A DNA stretch of 61,582 bases from an uncultured Acidobacteriia bacterium (lineage in GTDB: Bacteria > Acidobacteriota > Terriglobia > Bryobacterales > Bryobacteraceae). The notes beneath the pieces were generated by a model that worked only from the letters and a program-made list of their open reading frames with translations, was not told the DNA's origin and made no database searches. The position numbers and the translations under genes are program-made. Positions 1-61,582 of this stretch are shown here, in pieces (the first letter of the stretch is position 1; every line of letters begins with the position of its first letter). The DNA lies in NCBI GenBank assembly GCA_903875575.1, contig CAIQWJ010000055.1, positions 1-61,582 on the forward strand, given 5' to 3'.

Positions 1-955
1 GCGCCCACCACCACGGTATCCCCGGAAATCGCAACGGAATAGCCGAAATTGTCAAAAATGTCCGTGTTGAACGCCTTCAGATACGCCTGCTGCGTCCACG
101 CCGTTCCGCTGCGCACAAACACGTACGCCGCCCCGCTGTTGCTGCTGGTGTTGTCGCTCTGGTTCCCGTTCACGCTTTTCGCCTTGCTGTCCTCCTGGAA
201 CGCGCCCACCACCACGGTATCCCCGGAAATCGCCACGGAGTGGCCGAAACTGTCACCCGCGCCCGTGTTCGACGCCTTCAGGTACGCCTGCTGCGCAATC
301 GGATCGATGGTTACGGGATACCGCGCGCTGCGGTCATCCACGGTCAGGACGATTTGGCCATCCTGGACGGTCATCGTCGCCGGCATGGTTTTGTGGTCGG
401 CATCCCAGGCGGTGAGGCCGGTGTAGTTGATTCTGGCGGCGCCGCTGGCATCCACAAATTCGACGCCTGTGCGACGGTGGCGCGGGCGGACAGGTTGCCG
501 CGAACGTTCAAACGGATGGAGGCGGTTGGGTGGTTCAGTGTGAAGCCGTGTTCGAGGCCCCGTGTGTCGTTCAGATACCACTCTTGCAGGCCTTCGGCCC
601 GGAGATAGGAAATCCGGTTCACTTCGGTGTGCGCCTGCGCCTTGCCCGCGGCTCCCGCGAGTTCGAGGCCCCAACGCCATCCGCCCTGGTCCGGGACGAC
701 AGTGAAGCCGCGGCCATCGAAATGCGCGAGCCACTGCTGTTCAAAGCTGCGGGCCTGGAGTCCGCCGCCCGCTTCAGGGAACGCGCCGTAGCGGTGCCGT
801 TCGTACTCGGCGCGGATCTGTTTCCAGTCGACGATGTTGAGGCCATGGGGTGGGGTCAGGCTGTTGGGATTGGACGGCTCCGGAAGGAGCGGCATCTTCG
901 CGAACAGGGAAAGGGTGGCGAAGGCCAGGATGGGTGCTGTACGGAGGAGCCGCAT
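1..955 (-). pseudogene. FG-GAP repeat secreted protein, frameshifted and cut by the left edge
   Basis: The ATG at 955 opens a signal peptide (MRLLRTAPILAFATLSLFA), preferred over the upstream GTG at 982. The N-terminal domain reads in one frame to about 465 and would stop at 371. The adjacent minus frame carries the expected continuation, GVEFVDASGAARINYTGL, then a beta-rich stretch ending YPVTIDP, then FG-GAP-type units (AYLKASNTGAGDSFGHSVAI, AYVFVRSGTAWTQQ) of about 67 residues that run off the window. One lost or gained base around 460-480 explains the break. FG-GAP repeats build beta-propellers in surface or secreted proteins. Either a real frameshift or an assembly error would give this picture. 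Confidence 0.75.
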
Positions 956-982
956 ATGGAATAGATTTGTGGAGTTTAGCAC

Positions 983-1168
983 GATTCCAGCGGGGAGGTT
1001 AGTTCCAGTACTATCTCGCTGGCGACGTGCTGGATAGCGGATTCGGTGAGGCGGTCCGGCAGGGTGGCGAGGGCCGGCATTTGAGCAAAGCAGTGGACTT
1101 AGCGCGCAGAAGAGGCAGGCAAAATGAAGATCGCAGTAATTCCCGGGTCGGCGTAGGGTCTACTTCCG
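983..1168. other. Short intergenic stretch with a possible dehydrogenase start remnant
   Basis: No complete gene is visible. On the plus strand an ATG at about 1123 reads MKIAVIPG and stops after ten residues. That string is the usual start of isocitrate/3-isopropylmalate dehydrogenases, where DGIG would follow. On the minus strand a 34-codon ORF (976-1080) ends against the upstream GTG of the FG-GAP gene and resembles nothing known to me. Confidence 0.25.
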
Positions 1169-1558
1169 TCATTCGGGAAAGGACAGGAACGGATCGAGTG
1201 CGGCATCCAAACCCAGTGCGATAGCCAGGGCGGAGTTCAGTAAGCGGAGGGCCGGCGGCTTGAGATGACCGACGTAGTTTGTCAGCATGGATTTGGGCAA
1301 ACTGGCCAGGTCGTCACAATGAATGCTGGAGTCGTTGATACGACCGTCGGCTGACCCGACGGGTTTCAGACCGTCGGCTGGGCCTACCGGCACCTGGGTA
1401 TTCAAACCATCGTGTGGCGAGTATACCGGGGCGCAGATGACAGAGGAAAACGCGGAGTCAATCAGCGGCTGGCGGCTGACCACGGCAAATACACGGTGCT
1501 TTCGCGGATCGGCGGAGCCAGGGGGTTTACGAACCAGATCGAGATCGCAGCGCTTTAC
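1169..1558 (-). pseudogene. PemK/MazF-like toxin, start codon lost
   Basis: Downstream of the antitoxin and overlapping its stop, one frame reads [13 protein letters not shown], then [43 protein letters not shown] and ends [12 protein letters not shown], which is the full PemK/MazF fold (ribosome-independent mRNA endonuclease). At the place where ATG is expected (1556-1558) the codon is GTA. The first usable start is the GTG at 1483, which would drop the first strand of the fold. A small tandem duplication ([17 protein letters not shown], about 1342-1390) is inserted mid-protein. Likely an inactivated toxin. Confidence 0.65.
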
Positions 1559-1758
1559 GGAATTTGCTGGTATTCCAGCGTGTCCCGCGCTTCCCGGTTC
1601 AGGCGAAGCGCGTTGCGGTTGATGATCTCCATATCGCTGCGATCACGCTCAAGGCGCTCCAGATGGGCGAGCCACGCAATGGCGGCGGGTTCGGGGAGCG
1701 CGGAACGGTTGTTGCCCACGCGATCCAGTCGGCCTGAGAGCTCTGACGGAAGCGTCAT
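1555..1758 (-). CDS. MazE-like antitoxin of the PemK/MazF pair
   Basis: A 67-residue protein (start at ATG 1758; a longer start at 1815 would overlap the PDZ gene end). It has a ribbon-like N-terminus ([14 protein letters not shown]) and the C-terminal [21 protein letters not shown] motif typical of antitoxins beside PemK/MazF toxins. The toxin remnant follows directly, sharing bases with the stop codon. The antitoxin frame is open; the toxin is not. Confidence 0.6.
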
Positions 1759-1783
1759 GCGCCCTTCAGGAGCATTCTGACGC

Positions 1784-2605
1784 TCAGCATTCAGCGAGCG
1801 TTGGCTGGCAGACAAACGGGGACGGGATGCGGTTCATGGCCACTTCCAGATTCAGTGTCATTTCCTTTTTGTTACGGACTACGGTGAAGATGACTGTCTT
1901 CTTCGACTGGCGGACGATGCCGGAGATTTCGCGGGGGCTGGTGACGGGCATGCCGTTCACTTTCGTCACGATGTCACCGGCTTTCAGGCCGGCCTTTTCG
2001 GCGGCGGTCTTTTCGGTGACGGCGCGGACGAGGACGCCGTCGTGAACACCGAAGAACTCGGCGAGTTGGGGAGTGAGGGGCTCGCCTTCGAAACCGATTC
2101 TGGGGGCGGGCATGGGCTGGATGTCATCGGGGTTGGGAATGCCGAAGGGCGAGGGAACCATGCTTTCCGGGGCACCGTTGAGGGGGAGGTCCGCCGGGCG
2201 CAGGCCGAGGGTGGCGACCATGGTTTGTTTTGCGCCGTTGCGGGTGACGACGAGGGTGACTTTGGTGCCAGGGGCTTTGCCGAGAATGGCGTCAGTGAAC
2301 TGTTCGCTGGAGTCGATCTTCTGGCCGTTGACTTCGAGGATGACGTCGCTCGTTTTGATGCCTGCGCGGGAGGCGGGGGCACTTTCGGTAACGGTCTTGA
2401 CTTCAACGCCGGAGCGTTCTTTGAGGTTGAGTGCTTTGACGCGTTCGTCGGTGAGGCTCTGGACGCCGACGCCGAGATAGCCAATGCTGGGAGCACCCTG
2501 CATATTTGCCGAGCGCGCGCGTTGTTTCGTGGTGGTTTGCCCGTAGCCCACGATGGCCAGGGCCACCGCCACGATGCATAGCAAGCCAGTCTTCTTCCAA
2601 AACAT
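1784..2605 (-). CDS. Secreted protein with two PDZ domains
   Basis: A 273-residue protein. The start at 2605 is set by AAGGAGC five bases upstream, rather than the GTG at 2623. It has a signal peptide (about 1-24) and two PDZ domains: about 40-125 (YLGVGVQSL, AGIKTSDVILEVNGQKI) and about 165-250 (IGFEGEPLTPQLAEFFGV, AGLKAGDIVTKVNGMPV). The arrangement matches the PDZ half of HtrA/DegP-type envelope proteases, but no trypsin-like domain or His-Asp-Ser triad is present, so it is probably a periplasmic scaffold or substrate sensor. It lies downstream of the ECF sigma/anti-sigma pair and may belong to the same envelope-stress unit. Confidence 0.8.
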   Translation of the reverse strand: MFWKKTGLLCIVAVALAIVGYGQTTTKQRARSANMQGAPSIGYLGVGVQSLTDERVKALNLKERSGVEVKTVTESAPASRAGIKTSDVILEVNGQKIDSSEQFTDAILGKAPGTKVTLVVTRNGAKQTMVATLGLRPADLPLNGAPESMVPSPFGIPNPDDIQPMPAPRIGFEGEPLTPQLAEFFGVHDGVLVRAVTEKTAAEKAGLKAGDIVTKVNGMPVTSPREISGIVRQSKKTVIFTVVRNKKEMTLNLEVAMNRIPSPFVCQPTLAEC

Positions 2606-2617
2606 CAAAAGCTCCTT

Positions 2618-2640
2618 GTTCACGGCTGAAAGCCGCGAAC
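2618..2640. promoter_or_regulatory. Hairpin immediately before the PDZ-gene ribosome binding site
   Basis: Two ten-base arms around a three-base loop, with one mismatch, read GTTCACGGCT/AGCCGCGAAC on the plus strand. In the minus transcript the hairpin ends right before AAGGAGC, so folding could affect initiation of the PDZ gene. Confidence 0.4.
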
Positions 2641-2685
2641 GGCGTTCAGCGATCAGCTCTCAGCGTTCAGCCAAGAGCAAAACCT

Positions 2686-2709
2686 GCCGTTCAGCTGTCG
2701 CTGAACGGC
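2686..2709 (-). terminator. Perfect inverted repeat after the anti-sigma gene
   Basis: GCCGTTCAGC and GCTGAACGGC pair perfectly around TGTC, just beyond the anti-sigma stop at 2720. In the minus transcript the stem is followed only by a short T run (AGGTTTTGC), so it may be a weak terminator or attenuator between the anti-sigma and PDZ genes rather than a full stop. The motif GTTCAGC recurs several times within 2640-2710. Confidence 0.45.
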
Positions 2710-2719
2710 AAAAACAACT

Positions 2720-3676
2720 TCAATAAGTCCCCACCGACGCTTTTAACTGCGCCAGCAACTGCGTAATCTGCGCCCGTACGAGGGGGCTGTCTTCCTTCTG
2801 CACCACGTTCTGGAGGACTCCGACCAGGGAATCGTCATGGTGCGTGGCCAGCATCTCTATAGCCTGCATGCGTACCGTGGAGTCTTCATCCTTTTGCAAA
2901 ACGCCGGCCAGCGCGGTGCGGACGGTCGCGTCCGAGGCGAATTGTTTCAGTCCGTCGAGGGCCTTCAGGCGCACCGCAGCGCTGGGATCGTTCCGGAGTG
3001 CCCCCAGCAGGGCGGCGCGTACCTGGTCCACATCAGCGCTGCCCACACCGGCGGGTAAGACCTGGTCATGCAGGAACTGGATGGACTTGAGACGCACGCC
3101 GGCGTTGGAACCGTCCGTCACGCCGCTGACCAGGAGTTCCTGAATCTGTGGATCCTGAATGGAGCCGGAGACGATATGGCGGCGGGTCTCGTCGACTGCA
3201 ATCTGCACCTGGCCACCGGCGTTTGGCTCAACGGAGCGCACACTGGAAAAGAGAGGCTCCATGGTGGCCGCGCGCACGCCGCCGAATTTTTCCGGTGTGT
3301 AGCGGGCACCGACAAAGCCGAGGGCCACAAGCGCCATGGCACCGACGGGGACTTTGAAAGGGATCTGCACGCGGGAGAAATCGCGAAGAGTTTCGAGGAC
3401 GCGATGCCAGCCGCGCCAGCCAGCACTATGACTGGCTTCAACGGAGGCCTGCTGCCGGATGGCGGTGTTTAGCTGGCTGCGGCACTGGACGAGCATAGAA
3501 GAATCGAGCATCGGCTCGCGTTCGTCCAACAATTCGAGAAATTTGCGATGGCGCGCGAGTTCGGTACGGCAGGCGGGGCAGTCGGCCAGGTGAGACTCGA
3601 CGAGTTCTTCGAGTTCCGACGAGACTTCGCCGTAGCAGTAATTCGGGATTTCTTTACCGGCTTCTAAGCAGTTCAT
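2720..3676 (-). CDS. Zinc-finger anti-sigma factor with HEAT-repeat C-terminus
   Basis: A 318-residue membrane protein. The N-terminal zf-HC2/ZAS domain has the ligands HLADCPAC (about 29-36), the module that holds ECF sigma factors. One membrane segment follows (about 110-130, VGAMALVALGFVGARY). From about 185 come alpha-helical HEAT-like repeats (DPSAAVRLKALDGLKQF, DSTVRMQAIEMLATH, SPLVRAQITQLLAQL), presumably outside the membrane. Its start overlaps the sigma-factor stop by four bases, so the two are translationally coupled. A sensor domain made of HEAT repeats is a common acidobacterial variant; the signal is unknown. Confidence 0.85.
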   Translation of the reverse strand: MNCLEAGKEIPNYCYGEVSSELEELVESHLADCPACRTELARHRKFLELLDEREPMLDSSMLVQCRSQLNTAIRQQASVEASHSAGWRGWHRVLETLRDFSRVQIPFKVPVGAMALVALGFVGARYTPEKFGGVRAATMEPLFSSVRSVEPNAGGQVQIAVDETRRHIVSGSIQDPQIQELLVSGVTDGSNAGVRLKSIQFLHDQVLPAGVGSADVDQVRAALLGALRNDPSAAVRLKALDGLKQFASDATVRTALAGVLQKDEDSTVRMQAIEMLATHHDDSLVGVLQNVVQKEDSPLVRAQITQLLAQLKASVGTY

Positions 3677-4287
3677 ACAAAAGTTTCCAGACTCAATCTC
3701 ATTTTCTGCGTGGCGCGGAACAGACAGTTCTTGGCGGCTTCCTCAGTGGTGCCGATCATGTCGCCGATTTCACGCAGGCGTAACCCTTCATAGTGCCGCA
3801 ATTCAAAAACGGTGCGCTCGCGGGGGGTCAGGCCGGCGAGGCCGCGGGCGATACCGCCGGAAAGCTCGCGATTCCACATCTGGCGCTCGGGATTGGCGTG
3901 GGCGCCTTCCTCGCGAACCTGGGTGACACGATCCACCATGCCGTCCGGCGTTTCGACAGAGGTTGATTCCTCTTTGCGGACTTTCCGGCGACGCAGCCGG
4001 TCGAGGCAGATATTCGTGACAATGCGGTAGAGCCAGGTATGGAACGAACAATCGAAACGGAACGAATTGAGGTTTCGATAGACCTTGAGAAAGGCGTCCT
4101 GATAGACGTCGCGCGCTTCGTCGGGCGAGCGGAGAAGGTTGGTCGCGATGCGGAGGACGCTTTGGTCGTACTCCCGCACAAGGCGCTCGAAAGCGTCCTG
4201 ATCGCCATTCTGGGCCGCCCGAATGAGGCCTGATTCGTCTAAAGGCGCCGCCAAACCTACGTTTACCGTTTCCGCGGCATGGTACAT
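3673..4287 (-). CDS. ECF-type RNA polymerase sigma factor
   Basis: A 204-residue sigma-70 factor with region 2 (DAFERLVREYDQ, ARDVYQDAFLKVYRNL, FHTWLYRIVTNICLDRLRRR) and region 4 (LTPRERTVFELRHYEGLRLR, then EAAKNCLFRATQKMR). The start ATG at 4287 has GGAGGA seven bases upstream; the longer open frame to 4383 lacks such a site. It is directly followed by its anti-sigma partner. The TWLYRI and NICLDRLRRR strings place it in the SigE/RpoE-like ECF group. Confidence 0.9.
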   Translation of the reverse strand: MYHAAETVNVGLAAPLDESGLIRAAQNGDQDAFERLVREYDQSVLRIATNLLRSPDEARDVYQDAFLKVYRNLNSFRFDCSFHTWLYRIVTNICLDRLRRRKVRKEESTSVETPDGMVDRVTQVREEGAHANPERQMWNRELSGGIARGLAGLTPRERTVFELRHYEGLRLREIGDMIGTTEEAAKNCLFRATQKMRLSLETFV

Positions 4288-4380
4288 CTCGGTTTCCTCC
4301 CGCACCGGGGTTTCCTGCTCGTGTAGACGCACCCGGGGCGATTTTGTCACCGAATCACCAGTTGCCGCTGTATCTCTCGT

Positions 4381-4397
4381 CATATCTGCCAGATATG
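4381..4397. promoter_or_regulatory. Perfect 8+8 palindrome between sigma factor and mmcQ-like gene
   Basis: CATATCTG and CAGATATG are exact reverse complements separated by one C. The site lies between divergent genes, 27 bases before the MmcQ/YjbR start and about 94 bases before the sigma-factor start, where an operator would be expected. No regulator is encoded next to it. Confidence 0.4.
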
Positions 4398-4423
4398 GGG
4401 TAGTCTAATTATTACCTAAAACC

Positions 4424-4807
4424 ATGACGCTCGAACGCCTGCGCGGTATTTGCCTGAGTTTTCCCTATGCGACGGAGCAGATCCAGTGGGTGGACGATCT
4501 GGTTTTTAAGATTGGCGGCAAGATGTTTGCGGTGGTTTGCCTGCTGGAGGATTCGCGGACTGTGGCTTTCAAGTGTTCGCCGGAGGAATTTGCGGCGCTG
4601 ACAGAGGTGGAGGGGATTATTCCGGCTCCTTATATGGCGCGGGCGAGTTGGGTGAGAGCGGCGGATTTCGACACGTTGCCGGCGGCGGAACTGAAGGGGC
4701 TGATTGGGGATTCGTACAATCTGGTGCGGGCGGGACTGCCGAAGAAGGTACAGGCGGATTTGGGGGCGGCGACGGATTCGGGCGGGGGCAAGGGCGGGAA
4801 ATCCTGA
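4424..4807 (+). CDS. MmcQ/YjbR family protein
   Basis: A 127-residue protein of the MmcQ/YjbR (CyaY-like fold) family. Typical features are LERLRGICLSFPYATEQIQW at the start, a central FKIGGKMFAV strand, then FKCSPEEFAAL and the C-terminal DLGAATDSG tail. The family is annotated as DNA-binding but its biochemical role is not settled. It stands alone between the divergent sigma gene and the histidine kinase 52 bases downstream. Confidence 0.8.
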   Translation: MTLERLRGICLSFPYATEQIQWVDDLVFKIGGKMFAVVCLLEDSRTVAFKCSPEEFAALTEVEGIIPAPYMARASWVRAADFDTLPAAELKGLIGDSYNLVRAGLPKKVQADLGAATDSGGGKGGKS

Positions 4808-4859
4808 TATCCTAGGCCCAGCGAGTTCTGAGCAACAGAGCTGACGAGGAACTAAAACG

Positions 4860-6812
4860 ATGCACCACGGACGCCGCCCGGTCACAGCATATACAGTTGC
4901 CGTTGTTTCGGTGGGACTTGGGATTGCGCTGCCGCTGGTGAGTAAGCCGTTTGTGGGGCAGAGTGCTCCTTACGTTTCGTATATTCCGGCGGTGGTGCTG
5001 AGCGCGTGGTACGGCGGATTTGTGCCGGGGCTGGTGACGACGGGGATGCTTTTGGTATCCACGGTAGTGTTGAACGACCTGCTGTTTACGAGCACCTCGA
5101 AACCGGGCGCAAGGATCTTTGCCGGGTTTATGTTCAGCGTAGCCTCGTTGGCGGTATGTCTGGCAATCCGTGCGATGAGACTGGCCCAGGCTGAGGCGAT
5201 GGAGGCCGCAATCTCGGCCAAAGCGGCAGAAGCCCGGGCACAAGAGGAACGCGACCGTCTGGATGCGATTGTTCGGGATCTGCCGGTAGGGGTGCTGATT
5301 GCGACCCACGATCAGCGGACGCCGCGGGCACCAAGCCGGGTGGAACTGGCGAATCCGGCCGCATCGAGCATTCTGGGTGAGACGGTCCGGACCGGGGACG
5401 ATATCTATACACACCGTCCGGAATCGTTTCGCAACGCTCAGGGACAGGAACTGGGGACGGGGCACTGGCCAATTGAGCGATCCCTGTTGAACGGCGAAAC
5501 ACTTTTCAACGAAGAAATCGACATTGTGCGTCCGGACGGAATGCAGCGAACGGTGATGATCAATTCGCGGCCGCTGCAGGGAACGGCGGGGCAGAGTTCG
5601 GCTATCGCCACGTATTCCGATGTGACGTCGCTGCGCGCCGCGCAGAAGGCGCTGCAGGCGAGCGAAGCCAGGTTGCGGCGGCTGTTCGACAGTCCGATTA
5701 TCGGCGTTATTTCCGGCGATCAGGATACGGTGACAGAGGCTAACGACGGATTTCTGAGGATGCTGGGATATACGCGGGAGGATCTGCGCGCCGGGGCGCT
5801 GTGCACCTCGACGCTGTCTCCGGCGGAGTACCAGCCCACGGATGAGCGCATATTGGGGCAACTTCGGGAGCGGGGATTCAGCGATCCCGTGGCGAGGGAA
5901 ATGGTGGCAGTGGATGGCCGGAGGGTGCCGGTGATGGTGGGGGTGACGACGTTCGAGGCCGGGCAGACGTCACCGTGGATCGCGTGGGTGCTGGATCTTT
6001 CCGAACACCGCAGGCTGGAGGAGCGGCTGCGCCAGGCGGCGAAGGCAGAAAGCGTGGGATTACTGGCGGCCGGCGTAGCGCACGACTTCAATAATTTGCT
6101 CACCATCATTATGGGCAACGTGGCGTTGACGCACGACATGCTGGGCAGGAATGATCCCGCGAAACCGCAACTGGACAAGGCGCTGCGGGCGGCGGACCGA
6201 GCGGCGGATCTGACGCGACAGTTGCTGGCGTATGCGGGCAAGGGCCAGTTTATTGTGGAGGACGCGGATGTTTCGAGGGTGATCGGGGATATTTCGCGGC
6301 TGTTCCGATCTTCGGCTGGAAAGGATGTGCGAATCGACCTGGAACTGGAGGAAGGGCTGCCGCTGGTGAATATGGACGCGACGCAGATCCAGCAATTGAC
6401 GATGAATCTGGTCATCAACGCGGTGGAGGCGTGTGGCGACGGAGCGGGAGAAGTGAGCGTCACGACGAGCATGGTGGAGGTGGACGAGCGGACGGGGCGA
6501 GCGGCCGAATCGGTGCAGGAGTTGCGGCCAGGCAGATATGTAAGCATCGAAGTAGCGGATAGCGGGTGCGGGATGGACGCGGAGACGCGGAGCCACATTT
6601 TCGATCCGTTCTTCACGACGAAGCTGGCAGGGCGCGGGCTGGGACTGGCGGCGGCGGCGGGGATTGTGAGAGCGCACCGGGGCGGATTCCTGGTGCAGAG
6701 CGCACCCGGTGAGGGGAGTGTTTTTCAGGTGTTGCTGCCGGCGGTGGCGGTGACGGCGGATAAAGTGGACCCGGAGCGCGTGCCTGCGCTGTCCGGGGTT
6801 GAGGCGGTGTGA
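4860..6812 (+). CDS. Membrane PAS-sensor histidine kinase
   Basis: A 650-residue hybrid-less sensor kinase. The N-terminus (about 5-105) is a DUF4118-like membrane module with several hydrophobic segments (YIPAVVLSAWYGGFVPGL), then a coiled linker, a PAS domain (about 135-260), a second PAS (about 270-385, LFDSPIIGVISGD) and the kinase core. The phospho-acceptor is His408 in GVAHDFNNLL; the N box is LVINAVEA, the G1 box VADSGCGMD, and the F box IFDPFFTTK is followed by GRGLGLAA. The GVAHDFNNLL class usually signals to a receiver protein, but none is encoded nearby, so the partner is elsewhere. Confidence 0.9.
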   Translation: MHHGRRPVTAYTVAVVSVGLGIALPLVSKPFVGQSAPYVSYIPAVVLSAWYGGFVPGLVTTGMLLVSTVVLNDLLFTSTSKPGARIFAGFMFSVASLAVCLAIRAMRLAQAEAMEAAISAKAAEARAQEERDRLDAIVRDLPVGVLIATHDQRTPRAPSRVELANPAASSILGETVRTGDDIYTHRPESFRNAQGQELGTGHWPIERSLLNGETLFNEEIDIVRPDGMQRTVMINSRPLQGTAGQSSAIATYSDVTSLRAAQKALQASEARLRRLFDSPIIGVISGDQDTVTEANDGFLRMLGYTREDLRAGALCTSTLSPAEYQPTDERILGQLRERGFSDPVAREMVAVDGRRVPVMVGVTTFEAGQTSPWIAWVLDLSEHRRLEERLRQAAKAESVGLLAAGVAHDFNNLLTIIMGNVALTHDMLGRNDPAKPQLDKALRAADRAADLTRQLLAYAGKGQFIVEDADVSRVIGDISRLFRSSAGKDVRIDLELEEGLPLVNMDATQIQQLTMNLVINAVEACGDGAGEVSVTTSMVEVDERTGRAAESVQELRPGRYVSIEVADSGCGMDAETRSHIFDPFFTTKLAGRGLGLAAAAGIVRAHRGGFLVQSAPGEGSVFQVLLPAVAVTADKVDPERVPALSGVEAV

Positions 6813-6815
6813 CGA

Positions 6816-7049
6816 CTAATCCGGTTGCCGGCTGGAGCCGGAGTGGTGGTGTTCCGAGCGGTGGTGTTCGGATTCGCCATGCCCAGAGTGGGAACGCCGG
6901 ACGCGACGTTTGCGGGATGAGAACCGGTGACCGCAGGCCTGGCACACGTACGGCCAGGAACCCAGAAAGCTCTTCAGCATTAATATCAGCGAATTGCGCT
7001 TCACGCGGCGCACATCCTGGCTGCGACATTCTGGGCAGGAAACGGTCAT
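6816..7049 (-). CDS. Small zinc-ribbon protein
   Basis: A 77-residue protein with two Cys pairs, CPEC near residue 5 and CQAC near residue 36, that form a rubredoxin-like zinc ribbon. A very basic and His-rich tail (SSRKRRVRRSHSGHG, then HH-containing runs) follows. It converges on the histidine kinase with only three bases between the stops. The function is not known; metal or nucleic-acid binding is plausible from composition. Confidence 0.6.
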   Translation of the reverse strand: MTVSCPECRSQDVRRVKRNSLILMLKSFLGSWPYVCQACGHRFSSRKRRVRRSHSGHGESEHHRSEHHHSGSSRQPD

Positions 7050-7209
7050 GACGGAATTTTCCAGTCTATACTAAGGCTGCCGGATGCTGAGGTGTTTTCA
7101 GGATTTGCGCGCTGGAATCGCCCTCCGTTTTCCGGCATACTATCTTAAAGAGGCCACGACACGGCGAAGCGAAGCCCTGACTCAGCCCTACGGAGGAAGC
7201 AAGCAATAC

Positions 7210-8534
7210 ATGGGAACAAACCACAAGGCCGGTGCACTGCGGCGACTGCTATTCAGCGCGGCATTTTTGCCGGTCGCGGCCTTTGCGCAGACTCTGCAGG
7301 TGACGCAGGACGCCTATGTAGTGGCCAATGCTGGAGGCAACTTCGGCAGTGCCGCCTTTCTCAACGTCAACGGAGCCAACAATGCGCAGGCGCTGATCCA
7401 GTTCGAGCTATCGGCTCTGGGCGATGTCAGCGCGGCCAGCGTTTCCAGGGCGACGCTCACTTTTTTGTAAACAGGGTCACGGCCGGGGGCAATGTCAATA
7501 TTTCCGCGGCGACTGGCACGTGGAGGGAGTCCGGAGTGAACGGAACAAACGCGCCGGTTGCGGGTGCCAGCGTGGCCAGCGGCCTGAACCTGTCGGCCGG
7601 AGGCGTGTATGTTTCCGTCGACGCGACGAACGCCGTAAAAGCCTGGCTGACGTCGACCGCGAACAACGGCTTCCTCATTAAGCCGGCGGATGGCACGGTG
7701 AACGTCTTCATCGACAGCAAGGAAAGCCAGACGACCAGCCATCCGGCAACTCTGACGATTGTTACTTCCGGAGGCCTGACGGGGGCAACGGGCGCGACCG
7801 GCAGTAATGGGCTGAATGGGGCTACAGGCGCGACCGGTGCAACCGGAGCCACGGGCGCGACAGGCACGAACGGCATCAATGGAGCCAATGGCGCAACCGG
7901 ACCGACCGGGGCAGGCGCAACGGGTCCTACGGGGCCTACGGGTTCGGCCGCATCTATCGCTTTTTTGTCCAGTGTGGGTAATGGCACGAAGGCCAGCGCG
8001 GCAACGCTGACTACGAATTCCGGCGGCATGGGGGCAACCGGTGCCCTGATGCCCATTTCGGGCTACATGCCCGCCGCGTTGCCTATCGGCCAACTCAATG
8101 CGAATAACGGCTTCGCTTACTTCGGCAACATTTACGGAGGAGTGCTGCAGGTCATGCCCGTCACGACGACATTCACGAAGCTGAATGGCGTGATCAACCC
8201 TCAGGACACCGTGATTCTAATCGGTGTGACCTATACGATCACAGCCCAGCTCTATCGCTTTCAACGGCAGGGAGGAAGCGGTCAACTGGTCACGGTTCCC
8301 GGCGCTTCGTGCGTCTTCACCGATGCCAGCACGCTTCAGATACAGAATCCCGTTCAGACTTACGCAAACATCATTCCCCCCAGTGAGCTTGGGGTTTGCA
8401 ATGCCACGTTCTCGGCTACGATACCAGCCGGCGATTCCCTGATGTGGCTGGTAAGTATGACTTCTTCGACCACGCAAAACCAGCCGCTGACCGGGAGTCT
8501 TCCCATCGACATATCCATGTCGCTGTCGCAATAG
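7210..8534 (+). pseudogene. DNRLRE/collagen-like secreted protein, split by a frameshift in a T run
   Basis: ATG 7210 has GGAGGA upstream and opens a signal peptide ([15 protein letters not shown]). A DNRLRE-type beta domain follows ([20 protein letters not shown]). The frame stops at 7468-7470 right after six T bases (7461-7466). Reading one base back gives [20 protein letters not shown] and the rest of the same domain. Next come about 18 Gly-X-Thr triplets of collagen type (7778-7950) and a C-terminal beta domain ending at 8534. The intact product would be about 440 residues and resembles collagen-like surface fibre proteins. Homopolymer slippage, phase variation and sequencing error all remain possible. 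Confidence 0.8.
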
Positions 8535-8694
8535 CGCGAGGCGAGGTGGCTGTGATGCCGGGAGTGTGCCGTGGCGAGCGGTCGACCTCCCCGCCCAATC
8601 AGGGCGAAGTGCAACACTTGAAGTTCCGGCACCTGACAGGCGAACCGCGCCTGATCCTTCCGTGTCGAAGTCTGTCCGGAAAGCCATTTTGACA

Positions 8695-9714
8695 ATGAAG
8701 CGTACTTTCGATCAAAACATTCAGGGTTACCACCCGATCATTTCTCCCAAAGCTCTCATGGAAAAACTCCCGCTTGGCCGGGGCCGGAAAACCGTTCTGG
8801 CCGCACGGCAGGAAATCGAACGGATTCTGCGCGGCGAATCCGGCAGGAAACTGCTGGTTGTGGGACCGTGTTCGATTCACGATCCCGAGGCCGCACTGGA
8901 ATATGCGAGGCGACTGAAAGCTGTCGCCGACAAATGCGACAAGCTGTTGATTGTGATGCGCGCGTATTTCGAGAAGCCGCGAACCACTGTCGGGTGGAAA
9001 GGATTCGTCAACGATCCGCATCACAACGGCACCTTCGAAATGGAAGAAGGGCTGACGGAGGCGCGCCGTTTACTGGTGCAACTGGATCAAATGGGCATGC
9101 CGGCGGCAACGGAGGCGCTGGATCCGATCACGGTCCAGTACTTTGCCGATCTCATCGCGTGGGCCGCGATTGGCGCCCGCACGACGGAGTCTCAGACGCA
9201 CCGCGAGATGGCGTCCGGCCTTTCGATGCCGGTGGGCTTCAAGAATACGACGGACGGGAATATCGACGCCGCCGTGAATGCGATCCGCGCCGCGCAGGCT
9301 CCCCACACGTTTCTCGGGATGGACGAGAACGGGCGGATTTCCATTGTTTCCACCAGAGGGAATGCCTATGGGCATATTATTCTGCGTGGCGGAGACAAGC
9401 CGAATTACGATCGCGAGAGCGTAGCGGCGGTTGGCGCAAAGCTGAAAGCGGGCGGGATGCCGGCGGGGATCATGATCGATTGCAGCCATGGAAACACCGC
9501 GAAGGATTACACGCGGCAGCCGCTGGTGTTGCGGGATGTGGTGGAGCAGATGCGGGACAACCCGGCAATTATCGGGATGATGCTCGAATCGCATCTGCAC
9601 CCGGGCAGCCAGCCGATCACTGCGGACCTGAAATATGGCGTGTCGATTACGGACGCGTGTATTGGATGGGAGACGACCGAGGAGTTGCTGCTGGAGATGC
9701 AGAGCGGGATCTGA
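8695..9714 (+). CDS. aroG: 3-deoxy-7-phosphoheptulonate synthase, class I
   Basis: A 339-residue DAHP synthase of the AroF/AroG type (phosphoenolpyruvate plus erythrose 4-phosphate to DAHP, first step of the shikimate pathway). Diagnostic strings are VVGPCSIHDPEAALEYA, MRAYFEKPRTTVGWKGF, GARTTESQTHREMASGLSMP, FKNTTDG and IMIDCSHGNTAKD. ATG 8695 aligns with the usual N-terminus; the frame is open back to 8566 but that part resembles no family member. It stands alone. Which feedback class (Phe, Tyr or Trp) it belongs to cannot be told by eye, so aroG, aroF and aroH are all possible symbols. Confidence 0.93.
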   Translation: MKRTFDQNIQGYHPIISPKALMEKLPLGRGRKTVLAARQEIERILRGESGRKLLVVGPCSIHDPEAALEYARRLKAVADKCDKLLIVMRAYFEKPRTTVGWKGFVNDPHHNGTFEMEEGLTEARRLLVQLDQMGMPAATEALDPITVQYFADLIAWAAIGARTTESQTHREMASGLSMPVGFKNTTDGNIDAAVNAIRAAQAPHTFLGMDENGRISIVSTRGNAYGHIILRGGDKPNYDRESVAAVGAKLKAGGMPAGIMIDCSHGNTAKDYTRQPLVLRDVVEQMRDNPAIIGMMLESHLHPGSQPITADLKYGVSITDACIGWETTEELLLEMQSGI

Positions 9715-9801
9715 GGTCCTGTTAACCATTGCCAGTTCACTATTGGCAGTGAGTCGCCTGATTTTCACTTATGAGATAATGGTCTTACACAAAGGAATCC
9801 A

Positions 9802-10794
9802 TTGTCCCTCCGAAAGTTCTTCCGGCTATTTGCGCACGTCCAGATGCTGCCCATTCTTGAGAGCGGCGAGGAGACCCTTGTCGGCGGCCAGGCCGTGATG
9901 GAAGGCGTCATGATGCGCGCGCCGCACAGCTATTGCGTGGCCGTCCGCAAGCCCAATGGTGAAATCGTGACCGAGGAAATGCCGGTCAAGCGGGTTTCGG
10001 ACACGCGCCCGTATTTTAAGTGGCCCATCCTCAGAGGTTTGGGAACGCTGGGACAGGCGATGCAACTGGGCATGCAGGCCCTGAAGTTTTCCGCGAACGC
10101 GGTGCTGGAAGATACGGACAAGCCTGCCGAGAAGAAGGCGGAGCCGTCGCCGGCGGTTTCGAGCTGGATGATGAACGGGCAGGTGCTGTTCTCCGTGCTG
10201 TTCTTTGTGGTCCTTTATAAACTGGTGCCGCTGAAGCTGACGGAAATGCTGTCGAACCAGTTGCCTGTGCTCAAGGGACAGATCCTGTTCAACCTGGTGG
10301 ACGGACTGATTCGGCTGGCCATTTTTATCGGCTTCCTGTTTCTGCTCTCGCGGTCGAAGGATATTGGCCGGGTGTTTGAGTATCACGGTGCCGAGCACAA
10401 AGTTGTTTTCAATTTCGAATCGGGCAAGCCGGTGAATATCGCCAACGCCCAGAGTTTTGTGACCTGGCATCCGCGCTGTGGAACGAGTTTCATGTTTGTG
10501 ATCATGCTGATTTCGATGTTGGTCTACATGTTCATCCCGGTGCAGGGCTTTGCAGCGAAGTTTGCGATCCGCATCGCACTGCTGCCCCTGATTGCGGGCC
10601 TGAGCTATGAGTTGATCCGCTTTGCCGCGAAGCGCCGCGGTTCGTTCCTGGCGGTGCTCACCGCACCCGGGCTCTGGACGCAGCGCATTACGACCAAGCC
10701 GCCTTCCGACGAGCAGGCTGAAGTTGCCATTCTGGCACTGAACGGCGCCATGGCGCTCGAAGCCCAACAGGGCGGCGAGTTGGTCATCGCCTAA
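9802..10794 (+). CDS. DUF1385 family membrane protein
   Basis: A 330-residue DUF1385 (YqhQ-like) protein, starting at TTG 9802 after AAAGGA (ATG 9844 is an alternative). The conserved N-terminus reads [28 protein letters not shown] and [16 protein letters not shown] are further family blocks. Four or so membrane segments occupy about 125-270. It lies eight bases before prfA; the DUF1385-prfA-prmC order is widely conserved. The molecular role is unknown. Confidence 0.85.
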
Positions 10795-10802
10795 AAGAAT
10801 TC

Positions 10803-11882
10803 ATGAAATACCGCGACAAGTTGGACCAGATGGAGTCCCGCTACGCCGAATTAACGGCGCAGATGGCGGACCCCGCCGTAATCAGTGACGGCGAGCAATA
10901 CCGCAAAGTCGCCAAGGCGCACAGCGATATGACGGATATCGTCACGAAGTATCGCGACTACAAGGTGGCGGAAGACGAGCTCAATCAGGCGAAGGGGATG
11001 CTCGCCGAGGAAGATCCGGAACTGCGCGAAATGGCGGAGCTGGAGATTGCGGGCGTAGCGCCACGGATGGAGCAGATTGAACAGGATCTGAAGATCCTGC
11101 TGCTGCCGAAGGATCCGCTGGACGAAAAGGACGTGGTGCTGGAAATCCGCGCGGGCGCGGGTGGCGACGAGGCCAGCCTGTTCGCGGCGGAGATTTTCCG
11201 CATGTACCTGCGCTATGCGGAAACACAGAAGTGGCGCGTGGAAGTGACGTCGCAGAGCGATTCGGCGGTGGGCGGGCTCAAGGAAGTGATGGCGCTGATC
11301 AGCGGGAATCGCGTGTACAGCCGGATGAAGTTCGAAAGCGGCGTGCACCGTGTGCAGCGCGTACCGGAGACGGAACAACAGGGGCGCGTTCACACGTCGG
11401 CAATTACGGTGGCGGTGCTGCCGGAAGCGGACGAAGTGGAAATCAAGGTGGAAGAGAAGGACATCCGGATCGACACCTTCTGTTCTTCGGGCCCGGGTGG
11501 GCAGTCGGTGAATACGACGTACTCGGCAGTACGCATTACGCACCTGCCGACAATGACCATTGTTTCGTGCCAGGACGAAAAATCGCAGATCAAGAATCGG
11601 GCGAAGGCGATGCGCGTGCTGCGTTCACGGTTGTATGAAATGGAACTGCAGAAGCAGCAGGACGCGATTGGCGCGGACCGGCGGGCGATGGTGGGAACGG
11701 GTGACCGCAGCGAAAAGATTCGCACGTACAATTTCCCGCAGAACCGGCTGACGGATCACAGGATCGGCTTGACGCTCCACCAGCTGGATCTGGTGATGCA
11801 GGGCAGGCTGGACCAGATCATCGATGCGCTGGTGGCGCATTACCAGACCAAGAAACTGGGCGACGAAGCCAGCGCGGAGTAA
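10803..11882 (+). CDS. prfA: Peptide chain release factor 1
   Basis: A 359-residue class-I release factor recognising UAA and UAG. The codon-recognition region has [17 protein letters not shown] and the catalytic GGQ motif appears as [15 protein letters not shown]. Length and blocks match RF1 rather than RF2: there is no programmed frameshift and the PxT-type tripeptide region is RF1-like. It is followed by prmC, whose product methylates the GGQ glutamine. Confidence 0.96.
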
Positions 11883-11885
11883 GCC

Positions 11886-12788
11886 GTGACGCTACGTACG
11901 GCAGTCGCGCAGGGGGCTGAACTCCTGGGTAAGGCGGGCGTGGCGGAGGCGCGATTGACAGCGGAACTGCTGCTTTGCCACGCAGTGCATTGCGAGCGGG
12001 TTTATCTCTACGCACATCCGGAGCAGGAGCTTCGTGAGGTGGAGTGGATTCATTACGGGCGGTGGCTGCATGAGCGCATGCAGGGCAAGCCGCTGCAGTA
12101 CATCACAAAGACACAGGAGTTTTACGGGCGCGCGTTTGCGGTGTCGCCGGACGTGCTGATTCCGCGCGCGGAGACGGAGTTGCTGGTGGAGACGGTGCTG
12201 GCGCGCGGCAAGGGCGCGGGGCGGATGGTGGATGTGGGGACGGGGTCTGGCGCGATTGCGATTACGCTGGCACTGGAGACGCGGGCGCGGGTGGTGGCCA
12301 CGGATATTTCGACGGCAGCGATTGCGGTCGCGCGCGGGAATGCGGCGCGACTGGGGGCTGCGCCGCGGGTTGAGTTCGTAGTGGGGGATTTGCTGGCAGC
12401 TGTTGCCGCGGAAAGCCAGGACGCGGTGGTTTCGAATCCACCGTATGTGGCGGAGGCGGACAAGGAGACGCTGCAGAGTGAGGTTCGGGACTGGGAGCCG
12501 GCGCGGGCTTTGTTTGCAGGGGCGAACGGGCTGGATGTTTATCGGCGGTTGGTGCCGGAGGCGTGGCGAGTGCTGAAGCCGGGTGGATTGCTGGCGATGG
12601 AGTTGGGGTTTGGACAGGCGGAGGCAGTGGCGGAGTTGGTGTCGGAGTGGGGTCACGTTGAGGTGGCGAAGGATCTGGCGGGGATTGGGCGCGTGCTTTC
12701 GTGTGTGAAGGGGCTATATCCATTCCGCGTGCAGGATTCCCGAGGTCTGGAAGAAGTTCAATCGCATGGGATCACCGCTTCCAGTTGA
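11886..12788 (+). CDS. prmC: Release factor glutamine methyltransferase
   Basis: A 300-residue SAM-dependent methyltransferase starting at GTG three bases after the prfA stop. Motifs are VDVGTGSGAIAITLAL (SAM binding), VATDIS, and the catalytic NPPY in VVSNPPYVAE. The N-terminal helical domain (ARLTAELLLCHAV) recognises the release factor. The last 30 or so residues extend a little beyond the usual end. Translationally coupled to prfA. Confidence 0.94.
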   Translation: MTLRTAVAQGAELLGKAGVAEARLTAELLLCHAVHCERVYLYAHPEQELREVEWIHYGRWLHERMQGKPLQYITKTQEFYGRAFAVSPDVLIPRAETELLVETVLARGKGAGRMVDVGTGSGAIAITLALETRARVVATDISTAAIAVARGNAARLGAAPRVEFVVGDLLAAVAAESQDAVVSNPPYVAEADKETLQSEVRDWEPARALFAGANGLDVYRRLVPEAWRVLKPGGLLAMELGFGQAEAVAELVSEWGHVEVAKDLAGIGRVLSCVKGLYPFRVQDSRGLEEVQSHGITASS

Positions 12789-12792
12789 TATC

Positions 12793-13131
12793 ATGACTAC
12801 CATGAGCGTCGTCGATAGCACCGAAGTTCCCGAGGGACTGGTCCGGCGAATCGCGGAACGGTTCGCGCCGGACAAGATCAGTCTGTTTGGGTCCCGCGCC
12901 AGAGGCGAGGCGACGGCGGATAGCGACATCGATCTGCTGGTGTTGTTTGCCGACGTAACGGACCCGCACAAACGCGCGGCGGAAGTGTACGCGTCGCTGT
13001 TGGATTTTCCGAGACCCACGGATATTGTCGTTTCGACGACATCCCGATTCGAGCGGTACCGGGACGTAGTAAACACCGTCTACTGGCCGGCATCGCGCGA
13101 GGGCAAGATCCTTTATGAACGCACGGCCTGA
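12793..13131 (+). CDS. mntA: MNT-type nucleotidyltransferase (antitoxin-like)
   Basis: A 112-residue minimal nucleotidyltransferase with the signature FGSRARGEATADSDIDLLV (G-S-X10-D-X-D). Such proteins pair with HEPN toxins and silence them by adenylylation (MntA/HepT systems). The start is ATG 12793 or 12802; the end overlaps the HEPN gene by 17 bases. The frame is intact and the active-site residues are present, whereas its HEPN partner is interrupted. Confidence 0.8.
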   Translation: MTTMSVVDSTEVPEGLVRRIAERFAPDKISLFGSRARGEATADSDIDLLVLFADVTDPHKRAAEVYASLLDFPRPTDIVVSTTSRFERYRDVVNTVYWPASREGKILYERTA

Positions 13132-13528
13132 GCTTGTCGAGATTCTTCGGCTATGGGTTCGGAAGGCCGAACACGATCTGGAAGCCGCGAACCGAATTAT
13201 GGCGATTGAGGAAGGCTGCCCATTCGATACGGTATGTTTTCATTGCCAGCAGGCTGCGGAGAAGTACCTGAAATGACCGCTCACATTGTTGGGGATTCAT
13301 TCGTCCCGAACTCACGATTTAAAGGCTCTGGCGTCACTGATTCCTGCGGAACAGCGACTTCCATTCCGAATCGAGGATCTGGTCGAGTTGAATCCTTATG
13401 CCGTGGATGTTCGCTACGCGGATGATTGGAAGGAACCGCAATTAAGCGATGCCAGGAGGGCAATCATTTTGGCGCGAGAAGTTCGGTCCGCCGTGCGTAA
13501 GCGGATGCCCGCCGAGGTGATCAGGTAG
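13115..13528 (+). pseudogene. HEPN-domain toxin (HepT-like) with in-frame TGA
   Basis: A single frame from ATG 13115 to 13528 encodes a complete HEPN protein (EHDLEAANRIM, HCQQAAEKYLK, then LLGIHSSRTHDLKALASL and SDARRAIILAREVRSAVRKR). Codon 54 is TGA (13274-13276), exactly where family members have the residue after KYLK. No frameshift is needed. The stop removes the RTHDL region and the C-terminal helices, so the ribonuclease should be inactive unless read through. It would be the toxin partner of the MNT gene. Confidence 0.8.
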
Positions 13529-13570
13529 CCCCACGCGAAGAATCCTGACCGGAGCGCCCGACCTGCGGGC

Positions 13571-14479
13571 TTAATTCTCGCTGGGTCTTTCGACGGAATC
13601 GATCACCAGGATATCGCCGGGGCCTTTGTCCGATTCGAGTTTCAGTCCCAACTGCCGGTCTATCGCGGCGAAGATCGAAGTCCCAGTCGAACCAGCGGCC
13701 AAGTCGGCTGGGGTGCCGACAACGCCATTCACGCTGCCACCCAAATTGGGGAATCCGGGCGTTGATTCGTCAGGGGCAAAGGTCAGATGGACGTCATATT
13801 TGCCTGGAACGCCGGTCTTGTCGATGACGTCGCGGTCCATTCTGACGGATAGTAACTCGGCCAGGTCAGCCATCGTGACACCGTACAAATCGTACACAAA
13901 ACCCTGACCACCGGGTCTCGCCACTTCGACGCCACAAATATGACGCGTGCTGGGAGCAGTTGGGGGCTGGCCGCTGCTGTCATCAGCGGGAATGCAATCA
14001 CCGTCCTTCGAATGCTGAATCTTCAGCCCGACCTTGGCGAGCGTCAGCGCATATACCGGCACTGTCTTTGTGTCCCGATGAACTCTTAACTTAAATCTTT
14101 CTTCCAGAAGAGCCTGAAGCATTGGGCCGTAGATCTGAGCGCGAGTCGTCTTCGGGTCGGCCTTCGCCGAGAAGTCGTAGTAGTCGGAATAAACCCATCG
14201 GGGGCCGCCGACAAGCTCGGTCCAACGCCCATGGAGATTGCGGTAACCGCTGATCCAGTTCACCCAGGCGACTCGGATCACGATTTCGAGCGGCACGCAT
14301 TTGTAGACAAACATTCCGGCGGGCTGTATGCCGGGACGCGCGGGCAGGCAATTGGAGTTCAGTTTGATCGAGGCAACTTCGAAGGTTGGCTTCGCAGGTG
14401 TGGTGTTCTGTGCGTGCGACAGGTTCGCGGCCAACATCAGCGCGGTTATGGCTGGCTTCAGATTCATCGCTGAAGGCAT
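13571..14479 (-). CDS. TIGR03435 family secreted protein
   Basis: A 302-residue protein of the Soli_TIGR03435 family, which is expanded in Solibacter/Bryobacter relatives. It has a signal peptide (to about residue 23), the opening FEVASIKLN, the central YDFSAKADP, then LQALLEERFKLRVHRDTK and VPVYALTLAKVG, and ends GDILVIDSVERPSEN. The role is unknown; family members are often secreted and sit near sensors or peptidases. Divergent from the cupin gene. An in-frame ATG at 14467 is an alternative start. Confidence 0.85.
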   Translation of the reverse strand: MPSAMNLKPAITALMLAANLSHAQNTTPAKPTFEVASIKLNSNCLPARPGIQPAGMFVYKCVPLEIVIRVAWVNWISGYRNLHGRWTELVGGPRWVYSDYYDFSAKADPKTTRAQIYGPMLQALLEERFKLRVHRDTKTVPVYALTLAKVGLKIQHSKDGDCIPADDSSGQPPTAPSTRHICGVEVARPGGQGFVYDLYGVTMADLAELLSVRMDRDVIDKTGVPGKYDVHLTFAPDESTPGFPNLGGSVNGVVGTPADLAAGSTGTSIFAAIDRQLGLKLESDKGPGDILVIDSVERPSEN

Positions 14480-14560
14480 TCAAGCACAAAACGGAAGGGG
14501 TGTCGGAAATTGTCAGAGGAGACCGTCCGGCCACTTGAGGAAGATTGAGACAATGGCACG

Positions 14561-14974
14561 ATGATCCACAAACTGGTTCCCTTCGCCGCAGCGGTTGCAG
14601 CCTTCGTCCTGATCGGACAGGCGCAAACGGTGCCTTCACCCGTGAAGGCCACGCCGCTCATGACGAAGGATCTGCCTGGCATTGCCGGGAAAGAAGCGAC
14701 TGTGCTGACCATCGAACTGGCGCCGGGCGCGGTCTCGCCGCCACACCGTCACGAGGCTTCCACTTTCGTTTATGTACTGGCAGGCAGCGTTGTGATGGGG
14801 GTGAAGGGCGAGAAGGAAGTGACTCTTGGCCCTGGCGAAATGTTTTACGAGAAGCCGGACGACATCCATACGGTGAGTCGCAATGCCAGCCCTACCAGAC
14901 CCGCGAAGTTTCTGGTGTTCATGGTGAAGGCGAAGGGCGCACCCGTTTCGATGCCGGTTCCGGGCGGGCAATAA
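14561..14974 (+). CDS. Secreted single-domain cupin
   Basis: A 137-residue protein with a signal peptide (about 1-22) and one cupin barrel. The metal-binding motif is PPHRHEASTFVYVLAGSV, with the second motif around GPGEMFYEKPDDIHTVSRN. The HRHE pattern suggests a bound divalent metal. Substrate unknown. Confidence 0.82.
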   Translation: MIHKLVPFAAAVAAFVLIGQAQTVPSPVKATPLMTKDLPGIAGKEATVLTIELAPGAVSPPHRHEASTFVYVLAGSVVMGVKGEKEVTLGPGEMFYEKPDDIHTVSRNASPTRPAKFLVFMVKAKGAPVSMPVPGGQ

Positions 14975-15034
14975 CGCCGGATGCCTCGGTTTGCGGGCGG
15001 AGGCACGCCTTTGTCCGTTCAGAAACAGGCAGCG

Positions 15035-15538
15035 TTATTTCTGCGCGGCCGGAGCCGGACTGACCGGTAGATCGGAATTGTAAGTGTCGACCATGCACTT
15101 CCAGGTGCCGTCGAACTGCTTCTTCCAGACTTCGAGAATCTTGCCGGTATCGTTGAGCACAGCGCGGCCTTTGGGGTCGGTGATGGCGAGTTTGTAGGTG
15201 CCGTATAAATAGCCCAGATCGCCTGACTTTGAGACTTCGACCTTTGTTGCCTTCCACGATACGGCCGTGAACGGCCCCAGAAGTCCGGCCCAGGAGTCGT
15301 GAATTGATTTTTTATCCGATGCGATCGGCGCGTTCGGGGGAAGAAGTACTGCGTCGTCGGCGTAATAGGCGAGCGTGGCGTCGAGATCGTTCTTGCCTGC
15401 GATGGCGGACCATTGCTCGTCGAGCGTACGGATGGCGGATTGTTCCGCAGGACGGTTGTCGGGTTCTGGTTTTGGCTGGCAAGCGATCGTAAAGATCGCC
15501 GAGGCGAACAGGAACGCGAACGCGGATTTTCGCAGCAT
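15035..15538 (-). CDS. SnoaL-like (DUF4440) lipoprotein
   Basis: A 167-residue protein. The start ATG 15538 gives a lipoprotein signal, FASAIFTIACQPKP, with the lipidated Cys at about residue 20; the open frame further upstream overlaps the TPR gene. The rest is an NTF2/SnoaL-like fold (IRTLDEQWSAIAGKNDLDAT, ADDAVLLPPNAP, then a C-terminal WKCMVDTYNSD strand), the SgcJ/EcaC or DUF4440 group. No catalytic role can be assigned. Confidence 0.78.
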   Translation of the reverse strand: MLRKSAFAFLFASAIFTIACQPKPEPDNRPAEQSAIRTLDEQWSAIAGKNDLDATLAYYADDAVLLPPNAPIASDKKSIHDSWAGLLGPFTAVSWKATKVEVSKSGDLGYLYGTYKLAITDPKGRAVLNDTGKILEVWKKQFDGTWKCMVDTYNSDLPVSPAPAAQK

Positions 15539-15566
15539 CTCAAAAGCGTAACAGGTGCGCCGACGT

Positions 15567-16107
15567 TTATGAATGAAGCTGGTCGAGACGCTCGCGGCAT
15601 TCCTCGACGCCTGCGTTGATGCCTGCCGACGCATAGAGAGTGCAGGCTTCGGCCCAGAGTTCGCGGGCCTGTTTGGGCTGCTCAGTTTCCGTTTTCAGGA
15701 AGGCGTAAGGACGGATGGCGTTGGCAAGATCCAGTGGGTCGGACTGGGGGTGCTGGCGGTAGAGAGTGAGCGCTTCCATGTAGAGGGGTTCAGCGGCCGT
15801 CCAGTTGCTACTGGTTGCGTAAACGTCTCCGAGGTGACGGAGGGTGTGGGCGAGTTTGAGGGGATCGTCGGAGGCGCGGAGCAGATGGATTGCCTGCTGA
15901 TAGTGGGTTTCGGCGGCAGCAAGGTCGCCTGCATTGCGCGCGAGTTCGCCGAGTTCGCGTAAGACGTGGGCGCGTTCGTAATCCTGACCTGGACCGCACA
16001 TATCGAGGGCTTGCTGCATGGGCATGCAGGGCCTCCGGAAATTGGCCTGCGCGCCGGGCCGCGGTGCCATTCCTGAGGGCAGATGCGATTTCGAGGGTGG
16101 TGGGCAT
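15567..16107 (-). pseudogene. TPR protein with a frameshift near the N-terminus
   Basis: Three to four tetratricopeptide repeats read from about 16025 to 15567 (AHVLRELGELARNAGDLAAA, KLAHTLRHLGDVYATSSNWT, LANAIRPYAFLKTETEQPKQ). The expected first helix, MPTTLEIASALRNGTAARRA, starts at ATG 16107 in a different frame and meets the repeats at about 16020-16035. One extra base would explain it. A shorter intact protein from ATG 16025 is the alternative. Confidence 0.6.
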
Positions 16108-16422
16108 TTTACGGTCTAATCGAATTTTAGCTGTTTGGCTGGTGGTGAGGACCATGAGTTGGGCGAGTCGGAGTCTTGTCGTTAGGCAGCCAGGGTCCGG
16201 GAGCCGAGGCGATTCAGCTGACCCATGGATTGATCACGGGAACGTTCAGGCCCGAAAAATGACCCGGGGCGAGGTAGCGTGGGTGTTGCCGGAAGGGCCA
16301 AAGCCATATTGGCGAGGCCACGTGGAAAGCCTTGCGTATGAGTTTGGAGCGTAACGGGTTAAAGTCGTCCGCCAGGTGCCAGCGTCCGATTCGGTCGATC
16401 ACATATAATAGTGGGTTAACCC
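16108..16422. other. Intergenic region upstream of aceE
   Basis: No convincing gene is seen in 315 bases. Open frames on both strands are short and resemble no family. The A/T-rich CACATATAATAGTG just before the aceE start (16400-16413) looks like a -10 element (TATAAT at 16404-16409) for the downstream gene. Confidence 0.4.
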
Positions 16423-19101
16423 ATGCACCAGACAGCCACTGAACGTAAGGTCGACCTCGATCCCCGGGAAACAGCCGAATGGATGGAAGCGCTTGACCAG
16501 ATCGTGGACGAAGCAGGACCGAACCGGGTCAACTTCCTCCTCGACAAACTCACGGAGCGAGCACGCGAAAACGGCGTGAAGGTTCCGATTCAGACGACGA
16601 CGGATTACATCAATACGATCCCCGTCCACCAGGAGGTCCCGTACCCCGGCGACCGGGTGATTGAGCGTGAGATCAAGAACCTGATCCGCTGGAACGCCAT
16701 GGCGATGGTGTCGCACCAGAACAAGCTGGATGACGGGATTGGCGGGCATATTGCCACGTACTCTTCGCTGGCGACGCTGTTGGAGGTGGGCTTCAACCAC
16801 TTCTTCCGTGGCAGCATTGGCGACCAACCGGGAGATCTTGTCTATTTTCAGGGCCATGCGTCACCCGGTGTGTATTCCCGCGCATTTCTGGAAGGTCGGC
16901 TGAGCGAAGACGCGCTGAATAACTTCCGCCATGAGTTGCGCGATACGCCGGGGCTTTCGAGCTATCCGCATCCGTGGCTGATGAAGGATTTCTGGCAGTT
17001 CCCGACGGTTTCGATGGGGCTGGGGCCGATCAACTCGATCTACCAGGCGCGTTACATGCGGTATCTGGAGCATCGCGGACTGATTCCCGCGACGGACCGC
17101 AAGGTTTGGGCGTTTCTGGGCGACGGCGAAATGGACGAGCCGGAATCGACCGGCGCGATCGGGATGCCTGTCCGTGAAAAGCTGGACAACCTGATCTTCG
17201 TGGTCAATTGCAACCTGCAGCGCCTGGATGGACCGGTGCGCGGCAACAGCAAGGTGATCCAGGAACTGGAAGGTTCGTTCCGCGGCGCGGGCTGGAATGT
17301 TGTGAAGTGCGTCTGGGCGAGCGAATGGGACGAATTGCTGGCGAAGGACACGTCGGGCCGCCTGGTGCAGCTCATGAACGAGTGCGTGGACGGCGAGTAT
17401 CAGGCGTTCAAGGCCAAGGGCGGCGCTTACGTTCGCAAGGAATTCTTCGGACGGTATCCGGAAACGGCTGCGCTGGTGGAAGACATGACCGACGCGCAGT
17501 TGAAAGCTCTGCGGCGCGGCGGTAACGATCCGGTCAAGGTTTACAACGCCTACAAGGCCGCCATGGATCACAAGGGCGGGCCGACGGTGATTCTGGCCAA
17601 AACCGTCAAGGGCTACGGCCTTGGTGACAACTTCGAAGCACGTAACCCGACCCACCAAAACAAGAAGCTGAAGCCGGAAGACGTAGAGTATTTCGTCAAC
17701 CGCTTCCAGATGTCGATCCCGGCGGAGATTGCGGCGAAGACGGGTTTCTATCGCCCTGCGGACGACAGCAAAGAGATCACCTATCTGCAGGAACGACGTA
17801 AAGCGCTCGGCGGTTATCTGCCGGTGCGAAAGCCGGTGGCTTCGCAGACCAAGGCTCCGACGGACGCTTATATCGAAGAGTTCCGTGGCGGGTCAGGCGA
17901 CCGCGCCATTTCGACAACGATGGCGGCAGTGGCCATGTTGACGAAGCTGATGAAGCATCCGGAATTCGGCAAGCGGATTGTGCCGATCGTGCCGGATGAA
18001 GCGCGCACGTTTGGTATGGATGGCATGTTCCGCACGTATGGCATTTATGCCTCCGGCGGACAGCTTTACAAGCCGCACGACGCGGATATTTTCCTCTATT
18101 ACAAGGAATCTCAGGACGGACAGATTCTGGAAGAGGGGATTACGGAAGCGGGGTCGATGGCGGAATTCACGGCGGCCGGTACGGCGTACGCGAACTACGG
18201 GATTGATTCGATTCCGTTCTATATTTACTACTCGATGTTCGGGTTCCAGCGCGTGGGCGACCAGATCTGGGCGTTTGCGGATTCGCGCGGCAAGGGTTTC
18301 CTGCTGGGCGGGACAGCTGGCCGGACGACACTTTCAGGCGAAGGTTTGCAGCATCAGGACGGGCATTCGCTGCTGCTGGCGAGCACGGTGCCGAACCTGG
18401 TTTCTTATGATCCGGCGTTTGCGTATGAGATCGCGATTATTGTGCGCGACGGTATTCGGCGCATGTTTGAGAACCGCGAGGATATTTTCTACTATCTGAC
18501 GCTGGGGAACGAGAATTATCTTCAGGCGCCCATGCCGGAAGGCAGCGAAGAGGGCATTCTGCGTGGCATTTATCGCTTCAGCAAGGGTGAAGTGGCCAAG
18601 CCGAAGGCGACTGTGCAGTTGCTGGGCAGCGGGTCGATTCTGAATGAGGTGATCGGCGCACAGAAGATTCTGGGCGAGAAGTACGGCGTGGCGGCGGATG
18701 TGTGGAGCGTGACCAGCTACAACGAACTGCGGCGTGATGCGTTGCAGGCCGAGCGCTGGAACATGCTGCATCCGGTGGAAACGGCGAAGGTTCCGTACGT
18801 GCAGCAGGTGCTGGGCGCGACGGAAGGGCCGATCATTGCGGCGTCGGATTATATGAAGGCTGTGCAGGATCAGGTTTCGCCGTGGCTGAGCGGTCGTATG
18901 GTGGCGCTCGGTACGGATGGTTTCGGGCGCAGCGATAACCGGGCGTATCTGCGGAGTCACTTTGAGGTGAACTCGGCGTCGATTGTGGTGGCGACGTTGT
19001 CGCGGCTCGCGAGAGACGGCAAGTTCGACGCGAAGAAGGCGGCGAAGGCGATTGCTGAACTGGGTGTGAATCCGGAGAAGAAGGATCCGGCTACGGCGTA
19101 G
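16423..19101 (+). CDS. aceE: Pyruvate dehydrogenase E1 component, homodimeric type
   Basis: An 892-residue homodimeric E1p (E. coli AceE is 887). The thiamine-pyrophosphate motif is GDGEMDEPESTGAIGMP followed by VNCNLQRLDGPVRGN. Other family blocks are YFQGHASPGVYSRAFLEGRL, ILAKTVKGYGLG and GQILEEGITEAGSMAEF. It decarboxylates pyruvate and acetylates the lipoyl group of E2. No aceF or lpd gene adjoins it; a terminator follows directly, so E2/E3 are elsewhere. The window also holds PFOR and KorAB, giving aerobic and ferredoxin-linked routes side by side. Confidence 0.96.
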   Translation: MHQTATERKVDLDPRETAEWMEALDQIVDEAGPNRVNFLLDKLTERARENGVKVPIQTTTDYINTIPVHQEVPYPGDRVIEREIKNLIRWNAMAMVSHQNKLDDGIGGHIATYSSLATLLEVGFNHFFRGSIGDQPGDLVYFQGHASPGVYSRAFLEGRLSEDALNNFRHELRDTPGLSSYPHPWLMKDFWQFPTVSMGLGPINSIYQARYMRYLEHRGLIPATDRKVWAFLGDGEMDEPESTGAIGMPVREKLDNLIFVVNCNLQRLDGPVRGNSKVIQELEGSFRGAGWNVVKCVWASEWDELLAKDTSGRLVQLMNECVDGEYQAFKAKGGAYVRKEFFGRYPETAALVEDMTDAQLKALRRGGNDPVKVYNAYKAAMDHKGGPTVILAKTVKGYGLGDNFEARNPTHQNKKLKPEDVEYFVNRFQMSIPAEIAAKTGFYRPADDSKEITYLQERRKALGGYLPVRKPVASQTKAPTDAYIEEFRGGSGDRAISTTMAAVAMLTKLMKHPEFGKRIVPIVPDEARTFGMDGMFRTYGIYASGGQLYKPHDADIFLYYKESQDGQILEEGITEAGSMAEFTAAGTAYANYGIDSIPFYIYYSMFGFQRVGDQIWAFADSRGKGFLLGGTAGRTTLSGEGLQHQDGHSLLLASTVPNLVSYDPAFAYEIAIIVRDGIRRMFENREDIFYYLTLGNENYLQAPMPEGSEEGILRGIYRFSKGEVAKPKATVQLLGSGSILNEVIGAQKILGEKYGVAADVWSVTSYNELRRDALQAERWNMLHPVETAKVPYVQQVLGATEGPIIAASDYMKAVQDQVSPWLSGRMVALGTDGFGRSDNRAYLRSHFEVNSASIVVATLSRLARDGKFDAKKAAKAIAELGVNPEKKDPATA

Positions 19102-19134
19102 TTCGGGCAGACCCGCTGAACGGGGTATGAATTG

Positions 19135-19179
19135 AAACGGCTAGATACCGCTAAGGCGGTGTCTGGCCGTTTGTTTTTT
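19135..19179 (+). terminator. Rho-independent terminator of aceE
   Basis: A 17-base arm from AAACGGC to ACCGC pairs with GCGGT to GCCGTTT around the loop TAAG (two G-U pairs), followed by GTTTTTT. It lies 34 bases after the aceE stop. Confidence 0.9.
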
Positions 19180-19357
19180 GCAGCAGACATCTGTTGAGAA
19201 CTCGCTCCCCAGGGTGCTGGGGATAATAGAATGGTGCAAATGCCGCGAAAGGTCAAAGCCCCAAAAGACTAAGCAACCGGAAAATGCCTGACGCCCAAAA
19301 CTTCCAGGGGCCTCCATCTGATGTAGTATTGTAGTATCAAGAGGTATTTGCCTTACT

Positions 19358-19627
19358 GTGACAATCGTTACTGTCTCCAGTCGCGAATTCAACTAGGACG
19401 TCAGCCGTGCCAAGCGGGCTGCCGATGGAGGTCCAGTCATCATCACGGACCGTGGAACGCCGGCCTACGTGCTCATGCGCCACGATATGTATCGCCGCTT
19501 GACAGGCGGGGGTCCGAGTATTCTGGAACTGCTGAGCGAAACCGGCGTAGAAAGTATCGAATTTCACCCGCCTCGCATAGGTAGCGGCGTTTTTCATCCT
19601 GCGGACCTGACGGATGTATCTGATTTA
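19358..19627 (+). pseudogene. Phd-type antitoxin with amber codon and lost stop
   Basis: From GTG 19358 one frame reads IVTVSSREFN, TAG (19394-19396), then DVSRAKRAADGGPVIITDRG, YVLMRHDMYRRLTGGG, ILELLSETGVESIEFHPPR and HPADLTDVS. This is a complete Phd/YefM antitoxin in which the usual FNQD glutamine codon CAG has become TAG. The expected TGA stop overlapping the toxin start is TTA (19625-19627), so the frame runs on into the toxin gene. Partner of the PIN gene that starts at 19614. Confidence 0.75.
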
Positions 19628-20030
19628 TACGAATGTTGTTTCGGAGTTGCGCCGGGGCAGCCGGACCGATCCGGGAGTCGCCGCCTGGGCTCGCGGCGTC
19701 GACCCGGCGGATCTCTTCCTGTCGTCCATTACCATTCTCGAAATCGAACTCGGCATACTGTTGATGGAGCGGCGCGATTCCGCCCAGGGAGCCGTCCTGC
19801 GCACGTGGATGGAGCATCGCGTTTTGCCGACCTTCGAATCGCGCATTCTCCCGATAGACACGGCGGTCGCTCAACGCTGTGCAAGTCTTCACGTGCCCGA
19901 TCCCAGGGCTGAACGGGATGCCTTAATCGCCGCCACCGCGCTGGTCCATCGTTTAAAAGTGGTAACCCGCAACACTGCGGACTTTCAGAAGACGGGCGTT
20001 GACCTGGTCAACCCCTGGGCGAGCGCGTAA
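19614..20030 (+). CDS. PIN-domain toxin (VapC/FitB-like) lacking its first catalytic Asp
   Basis: A 138-residue PIN protein. The opening MYLIYTNVVSELRR has Tyr at residue 5 where family members have Asp (LDTNVVSELR). The other acidic residues are present: Glu in TILEIELG, Asp in ERDALIAATALVH, and Asp in RNTADF. Loss of the first Asp should cripple Mg binding and ribonuclease activity. The Tyr codon TAT is one G-to-T change from GAT, and the same base alters the antitoxin stop. Probably an inactivated toxin. Confidence 0.82.
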   Translation: MYLIYTNVVSELRRGSRTDPGVAAWARGVDPADLFLSSITILEIELGILLMERRDSAQGAVLRTWMEHRVLPTFESRILPIDTAVAQRCASLHVPDPRAERDALIAATALVHRLKVVTRNTADFQKTGVDLVNPWASA

Positions 20031-20075
20031 GACCTTTCCGGCAGGCTGCCGACAGCGCTAGAATAAGGACGGTAC

Positions 20076-20363
20076 ATGGCCACGAATTCACAGCTTCTGG
20101 GGCAACGTACGGAATCCGGCATACTCGCGCGCCTGATCGAAACCAGGGCCGATAGCCTGTCGCGCGATGCCGCCAATTACCTTCTTTCATTCCGATTCGG
20201 CGAAGACGACATTTCGCGGATGAATGAGCTCAGCGAACGCGCGCAACTCGGTTCGCTGGCCGGGACGGAGGCTGCGGAGCTCGATAGCTATATTCATGTC
20301 AGTAATCTCCTGGCTGTCATGCAGTCCAAGGCAAGGCAGTCTTTGCTCGCGACGGAAAAATAA
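20076..20363 (+). CDS. Conserved hypothetical protein paired with an HNH nuclease
   Basis: A 95-residue acidic, helical protein (SGILARLIETRADSLSRDAA, then LSERAQLGSLAGTEAAELDS). I do not recognise a named family, but short proteins of this type are found directly before HNH nuclease genes in several soil bacteria and cyanobacteria (recalled, not searched). The nuclease start follows its stop by five bases, so the two are co-transcribed. Confidence 0.65.
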   Translation: MATNSQLLGQRTESGILARLIETRADSLSRDAANYLLSFRFGEDDISRMNELSERAQLGSLAGTEAAELDSYIHVSNLLAVMQSKARQSLLATEK

Positions 20364-20368
20364 GACAA

Positions 20369-20785
20369 TTGGACGCCGGAGCGCTTCGCAATGTACGTGA
20401 GCGGGCTGGAGGGCTTTGTGAATACTGTCATCTGCCCTCATCGTTACATCCAGCACCCTTTCAAATCGACCACGTTATCGCAAAACAACATGGCGGCACA
20501 GAACGCCCCGAGAATCTGGCGCTCGCCTGCATGCATTGCAATCGTTACAAGGGGCCAAACGTGGCCGGGATCGACCCGTTGACGAGCGAACTCACCAGAT
20601 TGTTCCATCCGAGACTTGACGACTGGGATCTCCACTTCCGCTGGAATGGCCCGGAGATTATGGGGTTGACTGCCGTGGGCCGGGTAACCATCCATGTGCT
20701 TTTCATGAATGATCCCGAGGTTGTCTGGCTGCGATCGACGCTTGCAAACGAAGACCGGCCACGCGACAAATCACGCGCACTGTGA
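20369..20785 (+). CDS. HNH endonuclease
   Basis: A 138-residue protein starting at TTG 20369. The HNH core reads CEYCHLP, then QIDHVIAKQHGG, ENLALACMHCNRYKG: two zinc-binding Cys pairs, catalytic His in the DH pair and the Asn. A C-terminal domain of about 70 residues (RLFHPRLDDWDLHFRW) is typical of this group of small stand-alone HNH proteins. All key residues are intact, unlike the neighbouring toxin genes. The DNA target is unknown. Confidence 0.85.
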   Translation: MDAGALRNVRERAGGLCEYCHLPSSLHPAPFQIDHVIAKQHGGTERPENLALACMHCNRYKGPNVAGIDPLTSELTRLFHPRLDDWDLHFRWNGPEIMGLTAVGRVTIHVLFMNDPEVVWLRSTLANEDRPRDKSRAL

Positions 20786-20989
20786 TGGATCCGACGTGGC
20801 AATGGCTCCTTCGACGCGTACTCCGGCCTTCACCGTTGCTGAGCCAAAGGCGCAGACAATCTATTACAATGGTTCCCGCACCTTTACTAACCGTTTCATG
20901 ATAGAGTTTGATGTTTAGTTATGGAACCGGTACCACAGGGATGGTTCCAGGCCGTGGTTGACGGTGCTCTGATAACGATGGAGAGATTC

Positions 20990-21937
20990 ATGCAATTCAA
21001 TTCGAAATACGCCGCCCTGTTAGTGTGCGCGGCGGTGACGTTTGCGCCTGGCGCTTTCGCCCAGCGAGGCGGCAGATTCAAGGTTTATACGCCTGAAGCC
21101 ATCGCCCGCGGACAGGAATCCTACAACAAGACGTGCGGCTACTGCCACGGCGAGAAGGCCAAGGGCGGGCAGGCTGGCCCCGATTTGATCCGGTCCGACG
21201 TCTCTCTTCGCGATGAAGATGGCATCGGAATGGCCGAATACCTGAAGGGCGCTGTGCATCAGAAAGCGGTCAAGCTGGCGCTTGAGCAAACGGCGGTCTT
21301 CGATATCGCGGCTTACGTTCACTCGCGGATCATGAACGCGGCGAACCAGAGGGGCGACGGGATCCTGCCGGAGGCGGTTGCCAAGGCCGGGAACGCCCAG
21401 GCTGGGGAGGCCTACTTCAACGGGGCCGGTGGCTGCACCCAGTGCCATAGTATTACCGGCAACATGAAAGGGATTGGTGCGAAGTACGACATCGTCACGC
21501 TGCAGGATCGCGTAGCAATGCCTTCTCGCGGCGGCCCCGGTGGCGGACGTGGCGGCGGCGGTGGTGGTGGCGGCGGACGCGGTGCCAGCGGCGCTGGTGG
21601 CGGACGTGGAGCAGCGGGCTTCAGCGGTGGAGGCGGCGCTGGCTTTGGTGGCGGGCGCGGTGGCGGAGCGGCCCCGGATGTTCCGCCGGGACCTCTGGCG
21701 ATTACGGCGACCGTCACGCTGGCCGACAAGACAAAAGTGGAAGGCACGCCGGTGCGAGTGACCGACTTCGAAGTGGTCCTGCGGCTCGCCGACGGCACGC
21801 AGAAAACGTGGCCCCGTGAAGACGGCATTCCCAGCGTAGAGAACCACGACCCGCTGGCAAAGCACATTGAAATTCTGAAAACCATGACGGATCAGCGGAT
21901 GCACGATTTGACCGCTTATCTTGCAACCATCAAGTAA
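20990..21937 (+). CDS. Periplasmic c-type cytochrome with two heme motifs and Gly-rich linker
   Basis: A 315-residue protein. ATG 20990 has GGAGAG just upstream and starts a signal peptide ending GAFAQ. Two CXXCH sites, CGYCH (about residue 50) and CTQCH (about 146), bind c-type heme. Between about 183 and 225 is a low-complexity Gly/Arg-rich linker, then a small beta domain (TVTLADKTKVEGTPVRVTDF). It ends 13 bases before the PQQ dehydrogenase start, so it is very likely the electron acceptor of that enzyme. Confidence 0.88.
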   Translation: MQFNSKYAALLVCAAVTFAPGAFAQRGGRFKVYTPEAIARGQESYNKTCGYCHGEKAKGGQAGPDLIRSDVSLRDEDGIGMAEYLKGAVHQKAVKLALEQTAVFDIAAYVHSRIMNAANQRGDGILPEAVAKAGNAQAGEAYFNGAGGCTQCHSITGNMKGIGAKYDIVTLQDRVAMPSRGGPGGGRGGGGGGGGGRGASGAGGGRGAAGFSGGGGAGFGGGRGGGAAPDVPPGPLAITATVTLADKTKVEGTPVRVTDFEVVLRLADGTQKTWPREDGIPSVENHDPLAKHIEILKTMTDQRMHDLTAYLATIK

Positions 21938-21950
21938 CGGAGCCGGCAAA

Positions 21951-23582
21951 ATGAGAATCTTCCCATCCCTTCTTCTGACAGCCGCGGCCTTTGCCGGGCT
22001 CGCGTTTCCCCAGGCTCTGACGCAGGCCGATATTCAAAAGCCGAAAGCCGATAGCTGGCCCACGTTTAATGGCGACTACTCGGGCCGCCGCTACAGCCCG
22101 CTCAAAGAAATCAACACAACCACAGTGAAGGATCTGCGGCTGGAATGGACGGCCAAGATCGGATCCGGCGGGCCGCCCACGTTCTCCGGCGGTCCCGGGA
22201 CCGACCTGCCGCCAGCCGGACAGGTGAACCCTCGCGGTACGCCGCTGCTGGTGGATGGCGTTCTCTTTACCGTGGTTCCCAACGCTGTTTATGCGGTGGA
22301 CGCTCACGACGGCCATGAGATCTGGCACTACGTATGGAAGGGTTTGCCGGCTTTCCAGCTGGGCAATCGCGGGGCAGGTATCTACGGCAACTGGCTGTAT
22401 TTCGAGACTCCGGATTGCCATTTGATTTCGCTGGACATCAAGACGGGCAAGGAGCGCTGGAACAAGGTCATTGCCGATGTGAAGCAGGATCATTTCTGCT
22501 CCTTCCCACCGACCATCATCCGCAACCATGTCATTGCGGGCATAGGCGGCGACTTCCTGGATATGGCGAATTACGTGGAATCGCGCGATCCCGAAACCGG
22601 CGATCTGCAGTGGCGTTTCTACACGACCGCTCACAAAGGCGATCCCGGCTTCAACACGTGGCCGAGCGAGGCCGCCGCGGCACATGGCGGCGGTGGCGTG
22701 TGGACTGCGCCGACCTACGACCCTGAGCTCAACCTGTTGTACGTGGGGACCGGTAATGTGGAGCCGACGATGGTAGGCGTCAGCCGCCCGGGCGACAACC
22801 TCTACACATGCTCGGTGGTGGCAATCAATCCGGACACCGGGAAGAAAGCCTGGTATTTCCAGTATTCTCCGCACGACACGCATGATTGGGATGCGTCGCA
22901 GATTCCGGTGCTGATTGACGGCACCATCGGCGGGAAGCCGCGGAAGCTCCTGGCGCAGGCCTATCGTGGCGGGCTTTTCTTTGTGCTCGACCGGACCAAC
23001 GGCAAGAGCATTCTGACCAAACCGTTTGTGGAAGGCCTGAACTGGTACACCGGCATTGCGCCCAATGGACAGCCGATACCCGACAAGACGAAGGAACCCT
23101 CAGCGGCAGGTACGCTGACTTCGCCGACTTCAAACGGCGCCACGGGCTATCCCAGCCCGGCATTCAACCCCGATACCGGACTTTTCTATGTGGGCACTTC
23201 GCAGAACTATGCGGTCTTCTACCGGAGCGATAACGATCCGCAGCCGGAAGGGTACGGCGCACAGGAACACAGCGTGGCAAATCTGGGAAGTTCACTGAAG
23301 GCGATCGACTATCAGACGGGTAACATAGCATGGACCCATCCGATGGCGGCGGGCGCGCAGAACCTGATGACTACTGCCGGCGGGCTGCTATTTGGCAGCG
23401 ACGGCTACGGAAACTTCATCGCGTTCGACGCGAAGACGGGCAAGGCGCTCTGGCACCAGGCGAATGCGACTCCGGGGAATCCTCCGATCACGTTTATGCT
23501 GGATGGGCGGCAGCATGTTCTGATTGCTTCTGGCTCCAACTTCATGAGTTTCGCGCTGCCGGCGGCGGGGGCGGCGAAGTAA
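21951..23582 (+). CDS. PQQ-dependent alcohol dehydrogenase
   Basis: A 543-residue quinoprotein with a signal peptide (about 1-22; start ATG 21951 rather than the longer frame) and an eight-bladed propeller. Family strings are WPTFNGDYSGRRYSPLKEIN, GNWLYFETPDCHLISLD, and the active-site HDTHDWDAS region. The position two after the catalytic Asp is Ser rather than Asp, so a lanthanide (XoxF-type) site is not supported by eye. It lacks a fused heme domain; the upstream cytochrome supplies it. Periplasmic oxidation of alcohols or aldehydes is the expected role. Confidence 0.88.
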   Translation: MRIFPSLLLTAAAFAGLAFPQALTQADIQKPKADSWPTFNGDYSGRRYSPLKEINTTTVKDLRLEWTAKIGSGGPPTFSGGPGTDLPPAGQVNPRGTPLLVDGVLFTVVPNAVYAVDAHDGHEIWHYVWKGLPAFQLGNRGAGIYGNWLYFETPDCHLISLDIKTGKERWNKVIADVKQDHFCSFPPTIIRNHVIAGIGGDFLDMANYVESRDPETGDLQWRFYTTAHKGDPGFNTWPSEAAAAHGGGGVWTAPTYDPELNLLYVGTGNVEPTMVGVSRPGDNLYTCSVVAINPDTGKKAWYFQYSPHDTHDWDASQIPVLIDGTIGGKPRKLLAQAYRGGLFFVLDRTNGKSILTKPFVEGLNWYTGIAPNGQPIPDKTKEPSAAGTLTSPTSNGATGYPSPAFNPDTGLFYVGTSQNYAVFYRSDNDPQPEGYGAQEHSVANLGSSLKAIDYQTGNIAWTHPMAAGAQNLMTTAGGLLFGSDGYGNFIAFDAKTGKALWHQANATPGNPPITFMLDGRQHVLIASGSNFMSFALPAAGAAK

Positions 23583-23631
23583 GGCAACTCCCGACACCGT
23601 CTTAAGACAAACTAACAGGTGCGACCTTCGA

Positions 23632-23673
23632 GGGGGCGCGGAACAAAATGTTCCGTGCCCCCCGATTATTTTT
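23632..23673 (+). terminator. Terminator after the PQQ dehydrogenase
   Basis: GGGGGCGCGGAAC pairs with GTTCCGTGCCCCC (one G-U pair) across a five-base loop and is followed by ATTATTTTT. It lies 50 bases after the stop. Confidence 0.85.
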
Positions 23674-23736
23674 GGGCGGCACGAAATCGATGAAGGAGCC
23701 TCCTCCTGCCAGGCTGGAGTTGCTACAATGCGGCAC

Positions 23737-23985
23737 ATGAGAAGTACGTCCGTGCGGGAACTTCATATTCATACATCGGATTTGGTGCGCGAAGCTGAAC
23801 AAGGTGGCGTCATCGTGATCGAGCGCCGCGGCGAGCCCGTGGCGTAATTGCGACCGGTCACTTCTCCGCTTCGACTTTCCGCAGCCGGCAAGGCGAAGGT
23901 TTTCACCTCCATGAAAAATGTGTGGGCCCGGATGCCTCAGGTCGGGGATAGCACGCCGATGATTGAAGACGATCGGAATCGCTGA
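23737..23985 (+). pseudogene. Phd/YefM-like antitoxin with in-frame TAA
   Basis: The frame reads MRSTSVRELHIHTSDLVREA, GGVIVIERRGEPVA, then TAA (23845-23847), then LRPVTSPLRLSAAGKAKVF and ends at TGA 23983. The stop sits where GAA (EPVAEL) is usual, a single G-to-T change. It precedes a decayed PIN gene. Confidence 0.7.
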
Positions 23986-24000
23986 CCTGAAATGTAGTTC

Positions 24001-24470
24001 AACGAGCCGAAGTCCAGCCGGGTTCGCGAACTGGCAGGAAGACGGATGTACTTTATTCATCGCTTTGGGCGTTCGCCGAATTTCACGCAGTGCTTCATCG
24101 CCAACTGCGCGAAGGCAGGGCGGCAGCGGAAGACGTACGCCATCTCTCAGACCGGTTCTCTGAGCATATGGACGAAGGTCTGTGGAATCTTATTCCGGTG
24201 GGGGAAAGCCTGCTGCGAAGGACGGGTGCGCTGATGATTTCGGCACCAGTCGACGTATTTATCCGTACCGGAGATGCCGTTCATCTGGCGACGGCGAAGG
24301 AAATCGGAGAGCGGGAGATCTGGACGAACGACCGCCATATGCTCAATGCGGCATCGTGGTTCGGACTTACCGGCCGATCCGTCTGGTTCATTGGTCAGTC
24401 GATGAACTTCGCGCCAGGTTCAGCAGGTCGGTGGCCCGGATCGCCCCGCGCTTCCGTGAACTCAGATTGA
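24001..24470 (+). pseudogene. PIN-domain toxin remnant, 5' end missing and frameshifted
   Basis: From 24001 one frame gives NEPKSSRVRELAG, then after a one-base shift near 24040 a second frame gives TDVLYSSLWAFAEFHAVLHR, AVHLATAKEIGEREIWTNDR and GLTGRSV. The first 15 or so residues with the catalytic Asp are gone. The stop is also late (24470), so the last 25 residues are read-through. Cognate antitoxin remnant directly upstream. Confidence 0.7.
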
Positions 24471-24533
24471 TGCGAACATCGTGAAACGCCGTTTCACCTA
24501 CGCGAATCTGTTCTAACATCAGAAAGCACGGCG

Positions 24534-26237
24534 ATGAAGACACAGTGCATTTCCCGGTATGCATTGTACGGGCTAATGGTGGCCCGAATACTGGCGGCGC
24601 AGGGTGGGACGTCCGTTCCGCCAGCCGCGCCTGCAGATACAGCCATGCTCACCGTAAAGGTAAGCGACAGCGGCACTGGTGCGCCGGTTCCGAATGCCGC
24701 CGTAAGCCTGATGAGTGTGGGGGAAGGCGGCCCGCCGGTCGAGTGCGTCACCGGAGCGAACGGTGCATGCCGCGCGTCGGTTAACCCGGCAGATCGTTTC
24801 GTGGTCTTCAATGTACAGGCAACCGGTTATTTCATGCTCAACGAGTTTCTGGTGGCACCGGGCACGGTTCCCGCGAACATGCCGCCGGTCGGCAGAGATG
24901 GAGTCATTGAAACGGCGGTGACTCGCGCCGTCACGCTCAAAGGACGAGTGCTGGACGCCGAATCAGGCGACCCGGTCAGCGGATTGCCCGTGCAGCCGCT
25001 GATGTTTACGTTCGCCATGGGCAGGCCGGAGGGGCTCAGTTATGTCCAGGGTGTACCGACGGGCAAAGACGGGAAATTCGAGATTCGCGATATACGCCCG
25101 GGCCGTTATGTTCTGGAGCTGAACGGCACCGTGAACGCCGTAACGGCCCCTGATGGGCACTTGCCCGTGGATAAGAAGTACCGATGGCAGGAATGGCCGG
25201 GCGGCGGCGATTTTTCGACTGTTTCGCCATTGGCGGTTCCAGCCGGAACGACCATGGACGTCGGCACAATACGGCTCAGCCGCCACGACCCGCAAACCAT
25301 CACCTTCCGCATCACGGGCGATTGCAGCGAAGGCGGGTATTACGTGGTGCTGGCGCAGGCGGATGTGATTTTGCCTTACAGCCGCGCACGCCTGCACAAC
25401 GCGAAGTGCGGCCTGGAGAATGTACTCGAAGGGGTTTCGCCCGGAAATTATCGGATCTCCGCTATCCCGGAAGGGCCAATGTTGTTTCCCCGGCAGTTGG
25501 CGGATACCCTTGTGCACATCGGCAACGGCGACGATGCGAAGGATACAAAGGTTGAACTCACACTCAGGCTTCCCTTAACGATTCACGGCAGGGTTGTTAT
25601 GAAGAGTGGCGAAACGGTATCCGGCGCGGATGCTGTCCGGCCAGTAACGAAGGGATCCATACGGCTCAGCGTGGGTCGCGGAATTCCGCGCCCGGGCAAT
25701 AATCCCGGCGGCCGGGTGCCGGAGGCCGACCCATCGCAGGTGGACGGCAGCGGGAGATTCGTGCAGGCAATCTATGTTTCGCCCGGAGGCAGGATCAGCG
25801 TGGATGCCATCGGTCTTCCGGCTGGACTATTTGTCGATTCGGTGATCTATAACGGGCGCACGATTGCGGGGGACGAGTTCGTGCTCAGCGAGGCAACCCG
25901 GGTGCAGGATCTGGAGATCCTCTGCTCCGATCAGGCTGGCGCTTTGGAGGGAGAAATCAGTTCGGATAAAGGCAAACCCCACGAGGTGCTCCTCGCACCG
26001 TGGCCGAACAACGGGGTGGAGTATCCGTACGGAGTGTTGACTGCCCACTCAGGAGCGGACGGGAGATTCTCCGTAAGCAGGATCAGACCGGGGCGGTATC
26101 GGACAGTGGCGCTCGAATCGGGGGACCGCGAAAGCTTCGAGAATCCATTTCGGCTGATGAATGCGCTGAGCAGCGGGACTGATGTCTCGGTTGGGGCAGG
26201 TGCGAATACGGTTAAGATCGGGGTTATCGCCCATTGA
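24534..26237 (+). CDS. Secreted protein with carboxypeptidase-regulatory-like repeats
   Basis: A 567-residue protein with a signal peptide (to about residue 22) and a chain of beta-sandwich modules: about 37-125 (LTVKVSDSGTGAPVPNAAVS), 130-215 (LKGRVLDAESGDPVSGLPV), 345-430 (IHGRVVMKSGETV) and 470-560 (LEGEISSDKGKPHEVLL, DGRFSVSRIRPGRYRTVAL). The repeated DGKFEIRDIRPGRYVL-type endings are typical of CarboxypepD_reg/CnaB-like folds abundant in Acidobacteriota. No enzymatic domain is present; a structural or carbohydrate-binding role outside the cell is likely. Confidence 0.75.
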   Translation: MKTQCISRYALYGLMVARILAAQGGTSVPPAAPADTAMLTVKVSDSGTGAPVPNAAVSLMSVGEGGPPVECVTGANGACRASVNPADRFVVFNVQATGYFMLNEFLVAPGTVPANMPPVGRDGVIETAVTRAVTLKGRVLDAESGDPVSGLPVQPLMFTFAMGRPEGLSYVQGVPTGKDGKFEIRDIRPGRYVLELNGTVNAVTAPDGHLPVDKKYRWQEWPGGGDFSTVSPLAVPAGTTMDVGTIRLSRHDPQTITFRITGDCSEGGYYVVLAQADVILPYSRARLHNAKCGLENVLEGVSPGNYRISAIPEGPMLFPRQLADTLVHIGNGDDAKDTKVELTLRLPLTIHGRVVMKSGETVSGADAVRPVTKGSIRLSVGRGIPRPGNNPGGRVPEADPSQVDGSGRFVQAIYVSPGGRISVDAIGLPAGLFVDSVIYNGRTIAGDEFVLSEATRVQDLEILCSDQAGALEGEISSDKGKPHEVLLAPWPNNGVEYPYGVLTAHSGADGRFSVSRIRPGRYRTVALESGDRESFENPFRLMNALSSGTDVSVGAGANTVKIGVIAH

Positions 26238-26325
26238 TCGCGGATAAGCCACAGTGTGTTGTCCTGTGAATTCGATAATATGGTCAGATTGCGGCAACCA
26301 TGCTGCGAGAAGAGGAGCCGCAGAG

Positions 26326-27318
26326 ATGAGCAGGCTGGTTCGGACCATTTTGACGTTTATGTTTCTGGCAGCTTCGTCCCTGTCGGCGGCCCCTATCCGG
26401 GTACTGATTCTGGATGGGCAAAACAACCACCGCTGGCAGTTAACGACACCTGTGCTGAAAAAAGCTCTGGATGAAACCGGCCTGTTTCAGACGGACGTTC
26501 TCTCGTCGCCCCCAAAAGGTGGTGACTTCAGCGCCTTCAAACCGGAGTTCGGTCAATACCGGGTTGTGGTCATGAACTACAACAACGACGGGAATATTCT
26601 CGAATGGCCTGCCGAGACAATGAACTCCTTCGAGCGGTTTGTCCGGGAAGGTGGGGGTCTGGTAGCGGTACACGCCACTGACAATTCGTTTCCAACGTGG
26701 TCCGCGTTCAACGTCATGATCGGAGTGGGGGGCTGGGGAAACCGTAACGAAAAGTCTGGCCCGTTCTGGTATTTCAGGGATGGCAAGCTCATTTCGGATA
26801 CGACTCCCGGACCGGCGGGTTCACATTCCGCCCGATTGCCATTCCAGGTGACGATGCGGGACACGGAGCACCCCATCACGAAAGGGTTACCGCCACTGTG
26901 GATGCACCAGGGTGACGAGCTATACAATTCTCTGCGTGGTCCCGGAGAGAATATGACAGTTCTGGCGACGGCGCACTCGGATCCGCTGCCTGGCACGGGG
27001 ACCAATCGTGACGAGCCGATGCTGATGGTCCTTTCATACGGCAAGGGACGGGTCTTTCATACCACGCTGGGCCACGATGTGTCAGCGATGAGCTGCGTCG
27101 GCTTTATTACGACTTTGCAGCGGGGAACCGAGTGGGCCGCCACCGGAAACGTGACACAGAAAGTACCCGCCAACTTCCCCACAGCGAACTCGGTCAGCTA
27201 TCGCGTGGACATCGCCGCGATGGATCCGGCATTCCTGAATCCGGCGCCGGTGACTGTGGGTCGCGGTGGAGCCGGAGTACTGGTGAATCCGCAGCCCGCT
27301 GCGAATACTCCGAGATAG
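26326..27318 (+). CDS. Secreted ThuA-like glutamine-amidotransferase-fold protein
   Basis: A 330-residue protein. The start ATG 26326 has AGAGGAG upstream and gives a signal peptide ending SLSAAP. The ThuA domain reads IRVLILDGQNNHRW, RFVREGGGLVAVHATDNSFP, ITKGLPPLWMHQGDELYNSL and GKGRVFHTTLGHD. The family is linked to trehalose/sugar utilisation but its reaction is unclear. The C-terminal tail is low complexity. Confidence 0.85.
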   Translation: MSRLVRTILTFMFLAASSLSAAPIRVLILDGQNNHRWQLTTPVLKKALDETGLFQTDVLSSPPKGGDFSAFKPEFGQYRVVVMNYNNDGNILEWPAETMNSFERFVREGGGLVAVHATDNSFPTWSAFNVMIGVGGWGNRNEKSGPFWYFRDGKLISDTTPGPAGSHSARLPFQVTMRDTEHPITKGLPPLWMHQGDELYNSLRGPGENMTVLATAHSDPLPGTGTNRDEPMLMVLSYGKGRVFHTTLGHDVSAMSCVGFITTLQRGTEWAATGNVTQKVPANFPTANSVSYRVDIAAMDPAFLNPAPVTVGRGGAGVLVNPQPAANTPR

Positions 27319-27519
27319 CTGAGAGAAGTCAGCGCGGTTCGACTGGCCGAAAAAAGGTCCCCGCAGCGAGCGGCAAATCACGCACATCCTGGCGGATTTG
27401 ACGCAGGACAGCCGCGCAAACTATCGATTGCTGCGGCTTTCAGGGTGTAAAACCGCATTCCGCCCCTGGAACCAGGCGTGCTCTTGACTCCCGGACACAT
27501 CCAATCGGGAGTAATCATC

Positions 27520-29394
27520 ATGAGCTCTGGCGTCGCCAGCGGGACCAAGCCCCAAATCATCACCGAGCACGTCATCGAGATCATCAGCGATTCCGGCGAA
27601 GGCGCGCAAACCTGCGGCCAGATGTTTGCCGATCTCTGCGCACGGAACGGCAACGGCATCTGGACGGTTGAGATTATCCCTGCTGAGATCCAGCCGCCGG
27701 CCCGGTCGCGCGCCGGTGCCAGCGGTTACCGCATCCGCCTCGGATCCAAGCCACTGACCAATGCCGGCGACTATGCGGATCTGGTGATCGCGTTCAATGA
27801 GCAGGTACTTTACAGCCGGCTCGATTCGAAGGCTTTGCACGGCGGGACGCTGCTGTTCGTCGATAAATCATGGGCGGAAAATCCGGACCCTGGCATTCGC
27901 CGCAAGTACAACGAAGCGGTGAACGAGTTCCGCGAACGCGGCCTGGTGGTGACCGAAGTTCCGATTGAGCAGGAATGCCGGAAGTTCACCGACGACCCTC
28001 GCAAGGGCAAGAACATGTGGGTGCTGGGCATGCTCTGCGCCACTTACGATTTCGACCCCTCCGCCGTGGGCGCGGAAATTGCCAAGCGCTTCGCGCGTAA
28101 GGGCGAGGCCTCGGTGAAGCAAAACCAGGCGCTCTTCACAGACGGCTACGACTGGGCGCTGGAGAACGTCGCGCTGCGATTCCACGTGCCGCCGCACGAA
28201 TCGACCACGCCGATGGTGGTGATGAACGGCAATCAGGCGCTGGCGCTGGGGGTAATGGCCGCGGGGATTGAAGTCTGCTCCATGTATCCAATTACGCCGG
28301 CGACTTCGGCTTCCCACTTCCTGGCCTCAACGATTGAACAGACGGGCGGCATCGTACATCAGGCCGAAGATGAGATTGCTGCGATTGGTTTTGCGATCGG
28401 CTGCTCTTACGCGGGGAAGACGGCAGTGACGATCACGTCAGGCCCGGGGCTTGCCCTGAAGACTGAGTTTCTGGGCTATGCGGTGATGGCGGAAGTGCCG
28501 CTGGTGATCGTCGTGGTGCAGCGTGGCGGACCTTCCACCGGACTGCCCACCAAGATCGAACAGGGCGATTTGTTTGCGGCGCTGTATGCGTCGCCGGGCG
28601 ATGTCCCGAAGATTGTGATTGCGCCGGCCACCATTGAAGAATGTTTCCATTTCATGATCACGGCACGGAAGCTGGCGGAAGATTTCCGCGGACCGGTGAT
28701 GGTGCTTTCGGATGCCAATCTGGCGACCGGGCAGAAGCCGTTTCCGCGGCCGGAACTACGGGAAAGCTGGCTGGCGCCACCAGTGGATCAATCGCCGTGG
28801 AATCCGGAAGTGCCGCCGTTTGCGTGGGACAAGGAGACCGGGCTTTCGCGTCGGCCAATACCGGGTCAGCGCGGCGGAGAGTATGTCATCACGGGCCTGG
28901 CGCATGACGAAGAGAGCCACGTCGCCTATGATTCACAGATCAACCAGAGGTCGATGGAGATGCGCAGCCGCAAGCTGGCGGTGTTGCGCAGCGCACTGAA
29001 ACCGCCGAAGGTTTACGGCGACAACACCGGCGATTTGCTGGTAGTGGGCTGGGGTTCCACACTGGGGGCGATCGAAGAAGCGGTGGACCGCCTGCGTGCT
29101 GAGGGACTCAAGGTTTCGTCGGTGCATCTGCGGTTCCTTTCGCCGATGGAGCCGGGGCTGAAAGAGATCTTCGGACGTTTCCATAAGGTCATGACGATTG
29201 AAATCAATTACAGCGACGACGTGGGCCAGCCGTATATCACGGAAGATTCGAGACGTTATTCGCAACTGGCGCAGTTGCTGCGGGCGCAGACGCTGGTGGA
29301 TATCGATTGCTGGTCGCGCGTGCCTGGGAGTCCGCTGCCTCCGGGTGTGATTGAGGAACAACTGCGGCAGCGCCTGACGCGGAGGGAGAGTTAA
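27520..29394 (+). CDS. korA: 2-oxoacid:ferredoxin oxidoreductase, fused gamma-alpha subunit
   Basis: A 624-residue subunit (start ATG 27520). The N-terminal gamma domain (about 10-190, SDSGEGAQTCGQMFADLCAR) is fused to the alpha domain (about 225-600) with NGNQALALGVMAAGIEVCSM, YPITPATSASHFLA, GIVHQAEDEIAAIGFAIG and TSGPGLALKTEFLGYAV. This is the KorA/2-oxoglutarate:ferredoxin oxidoreductase type. It is joined to korB with no gap. Together they oxidise a 2-oxoacid, probably 2-oxoglutarate, to the acyl-CoA and reduce ferredoxin. Confidence 0.92.
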   Translation: MSSGVASGTKPQIITEHVIEIISDSGEGAQTCGQMFADLCARNGNGIWTVEIIPAEIQPPARSRAGASGYRIRLGSKPLTNAGDYADLVIAFNEQVLYSRLDSKALHGGTLLFVDKSWAENPDPGIRRKYNEAVNEFRERGLVVTEVPIEQECRKFTDDPRKGKNMWVLGMLCATYDFDPSAVGAEIAKRFARKGEASVKQNQALFTDGYDWALENVALRFHVPPHESTTPMVVMNGNQALALGVMAAGIEVCSMYPITPATSASHFLASTIEQTGGIVHQAEDEIAAIGFAIGCSYAGKTAVTITSGPGLALKTEFLGYAVMAEVPLVIVVVQRGGPSTGLPTKIEQGDLFAALYASPGDVPKIVIAPATIEECFHFMITARKLAEDFRGPVMVLSDANLATGQKPFPRPELRESWLAPPVDQSPWNPEVPPFAWDKETGLSRRPIPGQRGGEYVITGLAHDEESHVAYDSQINQRSMEMRSRKLAVLRSALKPPKVYGDNTGDLLVVGWGSTLGAIEEAVDRLRAEGLKVSSVHLRFLSPMEPGLKEIFGRFHKVMTIEINYSDDVGQPYITEDSRRYSQLAQLLRAQTLVDIDCWSRVPGSPLPPGVIEEQLRQRLTRRES

Positions 29395-30360
29395 ATGTAC
29401 GGGCTGAAGAAAGAGTGGGAGATTGAAGCTCCGGCGAGGGAGTGCACGCTCGAAGACTACGTGGGTGCCGAGGCGCGCTGGTGTCCGGGTTGCGGCGATC
29501 ACGCGGTGCTGAGCACGGTACAGCGTCTGGCGCGCGACCTGCAACTGCCTCCGGAGAAGACCGTGGTGGTTTCCGGCATTGGCTGCTCCAGCCGTTTTCC
29601 GCACTATATGAAGACGTACGGCTTCCATGGGTTGCACGGAAGAGCTCTGCCTGTGGCGGAGGGCGTGCGGAGCCGGCGACCGGATCTGGATATCTTTGTG
29701 GTGACCGGGGATGGCGACTGCTGCGCGATCGGCGCGGGGCACTGGATTCACGGGATCCGCTACAACATGGATCTGACGATCCTGCTGCTGGATAACAACG
29801 TTTACGGGCTGACGAAGAATCAGACGTCGCCGACATCGCGGGTAGGGGAGAAATCGAACACGCAGCCCCATGGCTCTTTCTTCGCGCCGCTGAACCCGAT
29901 TTCGGTGGTCCTGGGGATTGCAAACGCTTCGTTTGTGGCGCAGACGGTGGACTGGAATCCGCCGCATCTGTATGCCACGATCCGCGCGGCGCATGAGCAC
30001 AAAGGCGCATCGTTCGTGCGGGTGTTGCAACGCTGCCCGCATTTCAGTTCACATGTATTCGCGCCAGTGCAGGAAGATTTCAGCCAGATGCTGCTGATGG
30101 AGAGCGAGCGCGGGGTGAAACTGGCGGAGCCGATTCGAGGCATGTTCCCTCGCACTCTGGAGCACGATCCCCGCGATCTCAGCAAGGCGAGAGAACTGGC
30201 GGACCGAACCGACGTTTATCCGATCGGCGTGTTTTATAAGAACGACAACGCGTCGCGGTACGACACGGTGACGCAGCAGGGCCTGGAGATCACGCGCGCA
30301 GAGAAAATGGCCGCCATCAATGGGATGCTGGACCGGTTCGCGGTTCAGGGGAGGAATTAA
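29395..30360 (+). CDS. korB: 2-oxoacid:ferredoxin oxidoreductase beta subunit
   Basis: A 321-residue thiamine-pyrophosphate subunit starting right after the korA stop, with GGAGGGAG upstream. It has RWCPGCGDHAVLST (4Fe-4S/TPP region), VSGIGCSSRFPHYM, GDGDCCAIGAGHWIHG and DNNVYGLTKNQTSPTS, the Mg-TPP motif. The following gene starts two bases after its stop with its own ribosome site, so all three form one unit. Confidence 0.93.
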   Translation: MYGLKKEWEIEAPARECTLEDYVGAEARWCPGCGDHAVLSTVQRLARDLQLPPEKTVVVSGIGCSSRFPHYMKTYGFHGLHGRALPVAEGVRSRRPDLDIFVVTGDGDCCAIGAGHWIHGIRYNMDLTILLLDNNVYGLTKNQTSPTSRVGEKSNTQPHGSFFAPLNPISVVLGIANASFVAQTVDWNPPHLYATIRAAHEHKGASFVRVLQRCPHFSSHVFAPVQEDFSQMLLMESERGVKLAEPIRGMFPRTLEHDPRDLSKARELADRTDVYPIGVFYKNDNASRYDTVTQQGLEITRAEKMAAINGMLDRFAVQGRN

Positions 30361-30361
30361 C

Positions 30362-32644
30362 TTGCCCTCCAGCGCGTCGATATTGCCGGAAGTTGCGGAA
30401 CAGTATGCGGATACTAACGCCGCACCGCGTGCGGATGCGGGCGGACAAGCGCGTGCGGATGCGATCGGCCAAGCGCGTGCGGATGCGAGCGCAAATGATA
30501 CGTTGCATTTGCGGACGGTTCACATTTCAGGCCGCGGGATGGATCGAACCAAACCGCGCGGACCGCTCCGGCCATTGGAACTGGAAGGCCTTGCCGGGTT
30601 GACGCGCGTCGAGGCCGAATGGCCCGTCTATGTTGCGACAGACCTGACGTGGCAGCCTTTTGCGGCGGCGCTGGGCAGCAGGACTGACAGTCCCGACACG
30701 GTGATCCACGCATTCGACGAAGCTACGGCGCATGCCGATCTGGCGAATATCGCAGACGTGCGAGAGCGGACACTGGATACGCTGGAAGACCGGTTCGGCA
30801 GTGGAATGGGAAGTGTGCGCAAGACTTTGCCAAAGGACGGCTGGCTGGTGCCGTTCACACGTAACGCGCTGCCCCTGCTTTATGGTGCGACCGTTGCGAC
30901 AGCGAGGCGGGCCGCGAAGGAACTCTTCCTCTCAAAACTGACGCGGCAGTGCGAGCGGTTACGGGAACTGCTGCGACTTGACGACGCCCACACGGCTGCG
31001 GGGTCTTCCGCGGAGATTCTTTCGGCTTCGATGGGTTCGGAGGCGAGCTATTTCGACGCGTCGGTGCTGGCTTCGGCATTTCATCGTAAGACGGATGCCA
31101 CAAGGCAGATGGAACCGAAGCGGCGGGAGCGCGTGGAAGGCATTCTGGCAACCCTGGAACACGCGATCAAAGAGACCAGACACGAGCCCACGTTTTTCCT
31201 GTTCCACTCGGCCACGGCGCCCGCAAGTGCCACAGCTTTTGGTGGTCAGTTAAGGCAGTGCGGCGACAGCTTTGAGGCCGCGCTGGAGTTTTGCGATGAG
31301 CGACTGGAGAGATTCGCGCGGTATCTGCGTGCCCTGCGCGCGGCGAAACTCGAAATGGAAGGTGCCTTCGAACCTGCCGTCCATGAGGAATGGCTGGCGC
31401 GGTTCGACTGGCAGACAGCAGATCCTGAAGAACTGGCGGCATCGCCGGCGTTCGTGGTCTTAGAACCAGCGGAATGGCTGGCGCGGACTTCGTTTGCATC
31501 TTTCGGGCGTTTGCTGCGGTCTGGCAGGCCAGTGCAGGTATTGATTCCGCATCATGGGCTGGAGGGCCGCGATTCGGATGGCGATCTGAGAGGGTTCATG
31601 CCGGATTTTGGATATCTTTCCATCGCGCATCGCGAGGCGTTTGTGCTGCAGTCTTCGCTGGCACATCCGGAACATCTGAAGGCTGGTTTGGCTGCGGTCA
31701 GTCAATCGTTGCGCCCTGCGGTGGCTGTCATCTGTGTGCCTCCCGCGCGGGAAACTGAGGCAAGCGAAGCCCAGGCGTGGTTGGAGACGAGTTTGCTGCA
31801 TTTGACGCGCGCGTTTCCCTTGTATCGGTACGATCCGGATCGCGGTGAGAGCTGGATGGAGCGGTTTGAACTGCAGGAGGTGTCGTCGTCCGAAACGCTG
31901 ACGGCAGCTCACGCAGTGGCAGTTTCCAATGAATTTCGCGGGCAATTCCGGCTTCTTCCCGACTCCGACGGTGACGAAGAACAGATGGAATTAGCGGAAT
32001 ACCTGGAGAGGTATCGACAAGCTCCTCCCTTGGCGATACCGTATCTCCGGGTAATCGATGAGAACGGGCAGGCGCGGCGCGCGGTTGTGACCAGGGAACT
32101 GGTAAACCTCAGCCGCGACCGGCGGAAGGCGTATCGGGTATTTGAAGAACTGGCCGGAGTGAAGAACGCGCACGTGGAAGCGGCTGTCGTGAAGGCCCGG
32201 GCGGACGCGCAGGAGAAGGCAAGGGCGGAAGGTGCGACGGCGGCGATTCACCGGGTGATCGGGATGCTGGCGGACGGACAGTCGCTGGCCGGGGCTGCTA
32301 CTGTGGCGCTGACTGCGCCTTCGGCGGGTTCGCCTGTTGCTTCGCCGTCGGTGGCGAGTGCGGTACCGGTACAGAGCGCCGAGGCCGAAGCGGCTCCTGA
32401 AGATCCGTACATTGATACGTTTCTCTGTACGAGTTGCAACGACTGCATGAAAGTGAACCCGCTGGTCTTCGCGTATGACGCGAATAAGCAGGCTTACATC
32501 GGGAATGCGAAGGCGGGCACATTCGCGGAGTTGGTGAAGGCCGCGGAAGGGTGTCCGGCGAAGTGTATTCATCCGGGGACGCCCAGGGCGGACGATACGT
32601 CGGCAACATCGGCGGTACGGGCTCGGGCGACTAAGTTCAAATAA
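30362..32644 (+). CDS. PFOR-like protein without TPP site, with C-terminal ferredoxin
   Basis: A 760-residue protein, TTG start at 30362 after GGGGAGG. From about residue 90 on it aligns by eye with the last 700 residues of the PFOR at 39608-44542: RFDW (about 347) against TYFDW, SGRPVQVLI (about 388) against SGKPIKVLI, RYDPDRG (489) against RYNPDKG, ELAGVKN against SLAGVRA. The PFOR motifs GCGEKT, GDGAMYD and DTQVYSNTGGQ have no counterpart here, so TPP catalysis is not expected. The tail (about 685-740) is a ferredoxin, CTSCNDC with a later GCPAKC. Third gene of the korAB unit; probably an electron carrier or scaffold subunit. Confidence 0.75.
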   Translation: MPSSASILPEVAEQYADTNAAPRADAGGQARADAIGQARADASANDTLHLRTVHISGRGMDRTKPRGPLRPLELEGLAGLTRVEAEWPVYVATDLTWQPFAAALGSRTDSPDTVIHAFDEATAHADLANIADVRERTLDTLEDRFGSGMGSVRKTLPKDGWLVPFTRNALPLLYGATVATARRAAKELFLSKLTRQCERLRELLRLDDAHTAAGSSAEILSASMGSEASYFDASVLASAFHRKTDATRQMEPKRRERVEGILATLEHAIKETRHEPTFFLFHSATAPASATAFGGQLRQCGDSFEAALEFCDERLERFARYLRALRAAKLEMEGAFEPAVHEEWLARFDWQTADPEELAASPAFVVLEPAEWLARTSFASFGRLLRSGRPVQVLIPHHGLEGRDSDGDLRGFMPDFGYLSIAHREAFVLQSSLAHPEHLKAGLAAVSQSLRPAVAVICVPPARETEASEAQAWLETSLLHLTRAFPLYRYDPDRGESWMERFELQEVSSSETLTAAHAVAVSNEFRGQFRLLPDSDGDEEQMELAEYLERYRQAPPLAIPYLRVIDENGQARRAVVTRELVNLSRDRRKAYRVFEELAGVKNAHVEAAVVKARADAQEKARAEGATAAIHRVIGMLADGQSLAGAATVALTAPSAGSPVASPSVASAVPVQSAEAEAAPEDPYIDTFLCTSCNDCMKVNPLVFAYDANKQAYIGNAKAGTFAELVKAAEGCPAKCIHPGTPRADDTSATSAVRARATKFK
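30427..30498 (+). repeat. Three 24-base tandem repeats inside the PFOR-like gene
   Basis: GCGTGCGGATGCG recurs at 30427, 30451 and 30475, a period of 24 bases, encoding RADAGGQA, RADAIGQA and RADASAND. It lies in the poorly conserved first 50 residues and could vary in copy number. Confidence 0.8.
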
Positions 32645-32685
32645 CTCAAAGCTTCAGATGTAGTGTGGCGATGTAGTGTGGAGAA

Positions 32686-33387
32686 ATGAGCAACGTTCTC
32701 CCGATCCTCTGCGTTCCCGGCCTCGGATGTTCCGCGCGGCTGTACGCGGAACAAATCCCGCAACTCTGGACTGTGGGTCCCGTGACCATCGCGAGGCACG
32801 ACCAGCATGAGAGCATGGCTGAGATTGCGCGGGCCATTCTGGAATCGGCACCGGAACGCTTCGCCCTGATCGGCTTGTCGATGGGTGGGCACATCAGCTT
32901 CGAGATCCTGCGGCAGGCACCGGAGCGGATAACAAAGCTAGCTCTGCTGGATACCAGTTCGCGGCCGGATACGCCGGAGCGGGCGGTGAAACGCCGGGCG
33001 CTGATGGACGGCACCCGGACGAGGTCGATGTCAGAGATCTCAGACGAGCTATTCCCGCTGTACGTTCACCCGATGCGGCACAATGACAGCCAGCTGCGCG
33101 ATATCTGCCGACTCATGGCAGAAGAGACGGGCGCGGCGGGATTCATCCGGCAACAGACCGCGCTGATGAACCGGCCGGATTCGCGGCCGACGTGCCGGAC
33201 GATTCACTGCCCCACGCTGGTGTTGGCTGGTGACAGCGACGAATTAACGCCGCCGGCGATCGCTGCGGAAATTGCCGGAGGCATTGACGGTGCGCGACTT
33301 GTGATTGTTCCCGATTGCGGACATCTTTCCACGCTGGAGCGACCGCGTGAGGTGACGGAGGCTTTGATAGGGCTATTGAGGAGCTGA
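32686..33387 (+). CDS. Alpha/beta hydrolase
   Basis: A 233-residue hydrolase. The nucleophile elbow is LIGLSMGGHISFEIL (Ser about 66), the acid lies in LVLAGDSDELTPP and the His in VPDCGHLSTLERP. No lid domain of note. Substrate unknown; the closest types are small esterases and MhpC/BioH-like enzymes. It stands 41 bases after the PFOR-like gene on the same strand. Confidence 0.85.
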   Translation: MSNVLPILCVPGLGCSARLYAEQIPQLWTVGPVTIARHDQHESMAEIARAILESAPERFALIGLSMGGHISFEILRQAPERITKLALLDTSSRPDTPERAVKRRALMDGTRTRSMSEISDELFPLYVHPMRHNDSQLRDICRLMAEETGAAGFIRQQTALMNRPDSRPTCRTIHCPTLVLAGDSDELTPPAIAAEIAGGIDGARLVIVPDCGHLSTLERPREVTEALIGLLRS

Positions 33388-33507
33388 CCGGGACTGAACC
33401 GCGCGATCCAGCATTGCCGGGCGGGCTGTCCGGGAACGGATGCCGACTGGCATATACGGTCAATTAAACTGACCAGTCTTTTTTTCTGTCCATGTTATGA
33501 TCGAAAT

Positions 33508-33726
33508 ATGATGGAAGTAAACGCCTCCAAATTCAAGGAGCAATGCCTCGCTCTGCTGGACAACCTCGACCCCGAAGGCATCGTCATCACCAAGCATGGC
33601 AGGCCGGTGGCCCGTGTCATCCCGGCAAACGCCGACTGCGCCGGTCTGATTGGCAGCATGAAAGGCAAAATCCAAGTGAAGGGAGACATCCTCTCCACCG
33701 GAATCCGCTGGCATGCTGAATCTTGA
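33508..33726 (+). CDS. VapB antitoxin, Phd/YefM type
   Basis: A 72-residue antitoxin (MEVNASKFKEQCLALLDNLD, GIVITKHGRPVARVIP) with a toxin-binding tail (GDILSTGIRWHAES). Its stop overlaps the toxin start by 14 bases. Second ATG at 33511 is an equal candidate start. The only clearly intact antitoxin-toxin pair in the window. Confidence 0.85.
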   Translation: MMEVNASKFKEQCLALLDNLDPEGIVITKHGRPVARVIPANADCAGLIGSMKGKIQVKGDILSTGIRWHAES

Positions 33727-34075
33727 TACGCACATCCTGCTACATGCACTGGATGGCAATTTGTCGGCAGCAGAGCAGCGGTTGCTCGCAGGCGAAGCCT
33801 GGGGAATTTCGGCAATCGTCATCTGGGAGATCGCAAAGCTTCATCAACTCGGACGGATCACTGTTGATCCAGGCGACGCTGATTTTTCGCGTGTCCTGAC
33901 AAGAGTATACGTGTGGCCACTCAACGTTGAAATATGCCGTATGTCGACGAAGCTCGACTTCGTGTCGGACCCCGCCGACGAACTAATCGCGGCAACCAGC
34001 ATCGTACATCGCGCACGCCTCGTAACCCGGGACCGCAAACTTCGTGGGTCGAAACTCGTGCCGATAGCCCGCTGA
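33713..34075 (+). CDS. VapC toxin, PIN-domain ribonuclease
   Basis: A 120-residue PIN protein with the full set of acidic residues: Asp5 in LDTHILL, Glu in VIWEIAKL, Asp in DPADELIAATS and Asp in VTRDRKL. Translation is coupled to vapB. The complete active site contrasts with the two broken PIN genes at 19.6 and 24.0 kb. Confidence 0.88.
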   Translation: MLNLDTHILLHALDGNLSAAEQRLLAGEAWGISAIVIWEIAKLHQLGRITVDPGDADFSRVLTRVYVWPLNVEICRMSTKLDFVSDPADELIAATSIVHRARLVTRDRKLRGSKLVPIAR

Positions 34076-34076
34076 A

Positions 34077-34940
34077 TTACTCGTAGAGCAATTCAGCGTA
34101 GCGGCCTTCCTGCACCAATCTCTCGTAGTCGGCTTTCCATACATCCTTCGAGCCCGCCTCGGATGTCATGACTTTGGCGAAGTTCCTGGCTGCGTCTGAC
34201 AGGCCCGCCACGTAGACGTACGTATTGGGTTTCTTCACCATCTCATAGATCTCTTTCGCATTCTGCGCGATGATGCCTTCCAGATCCGGCGGGGCGTCGA
34301 AGTGCGGCCGCGGGCTCACCGCTTCGAAGGCCTTGAAAGACTTCTCGTCGTAGTAAAGCGAGAGGTCGTGGCGGACGTCGTTCATGTAGAGCAGTTCCAT
34401 GCCGGTCTTCGCGCCATAGAACAAGCGAACCTGGCCCTTCCAGCCGCCACGCTCTTCATAGATGTGCTTCACAAAAGCGCGGAACGGCGCGATGCCCGTG
34501 CCGACGCCAACCATCACAAGGTTCGCTGTGGAATCGTCCGGCACCGAGAAGCGCGAACCGTAGGGGCCGGCGATCTGGATGGCGTCGCCGGCAACCGCGT
34601 TGCAGAGATAGTTGGAGGCGAGGCCGGGATAGCGCTCCCCGCTGACGTCGTCGATATAGAAGCAGCGGCGGACGCAGATAGAGAACGTATCGGACTGGCC
34701 GTTTTCACCGTGGCGCGGACTGGCGATGGAGTAGAGACGGAAGTGATACGCATCACCAAAGTCATGCGGTCCGGGAACGAGGACGCCAATGCTTTGACCT
34801 TCCATGTAGTCCATCTGCTCGCCGGGCACTTCGAGGACCAGGTGGCGCACTTCAACGGGATCGTCAGCCGGCGTGATGCGCTCGCTCGACAAAATGGTCG
34901 CCAAGCGCAGGTTGCTGAAGTCGTATTCGTAGAGATTCAT
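34077..34940 (-). CDS. Ferredoxin-NADP(+) reductase
   Basis: A 287-residue plant-type FNR. FAD motif RLYSIASP, NADP motif VGVGTGIAPFRAF, then LFYGAKT and the C-terminal YVYVAGLSDAARNFAKVM and YAELLYE. It exchanges electrons between ferredoxin and NADP(H). Last gene of the rnf operon, overlapping the NqrM-like stop by four bases, so it can draw on the ferredoxin produced by PFOR and used by Rnf. Confidence 0.9.
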   Translation of the reverse strand: MNLYEYDFSNLRLATILSSERITPADDPVEVRHLVLEVPGEQMDYMEGQSIGVLVPGPHDFGDAYHFRLYSIASPRHGENGQSDTFSICVRRCFYIDDVSGERYPGLASNYLCNAVAGDAIQIAGPYGSRFSVPDDSTANLVMVGVGTGIAPFRAFVKHIYEERGGWKGQVRLFYGAKTGMELLYMNDVRHDLSLYYDEKSFKAFEAVSPRPHFDAPPDLEGIIAQNAKEIYEMVKKPNTYVYVAGLSDAARNFAKVMTSEAGSKDVWKADYERLVQEGRYAELLYE

Positions 34941-35179
34941 AGTGTTCCCACTCCCGGCCCGGCAACAATCCGGGCTCTTTCATTCGATTTTTCGCAACTG
35001 CTGCCGTGGAGGCAGTTACCGCAGCCATGAAGCATATAGTCCAGCATGTCCCGATCTTTTGCACAGCCGCTCTTCTTTCGGGCGAAGGCCTGAATGCCCA
35101 GCCAGATCGACATCACGATGAAGAAGCCAGCGGCGGCTTTGAGAACGCTCAGCAGGGCGTCGACGATTTCGTTTCCCAT
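34937..35179 (-). CDS. Small Cys-rich membrane protein, NqrM-like
   Basis: An 80-residue protein. One membrane segment (about 10-30, VLKAAAGFFIVMSIWLGIQ) is followed by a Cys cluster, GCAKDRD and HGCGNCLHGSSC, four cysteines. This layout matches NqrM (DUF539), an iron-delivery maturation factor for Na-NQR, and the context next to rnfA, whose iron site between RnfA and RnfE would need the same service, supports it. It starts four bases after rnfA ends and overlaps FNR. Identity is inferred; no alignment was run. Confidence 0.6.
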   Translation of the reverse strand: MGNEIVDALLSVLKAAAGFFIVMSIWLGIQAFARKKSGCAKDRDMLDYMLHGCGNCLHGSSCEKSNERARIVAGPGVGTL

Positions 35180-35183
35180 GGCT

Positions 35184-35768
35184 CTATCCGGCTCCCATGC
35201 CGCCAAACCCCATGAATGCCATGGAGAGGATCGCTGCAAGTATCAGAGTCATGGCGGTGCCGCGCGCGAGGCTGGGGACATCGGAGAGAAGAACGCGTTC
35301 GCGAACCAGAGAGAGCAGCACCAGTGCCGCGCAGTAACCGCCGCTGGCCGCGATAGAGAAGACCGTGCTCTGTACGAAGTTGTAGCCGCGCGAAGTCTGG
35401 AAGATCGGCACAGCCAGGACCGCGCAGTTCGTGGTGATCAGCGGCAGGTAGACGCCCAGTTCCCGAAAGAGCGCGGGGCTCACCTTCTTAATAAACATTT
35501 CCGTCAATTGCACCGTGGCCGCAATGATCACGATGAACATGATGATGCGGAGGTACTCGGCGTGGAATCGAACCAGCAGCAGATTCGTCGCGTAAGAGAG
35601 CGCGTCACTGACAACAATGACGAACATCACGGAGACGCCCATGCGCCAGGCGGTGGCGAATTTGCCGGAGAGGCCCAGGAACGAGCACATACCGAGAAAG
35701 ACGCACAATACGAAGTTGTTGATCAGGAAGGAATCGAGGAAGATGTGGGTTAGCGACTCGTTGTTCAT
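35184..35768 (-). CDS. rnfA: Rnf complex subunit A
   Basis: A 194-residue integral membrane protein with six segments. Diagnostic strings are NNFVLCVFLGMCSFLGLS (conserved Cys) and LPLITTNCAVLAVP (second Cys), ending MAFMGFGGMGAG. These cysteines belong to the iron site shared with RnfE. Overlaps rnfE by four bases. Confidence 0.94.
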   Translation of the reverse strand: MNNESLTHIFLDSFLINNFVLCVFLGMCSFLGLSGKFATAWRMGVSVMFVIVVSDALSYATNLLLVRFHAEYLRIIMFIVIIAATVQLTEMFIKKVSPALFRELGVYLPLITTNCAVLAVPIFQTSRGYNFVQSTVFSIAASGGYCAALVLLSLVRERVLLSDVPSLARGTAMTLILAAILSMAFMGFGGMGAG

Positions 35769-36466
35769 GCTCTTGCCTCCACAGCGCCAGTGAGTTGAGG
35801 TTGCGACTGTTCCAGCGCCGCTGCCTCACGTTTCGCGCTGCGTTCCTTGATTGACGCGAAGAACAACAGCCACATGGCAAGCGTAATAAAGCCGCCGGGG
35901 GGCAGCAGGAAGAGAACCCAGGGTTCAAAGTTCGCGCCGAACAGGTGAAAGCCCAGGAAGGTCCCGGCACCGAGGATTTCGCGAACCGCACCCAGCATAG
36001 TGAGGGCGATCGTAAAACCGAAGCCCATACCGAGGCCGTCCAGCATCGATTTCAGAACCGGTTGCTTGCCAGCATACGCTTCGGCGCGTTCGAGCGTCAG
36101 GCAGTTGGAAACGATCAGCGGGATGTAGGCACCGAGCGCGACGTAAATTGGGATACTGATGGCCTTGACGAGGAAGTCCACCACCGTCACCGCCATAGCC
36201 AGGATTGCGATGTAACTCGCAATGCGCACTTGTTTCGGGATCAGTTTCCTGATCATGGAAATCAGTCCGTAAGAGACCACCATCACGAAAGTAGTGGCGA
36301 GGCCCATGGAGATGGCGTTGCGCACGCTGTTTGTGATGGCGAGCGTGGGACACATGCCCAGCACCATGACAAAGACCGGGTTCTGTTTCCACAAGCCGTT
36401 CAGGAACGGGTTGCTATCCGCGGTCATTTCGGCTTTTTCGTTGTGACAGCTGACTGCTTCGCTCAT
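35765..36466 (-). CDS. rnfE: Rnf complex subunit E
   Basis: A 233-residue membrane protein homologous to RnfA. NPVFVMVLGMCPTLAITNS carries one conserved Cys and YIPLIVSNCLTLERAEAYA the other. The following LDGLGMGFGFTIALTMLGAV and REILGAGTFLG are RnfE/NqrD hallmarks. It is one base from rnfG and overlaps rnfA. Confidence 0.94.
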   Translation of the reverse strand: MSEAVSCHNEKAEMTADSNPFLNGLWKQNPVFVMVLGMCPTLAITNSVRNAISMGLATTFVMVVSYGLISMIRKLIPKQVRIASYIAILAMAVTVVDFLVKAISIPIYVALGAYIPLIVSNCLTLERAEAYAGKQPVLKSMLDGLGMGFGFTIALTMLGAVREILGAGTFLGFHLFGANFEPWVLFLLPPGGFITLAMWLLFFASIKERSAKREAAALEQSQPQLTGAVEARA

Positions 36467-37146
36467 TACTGACCTTTCTCAATTCGGTCGAGATTCTTTC
36501 GCACCACAGGGATCACATCCTGCACACTGGTACCGATCAACTTGCCGACGGCGCGCGAAGAAATCGTTGCGCCGGAAATCGCATCGATCTCCCACGCGTT
36601 TTTCTTAGAACCGTGTTTGACGACCTTTACCGGATTGGCGGGTTTTCCGTCTACGATGGTCGCGTCGAGATACTTGAAATTCGCAAGGAAGTCCGGATCA
36701 CTCCGAGTTCGGTCGCCCAGTCCCGGCGTCTCGCGCATATCGACGACTTTGAAGCCTGTGATCGCCTGCTTCTCTGGAGAGTAGGCGTACATGGCCTGAA
36801 TGAGGTCCGCATAGCCGCGGGCACTCGATTCGATGACGATACCGAGCAGCTTTCCCGAGCCGTCATAGCCGGCAAAGACGCGCTGGCCGCCTTCTTCCAG
36901 ACCGGGCAGAATTTTCAGTTCGCCGTTCGACTGCACGCCGTAGATGATCTGCTTCGAAATGCCGGGCAGGAGTTCCGCGACTGAGTCGCGCATGATGGTT
37001 TCCTGATTCTGGCGGATGCGATCTTTCGTGACCACATTCGTGCCGACAATCAGAAGGCCGCAAATGAGCGACACCGCACCGAGCATGCGAACCATGCGGC
37101 CGCCGGGAGGCGCTGGCTGCGCGGGGGGTTGAATGAGCGTACTCAT
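36466..37146 (-). CDS. rnfG: Rnf complex subunit G
   Basis: A 226-residue protein with one N-terminal membrane segment (about 20-40, GAVSLICGLLIVGTNVV) and an extracytoplasmic flavin domain. The covalent FMN motif is ISGATISS (Thr about 193), attached by ApbE, whose gene lies at the other end of the operon. TPGLGDRTRSDPDFL is another family block. Confidence 0.92.
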   Translation of the reverse strand: MSTLIQPPAQPAPPGGRMVRMLGAVSLICGLLIVGTNVVTKDRIRQNQETIMRDSVAELLPGISKQIIYGVQSNGELKILPGLEEGGQRVFAGYDGSGKLLGIVIESSARGYADLIQAMYAYSPEKQAITGFKVVDMRETPGLGDRTRSDPDFLANFKYLDATIVDGKPANPVKVVKHGSKKNAWEIDAISGATISSRAVGKLIGTSVQDVIPVVRKNLDRIEKGQ

Positions 37147-38213
37147 TTGGCTGCCGCCTCCTTTCCGAACATTCGCTTACCCGCGCCGTAAGTGCGGGGC
37201 TGCGTAAGATTATCAATCAGAGGGGAGAGCCCATTCCCCAGCAGAATGGCGTACATGACGCCTTCCGCAAGGCCACCTTCGAAGCGAATCACCACAGTGA
37301 TCACGCCCATAAGAATGCCGTAGATCCACATGCCGCGCGGAGTGACGGGGGAGGCCACCGGGTCGGTGGCCATAAAGATGGCGCCCAGCATCAGGCCGCC
37401 GGAAAACAGTACGAAGAGCTGACTGGGGTACTTTGCCGGATTCGACAGATAGTAGCAACCGCTCAAGGCCAGCGCGCCCAGCAGCATGGCTGCGGGAATT
37501 CGCCAGTCCATCATCTTGCGGACGATCAGGTAAACACCACCGAGCAGAATCAGCAGCGCGGAGGTTTCACCGGCCGAACCGGCGCGAGTGCCAAGGAAGA
37601 GCGACCAGGTGTCCGTGGTGACGTGTTCGAACTTCTGAAGCATCAGCGGCGTCGCGCCGGTGAAGCCATCCACACGAACCTGTGCGATCCAGTCCTTCAG
37701 GGGAGCAGCCTTGAGAAACGGAATGGCCAGTGTGGTGGGGATGAATTCCGTAAAGCGGTGCATGGCCTGCGCGGGGGTGTAAGTTGTGATGGCCGAGGGG
37801 AACGCCGCCTGGAGAAAAGCGCGACCCACTAGCGCGGGATTAAAGACGTTAAAGCCGAGGCCGCCGAAGATCATCTTGCCGGGGGCGATGGCGATGAAGG
37901 CACCCACCACAGCCATCCAGAGAGGCAGCGCCGGAGGAAGTGTGAGACCGAGCAGCAGGCCCGTGATGGCCGCGCTGTAATCGCCGATGGAACTTTCCCG
38001 CTCCGCCGCCCCGCAGCAGAGATGCTCAATCAGCAGACAGGCACCGGTGGTGGTGGCGATAAGAAACGCGGCGCTGAGGCCGAACAGCCAGACGGAGTAA
38101 AACGCCATGGGCAGCAACGCGTAGACCACGTTGCGCATGATGACTTCCACCGACCGCCCGGAGTGCACGTGCGGCGCAGTGCGGACTTCAATCACAGTTG
38201 TCGCGGGACTCAT
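37143..38213 (-). CDS. rnfD: Rnf complex subunit D
   Basis: A 356-residue membrane subunit starting at ATG 38213, which overlaps rnfC; the frame is open upstream into rnfC but without family similarity. It has about eight membrane segments, the FMN-attachment motif GFTGATPL (Thr about 190), GGLGFNVFNPALVGRAFL and MATDPVASPVTPRG. It forms the ion-translocating flavin core with RnfG. Confidence 0.94.
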   Translation of the reverse strand: MSPATTVIEVRTAPHVHSGRSVEVIMRNVVYALLPMAFYSVWLFGLSAAFLIATTTGACLLIEHLCCGAAERESSIGDYSAAITGLLLGLTLPPALPLWMAVVGAFIAIAPGKMIFGGLGFNVFNPALVGRAFLQAAFPSAITTYTPAQAMHRFTEFIPTTLAIPFLKAAPLKDWIAQVRVDGFTGATPLMLQKFEHVTTDTWSLFLGTRAGSAGETSALLILLGGVYLIVRKMMDWRIPAAMLLGALALSGCYYLSNPAKYPSQLFVLFSGGLMLGAIFMATDPVASPVTPRGMWIYGILMGVITVVIRFEGGLAEGVMYAILLGNGLSPLIDNLTQPRTYGAGKRMFGKEAAAK

Positions 38214-39595
38214 GCGTGGGCTCCTTCTTTGGCCTTCAACCGTTCGCGATTCGCCCGTTCGCGATTCATCTGTTTGGCCACGCGGAAATACTGCACCAGC
38301 GGAATGTGCGAGGGGCAGACGTAGCTGCAGCAGGCGCATTCAAAGCAGTCCATCAGGTGGTAATCGGTTTCCATTTCTTCGTAGCGATCTTTCCGCGCCA
38401 GCAGGCCCAGATGCGAGGGGTTGAGGTGGATAGGGCAAACGTCCACGCAGGCCGCGCAGTGGATGCAGGCGTAAATCTGCGAGCTGGCCTTCACTTCTTT
38501 CTGTGTGAGAACCAGGATGCCGGTGACGCCTTTCGTGATCGGAATGTCGAGCGACCCGGCGGCGGCACCCATCATGGGGCCCCCCAAAATGACGGAGGAG
38601 ACATCGTCGCGGCAATCGGCCTGTTCGAGCGCGAACCGAAGCGGCGTGCCCAGAGCGACCAGATAGTTACCAGGTTTGCGAACGCCGGGCCCGGTGATGG
38701 TGACCACACGTTCGATGAGGCCCTGACGGACCGGAAGCAACTCGCCGATCTGCGCAAGAGTGGCCACGTTAAAGACAGCCAGACCAACGTCGGCGGGTAG
38801 ACCGCGCGTGGGAACTTCCAGGCCGAGAAGAACCTTTACCAGCATCTTCTCGGCGCCCTGCGGGTACTTGGCGGGAACGGATTCCACTGTGATGCCGACG
38901 TTGGCGGTACGGTTGGCATCGATGGCGTTGCGGAGAGCTTCCACCGCGTCCATCTTGTTGTCTTCCACACCGATCACGGCGTTGGCCGCGCCCAGCGCCC
39001 GCATGGCGATCCGCGCGCCATACAGCACGTCCTTCGGATACTCCAGCATCACGCGGTGGTCGGTGGTCAGGTAAGGTTCGCACTCGCAGCCGTTAACGAC
39101 CACGGTATCGATCTTCTTTCCGTCCGGAACCTTCATCTTCACGTGCGTGGGAAACGCCGCACCGCCCAGGCCGACAACGCCCGTGTTCTGGACGGCCTGC
39201 ACGATCTCTTCCGGCGTCATGTTCTCGATATCCTGCGGCGCGCCATAGAGAACTTCCTGGCTGGCCGCCTGATAAGGAGTGATGTAGATGGCCATCCCGA
39301 GATCGCCACGCGCCGTAGGAGCCAGGGCGAGTTTCGTGACGCGCCCGGTCACAGGCGAATGCATCGGCACGGACATGAACCCGCCCGCTTTCGCGATGGG
39401 TTCGCCGCGTACCACTTCCTGCCCCTCATGGACCAGGGGGATCGCAGGCGCGCCGGCATGCTGCGAAAGCGGCACCACCAGCATGGGCGCGAACGGCAGC
39501 CGACGAATGGGGAGTCCGCTGGTCAGGTCTTTGTGTTCCGGAACGTGCAGCCCGCGATCGAGATGCTTGCCGGTGAAGAATTCCAGGAGTGCCAT
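38210..39595 (-). CDS. rnfC: Rnf complex subunit C, NADH-binding
   Basis: A 461-residue cytoplasmic subunit. NADH/FMN region GLGGAAFPTHVKMKV and VNGCECEPYLTTDH; SLBB-type domain around ITGPGVRKPGNYLV; and two 4Fe-4S clusters, CIHCAACVDVCP and CFECACCSYVCP, near residues 370 and 410. It exchanges electrons with NAD. Starts 12 bases after the PFOR stop. Confidence 0.95.
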   Translation of the reverse strand: MALLEFFTGKHLDRGLHVPEHKDLTSGLPIRRLPFAPMLVVPLSQHAGAPAIPLVHEGQEVVRGEPIAKAGGFMSVPMHSPVTGRVTKLALAPTARGDLGMAIYITPYQAASQEVLYGAPQDIENMTPEEIVQAVQNTGVVGLGGAAFPTHVKMKVPDGKKIDTVVVNGCECEPYLTTDHRVMLEYPKDVLYGARIAMRALGAANAVIGVEDNKMDAVEALRNAIDANRTANVGITVESVPAKYPQGAEKMLVKVLLGLEVPTRGLPADVGLAVFNVATLAQIGELLPVRQGLIERVVTITGPGVRKPGNYLVALGTPLRFALEQADCRDDVSSVILGGPMMGAAAGSLDIPITKGVTGILVLTQKEVKASSQIYACIHCAACVDVCPIHLNPSHLGLLARKDRYEEMETDYHLMDCFECACCSYVCPSHIPLVQYFRVAKQMNRERANRERLKAKEGAHA

Positions 39596-39607
39596 TTGAG
39601 TGAGTTC

Positions 39608-42600
39608 TCAGTTGTACCTGGCTGCGCGCTTCAGCAGTTTGTCCGCGTCCTTCTCTTTGGGATCAAACGGCGTCCCCGGATGGATTATCTGCGCGGTGCA
39701 TTTCTCGGCCGCGCGAACCAAATCCTTGTAGGGCCCGCCCTTCGGATTCTTCACGTACGCGTGTTTGCTTTCGTCGTAGGCGAAGATCTTCGGGTTGATG
39801 TTGATGCACTCATCGCAGGCCGTACAGGTAGCCGAATCGATCCACGGCGCAGTGTAGTCACCCGCGGGCTGTCCAATGGCGGCGGCGGTTGGTGCCGCTG
39901 CGATGGCCGCGGGACCCGATGCGGGCAGTGCCAAACTGCCGCCGCCGCTGCCGAGAACATCGCCACTGGCGGCCATTTCCATCAGCCTTGCGGCCAGAGT
40001 TTGAGCGAATTCAGCGCGAACCTGTTCGGCGTCGGCCGTGCCCACCTGAGCACGAACGCCGGCGAGAGACTTCAGCATGCGCCAGAAGTTGCGGCGGTCT
40101 TCGCAGGATTTGACCAGCGGTTCGGCCGGAATCACGCGAATGAGCTTGTTCTTCGCGTTGACGGCCCAGATGAAGGGGAACTTCCCTTCCCTGTCGTCAG
40201 TCGTGAGGTCCAGATACTCGTGCAGCGGCACCATGTTGTCGTTCCAGGCGTCGCGCGGCACGGTGCGGAACTGTTTGCGGAAGCGGCCTTCGGTGACTGC
40301 GAAGTCGGCGAAGGTCATGGGCAGCGTCATTCTGCCCTTCTGGCCCTGTTCGTCGGTGTATTCGAGTGAATACTCTGGCCAGTCGGTTTCGAGCGACGGG
40401 TTGCCGTCGAGATCGAAGCACTCTTCCGGGAGTGTGCCCTTGTCCGGGTTGTAGCGAATCAGAGGATAAGCGCGGGATTCCACCGCCAGCTTGCTCTGGT
40501 GTTCGGCCATATCGTCCGCAATGCCCTGTTCCGGCATGCAGGGGCTGTAAATGTTGAACAGCGCAGGCCGTTTGGCGTTGAGGCCGTCGATAAAGCTTTC
40601 AATCAGATGCGTAGTATTCGAAGTGCTGCCCTGGGCGACGAAAGTGGTGCGGTGGGCCATCGCGATCAGCGCGATTTCCTTGCGCACTTCTTCCTTGCCG
40701 TGGAAAGCCTTACCGTACTGCGCCATATCCGACACCTGACCGGTAAAGCCGGAAGTACAGGCCTGGCCGCCGGTGTTGGAGTACACCTGCGTATCGAGGA
40801 TCAGAACCTTGATCGGCTTGCCGGACATCATCATGCGGGAAAGATTCTGGAAGCCGATATCGTACATCGCTCCGTCGCCACCGATGGAGACCACGGGCGG
40901 GCAAAGGTGCAGTTCATCATCACTGAACTGCTTCCAGTCGAAGTAGGTGAAGAAGTCTTCGTGCTTCTGTTTGTTGTAACCGCTCTTGAGCTCAATCTCC
41001 GCCTGCCGAATAGCCTTGAAGCCATCTGCCATGTGCGACATGTGACCTTCGAAGAGGCCCATCGCCATGGATGGCGAATCCTGGAAGAGGTTGTTCGCCC
41101 ACGGGAACGGATACGGATTGAACGGGTAAGTAGAAGCCCAGACCGAAGTGCAGCCTGTGGAGTTGATAATGCCCATGCTGGCGCGGCCGTTACGGGCAGT
41201 GCCCGAGACATACTGCCAGCGCAGATGATTGAGCTTCGCGAGCAACTGGGTGACCCAGCGGAGCCATTCGGCATCAATGGTCTTGCCGCTGCGGCGTTCG
41301 TCGAGAGTGCCGGAGAAACTGGCCAGCGTGACGTCCTGATTGTGCAGCTTGGCCAGGGTATCTTCGATGCGATGGCTGTCGCTGAGGTCCATCGTGGCCG
41401 CCAGCTTGAGGCGAATGTGCCTGTCCAACTGAGCGACAAGATCGTCAATCTTCTTTACCTGGCGTGCCACGCGAGGCTGCATGAGAGCTTCCACAGTGGC
41501 CGTGAAGAGGTGAACCACGGTCTTTTCACCGCAGCCGAGGCAGGCACCGTCGCCACCAACCATGCCTGCGTAGTTCTTCTTATCGAGCAGCAGTGTTTCG
41601 AGCGCGCCGATCTTTTCATCCAGATTTTCAATGCGGATGAATTCGGCGGGAGTGGTGGGCAGAGTTTCCCAGAATTCCCAGTCGCGGCGGAGATTCGCGA
41701 TGGAAGCAGGGGTCTGATCCACCGCCACCAGAGCATTGTCGTTACAGACCTTCACGCACTCCATACAACCTTTGCAGGTGTAGGGATTGACGGTAATGGA
41801 AAGGAGACCGCCGGAGCCCTTCGCCTTCTTTTCGCGAACGGACCAATATGGCTGCGTCACGCTGAATTTGAAATCGCCCAGAGCCTGTTTGAAGAGGCCG
41901 AACTCCTGATCTAACACCGCGCGTTCGGGCGAATCCGCCTTTACCGCAGCTTTCGCCTGGGCAATGGCGTCATCGAGCAAACGCTGCACGTCGGCTTTTT
42001 CACCGGCGGCAGCAAGGCTGTTGCGAAGCTTTTGTTCCACAGTGCGGACGGCGCGTGGTAGTTGCGTGACGACGAGGCCTTCACGCTGGAGGTTCTTGAG
42101 AGCCGTTTCGAAAATGGCGCTGACGGGATGCACCAGTCCGGGGATTGCGGTATCAGGACAAATGGTGTAGCAGGAGCCACAGGCCGTGCAGTTCTCGGGC
42201 TTCCAGACCGGATGCTGGAAGCGAACGCCCGTCATATCGCGGAAGATGCCCGTCGCGGCAGGGATGAAGCTGAGGGCGGCGAAAGGATCGGCCAGATTGT
42301 CGTTACCACGGCCGGAGATATAGAAGTTGCCTGTCTGTTCCCAGAAGCGGTGGATGTCCGTCATCTGGTCCGAACTGCTCAGACGCTGCTTGAGCATCAG
42401 AGGCAGGTCGACAGGCTTGCGGATCAGCGCACCAGCGGTAGAAAGCACCTTATTCGTGATTTCATGGATCTCATCGAACCCGCGACGCACCACGCGGATG
42501 TTGTCTTCCACAACGCGCGCGCCTTTACTCCCGAACTTGTGTTCGAGCTGCGACTTAATGGCTTCAAAGAGCTGCTGCTCTCCCAGCTTCGCCGTCTTCA

Positions 42601-44542
42601 TCACCGGCGAGGCGGCGAAGAACGCGCCCTGGAAGGCATTGCCCTGCATACGGAACTGGAGTTCGGCGTCGGTCGCTTCTTCACGCGCAATCTTGAAGGC
42701 GTCCAGATAGAAGACCTTAATCTGGTTATCGATAATCATCTGCTGGAAGCGTTCCGGAATCTGCTTCCAGACTTCGTCGGCACCATCAAGAGCGCACTGG
42801 AGGATAAAGACCCCGCCTTTTTTGAGGCCAGCCAGCGGGTTGGAGTGCTGGAAGACGTTGGGGTCGGGCGAGAGGACGACGTCGACATAGACGTAGTCGC
42901 AATTGATCGGAATGGGTTCCGGCGCGGCGGAGAGATAGTAAGTGGTGGGCTGGCCCTTCTTCTCCGAACCATACTTCGGATTGGCCTTGATGTGATAACC
43001 CATCAGGTCAAACAGAGTCACCGCAAGATTCTTACCTGTGGTTATGGCACCCCAGCCGCCGACCGAGTGCATGCGGACGGTGATGCTGTCTTTGGGGAGG
43101 AGATTTGGATTCTCACTCCCATGAACCGCGAGATCCTTGACGCCGCGATAGGAATCCGCCACCTGAATCTGATGGATTTCCTGTTTCGGAGTGAACGGCT
43201 TGTCGTGAATGAAATCGATCGAAAGATAAAAGAAGCGCTTGTGCCCGCCCTTGGGCAGCATGTTTTCGATCGCCCCGATGATCCCTTCCGGCTGTAAGTC
43301 GCGACTACCGAGACCGTAGGAGCCGGAGTAGATGGGCGGCACATCGCCCGGTCGGCTGTAGATGGCGTGATCGGGAAACGGGACAGAACCGTTGGCGAAG
43401 GCACCGTTTTCCACGCAGCGACTGACGGTGGAACGGAACTCGCGGGCGAGCGGGAGATCAACCGCCAGCGGCTGATCCACGCGTTCCAGTATCGCCACGC
43501 CCTTGCGGCCTTTGAGAAGGGCGCCGAGCAGATCGCCCGGGAATGGCCGGAACATAGTGAGATTGATGACGCCGACTTTGATCTTGCGCGTGGCGCGCAG
43601 ATAATCCGCCACCGCTTCCGCAGTGACGATCATGCTGCCCTGCCCCGCGATCACGTACTCCGCGTCCTCCATCTTGTAAGTGGAGACGCGCTGGTAACGG
43701 CGACCGGTCAGTTCGTAAAACTCGTTCATCGCGTTATTCGCGAGGTCTGCAATGTGCGCAAAGAAGAACGGCCGCTGCGCGGCGACGCTCTGCATATACG
43801 CGTCCTGATTCTGCACGGTGCCGATCATGACCGGGTTGTCCACCGTCCAAAGCTCCGGAATCCTGCGGCGCTTGTTACCGAAGAGGATGCGCTGAGCGGG
43901 CGTCGGCGTGTCGATGATGTCGTCCGGACGGCCGAGATACTGAGCGATCAGTTCGCGCTCCGGCACCATCATGGATTCGATGAGGTGCGTGGTGAGAAAA
44001 CCATCCTGCGCGCAGATGCCCGGCGTCAGCGCCAGTTCCGCAATGCGGTGCGAAATGATGTTGAGATCGCAGGCTTCCTGGCCGCTCTTGCCGAACAACT
44101 GGAAGAAGCCGGTGTCGTCAATGCAGTGATAATCGTCGTGCCCGGCATGGACGTTGAGCGTCGATTTCGTCATCGCGCGGCAGCCCATATTCAGCACGTA
44201 CGTCAGCCGCTTGCCGACCGCCGCATAGAGCGATTCGTGCATATAAGCGATGCCCTGGCCCGAAGAGAAATTCGCGGCGCGCAGGCCCGTCATGGAAAGA
44301 CCGGCAGTCACAGCAGCCGCGGCATGTTCGCCTTCCGGTTCGATGAAGATCAGCGGTCGGCCGGAGATATTGATATGGCCTTTGGCCGATTCTTCAGCCC
44401 AGTATTCGCCCATCTGCGTGGACGGCGTGATGGGGTATGCGCCGGCGGCGTCGGTGGACTCCCGCTCGCACATGATGACGGCGGTGTTGCCGTCAACTGC
44501 CTGCCGGATTCCGGGGTAACGGAATTCACGTTGTGTGCTCAT
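39608..44542 (-). CDS. nifJ: Pyruvate:ferredoxin (flavodoxin) oxidoreductase with extra C-terminal ferredoxin
   Basis: A 1644-residue single-chain PFOR, longer than the usual 1170-1200. It has domain I with GAYPITPSTQMGEYWAE, the ferredoxin domain with CTACGSCYTICP (about 782) and CKGCMECVKVC (about 924), the GACLGCGEKT region (about 996), and the TPP site GGDGAMYDIGF (about 1221) with DTQVYSNTGGQ. After about 1360 comes an extra region ending in CTACDEC (about 1571) and HPGTP, a third ferredoxin module. It lies inside the rnf operon between rnfB and rnfC. It converts pyruvate and CoA to acetyl-CoA and reduces ferredoxin. Confidence 0.94.
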   Translation of the reverse strand: MSTQREFRYPGIRQAVDGNTAVIMCERESTDAAGAYPITPSTQMGEYWAEESAKGHINISGRPLIFIEPEGEHAAAAVTAGLSMTGLRAANFSSGQGIAYMHESLYAAVGKRLTYVLNMGCRAMTKSTLNVHAGHDDYHCIDDTGFFQLFGKSGQEACDLNIISHRIAELALTPGICAQDGFLTTHLIESMMVPERELIAQYLGRPDDIIDTPTPAQRILFGNKRRRIPELWTVDNPVMIGTVQNQDAYMQSVAAQRPFFFAHIADLANNAMNEFYELTGRRYQRVSTYKMEDAEYVIAGQGSMIVTAEAVADYLRATRKIKVGVINLTMFRPFPGDLLGALLKGRKGVAILERVDQPLAVDLPLAREFRSTVSRCVENGAFANGSVPFPDHAIYSRPGDVPPIYSGSYGLGSRDLQPEGIIGAIENMLPKGGHKRFFYLSIDFIHDKPFTPKQEIHQIQVADSYRGVKDLAVHGSENPNLLPKDSITVRMHSVGGWGAITTGKNLAVTLFDLMGYHIKANPKYGSEKKGQPTTYYLSAAPEPIPINCDYVYVDVVLSPDPNVFQHSNPLAGLKKGGVFILQCALDGADEVWKQIPERFQQMIIDNQIKVFYLDAFKIAREEATDAELQFRMQGNAFQGAFFAASPVMKTAKLGEQQLFEAIKSQLEHKFGSKGARVVEDNIRVVRRGFDEIHEITNKVLSTAGALIRKPVDLPLMLKQRLSSSDQMTDIHRFWEQTGNFYISGRGNDNLADPFAALSFIPAATGIFRDMTGVRFQHPVWKPENCTACGSCYTICPDTAIPGLVHPVSAIFETALKNLQREGLVVTQLPRAVRTVEQKLRNSLAAAGEKADVQRLLDDAIAQAKAAVKADSPERAVLDQEFGLFKQALGDFKFSVTQPYWSVREKKAKGSGGLLSITVNPYTCKGCMECVKVCNDNALVAVDQTPASIANLRRDWEFWETLPTTPAEFIRIENLDEKIGALETLLLDKKNYAGMVGGDGACLGCGEKTVVHLFTATVEALMQPRVARQVKKIDDLVAQLDRHIRLKLAATMDLSDSHRIEDTLAKLHNQDVTLASFSGTLDERRSGKTIDAEWLRWVTQLLAKLNHLRWQYVSGTARNGRASMGIINSTGCTSVWASTYPFNPYPFPWANNLFQDSPSMAMGLFEGHMSHMADGFKAIRQAEIELKSGYNKQKHEDFFTYFDWKQFSDDELHLCPPVVSIGGDGAMYDIGFQNLSRMMMSGKPIKVLILDTQVYSNTGGQACTSGFTGQVSDMAQYGKAFHGKEEVRKEIALIAMAHRTTFVAQGSTSNTTHLIESFIDGLNAKRPALFNIYSPCMPEQGIADDMAEHQSKLAVESRAYPLIRYNPDKGTLPEECFDLDGNPSLETDWPEYSLEYTDEQGQKGRMTLPMTFADFAVTEGRFRKQFRTVPRDAWNDNMVPLHEYLDLTTDDREGKFPFIWAVNAKNKLIRVIPAEPLVKSCEDRRNFWRMLKSLAGVRAQVGTADAEQVRAEFAQTLAARLMEMAASGDVLGSGGGSLALPASGPAAIAAAPTAAAIGQPAGDYTAPWIDSATCTACDECININPKIFAYDESKHAYVKNPKGGPYKDLVRAAEKCTAQIIHPGTPFDPKEKDADKLLKRAARYN

Positions 44543-44551
44543 GCTATCTGT

Positions 44552-45484
44552 TCACCTCGACCTTTCGGTCATTGAATTGTGACTGCTTCGCGCTGCCGAA
44601 TTCGGCAGTTCCGCGAGTTCGACCGGGCGGGGGGACTTGCGCGTGATCTTTTTCGCGTCGAGTCCTTTCACCGGTCCGCGCTTCTCGTCGATCCAGACGA
44701 TGGCACCTGTGGGGCATCTTTGAGTGGGAACGGCACTAGCCTTGCTGTTCCGTGAGTAATCGACGACCGCGAGATTATTGACGATAGTGACAAGCCCGGC
44801 GGGGGCATCGGCGGCACAGCGTCCGCAGGCCGTGCAGGCCACTTCACATTCGGCTGCGGCGAGCTCGCCGTTCAGCAGATTCTTACAGGAAACCCAGAGG
44901 CGATGACTCACACCATGCAGTGAAAACAGGACCTTGGGGCAGATATCGACGCAATCGCCGCAGGCTGTGCATTTGCTTTCCGTGACGACCGGGAGCCCGT
45001 TGACGTCCATGTCGATGGCGTGGAATTCGCAGACGCGTTCGCAATCGCCCAAGCCGAGGCAACCCCAGCTACAACCTTTTCCACCACCCGAAACCAGCGC
45101 CGCCGCGCGGCAGGATTCCAGCCCGGCGTAATGCGACTGCTGCACCGCGACATTTGTGCCACCCGCGCAGGCGAGCCGCGCCACCCGCTTCTCATGCGAC
45201 CCGGCATCCACTTGTAAGAAGGCCGCGATCTTCGCGATGCCGGAAGGGCTGTTCACCGTGCAGCGTCCGGGCGAGATCTCGCCGTGAACGGCCTTTTCGG
45301 CAAACGCCCTGCAACCGGGGCAGCCACAGGCTCCGCAGTTCGCGAGCGGCAACATCTGCTCCACCTGATCGATACGAGGATCTTCCCAGACGTAGAACTT
45401 TTTGTCGGCGAAAGCGAGAACAATAGCGAGGATAACGCCGAGCCCACCCATTAAGGCGGCAGCGATCAAAAACTCATTGAGCAT
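44552..45484 (-). CDS. rnfB: Rnf complex subunit B, ferredoxin-accepting
   Basis: A 310-residue protein, start ATG 45484. One membrane helix (about 3-26), a 4Fe-4S cluster with CGACGCPGCRAFAE, then CTACGDCVDICP and CTACGRCAADAP ferredoxin clusters. It takes electrons from ferredoxin for the Rnf pump. The first gene of the minus operon; the promoter should lie in 45485-45700, facing apbE. PFOR starts nine bases beyond its stop. Confidence 0.93.
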   Translation of the reverse strand: MLNEFLIAAALMGGLGVILAIVLAFADKKFYVWEDPRIDQVEQMLPLANCGACGCPGCRAFAEKAVHGEISPGRCTVNSPSGIAKIAAFLQVDAGSHEKRVARLACAGGTNVAVQQSHYAGLESCRAAALVSGGGKGCSWGCLGLGDCERVCEFHAIDMDVNGLPVVTESKCTACGDCVDICPKVLFSLHGVSHRLWVSCKNLLNGELAAAECEVACTACGRCAADAPAGLVTIVNNLAVVDYSRNSKASAVPTQRCPTGAIVWIDEKRGPVKGLDAKKITRKSPRPVELAELPNSAARSSHNSMTERSR

Positions 45485-45702
45485 TTCCCGGACCCTTTTT
45501 CCTTGTGTTGAGCAGAGACGCAGATGTTTGCGCCATTCCACACAGAGCGCTGCGTGATTTGGAGCAGGGCCGCCCGTATGTCGTATTCAGCCCTTTTGAT
45601 TGGTGCGCCAGTGATCATTTCCTACGCCAATTGAGCAAGCCTTAGGCCATTTAGCGGAGGGCAGTATTTCGGGTTGTGGCTACCGACTTGCTTTCGTTAA
45701 AA

Positions 45703-46749
45703 ATGATGTCCACATCCATTCCCTGGCGGAGAACGATCCTCTCTACGTTATTCGTCGGCGGACTGGTCGCTCTGCGGTTCGCGACCGGGACCGCACACAT
45801 TGGAGTGAGTTCCCTCCAGCCCGAACCTTTGGGGCTCGTCAAGATCGAACGGTCGATGATGGGAACGTCGTGGTCCATTGAGGTGCCGGATCATGGCAAT
45901 CCCGAAGCCGCGCGCAAGGCGATCGACCAGGCTTATGCCGAGCTCTCCCGCATCGAAGACATGATGAGTGAGTGGAAGCCGGAATCACCCATCTCTCAGG
46001 TAGACACGGCGGCGGGCAAGCATGCCGTGGAAGTGCCGACGGAACTGCGCGAGCTGTTACAGCGGAGCATTCATTACAGCGAGATCACGGAAGGTACTTT
46101 CGACGTGACGTGGCGCGGCATGGGTAAGATCTGGCATTTTGACGACGCGTTCGTAGTGCCGCCTCAGGCGGAGATTGAGAAAGCGCGCAAACACATCAAC
46201 TACCGCGCGATTCAGATCGTGGGCAACAGCGTGTATCTGCCGGAAGGCACGAACATCGGGCTGGGCGGGATTGCGAAGGGGTATGGAATTGACCGTGCGG
46301 CAGCGGCGCTGAAGCGGGCGGGGTTTGAGGATTCGATGGTTGATGGCGGCGGCGACGTGCTGGTCTCAGGCACGAAGAACGGACAGCCCTGGCATATCGG
46401 AATTCAGGATCCGCGACGTGAGCATGGCGAAATGCTGGGCGTGGCGTCGGTCACGAACGTGGCGCTGGTGTCATCGGGCGATTACGAGCGATTCAAGATC
46501 GTCAACGGTGTGCGTTACCACCATATTATTGATCCGCGGACCGGGTGGCCAGCGACGGCGTCGATTGCAGTGAGCGTGATGGCGAAGACGGCGGAAGAGG
46601 GCGTGGTGCTGGGCAAGGGCGTGTTCATGCTGGGGCCGGAGAAGGGGTTAGCGCTCGCGCGGGCTCAGGGGTTGGAGGCGATGGTGGTGGATCCTGAGCG
46701 GAAGCAGTATTTTACGGAGGGGTTTCGGAAGGTTTATGAGGGAGAGTAG
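45703..46749 (+). CDS. apbE: FAD:protein FMN transferase
   Basis: A 348-residue protein with an N-terminal membrane anchor or signal (about 8-32) and the ApbE domain: MMGTSWSIEV, GLGGIAKGYGID, FEDSMVDGGGDVLVSG and HHIIDPRTGWPA. It attaches FMN through a phosphoester to Thr in RnfG and RnfD. It is transcribed divergently from rnfB, a functional pairing found in many rnf loci. ATG 45703 is preferred to GTG 45676. Confidence 0.92.
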   Translation: MMSTSIPWRRTILSTLFVGGLVALRFATGTAHIGVSSLQPEPLGLVKIERSMMGTSWSIEVPDHGNPEAARKAIDQAYAELSRIEDMMSEWKPESPISQVDTAAGKHAVEVPTELRELLQRSIHYSEITEGTFDVTWRGMGKIWHFDDAFVVPPQAEIEKARKHINYRAIQIVGNSVYLPEGTNIGLGGIAKGYGIDRAAAALKRAGFEDSMVDGGGDVLVSGTKNGQPWHIGIQDPRREHGEMLGVASVTNVALVSSGDYERFKIVNGVRYHHIIDPRTGWPATASIAVSVMAKTAEEGVVLGKGVFMLGPEKGLALARAQGLEAMVVDPERKQYFTEGFRKVYEGE

Positions 46750-46895
46750 CGTCATTCGCATCCGCGGCAATGAACGCTGATTCCTGTGAGGGAATGCATT
46801 TCGCGTGGGCAAGTGCTCGTTCTTCACCCAATAATAGCTTCAGTGCGCCAGGTCACATGAACGCCGCCATAAGTAGAAATGTGCCGAAGCCTTCC

Positions 46896-47141
46896 ATGAG
46901 AAGAGAATACGATTTTTCCAAATCCCGAAAAAACCCCTGATCCAGCCAGCTCACACGACAGGTGACGATTCGCCTCTACGTCATGTCCTTTACTTACTTC
47001 AGGGAACTGGCTGCTGAATTGGGAATGCCCTGCCAGAACCTGATCAACCTTTTCCTTCGGGACTGCGCTCATCAGAAACGGCAGCCGGTCATCAATTGCC
47101 GGCCACGACGCAGAAAACTTCCACCGTTCGTTGAGTCCTGA
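46896..47141 (+). pseudogene. BrnA/CopG-type antitoxin with in-frame TGA
   Basis: From ATG 46896 the frame reads MRREYDFSKSRKNP, TGA (46938-46940), then SSQLTRQVTIRLYVMSFTYF, RELAAELGMPCQNLINLFLR and DCAHQKRQP, ending at TGA 47139. This is the KKEYDFSK...QVTIRLD...YQSLINLYLRDC antitoxin family with a nonsense codon at position 15. No partner toxin is recognisable upstream (46750-46895). Confidence 0.7.
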
Positions 47142-47192
47142 ACTACCGACCGGGCCCGGAACATCGCTTCTCTTGCGTTATCCTGCGTCCAG

Positions 47193-47580
47193 ATGATTCG
47201 CTCCCTCGGTTTTCTGGTGCTCGCCTTGCTGTTTCCAGCCAACAGCACTCCGGCGCCGGCCAACCCGCCACTGATGAGCGTCTGTGATCTTTCAAAAGTA
47301 GCGGCGGCAGCAAAAGCAATCGAAGACCAGGCCAAGAGCACTGGGAAGCGGTTTGAGCTATGGGTCACGGTGAGCGGAATATGCGCACAAAAGCGCGCCG
47401 GTCGCTTCGGGGACCATGTGACATGAACAGCCGGGGGATGCCTGGCTACGGGCATCTCGGAGTATTCCCGGCGCAAATCATAGTCGAGAGCTTCAGCAAT
47501 ATCGAGGTCAGGGAAAACCCGCTGCCGCCCTATCGTGCCGGTGCGGGTGGAAGCACGATGAAATGGCGATGTTTCATAGA
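47193..47580 (+). pseudogene. Small secreted protein, frameshifted
   Basis: ATG 47193 opens a signal peptide (MIRSLGFLVLALLFPANS) and PLMSVCDLSKVAAAA; the frame stops at 47424. One base removed near 47420 would join it to the frame reading GMPGYGHLGVFPAQIIVESF and SNIEVREN, which has the look of the C-terminus of a small acidobacterial secreted protein. Function unknown. Confidence 0.4.
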
Positions 47581-47601
47581 ACGACGATCGGGCGGCGTCC
47601 G

Positions 47602-48600
47602 TCACTTCACCGCATTCCAGATCCGGTTGCAGTAACACCCGGGAGAGTGATCGTACAAGTCCTCTGGCGGCTTGCCAGCAAGGTCAATCGGAAAGCGCAT
47701 TTCCATCAGGCACTGCGCGTCGCGGGTCAACTCCGCGACGTCACCGCTTTCCGCGCCCGGGTCCGCTGTGCAGTCCCGAATCCCGCCTCCCGCTTCTATT
47801 CGATACAAAGTGTTCGCCGCGTGCGAATACCATCGCAGCGCCGGCGGCACCCGCGTCACGAGGTCGTAATTGTCCACCAGACGGTAGTGCCCCAGCGATG
47901 CTCTGTCGCGAAGCGTAGCTACAAACGCCCGATTCCCCACGCGCGGCGAACCAAACGTATACAACGATGCGTTGCCGCCGTTGAACCGCGCAATGGCGAG
48001 CGTCGCAAGTGCGGCCCCCAGGCTGTGCCCGGTGAAGAAGATCTCATTCCCGGTGGCCGCACGATACTCCGTGAGTAACTGCGCAGCCTGGTCCCAGACT
48101 TCACTCAACGCCGCTTGAAACCCGTAATGCACCGCCGGTGCCGCAGGCTCAAGCAGCGCCGCTACAACGGACATATCGAATATCGTCTTTCCTCCCGCTC
48201 CTGACTCGTCCACAGGTACAAGCCAGGCCGCGAGGTCAGCGGCCATATCGCGCCAATCGTCCTTCTCCGTACCTCGAAATGTCAGCACCGCAAACTCGTT
48301 TGTGTACGCGAAGTATGCCTGCGTCGCGGTTGAGCCCCCGGACCAGTCCCCCAGCAGATCCCAGTGCATGAAGCCGGCGCGCTGCAGGATGTCCCCCAAT
48401 TGAGCCGCGACGATCCGCGCAGGGCCGGAACGGGCGTACGCAAGCGTGGCGGCATCCGCCATCCATGCGGCTTTCAACACATTCAGACGCCCAACGAAAT
48501 TCGCCGCTTCAAACGCGGGCGGCTGCGCAAAATACGAGTAGTCCTGCGGCGGATAAAAGACGCTGCGCCATTGCACAGGAGGATCGGGACGGTTGTTCAA
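47602..48600 (-). CDS. Class-3 lipase family protein
   Basis: A 332-residue alpha/beta hydrolase of the fungal lipase (class 3) type. FTGHSLGAALATLA carries the Ser (about 192), VDNYDLVTRVPP the Asp and YDHSPGCY the His. It starts at TTG 48600 without a strong ribosome site, and has no clear signal peptide. Predicted to hydrolyse acylglycerols or related esters. Confidence 0.85.
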   Translation of the reverse strand: MNNRPDPPVQWRSVFYPPQDYSYFAQPPAFEAANFVGRLNVLKAAWMADAATLAYARSGPARIVAAQLGDILQRAGFMHWDLLGDWSGGSTATQAYFAYTNEFAVLTFRGTEKDDWRDMAADLAAWLVPVDESGAGGKTIFDMSVVAALLEPAAPAVHYGFQAALSEVWDQAAQLLTEYRAATGNEIFFTGHSLGAALATLAIARFNGGNASLYTFGSPRVGNRAFVATLRDRASLGHYRLVDNYDLVTRVPPALRWYSHAANTLYRIEAGGGIRDCTADPGAESGDVAELTRDAQCLMEMRFPIDLAGKPPEDLYDHSPGCYCNRIWNAVK

Positions 48601-48693
48601 GACTGTCAGCTTATCATTTAGAGACGCTGCCCTCGGGCACTACTCTCATGGTGCATACTGGCTGATTGACGCGCCCCCCGGAGAAAACTGGTC

Positions 48694-50517
48694 ATGCAAC
48701 CGAACAGAAAAACTACCGGATACGTCGCACTACTGGCCAATAGCCGCTTCGAAGGCTTTCTCTGGGCACAGTTCCTTGGGGCTTTCAACGACAACGTCTA
48801 CAAGATGATCGTGTCGTTCACCGCTGTGCGTCTCGCGGTAAACGCTGCCGAGAGTTCCAGGTATCTCGCGATTGCCGGTGCCGCATTCATTCTCCCCTTC
48901 GTTCTTTTTTCGGGTTATGCCGGGCAACTCGCAGATCGCTACTCCAAGACAAGCATGCTCCAGATCACGAAATCGCTGGAGCTCGTGACCATGGCACTCG
49001 GCCTCTATGCGCTGGTCAACGGGGGTCTTGGCCTGCTCTTTGCGGTACTCTTTTTGCTGGGCACGCAGGCGACCTTCTTTAGCCCCGCGAAGTACGGCAT
49101 CCTGCCCGAAGCGGTAAGTGAAAGTCAGATCTCCCGCGCCAATGGCCTGCTGGAACTCACCACCTTCGTCGCGATCGTCATCAGTACCAGCTTTGGCTCC
49201 GCACTCTTTGAGCATTGGAAGCTGGAGCCGTTCCGCATGGGCATGACCATGCTCGGCATTGCCCTCGCAGGTACATTGTTCTGCCTGCATATTCCCAAAG
49301 TACCGGCCGCCGGGCGTACGGCATCGTTCGCATGGAATCCCTTCGGCGAAATTTTGGCTGGCGTGCGGGAACTTCGCACGCGCCGGCCACTCGCTCTGAC
49401 CATGCTCGGCATCTCCTGGTTCTGGTTTCTGGGCGCGCTGTTTCAACTCGTGCTGGTGCTCGAAGGCAGCGAGATTCTGCACGTTGCGGAAACCCGCGCG
49501 GGCCTGCTGTTCACGGCATTGGCACTGGGCATCGGTGTCGGCAGTCTGGTGGCCGGCAAACTTTCGGGAGATCACGTGGAACCCGGCCTGGTCCCCGCCG
49601 GTTCCCTGATCATGGGCACCTTCGCGCTCGTTGTTGCCGCAACCACCAGCTATGGCATCGCCCTGGCCGCCCTCGTGCTGGTGGGATTCGGCGGTGGTTT
49701 CATGGCAGTGCCGCTGAACGCGTATCTTCAGGAAGCGCCCGCCGCCGATGAAAAAGGCCGCATGCTCGCCACCAACAACCTGATGAACAGCGTCGCGATG
49801 GTGCTCGCCTATGCCATGCTCATCCTGATGCACGGCGTGCTCGGCTGGAGTCCCCGCGCGATTCTCGCGGCCCTCGGACTTTCAACCCTCGCCGGGGCCG
49901 TCGTGGTGACACGCCTCGTGCCCGCCATCGCCCTGCGCTTCGCCTTGTACGCGATCGCAAACACCCTGTTTCGCATTGAAGTAACCGGCAAGGAGAATAT
50001 CCCGAAGTCCGGTGCAGGCCTGATCGTCTGCAACCACGTTTCCTATGCCGATGCCGTACTGGCCGGCTACGCCACGCGCCGCTTCATGCGCTTCCTGATG
50101 TGGAAGCCGATCTATGACGCACCGCTGGCGCGCCCATTTTTCGCGCTCCTGAAGGCCATCCCTATCGACGCCGCGTCCCCCAAGGCCACCATCCACGCAC
50201 TGAAAACAGCCCGCGAAGAACTGCAGAACGGCAAACTGGTCGCAATCTTCCCTGAAGGTCAGATTACCCGCACCGGCGAAGTCGGCCCCTTCGAACGAGG
50301 CTACGAACGCGTGCTGCGAGGCATCGATTGCCCCATCGTGCCGGTGCATATCGACGGCCTCTGGGGACATCCACTCAGTTGCAGGGGCGGCGAAGTTTTC
50401 CGCAGCCGGGAAAAGCTGTTCCGGCCACGTGTAAAGGTGCGCGTAGGTATACCTGTCAGTTCTGCAATAGCGCCGGAACAACTTCGCGAAATCGTAATCG
50501 CAACGGGCCGGGGCTGA
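48694..50517 (+). CDS. MFS transporter fused to 1-acylglycerol-3-phosphate acyltransferase
   Basis: A 607-residue fusion. Residues 1-415 form an LplT-like major-facilitator domain (FLGAFNDNVYKMIVSF, GYAGQLADRYSK); residues 420-607 a PlsC acyltransferase with NHVSYAD (H-X4-D) and FPEGQITRTGEVGPF. The pattern is that of the lysophospholipid flippase-acyltransferase systems (LplT-Aas), here without the C-terminal acyl-ACP synthetase domain of the full three-domain fusion. Lysophospholipid uptake and re-acylation is the likely role. Confidence 0.88.
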   Translation: MQPNRKTTGYVALLANSRFEGFLWAQFLGAFNDNVYKMIVSFTAVRLAVNAAESSRYLAIAGAAFILPFVLFSGYAGQLADRYSKTSMLQITKSLELVTMALGLYALVNGGLGLLFAVLFLLGTQATFFSPAKYGILPEAVSESQISRANGLLELTTFVAIVISTSFGSALFEHWKLEPFRMGMTMLGIALAGTLFCLHIPKVPAAGRTASFAWNPFGEILAGVRELRTRRPLALTMLGISWFWFLGALFQLVLVLEGSEILHVAETRAGLLFTALALGIGVGSLVAGKLSGDHVEPGLVPAGSLIMGTFALVVAATTSYGIALAALVLVGFGGGFMAVPLNAYLQEAPAADEKGRMLATNNLMNSVAMVLAYAMLILMHGVLGWSPRAILAALGLSTLAGAVVVTRLVPAIALRFALYAIANTLFRIEVTGKENIPKSGAGLIVCNHVSYADAVLAGYATRRFMRFLMWKPIYDAPLARPFFALLKAIPIDAASPKATIHALKTAREELQNGKLVAIFPEGQITRTGEVGPFERGYERVLRGIDCPIVPVHIDGLWGHPLSCRGGEVFRSREKLFRPRVKVRVGIPVSSAIAPEQLREIVIATGRG

Positions 50518-50523
50518 TGACCG

Positions 50524-50754
50524 TTAAGTAGCGGTCTTGGCCGCGCTGCCCTGGGCGATAGCCGGGTTATGCCGCATCGGGCGTCCCGGTGCCGCAAGAT
50601 TTGCCTGACCGCCACCGCCGAGGCCACCTGCGCGGCTGAGTTCACGGTCCGCTTCAATCTGTTCGGGTGTGCGAAGATCCGGCTCCGAAGTCTTTACGTT
50701 GGCGCGGGCGCGTGCTACCTGGCGCTTGTGCCGCTTAGCGAGTCGTTTATCCAT
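50524..50754 (-). CDS. Small basic hypothetical protein
   Basis: A 76-residue protein (start ATG 50754) opening MDKRLAKRHKRQVARARANV and containing EPDLRTPEQIEADRELSRAGG. It resembles short basic proteins in related genomes, but no function is known. Its stop lies six bases from the convergent transporter gene. Confidence 0.5.
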   Translation of the reverse strand: MDKRLAKRHKRQVARARANVKTSEPDLRTPEQIEADRELSRAGGLGGGGQANLAAPGRPMRHNPAIAQGSAAKTAT

Positions 50755-50798
50755 ACTTTTACCGTAACATCCCACCCGTTCAAACCCGCATCGCTCCC

Positions 50799-51866
50799 TC
50801 AACGCGGCATGTTGTACATGAACGTCATCGCCAGCACAATACTGTCGCCTTTGAACTCCCTGGGCAACATAGGCAAAGGATCCGACGCACTGATCGCCGC
50901 AATCGCAGCCTGGTCCAACGCCTTCGCCCCGGATTGACCGCTGCCCGCGAACTGCACGTGCACCACCTTGCCGGTTTTCGATAACGTGAACTCCAGCACC
51001 ACGCGTCCGCGCATTCCCAACCGCGCCGCTTCGGGATAAACCGCAAACCAGTTGGTACGCACCGACTGCAGCACCTGCAAAAGATACGGCCGGAAATCCA
51101 CACCCATCGGATCGCTCTTGATCTCCAGACTCGATTGTGGGCGCGTCGCGGAAGGTGCCAGATTCAAACCAGTGCCAATTCCGGCGTCGTTGGAATCGCC
51201 CACGCGATCGCGGGGCATCGCCGCGCCATTCGCCGCCGCGCGCATGGCATCCTGTATCGGGTTCGAGGGTGCCAGTATGCTGGGAGCCTTCTGCGCCTGC
51301 GGCTTCACCTGCAGCGACTCCGCCACAATCATCTTCGGAGCTTCCGGCTTCGGCACATTCGCGGGCGGAGGCGCGGCTGGCGGAGGCTGATTGCGTACAG
51401 CTTCCACCGGAGCGGGTGCCGACGGCTGGGGTATCGGTGCGGGTGGCGAGGGCGGCGCCTGAGCGGGTTTCGGTGCAGGCGGCTGAGGTTTGGGCACAGG
51501 CGCGGGCGGCGGTGCCGCCTTCGGGGCCGGCTCCGACAGCTTCGGTACCGGAGCTGTTGGTGCCATCAGCAGTTTCGATAGCGGCCCCTTATTCGGAGCC
51601 TTCTGCGTCAGTTCTTTCGGCAAATACAATTTTGTAACGTAAGGAACAAATAAACGCTCGGGCGGCGGCGTTTCATACGACCCACCCTTAATCACGAACA
51701 ATGCCGTAATCGCCACCAGATGGAAAATCGCGGAACCAATCGCCGCCTGCTTCCACTGCGGCCAATCGCCGCTCGAATCGCGCACCAGCAGAAAATTGGG
51801 TTCGCGATCTTCGCCCGCCAAAGGCGAACCCGACGGCATCTGGTTGTTGTCGAGTGGAGTTTCCAT
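50799..51866 (-). CDS. TonB-family energy transducer
   Basis: A 355-residue protein. One membrane segment (about 38-58, AIGSAIFHLVAITALFVIKG), a long Pro/Ala-rich spacer (about 90-190) that spans the periplasm, and the C-terminal TonB domain (about 265-355, RGRVVLEFTLSKTGKVVHVQ). It transmits proton-motive force to outer-membrane receptors. Eight bases after the Gfo/Idh gene, last member of the envelope operon. Confidence 0.9.
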   Translation of the reverse strand: METPLDNNQMPSGSPLAGEDREPNFLLVRDSSGDWPQWKQAAIGSAIFHLVAITALFVIKGGSYETPPPERLFVPYVTKLYLPKELTQKAPNKGPLSKLLMAPTAPVPKLSEPAPKAAPPPAPVPKPQPPAPKPAQAPPSPPAPIPQPSAPAPVEAVRNQPPPAAPPPANVPKPEAPKMIVAESLQVKPQAQKAPSILAPSNPIQDAMRAAANGAAMPRDRVGDSNDAGIGTGLNLAPSATRPQSSLEIKSDPMGVDFRPYLLQVLQSVRTNWFAVYPEAARLGMRGRVVLEFTLSKTGKVVHVQFAGSGQSGAKALDQAAIAAISASDPLPMLPREFKGDSIVLAMTFMYNMPR

Positions 51867-51874
51867 CCGGTCGA

Positions 51875-52825
51875 TCAGGTGTGGGCGGCCAGCGTCTTTC
51901 CTACAAGCGCCGCGTGCTGTTCGATTCTATCAAGAACCGCCAGCGCCACCTCTAATGTTCGACGAGCCACCACCCCAGTCAGTTTCGGCTGTTTTCGCGT
52001 CTCCACCGCATCCAGAAACGCGTCAAACTGCAACTTCAGCGGCTCGGCCGCGGTAATCGGCAACTGATCGAACGCAATGCCGCTTTCCCCGCCTACCGTG
52101 CACACTGCCGCCGACTGCTTTGCATAATCGACCGAAATGTATTGCCCCGGCTGAAATACGCGGAGCTTGCGAATTTTTTCCGTCGAAACCCTGCTCGCCG
52201 TCAGATTCGCAATGCACCCATCTGCAAATTCCAGCCGCACATTGGCAATATCCACCTTCGGCGAAAGAATTGAAATCCCCGCCGCGCGAATCTCGCTCAG
52301 TTCCGCCCGCGCCAGCGCCAGTACGATATCGAGATCGTGAATCATCAGATCCAGCACCACGTCCACATCGAGACTCCGCAGAGTAAATACGCTCATCCGG
52401 TGAATCTCGAAAAACAACGGTAGCGTGGCAATGCGTTCCAGTTCCACAATCGCCGGATTGAACCGCTCCAGATGCCCCACCTGCAGAATGCGATCCCGCT
52501 GCGCGGCGGCGTCGATCAAACGGTCAGCCTCTGCAAGCGTCGGCGCAATCGGCTTCTCCACCAGAACGTCAATCCCGGCTTCCAGCAGACGGCAGCCAAT
52601 CTCCGCATGTACGGAAGTCGGTGCGGCCACAATTGCAGCGTCCACTTTCCCAATAATCTCTTCCACTGAAGTGCACGCTTCCGCGCCGTACAAGGCAGCC
52701 TGCGCCTTCGCCTGCGCCGCATCGGCATCCACCACATGCGTCAACTGCACCCGCGGGTTCTCCGCTGCCACACGGACATGATTCCGCCCAAATGCTCCGG
52801 CACCCACAACAGCCACGCGCGTCAT
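51875..52825 (-). CDS. Gfo/Idh/MocA oxidoreductase, possibly GnnA-like
   Basis: A 316-residue NAD(P)-dependent sugar dehydrogenase. Rossmann motif VAVVGAGAFGRNHVR, then VEKPIAPTLAEADRLI (catalytic Lys in EKP). The neighbours lpxI, lpxA and fabZ suggest a lipid A role. GnnA, which oxidises UDP-GlcNAc at C3 to build amide-linked lipid A, belongs to this family, so that is a reasonable candidate, but no GnnB aminotransferase is in the window. Overlaps lpxI by four bases. Confidence 0.82.
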   Translation of the reverse strand: MTRVAVVGAGAFGRNHVRVAAENPRVQLTHVVDADAAQAKAQAALYGAEACTSVEEIIGKVDAAIVAAPTSVHAEIGCRLLEAGIDVLVEKPIAPTLAEADRLIDAAAQRDRILQVGHLERFNPAIVELERIATLPLFFEIHRMSVFTLRSLDVDVVLDLMIHDLDIVLALARAELSEIRAAGISILSPKVDIANVRLEFADGCIANLTASRVSTEKIRKLRVFQPGQYISVDYAKQSAAVCTVGGESGIAFDQLPITAAEPLKLQFDAFLDAVETRKQPKLTGVVARRTLEVALAVLDRIEQHAALVGKTLAAHT

Positions 52826-53634
52826 CCCAGTGTCTCCATTCCCGCAATCGCGATCTTCGCCGCATTCGCCTTCGCGATCAGTTCGTCGCGGTCCAGCAGC
52901 AGCGTGCGCCCGGCATCCACCGCGAGCGCCGTCGTGTTCGTCTCAATCATCACGTCAATCGTTTTCGGGCCGATCGCCGGTACATCAAACAACAAATGCC
53001 GACGTCGCGCAGAGGCCTTCACCAGCGACAACTTCCGGCCTTCCACCAGGCTCGCCGCGCGCCGCAGCATCGCGTCCGTACCTTCCATCGCTTCCAGTGC
53101 GACGCAGGCCCGGTCTGCAATCGCCACGCTCTGCCCCAGATCCAGACTTGCCAGCGCGTGCGCGATTTTGCGACCGTATTCCACATCGCGATCTTCCGCG
53201 GAATCGAGTTTGCGCTTCGTGATCGGCCCTATCTCCGCCAGCAGCGGCTTCAGCAGCAGCGTGGAATCCACCAGCGAGATCCCTTCTTCGAGCAGCACTT
53301 TCTGCACCGCGCCGATCAGCGATTCGGTATTCTGCAGCGGCAACGCCGCCAGCACTTTGATCAGCTTCCAGTCCGGCCGGATCGACGAAAATATCTTCGC
53401 GTGCTTCACCTGCCCGGCCATCATGATCTGCGTGATGCCTTCCTGATGGCAGATGTCGATCAGCCGGCTCAGTTCACCCAGCGATATCCAGTGGCATCGC
53501 GCCGCCGCGCGTTCCACCTCAGGCGACGCCTCTTCTTTGATCGCGATGGCAATCGCCTCATCGCCCTGTTTGCGCGCCGTCTCCAGCGCCAGCACCGGAA
53601 ACCGGCCGTTACCGGCGATGATGCCGTACTTCAT
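52822..53634 (-). CDS. lpxI: UDP-2,3-diacylglucosamine pyrophosphatase
   Basis: A 270-residue LpxI (DUF1009). Blocks: MKYGIIAGNGRFPVLALETA, MMAGQVKHAKIFSSIRPDWK, IGPITKRKLDSAEDRDVEYG, and the C-terminal DVPAIGPKTIDVMIETNTTA. It removes UMP to give lipid X. It replaces LpxH, and lies between lpxA and the Gfo/Idh gene. Confidence 0.92.
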   Translation of the reverse strand: MKYGIIAGNGRFPVLALETARKQGDEAIAIAIKEEASPEVERAAARCHWISLGELSRLIDICHQEGITQIMMAGQVKHAKIFSSIRPDWKLIKVLAALPLQNTESLIGAVQKVLLEEGISLVDSTLLLKPLLAEIGPITKRKLDSAEDRDVEYGRKIAHALASLDLGQSVAIADRACVALEAMEGTDAMLRRAASLVEGRKLSLVKASARRRHLLFDVPAIGPKTIDVMIETNTTALAVDAGRTLLLDRDELIAKANAAKIAIAGMETLG

Positions 53635-53641
53635 TTGCCCG

Positions 53642-54421
53642 TCATCCCTTAATCACGCCGCGCTCAGACGACGCAATGAACCCGAGCAGTTCTTCCAGTT
53701 CCGGCGTTGCCGATATCTCCGCGCGAATCCGCTCTACCGCCTGAGTCGTATTGAGCCCGGAACGCGTGAGCAGCCGCAACGCTGTCTGCAACGTTTCAAT
53801 TGCCGGCTTCTCAAAGCCCCGCCGCGAGAGCCCGATGGAGTTCGCACCGTAAACCTGCACTTCCGGCTGCACGCTGGTCAGCGAAAACGGCATCACGTCC
53901 TGCTTGATCACGCTGTATGGCCCCACGAAAGCATGCCGCCCGATGCGGCAAAACTGATGCACGCCGCTGTACGGGCTGATATCCGCCCAATCCTGTACCG
54001 TCACGTGACCGGAAAGCCCCACGCTATTGCCCAGAATGACGTGATCGCCAAGCGTGCAGTCATGCGCAATGTGCGCGTAGGTCATGATCAGGCAATCGTC
54101 GCCGATGGTTGTATAGAACCCTCCCCCAACGGTGCCGCGATGAATGGAAACAAATTCGCGGATGCTGTTACGATTGCCGATGCGTGTGAAGGCCCGCTCG
54201 CCCTTGTACTTCAGATCCTGCGAGGCCGCGCCAATCGAAGAATACGGATAAATAACGTTGTCTTCCCCGATCGTCGTGGGCCCCTCCACGTACAGATGCG
54301 CCATCAACCGCGTGCGCGCGCCGATCTCTACTTCAGCGCCCACCACGCAGAACGGACCGATCTCGGCATCCGGATGAATGATCGCAGCGGGATCGATAAT
54401 AGCTGTGGGATGAATCGCCAC
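53642..54421 (-). CDS. lpxA: Acyl-ACP:UDP-N-acetylglucosamine O-acyltransferase
   Basis: A 259-residue left-handed beta-helix acyltransferase. The start is the GTG at 54421 (VAIHPTAIIDPAA); the frame upstream runs into fabZ and is unrelated. Hexapeptide repeats fill about 1-190; MTYAHIAHDCTLGDHVI carries the catalytic His. First step of lipid A synthesis. The usual fabZ-lpxA order is kept. Whether it uses O- or N-linked acceptor is open. Confidence 0.92.
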   Translation of the reverse strand: MAIHPTAIIDPAAIIHPDAEIGPFCVVGAEVEIGARTRLMAHLYVEGPTTIGEDNVIYPYSSIGAASQDLKYKGERAFTRIGNRNSIREFVSIHRGTVGGGFYTTIGDDCLIMTYAHIAHDCTLGDHVILGNSVGLSGHVTVQDWADISPYSGVHQFCRIGRHAFVGPYSVIKQDVMPFSLTSVQPEVQVYGANSIGLSRRGFEKPAIETLQTALRLLTRSGLNTTQAVERIRAEISATPELEELLGFIASSERGVIKG

Positions 54422-54437
54422 TCGGTGCGAACCGGCC

Positions 54438-54887
54438 TTACGCCGGGGTCTCCATCTTGTCTTCCAGCTTGCACATGACTTCGGCCTCGGCCACCAGCAC
54501 ACCATCTACGGTGACCTGCCCGGCCATCTTGGCCACTGTGCCCTTGCGCCGTGTGACTCGCATCTCAATGCGCAACTGATCCCCCGGCACCACGGGTTTG
54601 CGGAACCGCGCCGCATCCACCGAAACCAGGAAGACCAGTTTCTTATCGCGATCCGGAATGCTGCTCAGCACCTGCACCCCGGCGGTCTGCGCCATGGCTT
54701 CCACAATCAGGACGCCCGGCATCACCGGAAACTCCGGAAAGTGCCCCTGAAAGAACGGCTCATTGCACGTCACATTCTTGATGCCGACGATGTGTTCCTC
54801 GTCCATCTCAATAATGCGATCCACCAGCAGAAAAGGATAACGATGCGGCAGAATCTGCCGGATCTGATTTACGTCCAGGATTGTCAT
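54438..54887 (-). CDS. fabZ: (3R)-hydroxyacyl-ACP dehydratase FabZ
   Basis: A 149-residue hot-dog-fold enzyme. IRQILPHRYPFLLVDRI, then FFQGHFPEFPVMPGVLIVEA with catalytic His and Glu, and QTAGV. It dehydrates 3-hydroxyacyl-ACP in fatty acid synthesis and is usually linked with lpxA. First gene of the envelope operon fabZ-lpxA-lpxI-Gfo/Idh-tonB, divergent from the truncated gene at 54977. Confidence 0.94.
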   Translation of the reverse strand: MTILDVNQIRQILPHRYPFLLVDRIIEMDEEHIVGIKNVTCNEPFFQGHFPEFPVMPGVLIVEAMAQTAGVQVLSSIPDRDKKLVFLVSVDAARFRKPVVPGDQLRIEMRVTRRKGTVAKMAGQVTVDGVLVAEAEVMCKLEDKMETPA

Positions 54888-54976
54888 TTGAAAAGGTCAG
54901 TATATCGAGAAGCCAGCGACGGCTGACGAGCCCTGCCCATCCCCGCCGCCAGGTTAAGCTGAACCCAACGGCACCA

Positions 54977-55294
54977 ATGAGCTTCTTCATGGACAGGTCA
55001 AAAGATCAGGGCGACTCCATCCCGACACCCGACTCCGCCCCCGAAGGCGTCATCATCAGCCCGGACACGCTCCGTCAGAACCGCCTGCCCTCCGGACAAT
55101 CCCGAACAAAGAAGTGGCCGGTGCTCGACGCCAGCGGCCCGCCCTCCATCGACCTCAACCGCTGGAAACTCCGCATCTTTGGTCATGTGGGACAACCCGT
55201 CGAGTGGACCTGGCCCGAATTCCTCGCGCTCCCCCGCGTCCGCGTCTTCTCCGATTTCCATTGCGTCACCCGCTGGAGCCGCCTCGAACGGTGA
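54977..55294 (+). pseudogene. Sulfite-oxidase-like molybdopterin enzyme, truncated at its 3' end
   Basis: A 105-residue piece: ATG 54977, PEGVIISPDTLRQNRLPSGQ, KKWPVLDASGPPSIDLNRWK, then SDFHCVTRWSRL, the conserved Mo-cofactor Cys region, and a stop soon after. The family (YuiH/sulfite-oxidase-like oxidoreductases) usually has 190-200 residues, with WEGV following the WSRL motif. The rest is missing and base composition changes just downstream, so a rearrangement ended the gene here. Confidence 0.8.
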
Positions 55295-55521
55295 CTATTT
55301 GCGAGGCGATCCGTTGCATTTAGTCAATGAGCCAGATTATCTAGCTAAGCTACCAGCGGCACCTCACCTGCGAAAAACCCGGGTACTGGGCACTCCTGAC
55401 CTGGGAACCCCAAGGGTGTCCTCGTGGCCCACCGGCTATCAAATCTTGCCATCCGGTGCTCCATTTTGACATTTTGACGGTTGCCAGTGACGGGGCGCTC
55501 TCTGACTGTCACTCCGCATCC
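55295..55521. other. Junction region between the core genes and an A/T-richer stretch
   Basis: No gene is recognisable. The stretch separates the truncated molybdopterin gene from the asparagine-synthetase-like gene and marks the point where A/T content visibly rises. No inverted repeat or integrase remnant was found by eye. Confidence 0.45.
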
Positions 55522-57291
55522 TCAAATGTTGCGACGCACCCACTCGCAAAGTAACAATAGCCGCCAAAAGACGGCACCGCGAGGGTTCTGGCCACTTTGA
55601 AAGGCGCTCCAGAGTTTGGTGATGGACTTACGATTGACCGGAATTCCGGCAAGCACCTCGATCCCCTCCAGACAATCACTAATCCTGGATGACAAACACC
55701 CGCGCAACCACCTGTCGATGGGTGCGCCGAACCCGCGCTTTGGCAACGATGGATAGATCCCGCTGTTGGCAAGTAGTTTCCGGAGGGGTTGCTTGCCGCC
55801 CCCCCTGTCTAGATCAAGACAGCTGTCCCATCTTATTCGGCTCGCGACCTCGATGACTTCCTTGTCGAGAAAAGGGAGTCTCACTTCGAGCGAGTGAAAC
55901 ATACTTGCTCTGTCAGTTTTGAGCAGAATAAACGGCAGATAGGTCTGAATCTCATAACGTCTCATTTCGCTCGCGGCGCGGGCAATGTCAGAATAAATCT
56001 CGCGGTCTGCAGCTTGACTTCCCAGCGGCGAAAAAGGCATTACTGGGAAGCACGACTCGAACTCTTCTGGACGAATGTCAGTTAACCAGCTTGAATATTT
56101 TTGTAGGGAACGATCGCCGTTTCCGTAGGCGACATTTTTCAGAAAGGGACACTGCCTTCCGACGTATCCCCAGAACAATTCATCCGCGCCCTCTCCCGAA
56201 AGTACTACTTTGACCTTCTTTGCCGCCATCCTCGATACCATCAGACTTGGAAATATGCCGGGGTCCGCTAAAGGCTCGGTACTGGCCTCAAAGACGTCAT
56301 CAATGAGGGATTCGGCTTCGTGATCACTAAGGTTCTCTAAATGCAACTGTAATCCAATCGCATCTGCGTGCGTGCGCGCCTCGTCGGATTCATCGAATGC
56401 GGAATCCGGCCGACCAATTGTGAATGCAGGAATTACACGGTCTGGATCAACTTTTCGCCAAACACTCGCTATAAGAGTTGAGTCCACACCACCGGAAAGA
56501 AAACAGCCGACAGGTGCATCGCTGACGATATGTCGCCGTAGCGACCGGCCCAGGGCATCAGCTATTGCCTCATCAGCATCTGGTCCGCTGAGAACGGGAC
56601 CTGATTCCGGTTGGAATTCAAAAACCCGCCCGCGCGTAACCTTTCCAGCGCTGGAGAATGAGACCCAACTACCGGGCTCCACCATTTCCGTTCCTTGAAG
56701 GAGCGCTCCTGGAGCCGGTATGTATCCAATCCGAAGATACGTCGCAACATCTTCAATTGAAAACGATCTGCCGCGCGCCTTCCGATGCCTAGCGATCTGG
56801 TCATACTGGGACGCGAATACCACACCCGTGGCGTCAGACAGAAAGTATAGGGGCTTCATGCCGACATGGTCCCGAGCGAGGAGCAGAGTCTGTTCAACCT
56901 TGTCGTAAAACGCCAACGCATACATGCCGTTGAATCGGCTCAACGCCTTTGCGCCCCATGTCATTAGAGAATGGAGCACAACCTCCGCATCGCCCCGTGT
57001 ACCGAACTGAACCTGATGTGTCAATTCAGAAGCAAGTTCCGAGAAGTTATACAACTCCCCGTTAAAAACCAACGCGTACCGCTCATCAGGGCTGATGAAA
57101 GGTTGATTTGCGGCTGGAGATAGATCTATAATCGCTAATCGCCGAAAACCCATCAAGCATCGTTCATCATGCCAGATGCCTTGATCGTCTGGACCTCGCC
57201 TCGACATCATCTGAATCAGAGGCCGCCACTCGGTTACATTCGGCAATTCCGAGTGAAGCCCAAAACCAAATTGTCCGCAGATTCCGCACAT
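55522..57291 (-). CDS. asnB: Asparagine synthetase-like glutamine amidotransferase
   Basis: A 589-residue class-II amidotransferase/synthetase. Cys2 in MCGICGQFGFG is the glutaminase nucleophile; FNGELYNFSELASEL and DHVGMKPLYF follow. The ATP-pyrophosphatase half has SGGVDSTLIASVW, GEGADELFWGY and LPFLDKEVIEVASRIRWDS. It may make asparagine, but AsnB homologues also build amide bonds in natural products and exopolysaccharides, and the neighbours (secreted six-Cys peptide, thioredoxins, sulfotransferase) make a biosynthetic role worth considering. Last gene of the minus-strand set. Confidence 0.88.
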   Translation of the reverse strand: MCGICGQFGFGLHSELPNVTEWRPLIQMMSRRGPDDQGIWHDERCLMGFRRLAIIDLSPAANQPFISPDERYALVFNGELYNFSELASELTHQVQFGTRGDAEVVLHSLMTWGAKALSRFNGMYALAFYDKVEQTLLLARDHVGMKPLYFLSDATGVVFASQYDQIARHRKARGRSFSIEDVATYLRIGYIPAPGALLQGTEMVEPGSWVSFSSAGKVTRGRVFEFQPESGPVLSGPDADEAIADALGRSLRRHIVSDAPVGCFLSGGVDSTLIASVWRKVDPDRVIPAFTIGRPDSAFDESDEARTHADAIGLQLHLENLSDHEAESLIDDVFEASTEPLADPGIFPSLMVSRMAAKKVKVVLSGEGADELFWGYVGRQCPFLKNVAYGNGDRSLQKYSSWLTDIRPEEFESCFPVMPFSPLGSQAADREIYSDIARAASEMRRYEIQTYLPFILLKTDRASMFHSLEVRLPFLDKEVIEVASRIRWDSCLDLDRGGGKQPLRKLLANSGIYPSLPKRGFGAPIDRWLRGCLSSRISDCLEGIEVLAGIPVNRKSITKLWSAFQSGQNPRGAVFWRLLLLCEWVRRNI

Positions 57292-57354
57292 GCATTTTGT
57301 GGTAAAAGTTGTTTGGCGATAAATTCATGAGAGCGGCAGCTCACGTATCGCCGC

Positions 57355-57885
57355 CTATAGTGACGACCAGATCTCTTTCTCTTGTGCCGCCGTTAACTTG
57401 CCGACCCACGAATTCACAATCGAGCCGTCACTTCGGAGTAACAATAGGGTCGGGGTCGCCGCAACGCGAATACCGTCGTCGTCGGCGAACAGAACGTCGT
57501 CCACCGCCACTCCGCTGGCGGCCAAATAGTTCTTGTTGACATCCGGATCTTCACGTGTGATGGCGACGACGCGAACGCCATCACTATGAGCTTTTGGCGT
57601 GATACGCCGATAGAACGGCAGACTTTCTGCGCAGAAGTGGCACGAACTTGATGTCATCAGGACAAGCGTGAGACTGGAACCAGCGAGTGCGAGATGCCCT
57701 GAGTCTTGAATCTGGCTCCCCGGCGGATAGTCAAGCGACTGTTGGGCTGGTGGCTGGTTGCTCATTTGCGCCCGCTGATACACCGAGTAGCCAAATACTA
57801 TAGCGGCAACTAACGATGCCACAATCAGCACAGCTTCAACGGGCGACCGCGCAAAGGAATCCGGGCGTAAGACTAACTTGTTCAT
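57355..57885 (-). CDS. Membrane-anchored TlpA/MauD-like thioredoxin
   Basis: A 176-residue protein (ATG 57885; 57918 is an alternative). One N-terminal membrane helix (about 20-38, AVLIVASLVAAIVFGYSVY), then a thioredoxin fold with the active site SSSCHFCAESLPFYRR and the cis-Pro block ATPTLLLLRSDG, ending VNSWVGKLTAAQEKE. A CXXC inside the periplasm points to disulfide handling, fitting the Cys-rich peptide two genes upstream. The WVGKLTAAQE end recurs as WKGKLNASQE in the 59.1-kb protein. Confidence 0.85.
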   Translation of the reverse strand: MNKLVLRPDSFARSPVEAVLIVASLVAAIVFGYSVYQRAQMSNQPPAQQSLDYPPGSQIQDSGHLALAGSSLTLVLMTSSSCHFCAESLPFYRRITPKAHSDGVRVVAITREDPDVNKNYLAASGVAVDDVLFADDDGIRVAATPTLLLLRSDGSIVNSWVGKLTAAQEKEIWSSL

Positions 57886-57947
57886 ATATTTCCGTCTTTC
57901 AGTTGAGTGGGGTTTCACCGTTCGCTGGTTGGATAGGCGCGACCGAC

Positions 57948-58709
57948 CTAGTTATCCGTCGGGATGCGCTCAGCCCCGTCGGCGATAATATAGTTGTCGG
58001 TCACCGTGCGACTAACGAGAACTAAACCAATTTCTTTTAGTGAAGCAATGACTGCACTAGCATCCCCGAACACGGGTTGTCCAGTAGCACTGATTTCCGG
58101 GGGCAACTTCAACTCGAATGTATACCTGTCAGTCAAGCCAGTTTCATCAAAAACGGGAAGTATCAAGAGGGATGACAGTAAATCGCAAAAACTACCCATA
58201 GTCGACAAGTTTGCAGCCAGTTTATCTCCCAGAAACGCAATGCCGCCCTTGCCCGGTTCTGAAGCCGGTCTTAACGTGGTGGTTTGATTGGGTCGAACTC
58301 TCAACGCCAGTCCCTTTACGGGTTTGTCCACTGACCGCACGCGCAGGTTTAACCGCTCAGTCAGCAGTGTCCGGAGCATTTCGGGAACCCGTGATTCAGC
58401 CTCCGGCGAAAAAGTTGCTTCGACATCATAGTACTCGGAAGCCATCCACCCAGGGGCGTCCACTTGGTAGTCCTTCCGCCGATACGCGCGCACGATGAGC
58501 TCTCTAAGGCTGACAGCTGAATAGTGAATTCGACCCGGGCTCTCTTTGAAACGGAGGCCAAAGTGCGGTCCGGCCGCAGCTGACTTCACCGATGCCACAT
58601 CAAACCGAAGTCCGTCAGCCCGACCGTCGCTGACGGCACCTATTGCAAGGCAAATAGCTAACGACACGGCCCATTTTTGATATTTTGTCGAACCCATTAT
58701 ATCCATCAT
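57948..58709 (-). CDS. TIGR03435 family secreted protein
   Basis: A 253-residue member of the Soli_TIGR03435 family with a signal peptide (cleavage about residue 32), FDVASVKSAAAGPHFGLRF, YYDVEATF, LRTLLTERLNLRVRSVDKPV and VFDETGLTDRYTFELKLP. It ends RIPTDN after a DNYIIADGAE strand. Function unknown; it sits between the peptide gene and the TlpA-like gene and may share their job. Confidence 0.82.
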   Translation of the reverse strand: MMDIMGSTKYQKWAVSLAICLAIGAVSDGRADGLRFDVASVKSAAAGPHFGLRFKESPGRIHYSAVSLRELIVRAYRRKDYQVDAPGWMASEYYDVEATFSPEAESRVPEMLRTLLTERLNLRVRSVDKPVKGLALRVRPNQTTTLRPASEPGKGGIAFLGDKLAANLSTMGSFCDLLSSLLILPVFDETGLTDRYTFELKLPPEISATGQPVFGDASAVIASLKEIGLVLVSRTVTDNYIIADGAERIPTDN

Positions 58710-58734
58710 TTTTTACATTGGTCGGGCGAGCGGA

Positions 58735-58774
58735 CCCAAAGTGGCTCGGCGGCAAGCCGCCAAGCCACTTTGGG
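58735..58774 (-). terminator. Strong intercistronic hairpin after the peptide gene
   Basis: A 19-base arm beginning CCCAAAGTGGCT pairs with one ending AGCCACTTTGGG around a two-base loop, with a single C-A mismatch. In the minus transcript it follows the peptide stop (58792) and precedes the TIGR03435 start (58709). No T run follows, so it is more likely an mRNA-stabilising or partial-termination element than a full terminator. Confidence 0.7.
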
Positions 58775-58791
58775 AGGTGCGACCGCAGTCC

Positions 58792-59031
58792 TTAACTGCA
58801 CCAGCCATAATTCATCGTGCACCAAGAACCGTCTCCCGAGTCCCTACAGCCATTGGTGCCTGTATAGTCGCCAGCAAAACAAAAGTACCCGATTCCCGGA
58901 TCGAGAAGACATCGGTAACAGTTGCTCGCCTCTGCGGTGTCGATCACGCCTACGGCTGCGTGACCGGCAACGATTAGCGGCGCGGCGATAAGTGCCCGCG
59001 CTGCCCATTGCGAAATTGTTGTTCTAGTCAT
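58792..59031 (-). CDS. Secreted six-cysteine peptide
   Basis: A 79-residue protein. AAGAAGG lies upstream of ATG 59031; the GTG at 59043 overlaps that site. A long signal region (ALIAAPLIVAGHAAVGV, then DTAEAS) leads to a mature part of about 44 residues with six Cys at spacings 3, 10, 11, 9 and 7, rich in Gly, Tyr and Trp (GYFCFAGDYTGTNGCRD, WCTMNYGWCS). Even Cys number plus adjacent thioredoxin-like genes suggest a disulfide-rich or modified peptide. No known family was recognised; MauA-like small subunits or NVEALA-type peptides are distant possibilities. Confidence 0.75.
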   Translation of the reverse strand: MTRTTISQWAARALIAAPLIVAGHAAVGVIDTAEASNCYRCLLDPGIGYFCFAGDYTGTNGCRDSGDGSWCTMNYGWCS

Positions 59032-59091
59032 AATTGTTTTCACCTTCTTTCTTTCCGAAACTGACCCTTATTTTTTCACGGCCAACGGAAC

Positions 59092-59934
59092 TCATGTAGA
59101 GAGGTGTGAAACTGAACAGGAAGCGCTAACGGCTCCTTGGTTTAACAGCCATACGTCCCTGAACTTTCCCACCGCCTTTAGCAATTGGGCATCCCCCGAG
59201 CAGCTGCCAGAATCTATCCCGCCACAGTCAAGCACGATACGAGTCGTTCGACTGGGGAGTTCGAGGCTCATCCGAGCTCCCAGTTCGTCCTCGGGTATGT
59301 TGAGCGCACCCGAAAAATGTTTGCGCTCAAAAGCGGTTCTATCACGCGTGTCCAGGATGACACCTCCGGCTAACCAAGTCCGAAGATCCTGCTCACCGAG
59401 TTCGAGAGGCTCTGCCTTTGATCCTTGCTGAGAGAGCGTACTCAGAGAGTTGCCGCCGAGCCGGCCAAGCATCGCTCTTTCTTGGCTCGCATTGAGCTTC
59501 CCCTTCCAGAGCCCGCTAACTCTGCCGGCCTCGACCAGCGCGACGGTGGGAGTCCCTACAATGCCGCTGCGGCGAGCAGAAACCGTCTGTACCGAGATAT
59601 TTGGGCCGGCATACCGCCTGATTTCCTCCGGTGAGTCCTCATCTTTCAGCTCCACCAAAACAACCGGGATGCCACCAGACTTGGCATAGTCGATAACCCT
59701 TTGGTGGAATGCGACGCTGGCTCTAGAGTACGGGCAGCGCTTGGATGTCGCGACAATCAAGTACCTTGACTCCCCTGCGCGTGGCAGGGCAAATGAAACT
59801 ATTGCGCCCACCTGAATTGCGGGCGCCGCCCGACTCGCCCACCACTGTTGTCCGTAGTCGAATGCTGCTATTCCTGCAGACACGATCCCCAGAGTCAGCA
59901 AGATCTCCCTCGCCACGTTCTTCAGACGATTCAC
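59092..59934 (-). CDS. Thioredoxin-like/rhodanese fusion with membrane anchor
   Basis: A 280-residue protein. N-terminal membrane helix (about 8-28), thioredoxin fold (about 45-165) with SKRCPYSRASVAFHQR (a single Cys, CPYS instead of CXXC) and GTPTVALVEAGRVSGLWKGK, then a rhodanese-like domain (about 180-270, GVILDTRDRTAFERKHFSGA) with Cys in VLDCGG. The lone Cys and the sulfur-transfer domain suggest redox or persulfide work on an extracytoplasmic substrate, possibly the neighbouring peptide. Overlaps the upstream gene by four bases. Confidence 0.75.
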   Translation of the reverse strand: MNRLKNVAREILLTLGIVSAGIAAFDYGQQWWASRAAPAIQVGAIVSFALPRAGESRYLIVATSKRCPYSRASVAFHQRVIDYAKSGGIPVVLVELKDEDSPEEIRRYAGPNISVQTVSARRSGIVGTPTVALVEAGRVSGLWKGKLNASQERAMLGRLGGNSLSTLSQQGSKAEPLELGEQDLRTWLAGGVILDTRDRTAFERKHFSGALNIPEDELGARMSLELPSRTTRIVLDCGGIDSGSCSGDAQLLKAVGKFRDVWLLNQGAVSASCSVSHLST

Positions 59935-60431
59935 GGATTATCTTTTTCCGCCCTTGCCAACGCCAAGAGCCGCCCCCGTTCGTCCGGGTCATTCGCCAGG
60001 TAAACAGTGGGCTTTCCAAAAGCGATTATGAAATAAAAATAGAGCTTGCCGGTGCGGCGGGTCTCAGCACTCGCCCCGAGCCGGTGAACTTGTGAATCTG
60101 GACTGTCGACAGGCAGAATCCGCCATCTCTCAGCGCACGACGCTACGCTTTTCTTAATCGGATCGTCTGGTGACTGTAAGACATCGACTCTGGTGACGTT
60201 CCCAGACTTTCCAAATTCGAGTAAGGCGACCGCGAGGCCCTCCGTGCCAGACGCTATCGATACCTCTGGGTAGCTAGGCGCGCACCTGCTCTGACTCTCT
60301 CGCCAGAGGATTTCGTGCCCATATCTGAATTCTTTTGTGATCGGACGTGAGCAGGAGCTACAAACAGTGCACAAGATTTGCACTGCCACCACTCCACCGA
60401 CGCTGCGAAATGTCCTAGTTGAGAGCAACAT
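59931..60431 (-). CDS. Lipoprotein-like protein with TonB-C-like domain
   Basis: A 166-residue protein. The N-terminus (about 1-30) is hydrophobic and Cys-rich (VQILCTVCSSCSRP), compatible with a lipoprotein. The body, SYPEVSIASGTEGLAVALLE, NVTRVDVLQSPDDP and SCAERWRI, follows the pattern of the TonB C-terminal domain, though no membrane anchor plus Pro spacer is present. Role unknown; co-transcribed with the thioredoxin/rhodanese gene. Confidence 0.55.
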   Translation of the reverse strand: MLLSTRTFRSVGGVVAVQILCTVCSSCSRPITKEFRYGHEILWRESQSRCAPSYPEVSIASGTEGLAVALLEFGKSGNVTRVDVLQSPDDPIKKSVASCAERWRILPVDSPDSQVHRLGASAETRRTGKLYFYFIIAFGKPTVYLANDPDERGRLLALARAEKDNP

Positions 60432-60509
60432 GACTAACGAAGAGCGACCACTTTCATGTGGAGTATATCCCGGACTTGTTTCCGTGTCAATGATTACTTT
60501 TACTTTCCA

Positions 60510-61307
60510 TCACACAATTAACACATTCCGTGGGTTGTCTTCGCTACCATTCCAAAATTCCATATTGTATTGAGCGAAAATCTCTGGCGGTAGTATCGTT
60601 CGGCGGGCAACATTGTCAATCCGATCCCGAATTTTATGAAGGCCCGGCATAAACAATCTTCCGTCGAACTCAGGCTCATCGTGGGAGAGACCATCGAACC
60701 GATGGGCGAACGGCGGCCAGCCAAGTGCGTCGTACAGGCGACCTAGCACACGTTCTGGACTAGCAACTAGCGCCTCGTATGGTACCGCTACCAATCTGTC
60801 GGCATTTTCACTGAACCATGCTTGCCGCAAAGCCCGCATTGAAGATCCGATGAGTCCAGTCTTGAAAAGATACTCGGCGCGTTGGTAGACATCGTTAATG
60901 TCCGGGGGAAACATTTTCGATTGAAGGAGAGAATTGTTTTGGGTAAGCCGTTCTATGCTGTCTAGAATCCAAGCCGGGTTGCGGATGCAGCATATTACCT
61001 TGGACTGGGGATACAGACGAGCAAGCGCGGGAAGCATCTGGCACCACTCCCTGTTCTTGTCTATCGCGGTTACCGTATGGCCGAGGTGTGAGTAATAATT
61101 AGTGATAATGCCGGTGAGAATCGCCCCTCGCTGTTCGTCGGTGATGACCTGGGCCCTTTCAGCGGAGCTCATTGTTCTCAACGCTGCCGAACAAATCTCA
61201 GCCAGTGGAGTGGATATGCCCGTGCTTATGATTGGGTTCTGGGACAATATCGAACCAAGAAGAGTACTTCCAGAACGTGGTAACCCAGATAAAAAGTGTA
61301 TATTCAT
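60510..61307 (-). CDS. Sulfotransferase family protein
   Basis: A 265-residue PAPS-dependent sulfotransferase, start ATG 61307. The 5'-phosphosulfate loop is SGLPRSGSTLLGSILSQNP and the 3'-phosphate site CCIRNPAWILDSIERL. Later WFSENADRLVAVPYEALVAS is typical of the group. The acceptor (peptide tyrosine, sugar or lipid) cannot be told. It is upstream of the peptide-related genes on the same strand, 78 bases from the next one. Confidence 0.85.
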   Translation of the reverse strand: MNIHFLSGLPRSGSTLLGSILSQNPIISTGISTPLAEICSAALRTMSSAERAQVITDEQRGAILTGIITNYYSHLGHTVTAIDKNREWCQMLPALARLYPQSKVICCIRNPAWILDSIERLTQNNSLLQSKMFPPDINDVYQRAEYLFKTGLIGSSMRALRQAWFSENADRLVAVPYEALVASPERVLGRLYDALGWPPFAHRFDGLSHDEPEFDGRLFMPGLHKIRDRIDNVARRTILPPEIFAQYNMEFWNGSEDNPRNVLIV

Positions 61308-61517
61308 AGCATCTCGCCTCAAGTGCCGCTTCGACAACTAGGATTGTATGCCATAATCTTACAAAATGAAAGCAAAATGAATTCTTGCTGTTGACGGAGG
61401 GGGGGCAGTTAGAAATATGGAGCAGAATCATGGCGTTATACCTAGCAGCCCGTGGTAATAGTCAGATTTTTTCTCGACGACATGTGACCCCGCAAATGTT
61501 CCGAACGTCACTTATAT

Positions 61518-61582
61518 ATGGCGATGGGAAAGAAGCGGGAGCGTCAGCAGGAGTTCTGGATCGCAGCGAAGGATGTGGTCGA
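61518..61582 (+). mobile_element. Start of an IS transposase, cut by the right edge
   Basis: ATG 61518 (or 61524) reads MAMGKKRERQQEFWIAAKDV, the usual N-terminus of an IS transposase family common in Acidobacteriota (MxKRKxRQxxxWIxxxDLP). The rest lies outside the window, so family and completeness are open. It would end the A/T-richer block. Confidence 0.65.

Follow-up and report, generated by a model that had tools for sequence, protein, structure and literature searches.

Next to the genes for a two-subunit 2-oxoacid:ferredoxin oxidoreductase, korA and korB, the window analysed here (the whole stretch of 61,582 nucleotides from an uncultured Acidobacteriia bacterium) carries a third gene, named korX, which encodes a PFOR-like protein without thiamine-binding motifs. 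The question raised by this locus is what a dead PFOR could do beside a living KorAB. The features first needed are the following, together with the intact PFOR of the same window.

27478..29394, + strand: korA, fused gamma-alpha subunit of 2-oxoacid:ferredoxin oxidoreductase (listed at 638 aa, with a possible true start further in)
29395..30360, + strand: korB, thiamine-binding beta subunit, 321 aa, with motif and cluster cysteines present
30362..32644, + strand: korX, PFOR-derived protein without thiamine site (KorX), 760 aa
30833..32161, + strand: KorX pseudo thiamine-binding domain and following arm, about residues 158-600 (hhalign to intact PFORs, AlphaFold model, Foldseek)
32276..32407, + strand: KorX Ala/Pro-rich linker, residues 639-682 (low confidence, pLDDT under 50)
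32411..32572, + strand: KorX C-terminal single-cluster ferredoxin domain, residues 684-737 (Fer4_13, invariant columns)
39608..44542, - strand: intact long PFOR, 1644 aa, with C-terminal ferredoxin; GCGEKT, GDGAMYD and NTGGQ present

KorX and its ferredoxin domain

The korX reading frame opens with an ATG at 30320, within korB, and ends at 32644; a TTG start at 30362, one base after the korB stop, is preceded by the Shine-Dalgarno-like GGGGAGGAA. KorX residues are numbered on the 774-aa product of the frame from 30320 in BLASTP, and on the 760-aa product starting at 30362 in the profile comparison. The C-terminus matches Pfam Fer4_13 over the cut-off (E 1.6e-7), with cysteines at 689, 692, 695 and 731 and an additional one at 735, in agreement with the earlier note, which had seen a ferredoxin remaining at this end. 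This domain is the best conserved part of KorX, as judged from the invariant columns of 12 sequences and from an alignment of 36 KorX, and its four cysteines are retained in 35 of these 36, the exception (L066) being interrupted by a stop. The set of 36 excludes L013, where only the end of korX is present, and L015-L026 and L043, which are second copies of counted places. At E<=1 the window KorX matches Fer4 families only in Pfam, with no two-cluster, POR or flavin (FAD/NADP) domain among the matches, and no NCBIfam family, the PorD/KorD ferredoxin models (TIGR02179 or relatives) included.

Descent from PFOR and loss of the thiamine site

KorX and the in-window PFOR are 29% identical over 484 columns in BLASTP (E 6e-53), in an alignment that spans KorX residues 316-755 and PFOR residues 1155-1625 and contains in order the FDW, SGRPVQVLI, RYDPDRG and ELAGV blocks that had been noticed by eye. 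Profile-profile comparison lengthens the match to KorX residues 158-759 and PFOR residues 997-1644 (605 columns, E 8e-84), so that the homologous part is the C-terminal two fifths of the PFOR; the homology claimed by the earlier note thus stands, and the 700 residues it gave are reduced to about 600. Opposite the PFOR sequences GDGACLGCGEKT, GGDGAMYD and NTGGQ, KorX has KDGWLVPFTRNA, LEPAEWLAR and a gapped stretch, respectively. The loss of GDGAMYD, NTGGQ and GCGEKT with its cluster cysteines, first read from this one protein, extends at the aligned columns to all 36 KorX and to all 17 sequences of a second family, KorY, described below, with GDGA and NTGGQ present there in 13 of 13 PFORs. In an unrooted tree, the 36 KorX form a single clade (support 100/100) and the 17 KorY another (100/99).

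With regard to the fold, the AlphaFold models of KorX are middling (pLDDT 70 and 67, pTM 0.63), and the second prediction (A3), with a pLDDT under 50 in its ferredoxin, was no better than the first. All 24 Foldseek matches at E<=0.001 were of PFOR/OFOR-beta type in each of the two predictions, mostly chains of one Moorella PFOR, with low TM-scores by query length (0.17-0.26). A PDB sequence search gave ferredoxin I as the only convincing match, and the PFOR link therefore rests on the in-window PFOR and on the profile and fold comparisons. KorX does not reach the cut-off of TIGR02176 (911 bits), against which the intact in-window PFOR itself scores only 418. The proteins of L045-L049 are 1285-1350 aa long, and in the one scanned, from L045, PFOR domains I and II survive as weak remnants; elsewhere KorX measures 619-972 aa, except in L051, where the frame opens within korB.

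Judged from these alignments and predicted folds, KorX is a descendant of PFOR that has lost the thiamine site. The profile match, the absence of the motifs from the whole family and its single clade bear out the earlier proposal of evolution from a PFOR by loss of thiamine chemistry, and neither a fold of another type nor a homologue with intact motifs, the two outcomes set against that proposal, was seen. Moreover, korX is under purifying selection, with dN/dS values of 0.20-0.30 in five pairs, three of which are drawn from the same three loci.

Association with one KorAB subfamily

KorA scores 518 bits against TIGR03710 (cut-off 483) and contains Pfam POR_N, POR and PFOR_II. KorB, at 239 bits slightly below the cut-off of TIGR02177 (262), aligns to the crystallised beta chain of the Magnetococcus OGOR (6n2n_B, E 1.6e-49) and keeps the GDGD motif and the cluster cysteines. 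The closest solved relatives of the pair are OGOR and broad 2-oxoacid enzymes, and KorAB is probably a 2-oxoglutarate:ferredoxin oxidoreductase.

Gene surveys revealed korX beside one KorAB subfamily, at all 13 of its korB places in the phylum of the window and all 12 in Gammaproteobacteria, compared with none of the other 52 and 15 places, respectively. The adjacency to korAB that the earlier note had suggested surveying is therefore strict, but limited to this subfamily. Twenty of the 67 unlinked places were inspected in sequence, and korX, korY, rnfB and PFOR were found in none of these stretches; at the other 47, the absence of korX comes from searches that scored the best four or best two candidates per genome. 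When 378 genomes of the wider phylum were searched at E 1e-60 and the best two candidates of each were scored, no genome except G252 yielded a KorX; the remaining two matches have open frames of PFOR length. The start of korX lies at most 120 bp from the korB stop, or overlaps korB, in 32 of 34 loci; genome G599, whose korX lies at the edge of a contig, gave no KorB at E 1e-60. Across 32 linked loci, the correlation of KorX distances is 0.89 with KorA distances and 0.90 with KorB distances, and shared ancestry contributes to it. Linked (32 rows) and control (20 rows) sequences are separated by 7 fixed differences in KorB and 29 in KorA. Gene linkage as such can arise from shared regulation alone.

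The classical 2-oxoglutarate dehydrogenase E1 (TIGR00239) is present in 26 of the 35 korX genomes, and the idea of KorABX as its sole replacement was rejected as a general rule on these grounds. E1 was not found in nine genomes, that of the window and eight more, of which three measure only 1.6-1.9 Mb, genome completeness being available for the window's phylum only.

Operons with korY, rnf or Nfn-like genes

The commonest context found, at 20 of 36 loci, is the gene order korA-korB-korX-rnfB-korY, and like the restriction to one subfamily it goes beyond the earlier note. The gene korY encodes a second thiamine-dead PFOR, which keeps two [4Fe-4S] motifs and is without the ferredoxin tail; some sequences, such as those of L057 and L066, retain the first GDGA of GDGACLGCGEKT without its cysteines. 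The KorY list has 19 entries, of which L048 (635 aa) and L058 (cut by a contig end) were left out of the 17-row alignment and tree; a fragment in L046 was counted as korY by position only. An rnfC follows korY in 15 of the 20 loci, and none was found within the 4.2 and 3.6 kb read beyond korY in L048 and L065. In the most complete operons korABX and korY are accompanied by rnfB, C, D, G, E and A, the full gene set of the Rnf complex (RnfABCDGE). The RnfC tree, made by a quick method, splits into two clades by partner (SH-aLRT 100): 15 kor-linked rows, five from the window's phylum and ten gammaproteobacterial, and 17 PFOR-linked rows, made up of the window, 15 distinct places in Gammaproteobacteria and a second row from one of these. 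The presence of a second dead PFOR in these rnf operons makes it more likely that KorX couples KorAB to an electron outlet than that it is a bare adaptor.

Other outlets are possible as well. In five loci without rnfB (L053-L056 and L069), korA is preceded by an Nfn-like pair of PyrK-like and GltD-like genes, and no RnfB was found in their genomes at E 1e-30.

The PFOR-Rnf cluster of the window

In the window, the Rnf genes lie on the strand opposite to korX, from 35184 on, 2.5 kb beyond it, and enclose the intact PFOR.

44552..45541, - strand: rnfB-like (RnfB models match below curated cut-offs)
38210..39595, - strand: rnfC (TIGR01945, 489 bits, cut-off 246)
37143..38339, - strand: rnfD (TIGR01946, 318 bits, cut-off 207)
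36466..37146, - strand: rnfG-like (TIGR01947, 87 bits, cut-off 102)
35765..36466, - strand: rnfE (TIGR01948, 223 bits, cut-off 213)
35184..35768, - strand: rnfA-like (TIGR01943, 218 bits, cut-off 229)

The rnfB-like gene is the only one in its genome at E 1e-30, as in all eight searched genomes of the window type, which have one RnfB each, and its product is 57% identical to RnfB of the L009 korX operon. Both in the window and in L068, the intact PFOR occupies the slot that korY has elsewhere (rnfB-PFOR-rnfC). This long PFOR is proposed as the ancestor type of KorX and is a possible partner of it. The window contains neither korY nor a kor-type Rnf, which makes its own wiring the least certain.

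Proposed mechanism and its alternatives

The reading that we favour, with a probability of about 0.6, is that KorX is a dead, PFOR-derived docking and electron-transfer subunit of one KorAB subfamily, leading to a fixed outlet that is mostly Rnf. KorAB would perform the thiamine chemistry, with the electrons gathering at the cluster of KorB; KorX would dock onto KorAB with its pseudo-PFOR body and, through its tethered ferredoxin, pass the electrons to the fixed outlet instead of to free ferredoxin. Docking, direction and electron path are what we infer here. In the fullest form, KorX and KorY may pair in imitation of a PFOR dimer between RnfB and RnfC, with 2-oxoglutarate oxidation driving NAD+ reduction and ion pumping, or, in reverse, carboxylation taking place at the expense of the ion gradient. 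The lineage of the window has probably lost KorY together with the Rnf belonging to it, and KorX might there supply electrons to the PFOR-type Rnf that remains, whose genes lie 2.5-13 kb off on the opposite strand.

A more specific version, to which we give slightly worse than even odds, holds that the 2-oxoglutarate oxidoreductase is hard-wired to Rnf via a dead-PFOR heterodimer, to which KorX would bring the ferredoxin tail and KorY the two-cluster domain, and that the window KorX plugs KorAB into a living PFOR-Rnf. The result would be an energy-conserving, reversible, NAD-linked 2-oxoglutarate dehydrogenase, derived from an older RnfB-PFOR-RnfC machine in which the PFOR body was kept as wiring and the catalytic input exchanged. 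The operons shared with rnf genes in many relatives suggest such reuse of dead enzymes as wiring.

A mainly reverse direction, in which Rnf spends the ion gradient and NADH electrons pass via KorY and KorX to KorAB for the carboxylation of succinyl-CoA, appears rather unlikely. It would agree with eight gammaproteobacterial loci that have a TfrA/SdhA-like flavoprotein and a NuoF-like protein encoded before korA, and with four in which sucCD lies between korY and rnfC, since together these genes spell a path from fumarate via succinate and succinyl-CoA to 2-oxoglutarate; none of them, however, was found in the loci read from the window's phylum, and the lack of a 2-oxoglutarate dehydrogenase E1 in the window and its two nearest relatives speaks for oxidation in that group. 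In the literature, korAB of sulfur oxidisers has been assigned to the reductive TCA cycle (PMC4853749) or discussed for a catabolic or a reversed oxidative cycle (PMC6315080). A reductive TCA branch is compatible with the favoured reading.

KorX could also be a tethered private ferredoxin that serves KorAB with soluble acceptors, its Rnf neighbours reflecting shared metabolism and not contact. The strong conservation of the ferredoxin domain, the five loci without Rnf and the lack of an outlet adjoining korX on the same strand of the window would fit, but the retention of a dead PFOR body of more than 400 residues, the thiamine-less korY standing between rnfB and rnfC in the position of PFOR, and the division of RnfC by partner are left unexplained, and we regard this alternative as improbable. 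Dead enzyme bodies often act as regulators, and KorX might accordingly be an assembly factor, oxygen shield or regulator of KorAB; the ferredoxin cysteines kept in nearly all KorX make a non-redox role of this kind very improbable. Finally, a functionless, decaying PFOR remnant, as the widely varying lengths might suggest, has practically no chance and was rejected, being contradicted by the dN/dS values and by the strict linkage in two phyla.

If the favoured reading is true, some KorAB enzymes gain a concrete destination for their electrons, and a machine in which enzyme corpses serve as electron wires would use a TCA step that normally gives away excess energy to pump ions, or could reverse that step to fix carbon.

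Comparison with known systems

With PFOR (6cin, 1b0p, 7plm; TIGR02176), KorX shares the homologous thiamine domain and C-terminal arm, the fold class and, in the case of the long in-window PFOR, the C-terminal ferredoxin; what it lacks are the thiamine motifs and the GDGACLGCGEKT cysteines. A check of the thiamine motifs is advisable before a PFOR-like gene next to korAB is counted as a pyruvate enzyme. The window KorA and KorB are of the same kind as two-subunit OGOR/OFOR enzymes (Magnetococcus 6n2n, Sulfolobus 5b46/5b48), of which one subfamily precedes korX, unlike the 20 other korAB loci inspected.

KorABC of Azoarcus and Thauera is a 2-oxoglutarate:NADP+ oxidoreductase, whose third gene beside korAB likewise gives a dedicated outlet and encodes a flavoprotein. 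Since Pfam shows no flavin domain in KorX, its identification with such a KorC was rejected. The loci with an Nfn-like pair are nearer to this system, yet carry KorX too. The four-subunit OGOR (KorABCD, Helicobacter OorDABC) also has a ferredoxin-type subunit encoded with the catalytic ones, but KorD is a small two-cluster ferredoxin, whereas KorX, which matches no PorD/KorD model, bears one cluster on a pseudo-PFOR body.

The KorX family spans two phyla, and its member in the window has no NCBIfam name. In the open-licence PMC literature searched (titles, abstracts and selected passages), no description was found of KorX, KorY or the korAB-rnf operon, nor of KorAB or a dead PFOR as input to Rnf. 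A 'PFOR-like' gene of Endoriftia, not treated as a dead PFOR in the part of the source consulted (PMC11636981), co-varies with korAB(3) in the transcriptome, both being lower under sulfide limitation, and the two are possibly a KorX-type pair.

KorX is a conserved PFOR relative without thiamine motifs

In the window, korA, korB and a third gene, here named korX, form a single plus-strand unit:

27478-29394, plus strand: korA, above the TIGR03710 cut-off
29395-30360, plus strand: korB, an OFOR beta chain, a little below the TIGR02177 cut-off
30362-32644, plus strand: korX, with a TTG start 1 base after the korB stop or, alternatively, an ATG at 30320 within korB

Window KorB carries the thiamine motif and the cluster cysteines when aligned to the Magnetococcus 2-oxoglutarate enzyme. 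The 760-aa KorX matches no NCBIfam model, and its sole Pfam match is a C-terminal one-cluster ferredoxin. The earlier note had claimed that this protein evolved from a PFOR by losing the thiamine chemistry while a C-terminal ferredoxin remained. The finding is real, and it goes further than that note could show. By BLASTP, KorX matches the in-window PFOR across residues 316-755 (E 6e-53), and a profile-to-profile comparison with a set of 12 sequences from intact PFORs, of which ten were C-terminal parts, gives a match across residues 158-759 (E 8e-84). AlphaFold models of KorX from the window and from the gammaproteobacterial locus L009 reach a pLDDT of 70 and 67, respectively, and a pTM of 0.63 each. 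For each model, all 24 PDB hits at E≤0.001 are PFORs or beta chains of PFOR/oxalate oxidoreductase, with low TM-scores, so that the predicted fold is supported in kind and not in detail.

The motifs were compared in an alignment of 36 KorX, 13 PFOR and 17 KorY sequences, the latter being a second thiamine-dead PFOR relative. GDGA at the GDGAMYD columns and NTGGQ at its own columns are each present in 13/13 PFORs, 0/36 KorX and 0/17 KorY, and no KorX homologue with an intact TPP motif was found among the 36. At GCGEKT, every KorX has either other residues or a gap, and all 17 KorY lack its cysteine. The four ferredoxin cysteines are kept in 35 of the 36 KorX sequences, the exception (L066) being cut by a stop. 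In a likelihood tree without outgroup, one branch sets all KorX sequences apart (100/100) and a second one does so for all KorY (100/99). As had been proposed, KorX descends from a PFOR and has lost the thiamine site. It is a real, conserved family of the OFOR/PFOR kind, whose window member has no NCBIfam name.

korX belongs to one KorAB subfamily

A survey of 247 Acidobacteriota genomes with window KorB as query (E≤1e-60) returned 65 places. korX lies behind korB at 13/13 of those scoring at least 366 bits, and the KorX profile found it at 0/52 of those scoring at most 256 bits. With L009 KorB as query, 369 genomes of Gammaproteobacteria gave 27 places, with korX at 12/12 scoring at least 379 bits and at 0/15 scoring at most 241 bits. 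Since the profile searches scored no more than the top 4 and the top 2 candidates of each genome, respectively, the values of 0/52 and 0/15 are not proof. At those 20 (12 + 8) of the 67 unlinked places that were fetched, neither korX, korY, rnfB nor PFOR lies within the stretch. Adjacency to korAB, which the earlier note proposed to survey, holds for one KorAB subfamily. In one further gammaproteobacterial genome (G599), korX lies at the edge of a contig, and KorB is not detected at E 1e-60.

Mean identity between the linked and unlinked groups is 34% for KorA and 37% for KorB, versus 64% and 59% inside the linked group. Of 34 loci, 32 have a korX that overlaps the korB stop or starts no more than 120 bp from it; the spacing is 335 bp in L009 and 2.3 kb, with two other ORFs, in L012. 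korX is under purifying selection: dN/dS is 0.20-0.30 for five pairs, of which three are drawn from just three loci, and a sixth pair is saturated.

The wider setting of korX points to Rnf

In 20 of the 36 KorX loci, korX is followed by rnfB and then by korY, which encodes a protein homologous to the whole of PFOR but lacking both the thiamine motifs and the ferredoxin tail. Both CxxCxxCxxxC motifs are kept in 17 of the 19 KorY rows listed; KorY of L048 (635 aa) has none and the contig-cut one of L058 has one. In L046, korY was assigned by place, only its first part being on the contig. rnfC comes next in 15 of the 20 loci. L046, L058 and L062 reach the contig edge before any rnfC, and none was found after korY in 4.2 kb of L048 or 3.6 kb of L065. 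rnfD is present in 11 loci, and the full rnfC, D, G, E, A run in L049, L057 and L059, with the last gene edge-cut in the latter two.

The opposite strand of the window (34077-45541) carries an Rnf operon in which an intact PFOR separates rnfB from rnfC and an FNR-like gene comes last:

44552-45541, minus strand: rnfB-like gene, first in transcription order
39608-44542, minus strand: intact PFOR, 1644 aa, with a KorX-type ferredoxin tail, between the rnfB-like gene and rnfC
Ending at 35184, minus strand: rnfC, rnfD, rnfG-like, rnfE and rnfA-like genes, transcribed in that order after PFOR
34937-35239, minus strand: 100-aa protein, cysteine-containing and with a hydrophobic stretch, after the rnfA-like gene
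34077-34940, minus strand: ferredoxin-NADP-reductase-like (PetH/BoxA-like) gene, end of the operon

The order rnfB-PFOR-rnfC-D-G-E-A is seen in the window and in L068, most other PFOR loci being cut before rnfB. The slot of the live PFOR is that of the dead PFOR in kor-type operons, a parallel operon logic. RnfC divides by partner along one branch (SH-aLRT 100, quick method), with 15 kor-linked rows (5 from Acidobacteriota, 10 gammaproteobacterial) versus 17 rows linked to PFOR, which come from the window and from 15 gammaproteobacterial places, with one place entered twice.

The 100-aa protein matches neither Pfam nor NCBIfam. The window PFOR, at 1644 aa versus 1167 positions in TIGR02176, scores 418 bits versus the 911 required by the model. 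An ApbE-like FMN transferase gene (45676-46749), below its model's cut-off, adjoins rnfB; others occur close to korX (L005, L011, L013) and close to the kor-type operon (L049).

Loci without rnfB-korY and the history of korX

The 36 loci comprise 20 with rnfB-korY, 5 Nfn-like, 9 of the window type, L012 and L047. In the Nfn-like loci (L053-L056, L069), PyrK-like and GltD-like genes precede korA, a combination as in an Nfn-type NAD(P)H enzyme; rnfB and korY are absent, and no RnfB was found in these genomes at E 1e-30. korABX without korY is found in the window and in eight relatives (L003-L008, L011, L014), of which L006 has only 0.9 kb downstream. Each of the eight searched genomes of this type has exactly one RnfB at E 1e-30, which shares a contig with PFOR in six; L005 has rnfB (14656-15570) 5 kb after korX, and its genome's PFOR match is on another contig. 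In the L012 genome, rnfB and korY lie together on a different contig from korX, and the L047 contig ends at korX.

In L066 (8905-14003), korA is in three ORFs and korX is stop-cut, a broken or badly sequenced copy, while the remaining operon genes look whole. L070 (2827-10676), from L009's genome, encodes a divergent 1666-aa PFOR and, where rnfC is expected, a 951-aa GltD-like protein, about 8 kb before korA.

As for the history of korX, which we infer from the tree without outgroup, the window clade branches from within a set of KorX of its own phylum that have rnfB and korY beside them, so that the window clade has probably lost both genes. L045-L049 have a KorX of 1285-1350 aa; in L045, the only one scanned, the N-terminal part weakly matches PFOR domains I and II.

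A possible role between KorAB and an ion pump

In the literature, a tubeworm symbiont is reported to have a dimeric korAB next to TCA genes (PMC6315080), a 'PFOR-like' gene falls together with korAB(3) (PMC11636981), and korAB of Thiomargarita is given three consecutive locus numbers in a study that also mentions two rnf copies (PMC4853749). korAB and Rnf are each mentioned, separately, in another study (PMC4914600), and KorAB is treated in aromatic degradation (PMC9973337). No description of the dead PFOR or of a KorAB-Rnf link was found in a search of open-licence papers.

The earlier note saw in KorX a structural electron-transfer subunit or adaptor. A bold but testable reading is that KorX acts as the wiring that joins KorAB to an ion pump. 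KorX would dock on KorAB and take its electrons, and may pair with KorY like PFOR chains. The acceptor would be Rnf or an Nfn-like enzyme, and for the window the PFOR-type Rnf. Coupling of this kind would be energy-conserving, since the oxidation of 2-oxoglutarate is far more reducing than NAD+; its reverse operation would serve carboxylation.

The oxidative direction fits the window lineage, where 2-oxoglutarate dehydrogenase E1 is absent from the window's own genome and from those of the two closest relatives. The reductive branch fits gammaproteobacterial korX operons, four of which contain sucCD. In eight (L009 at 1040-4040, L010, L060, L061, L062, L064, L065 and L066), korA is preceded by genes for a TfrA/SdhA-like flavoprotein and a NuoF-like protein, which may make up an NADH-linked fumarate reductase of that operon. 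E1 is present in 26 of the 35 korX genomes, and both directions may therefore occur.
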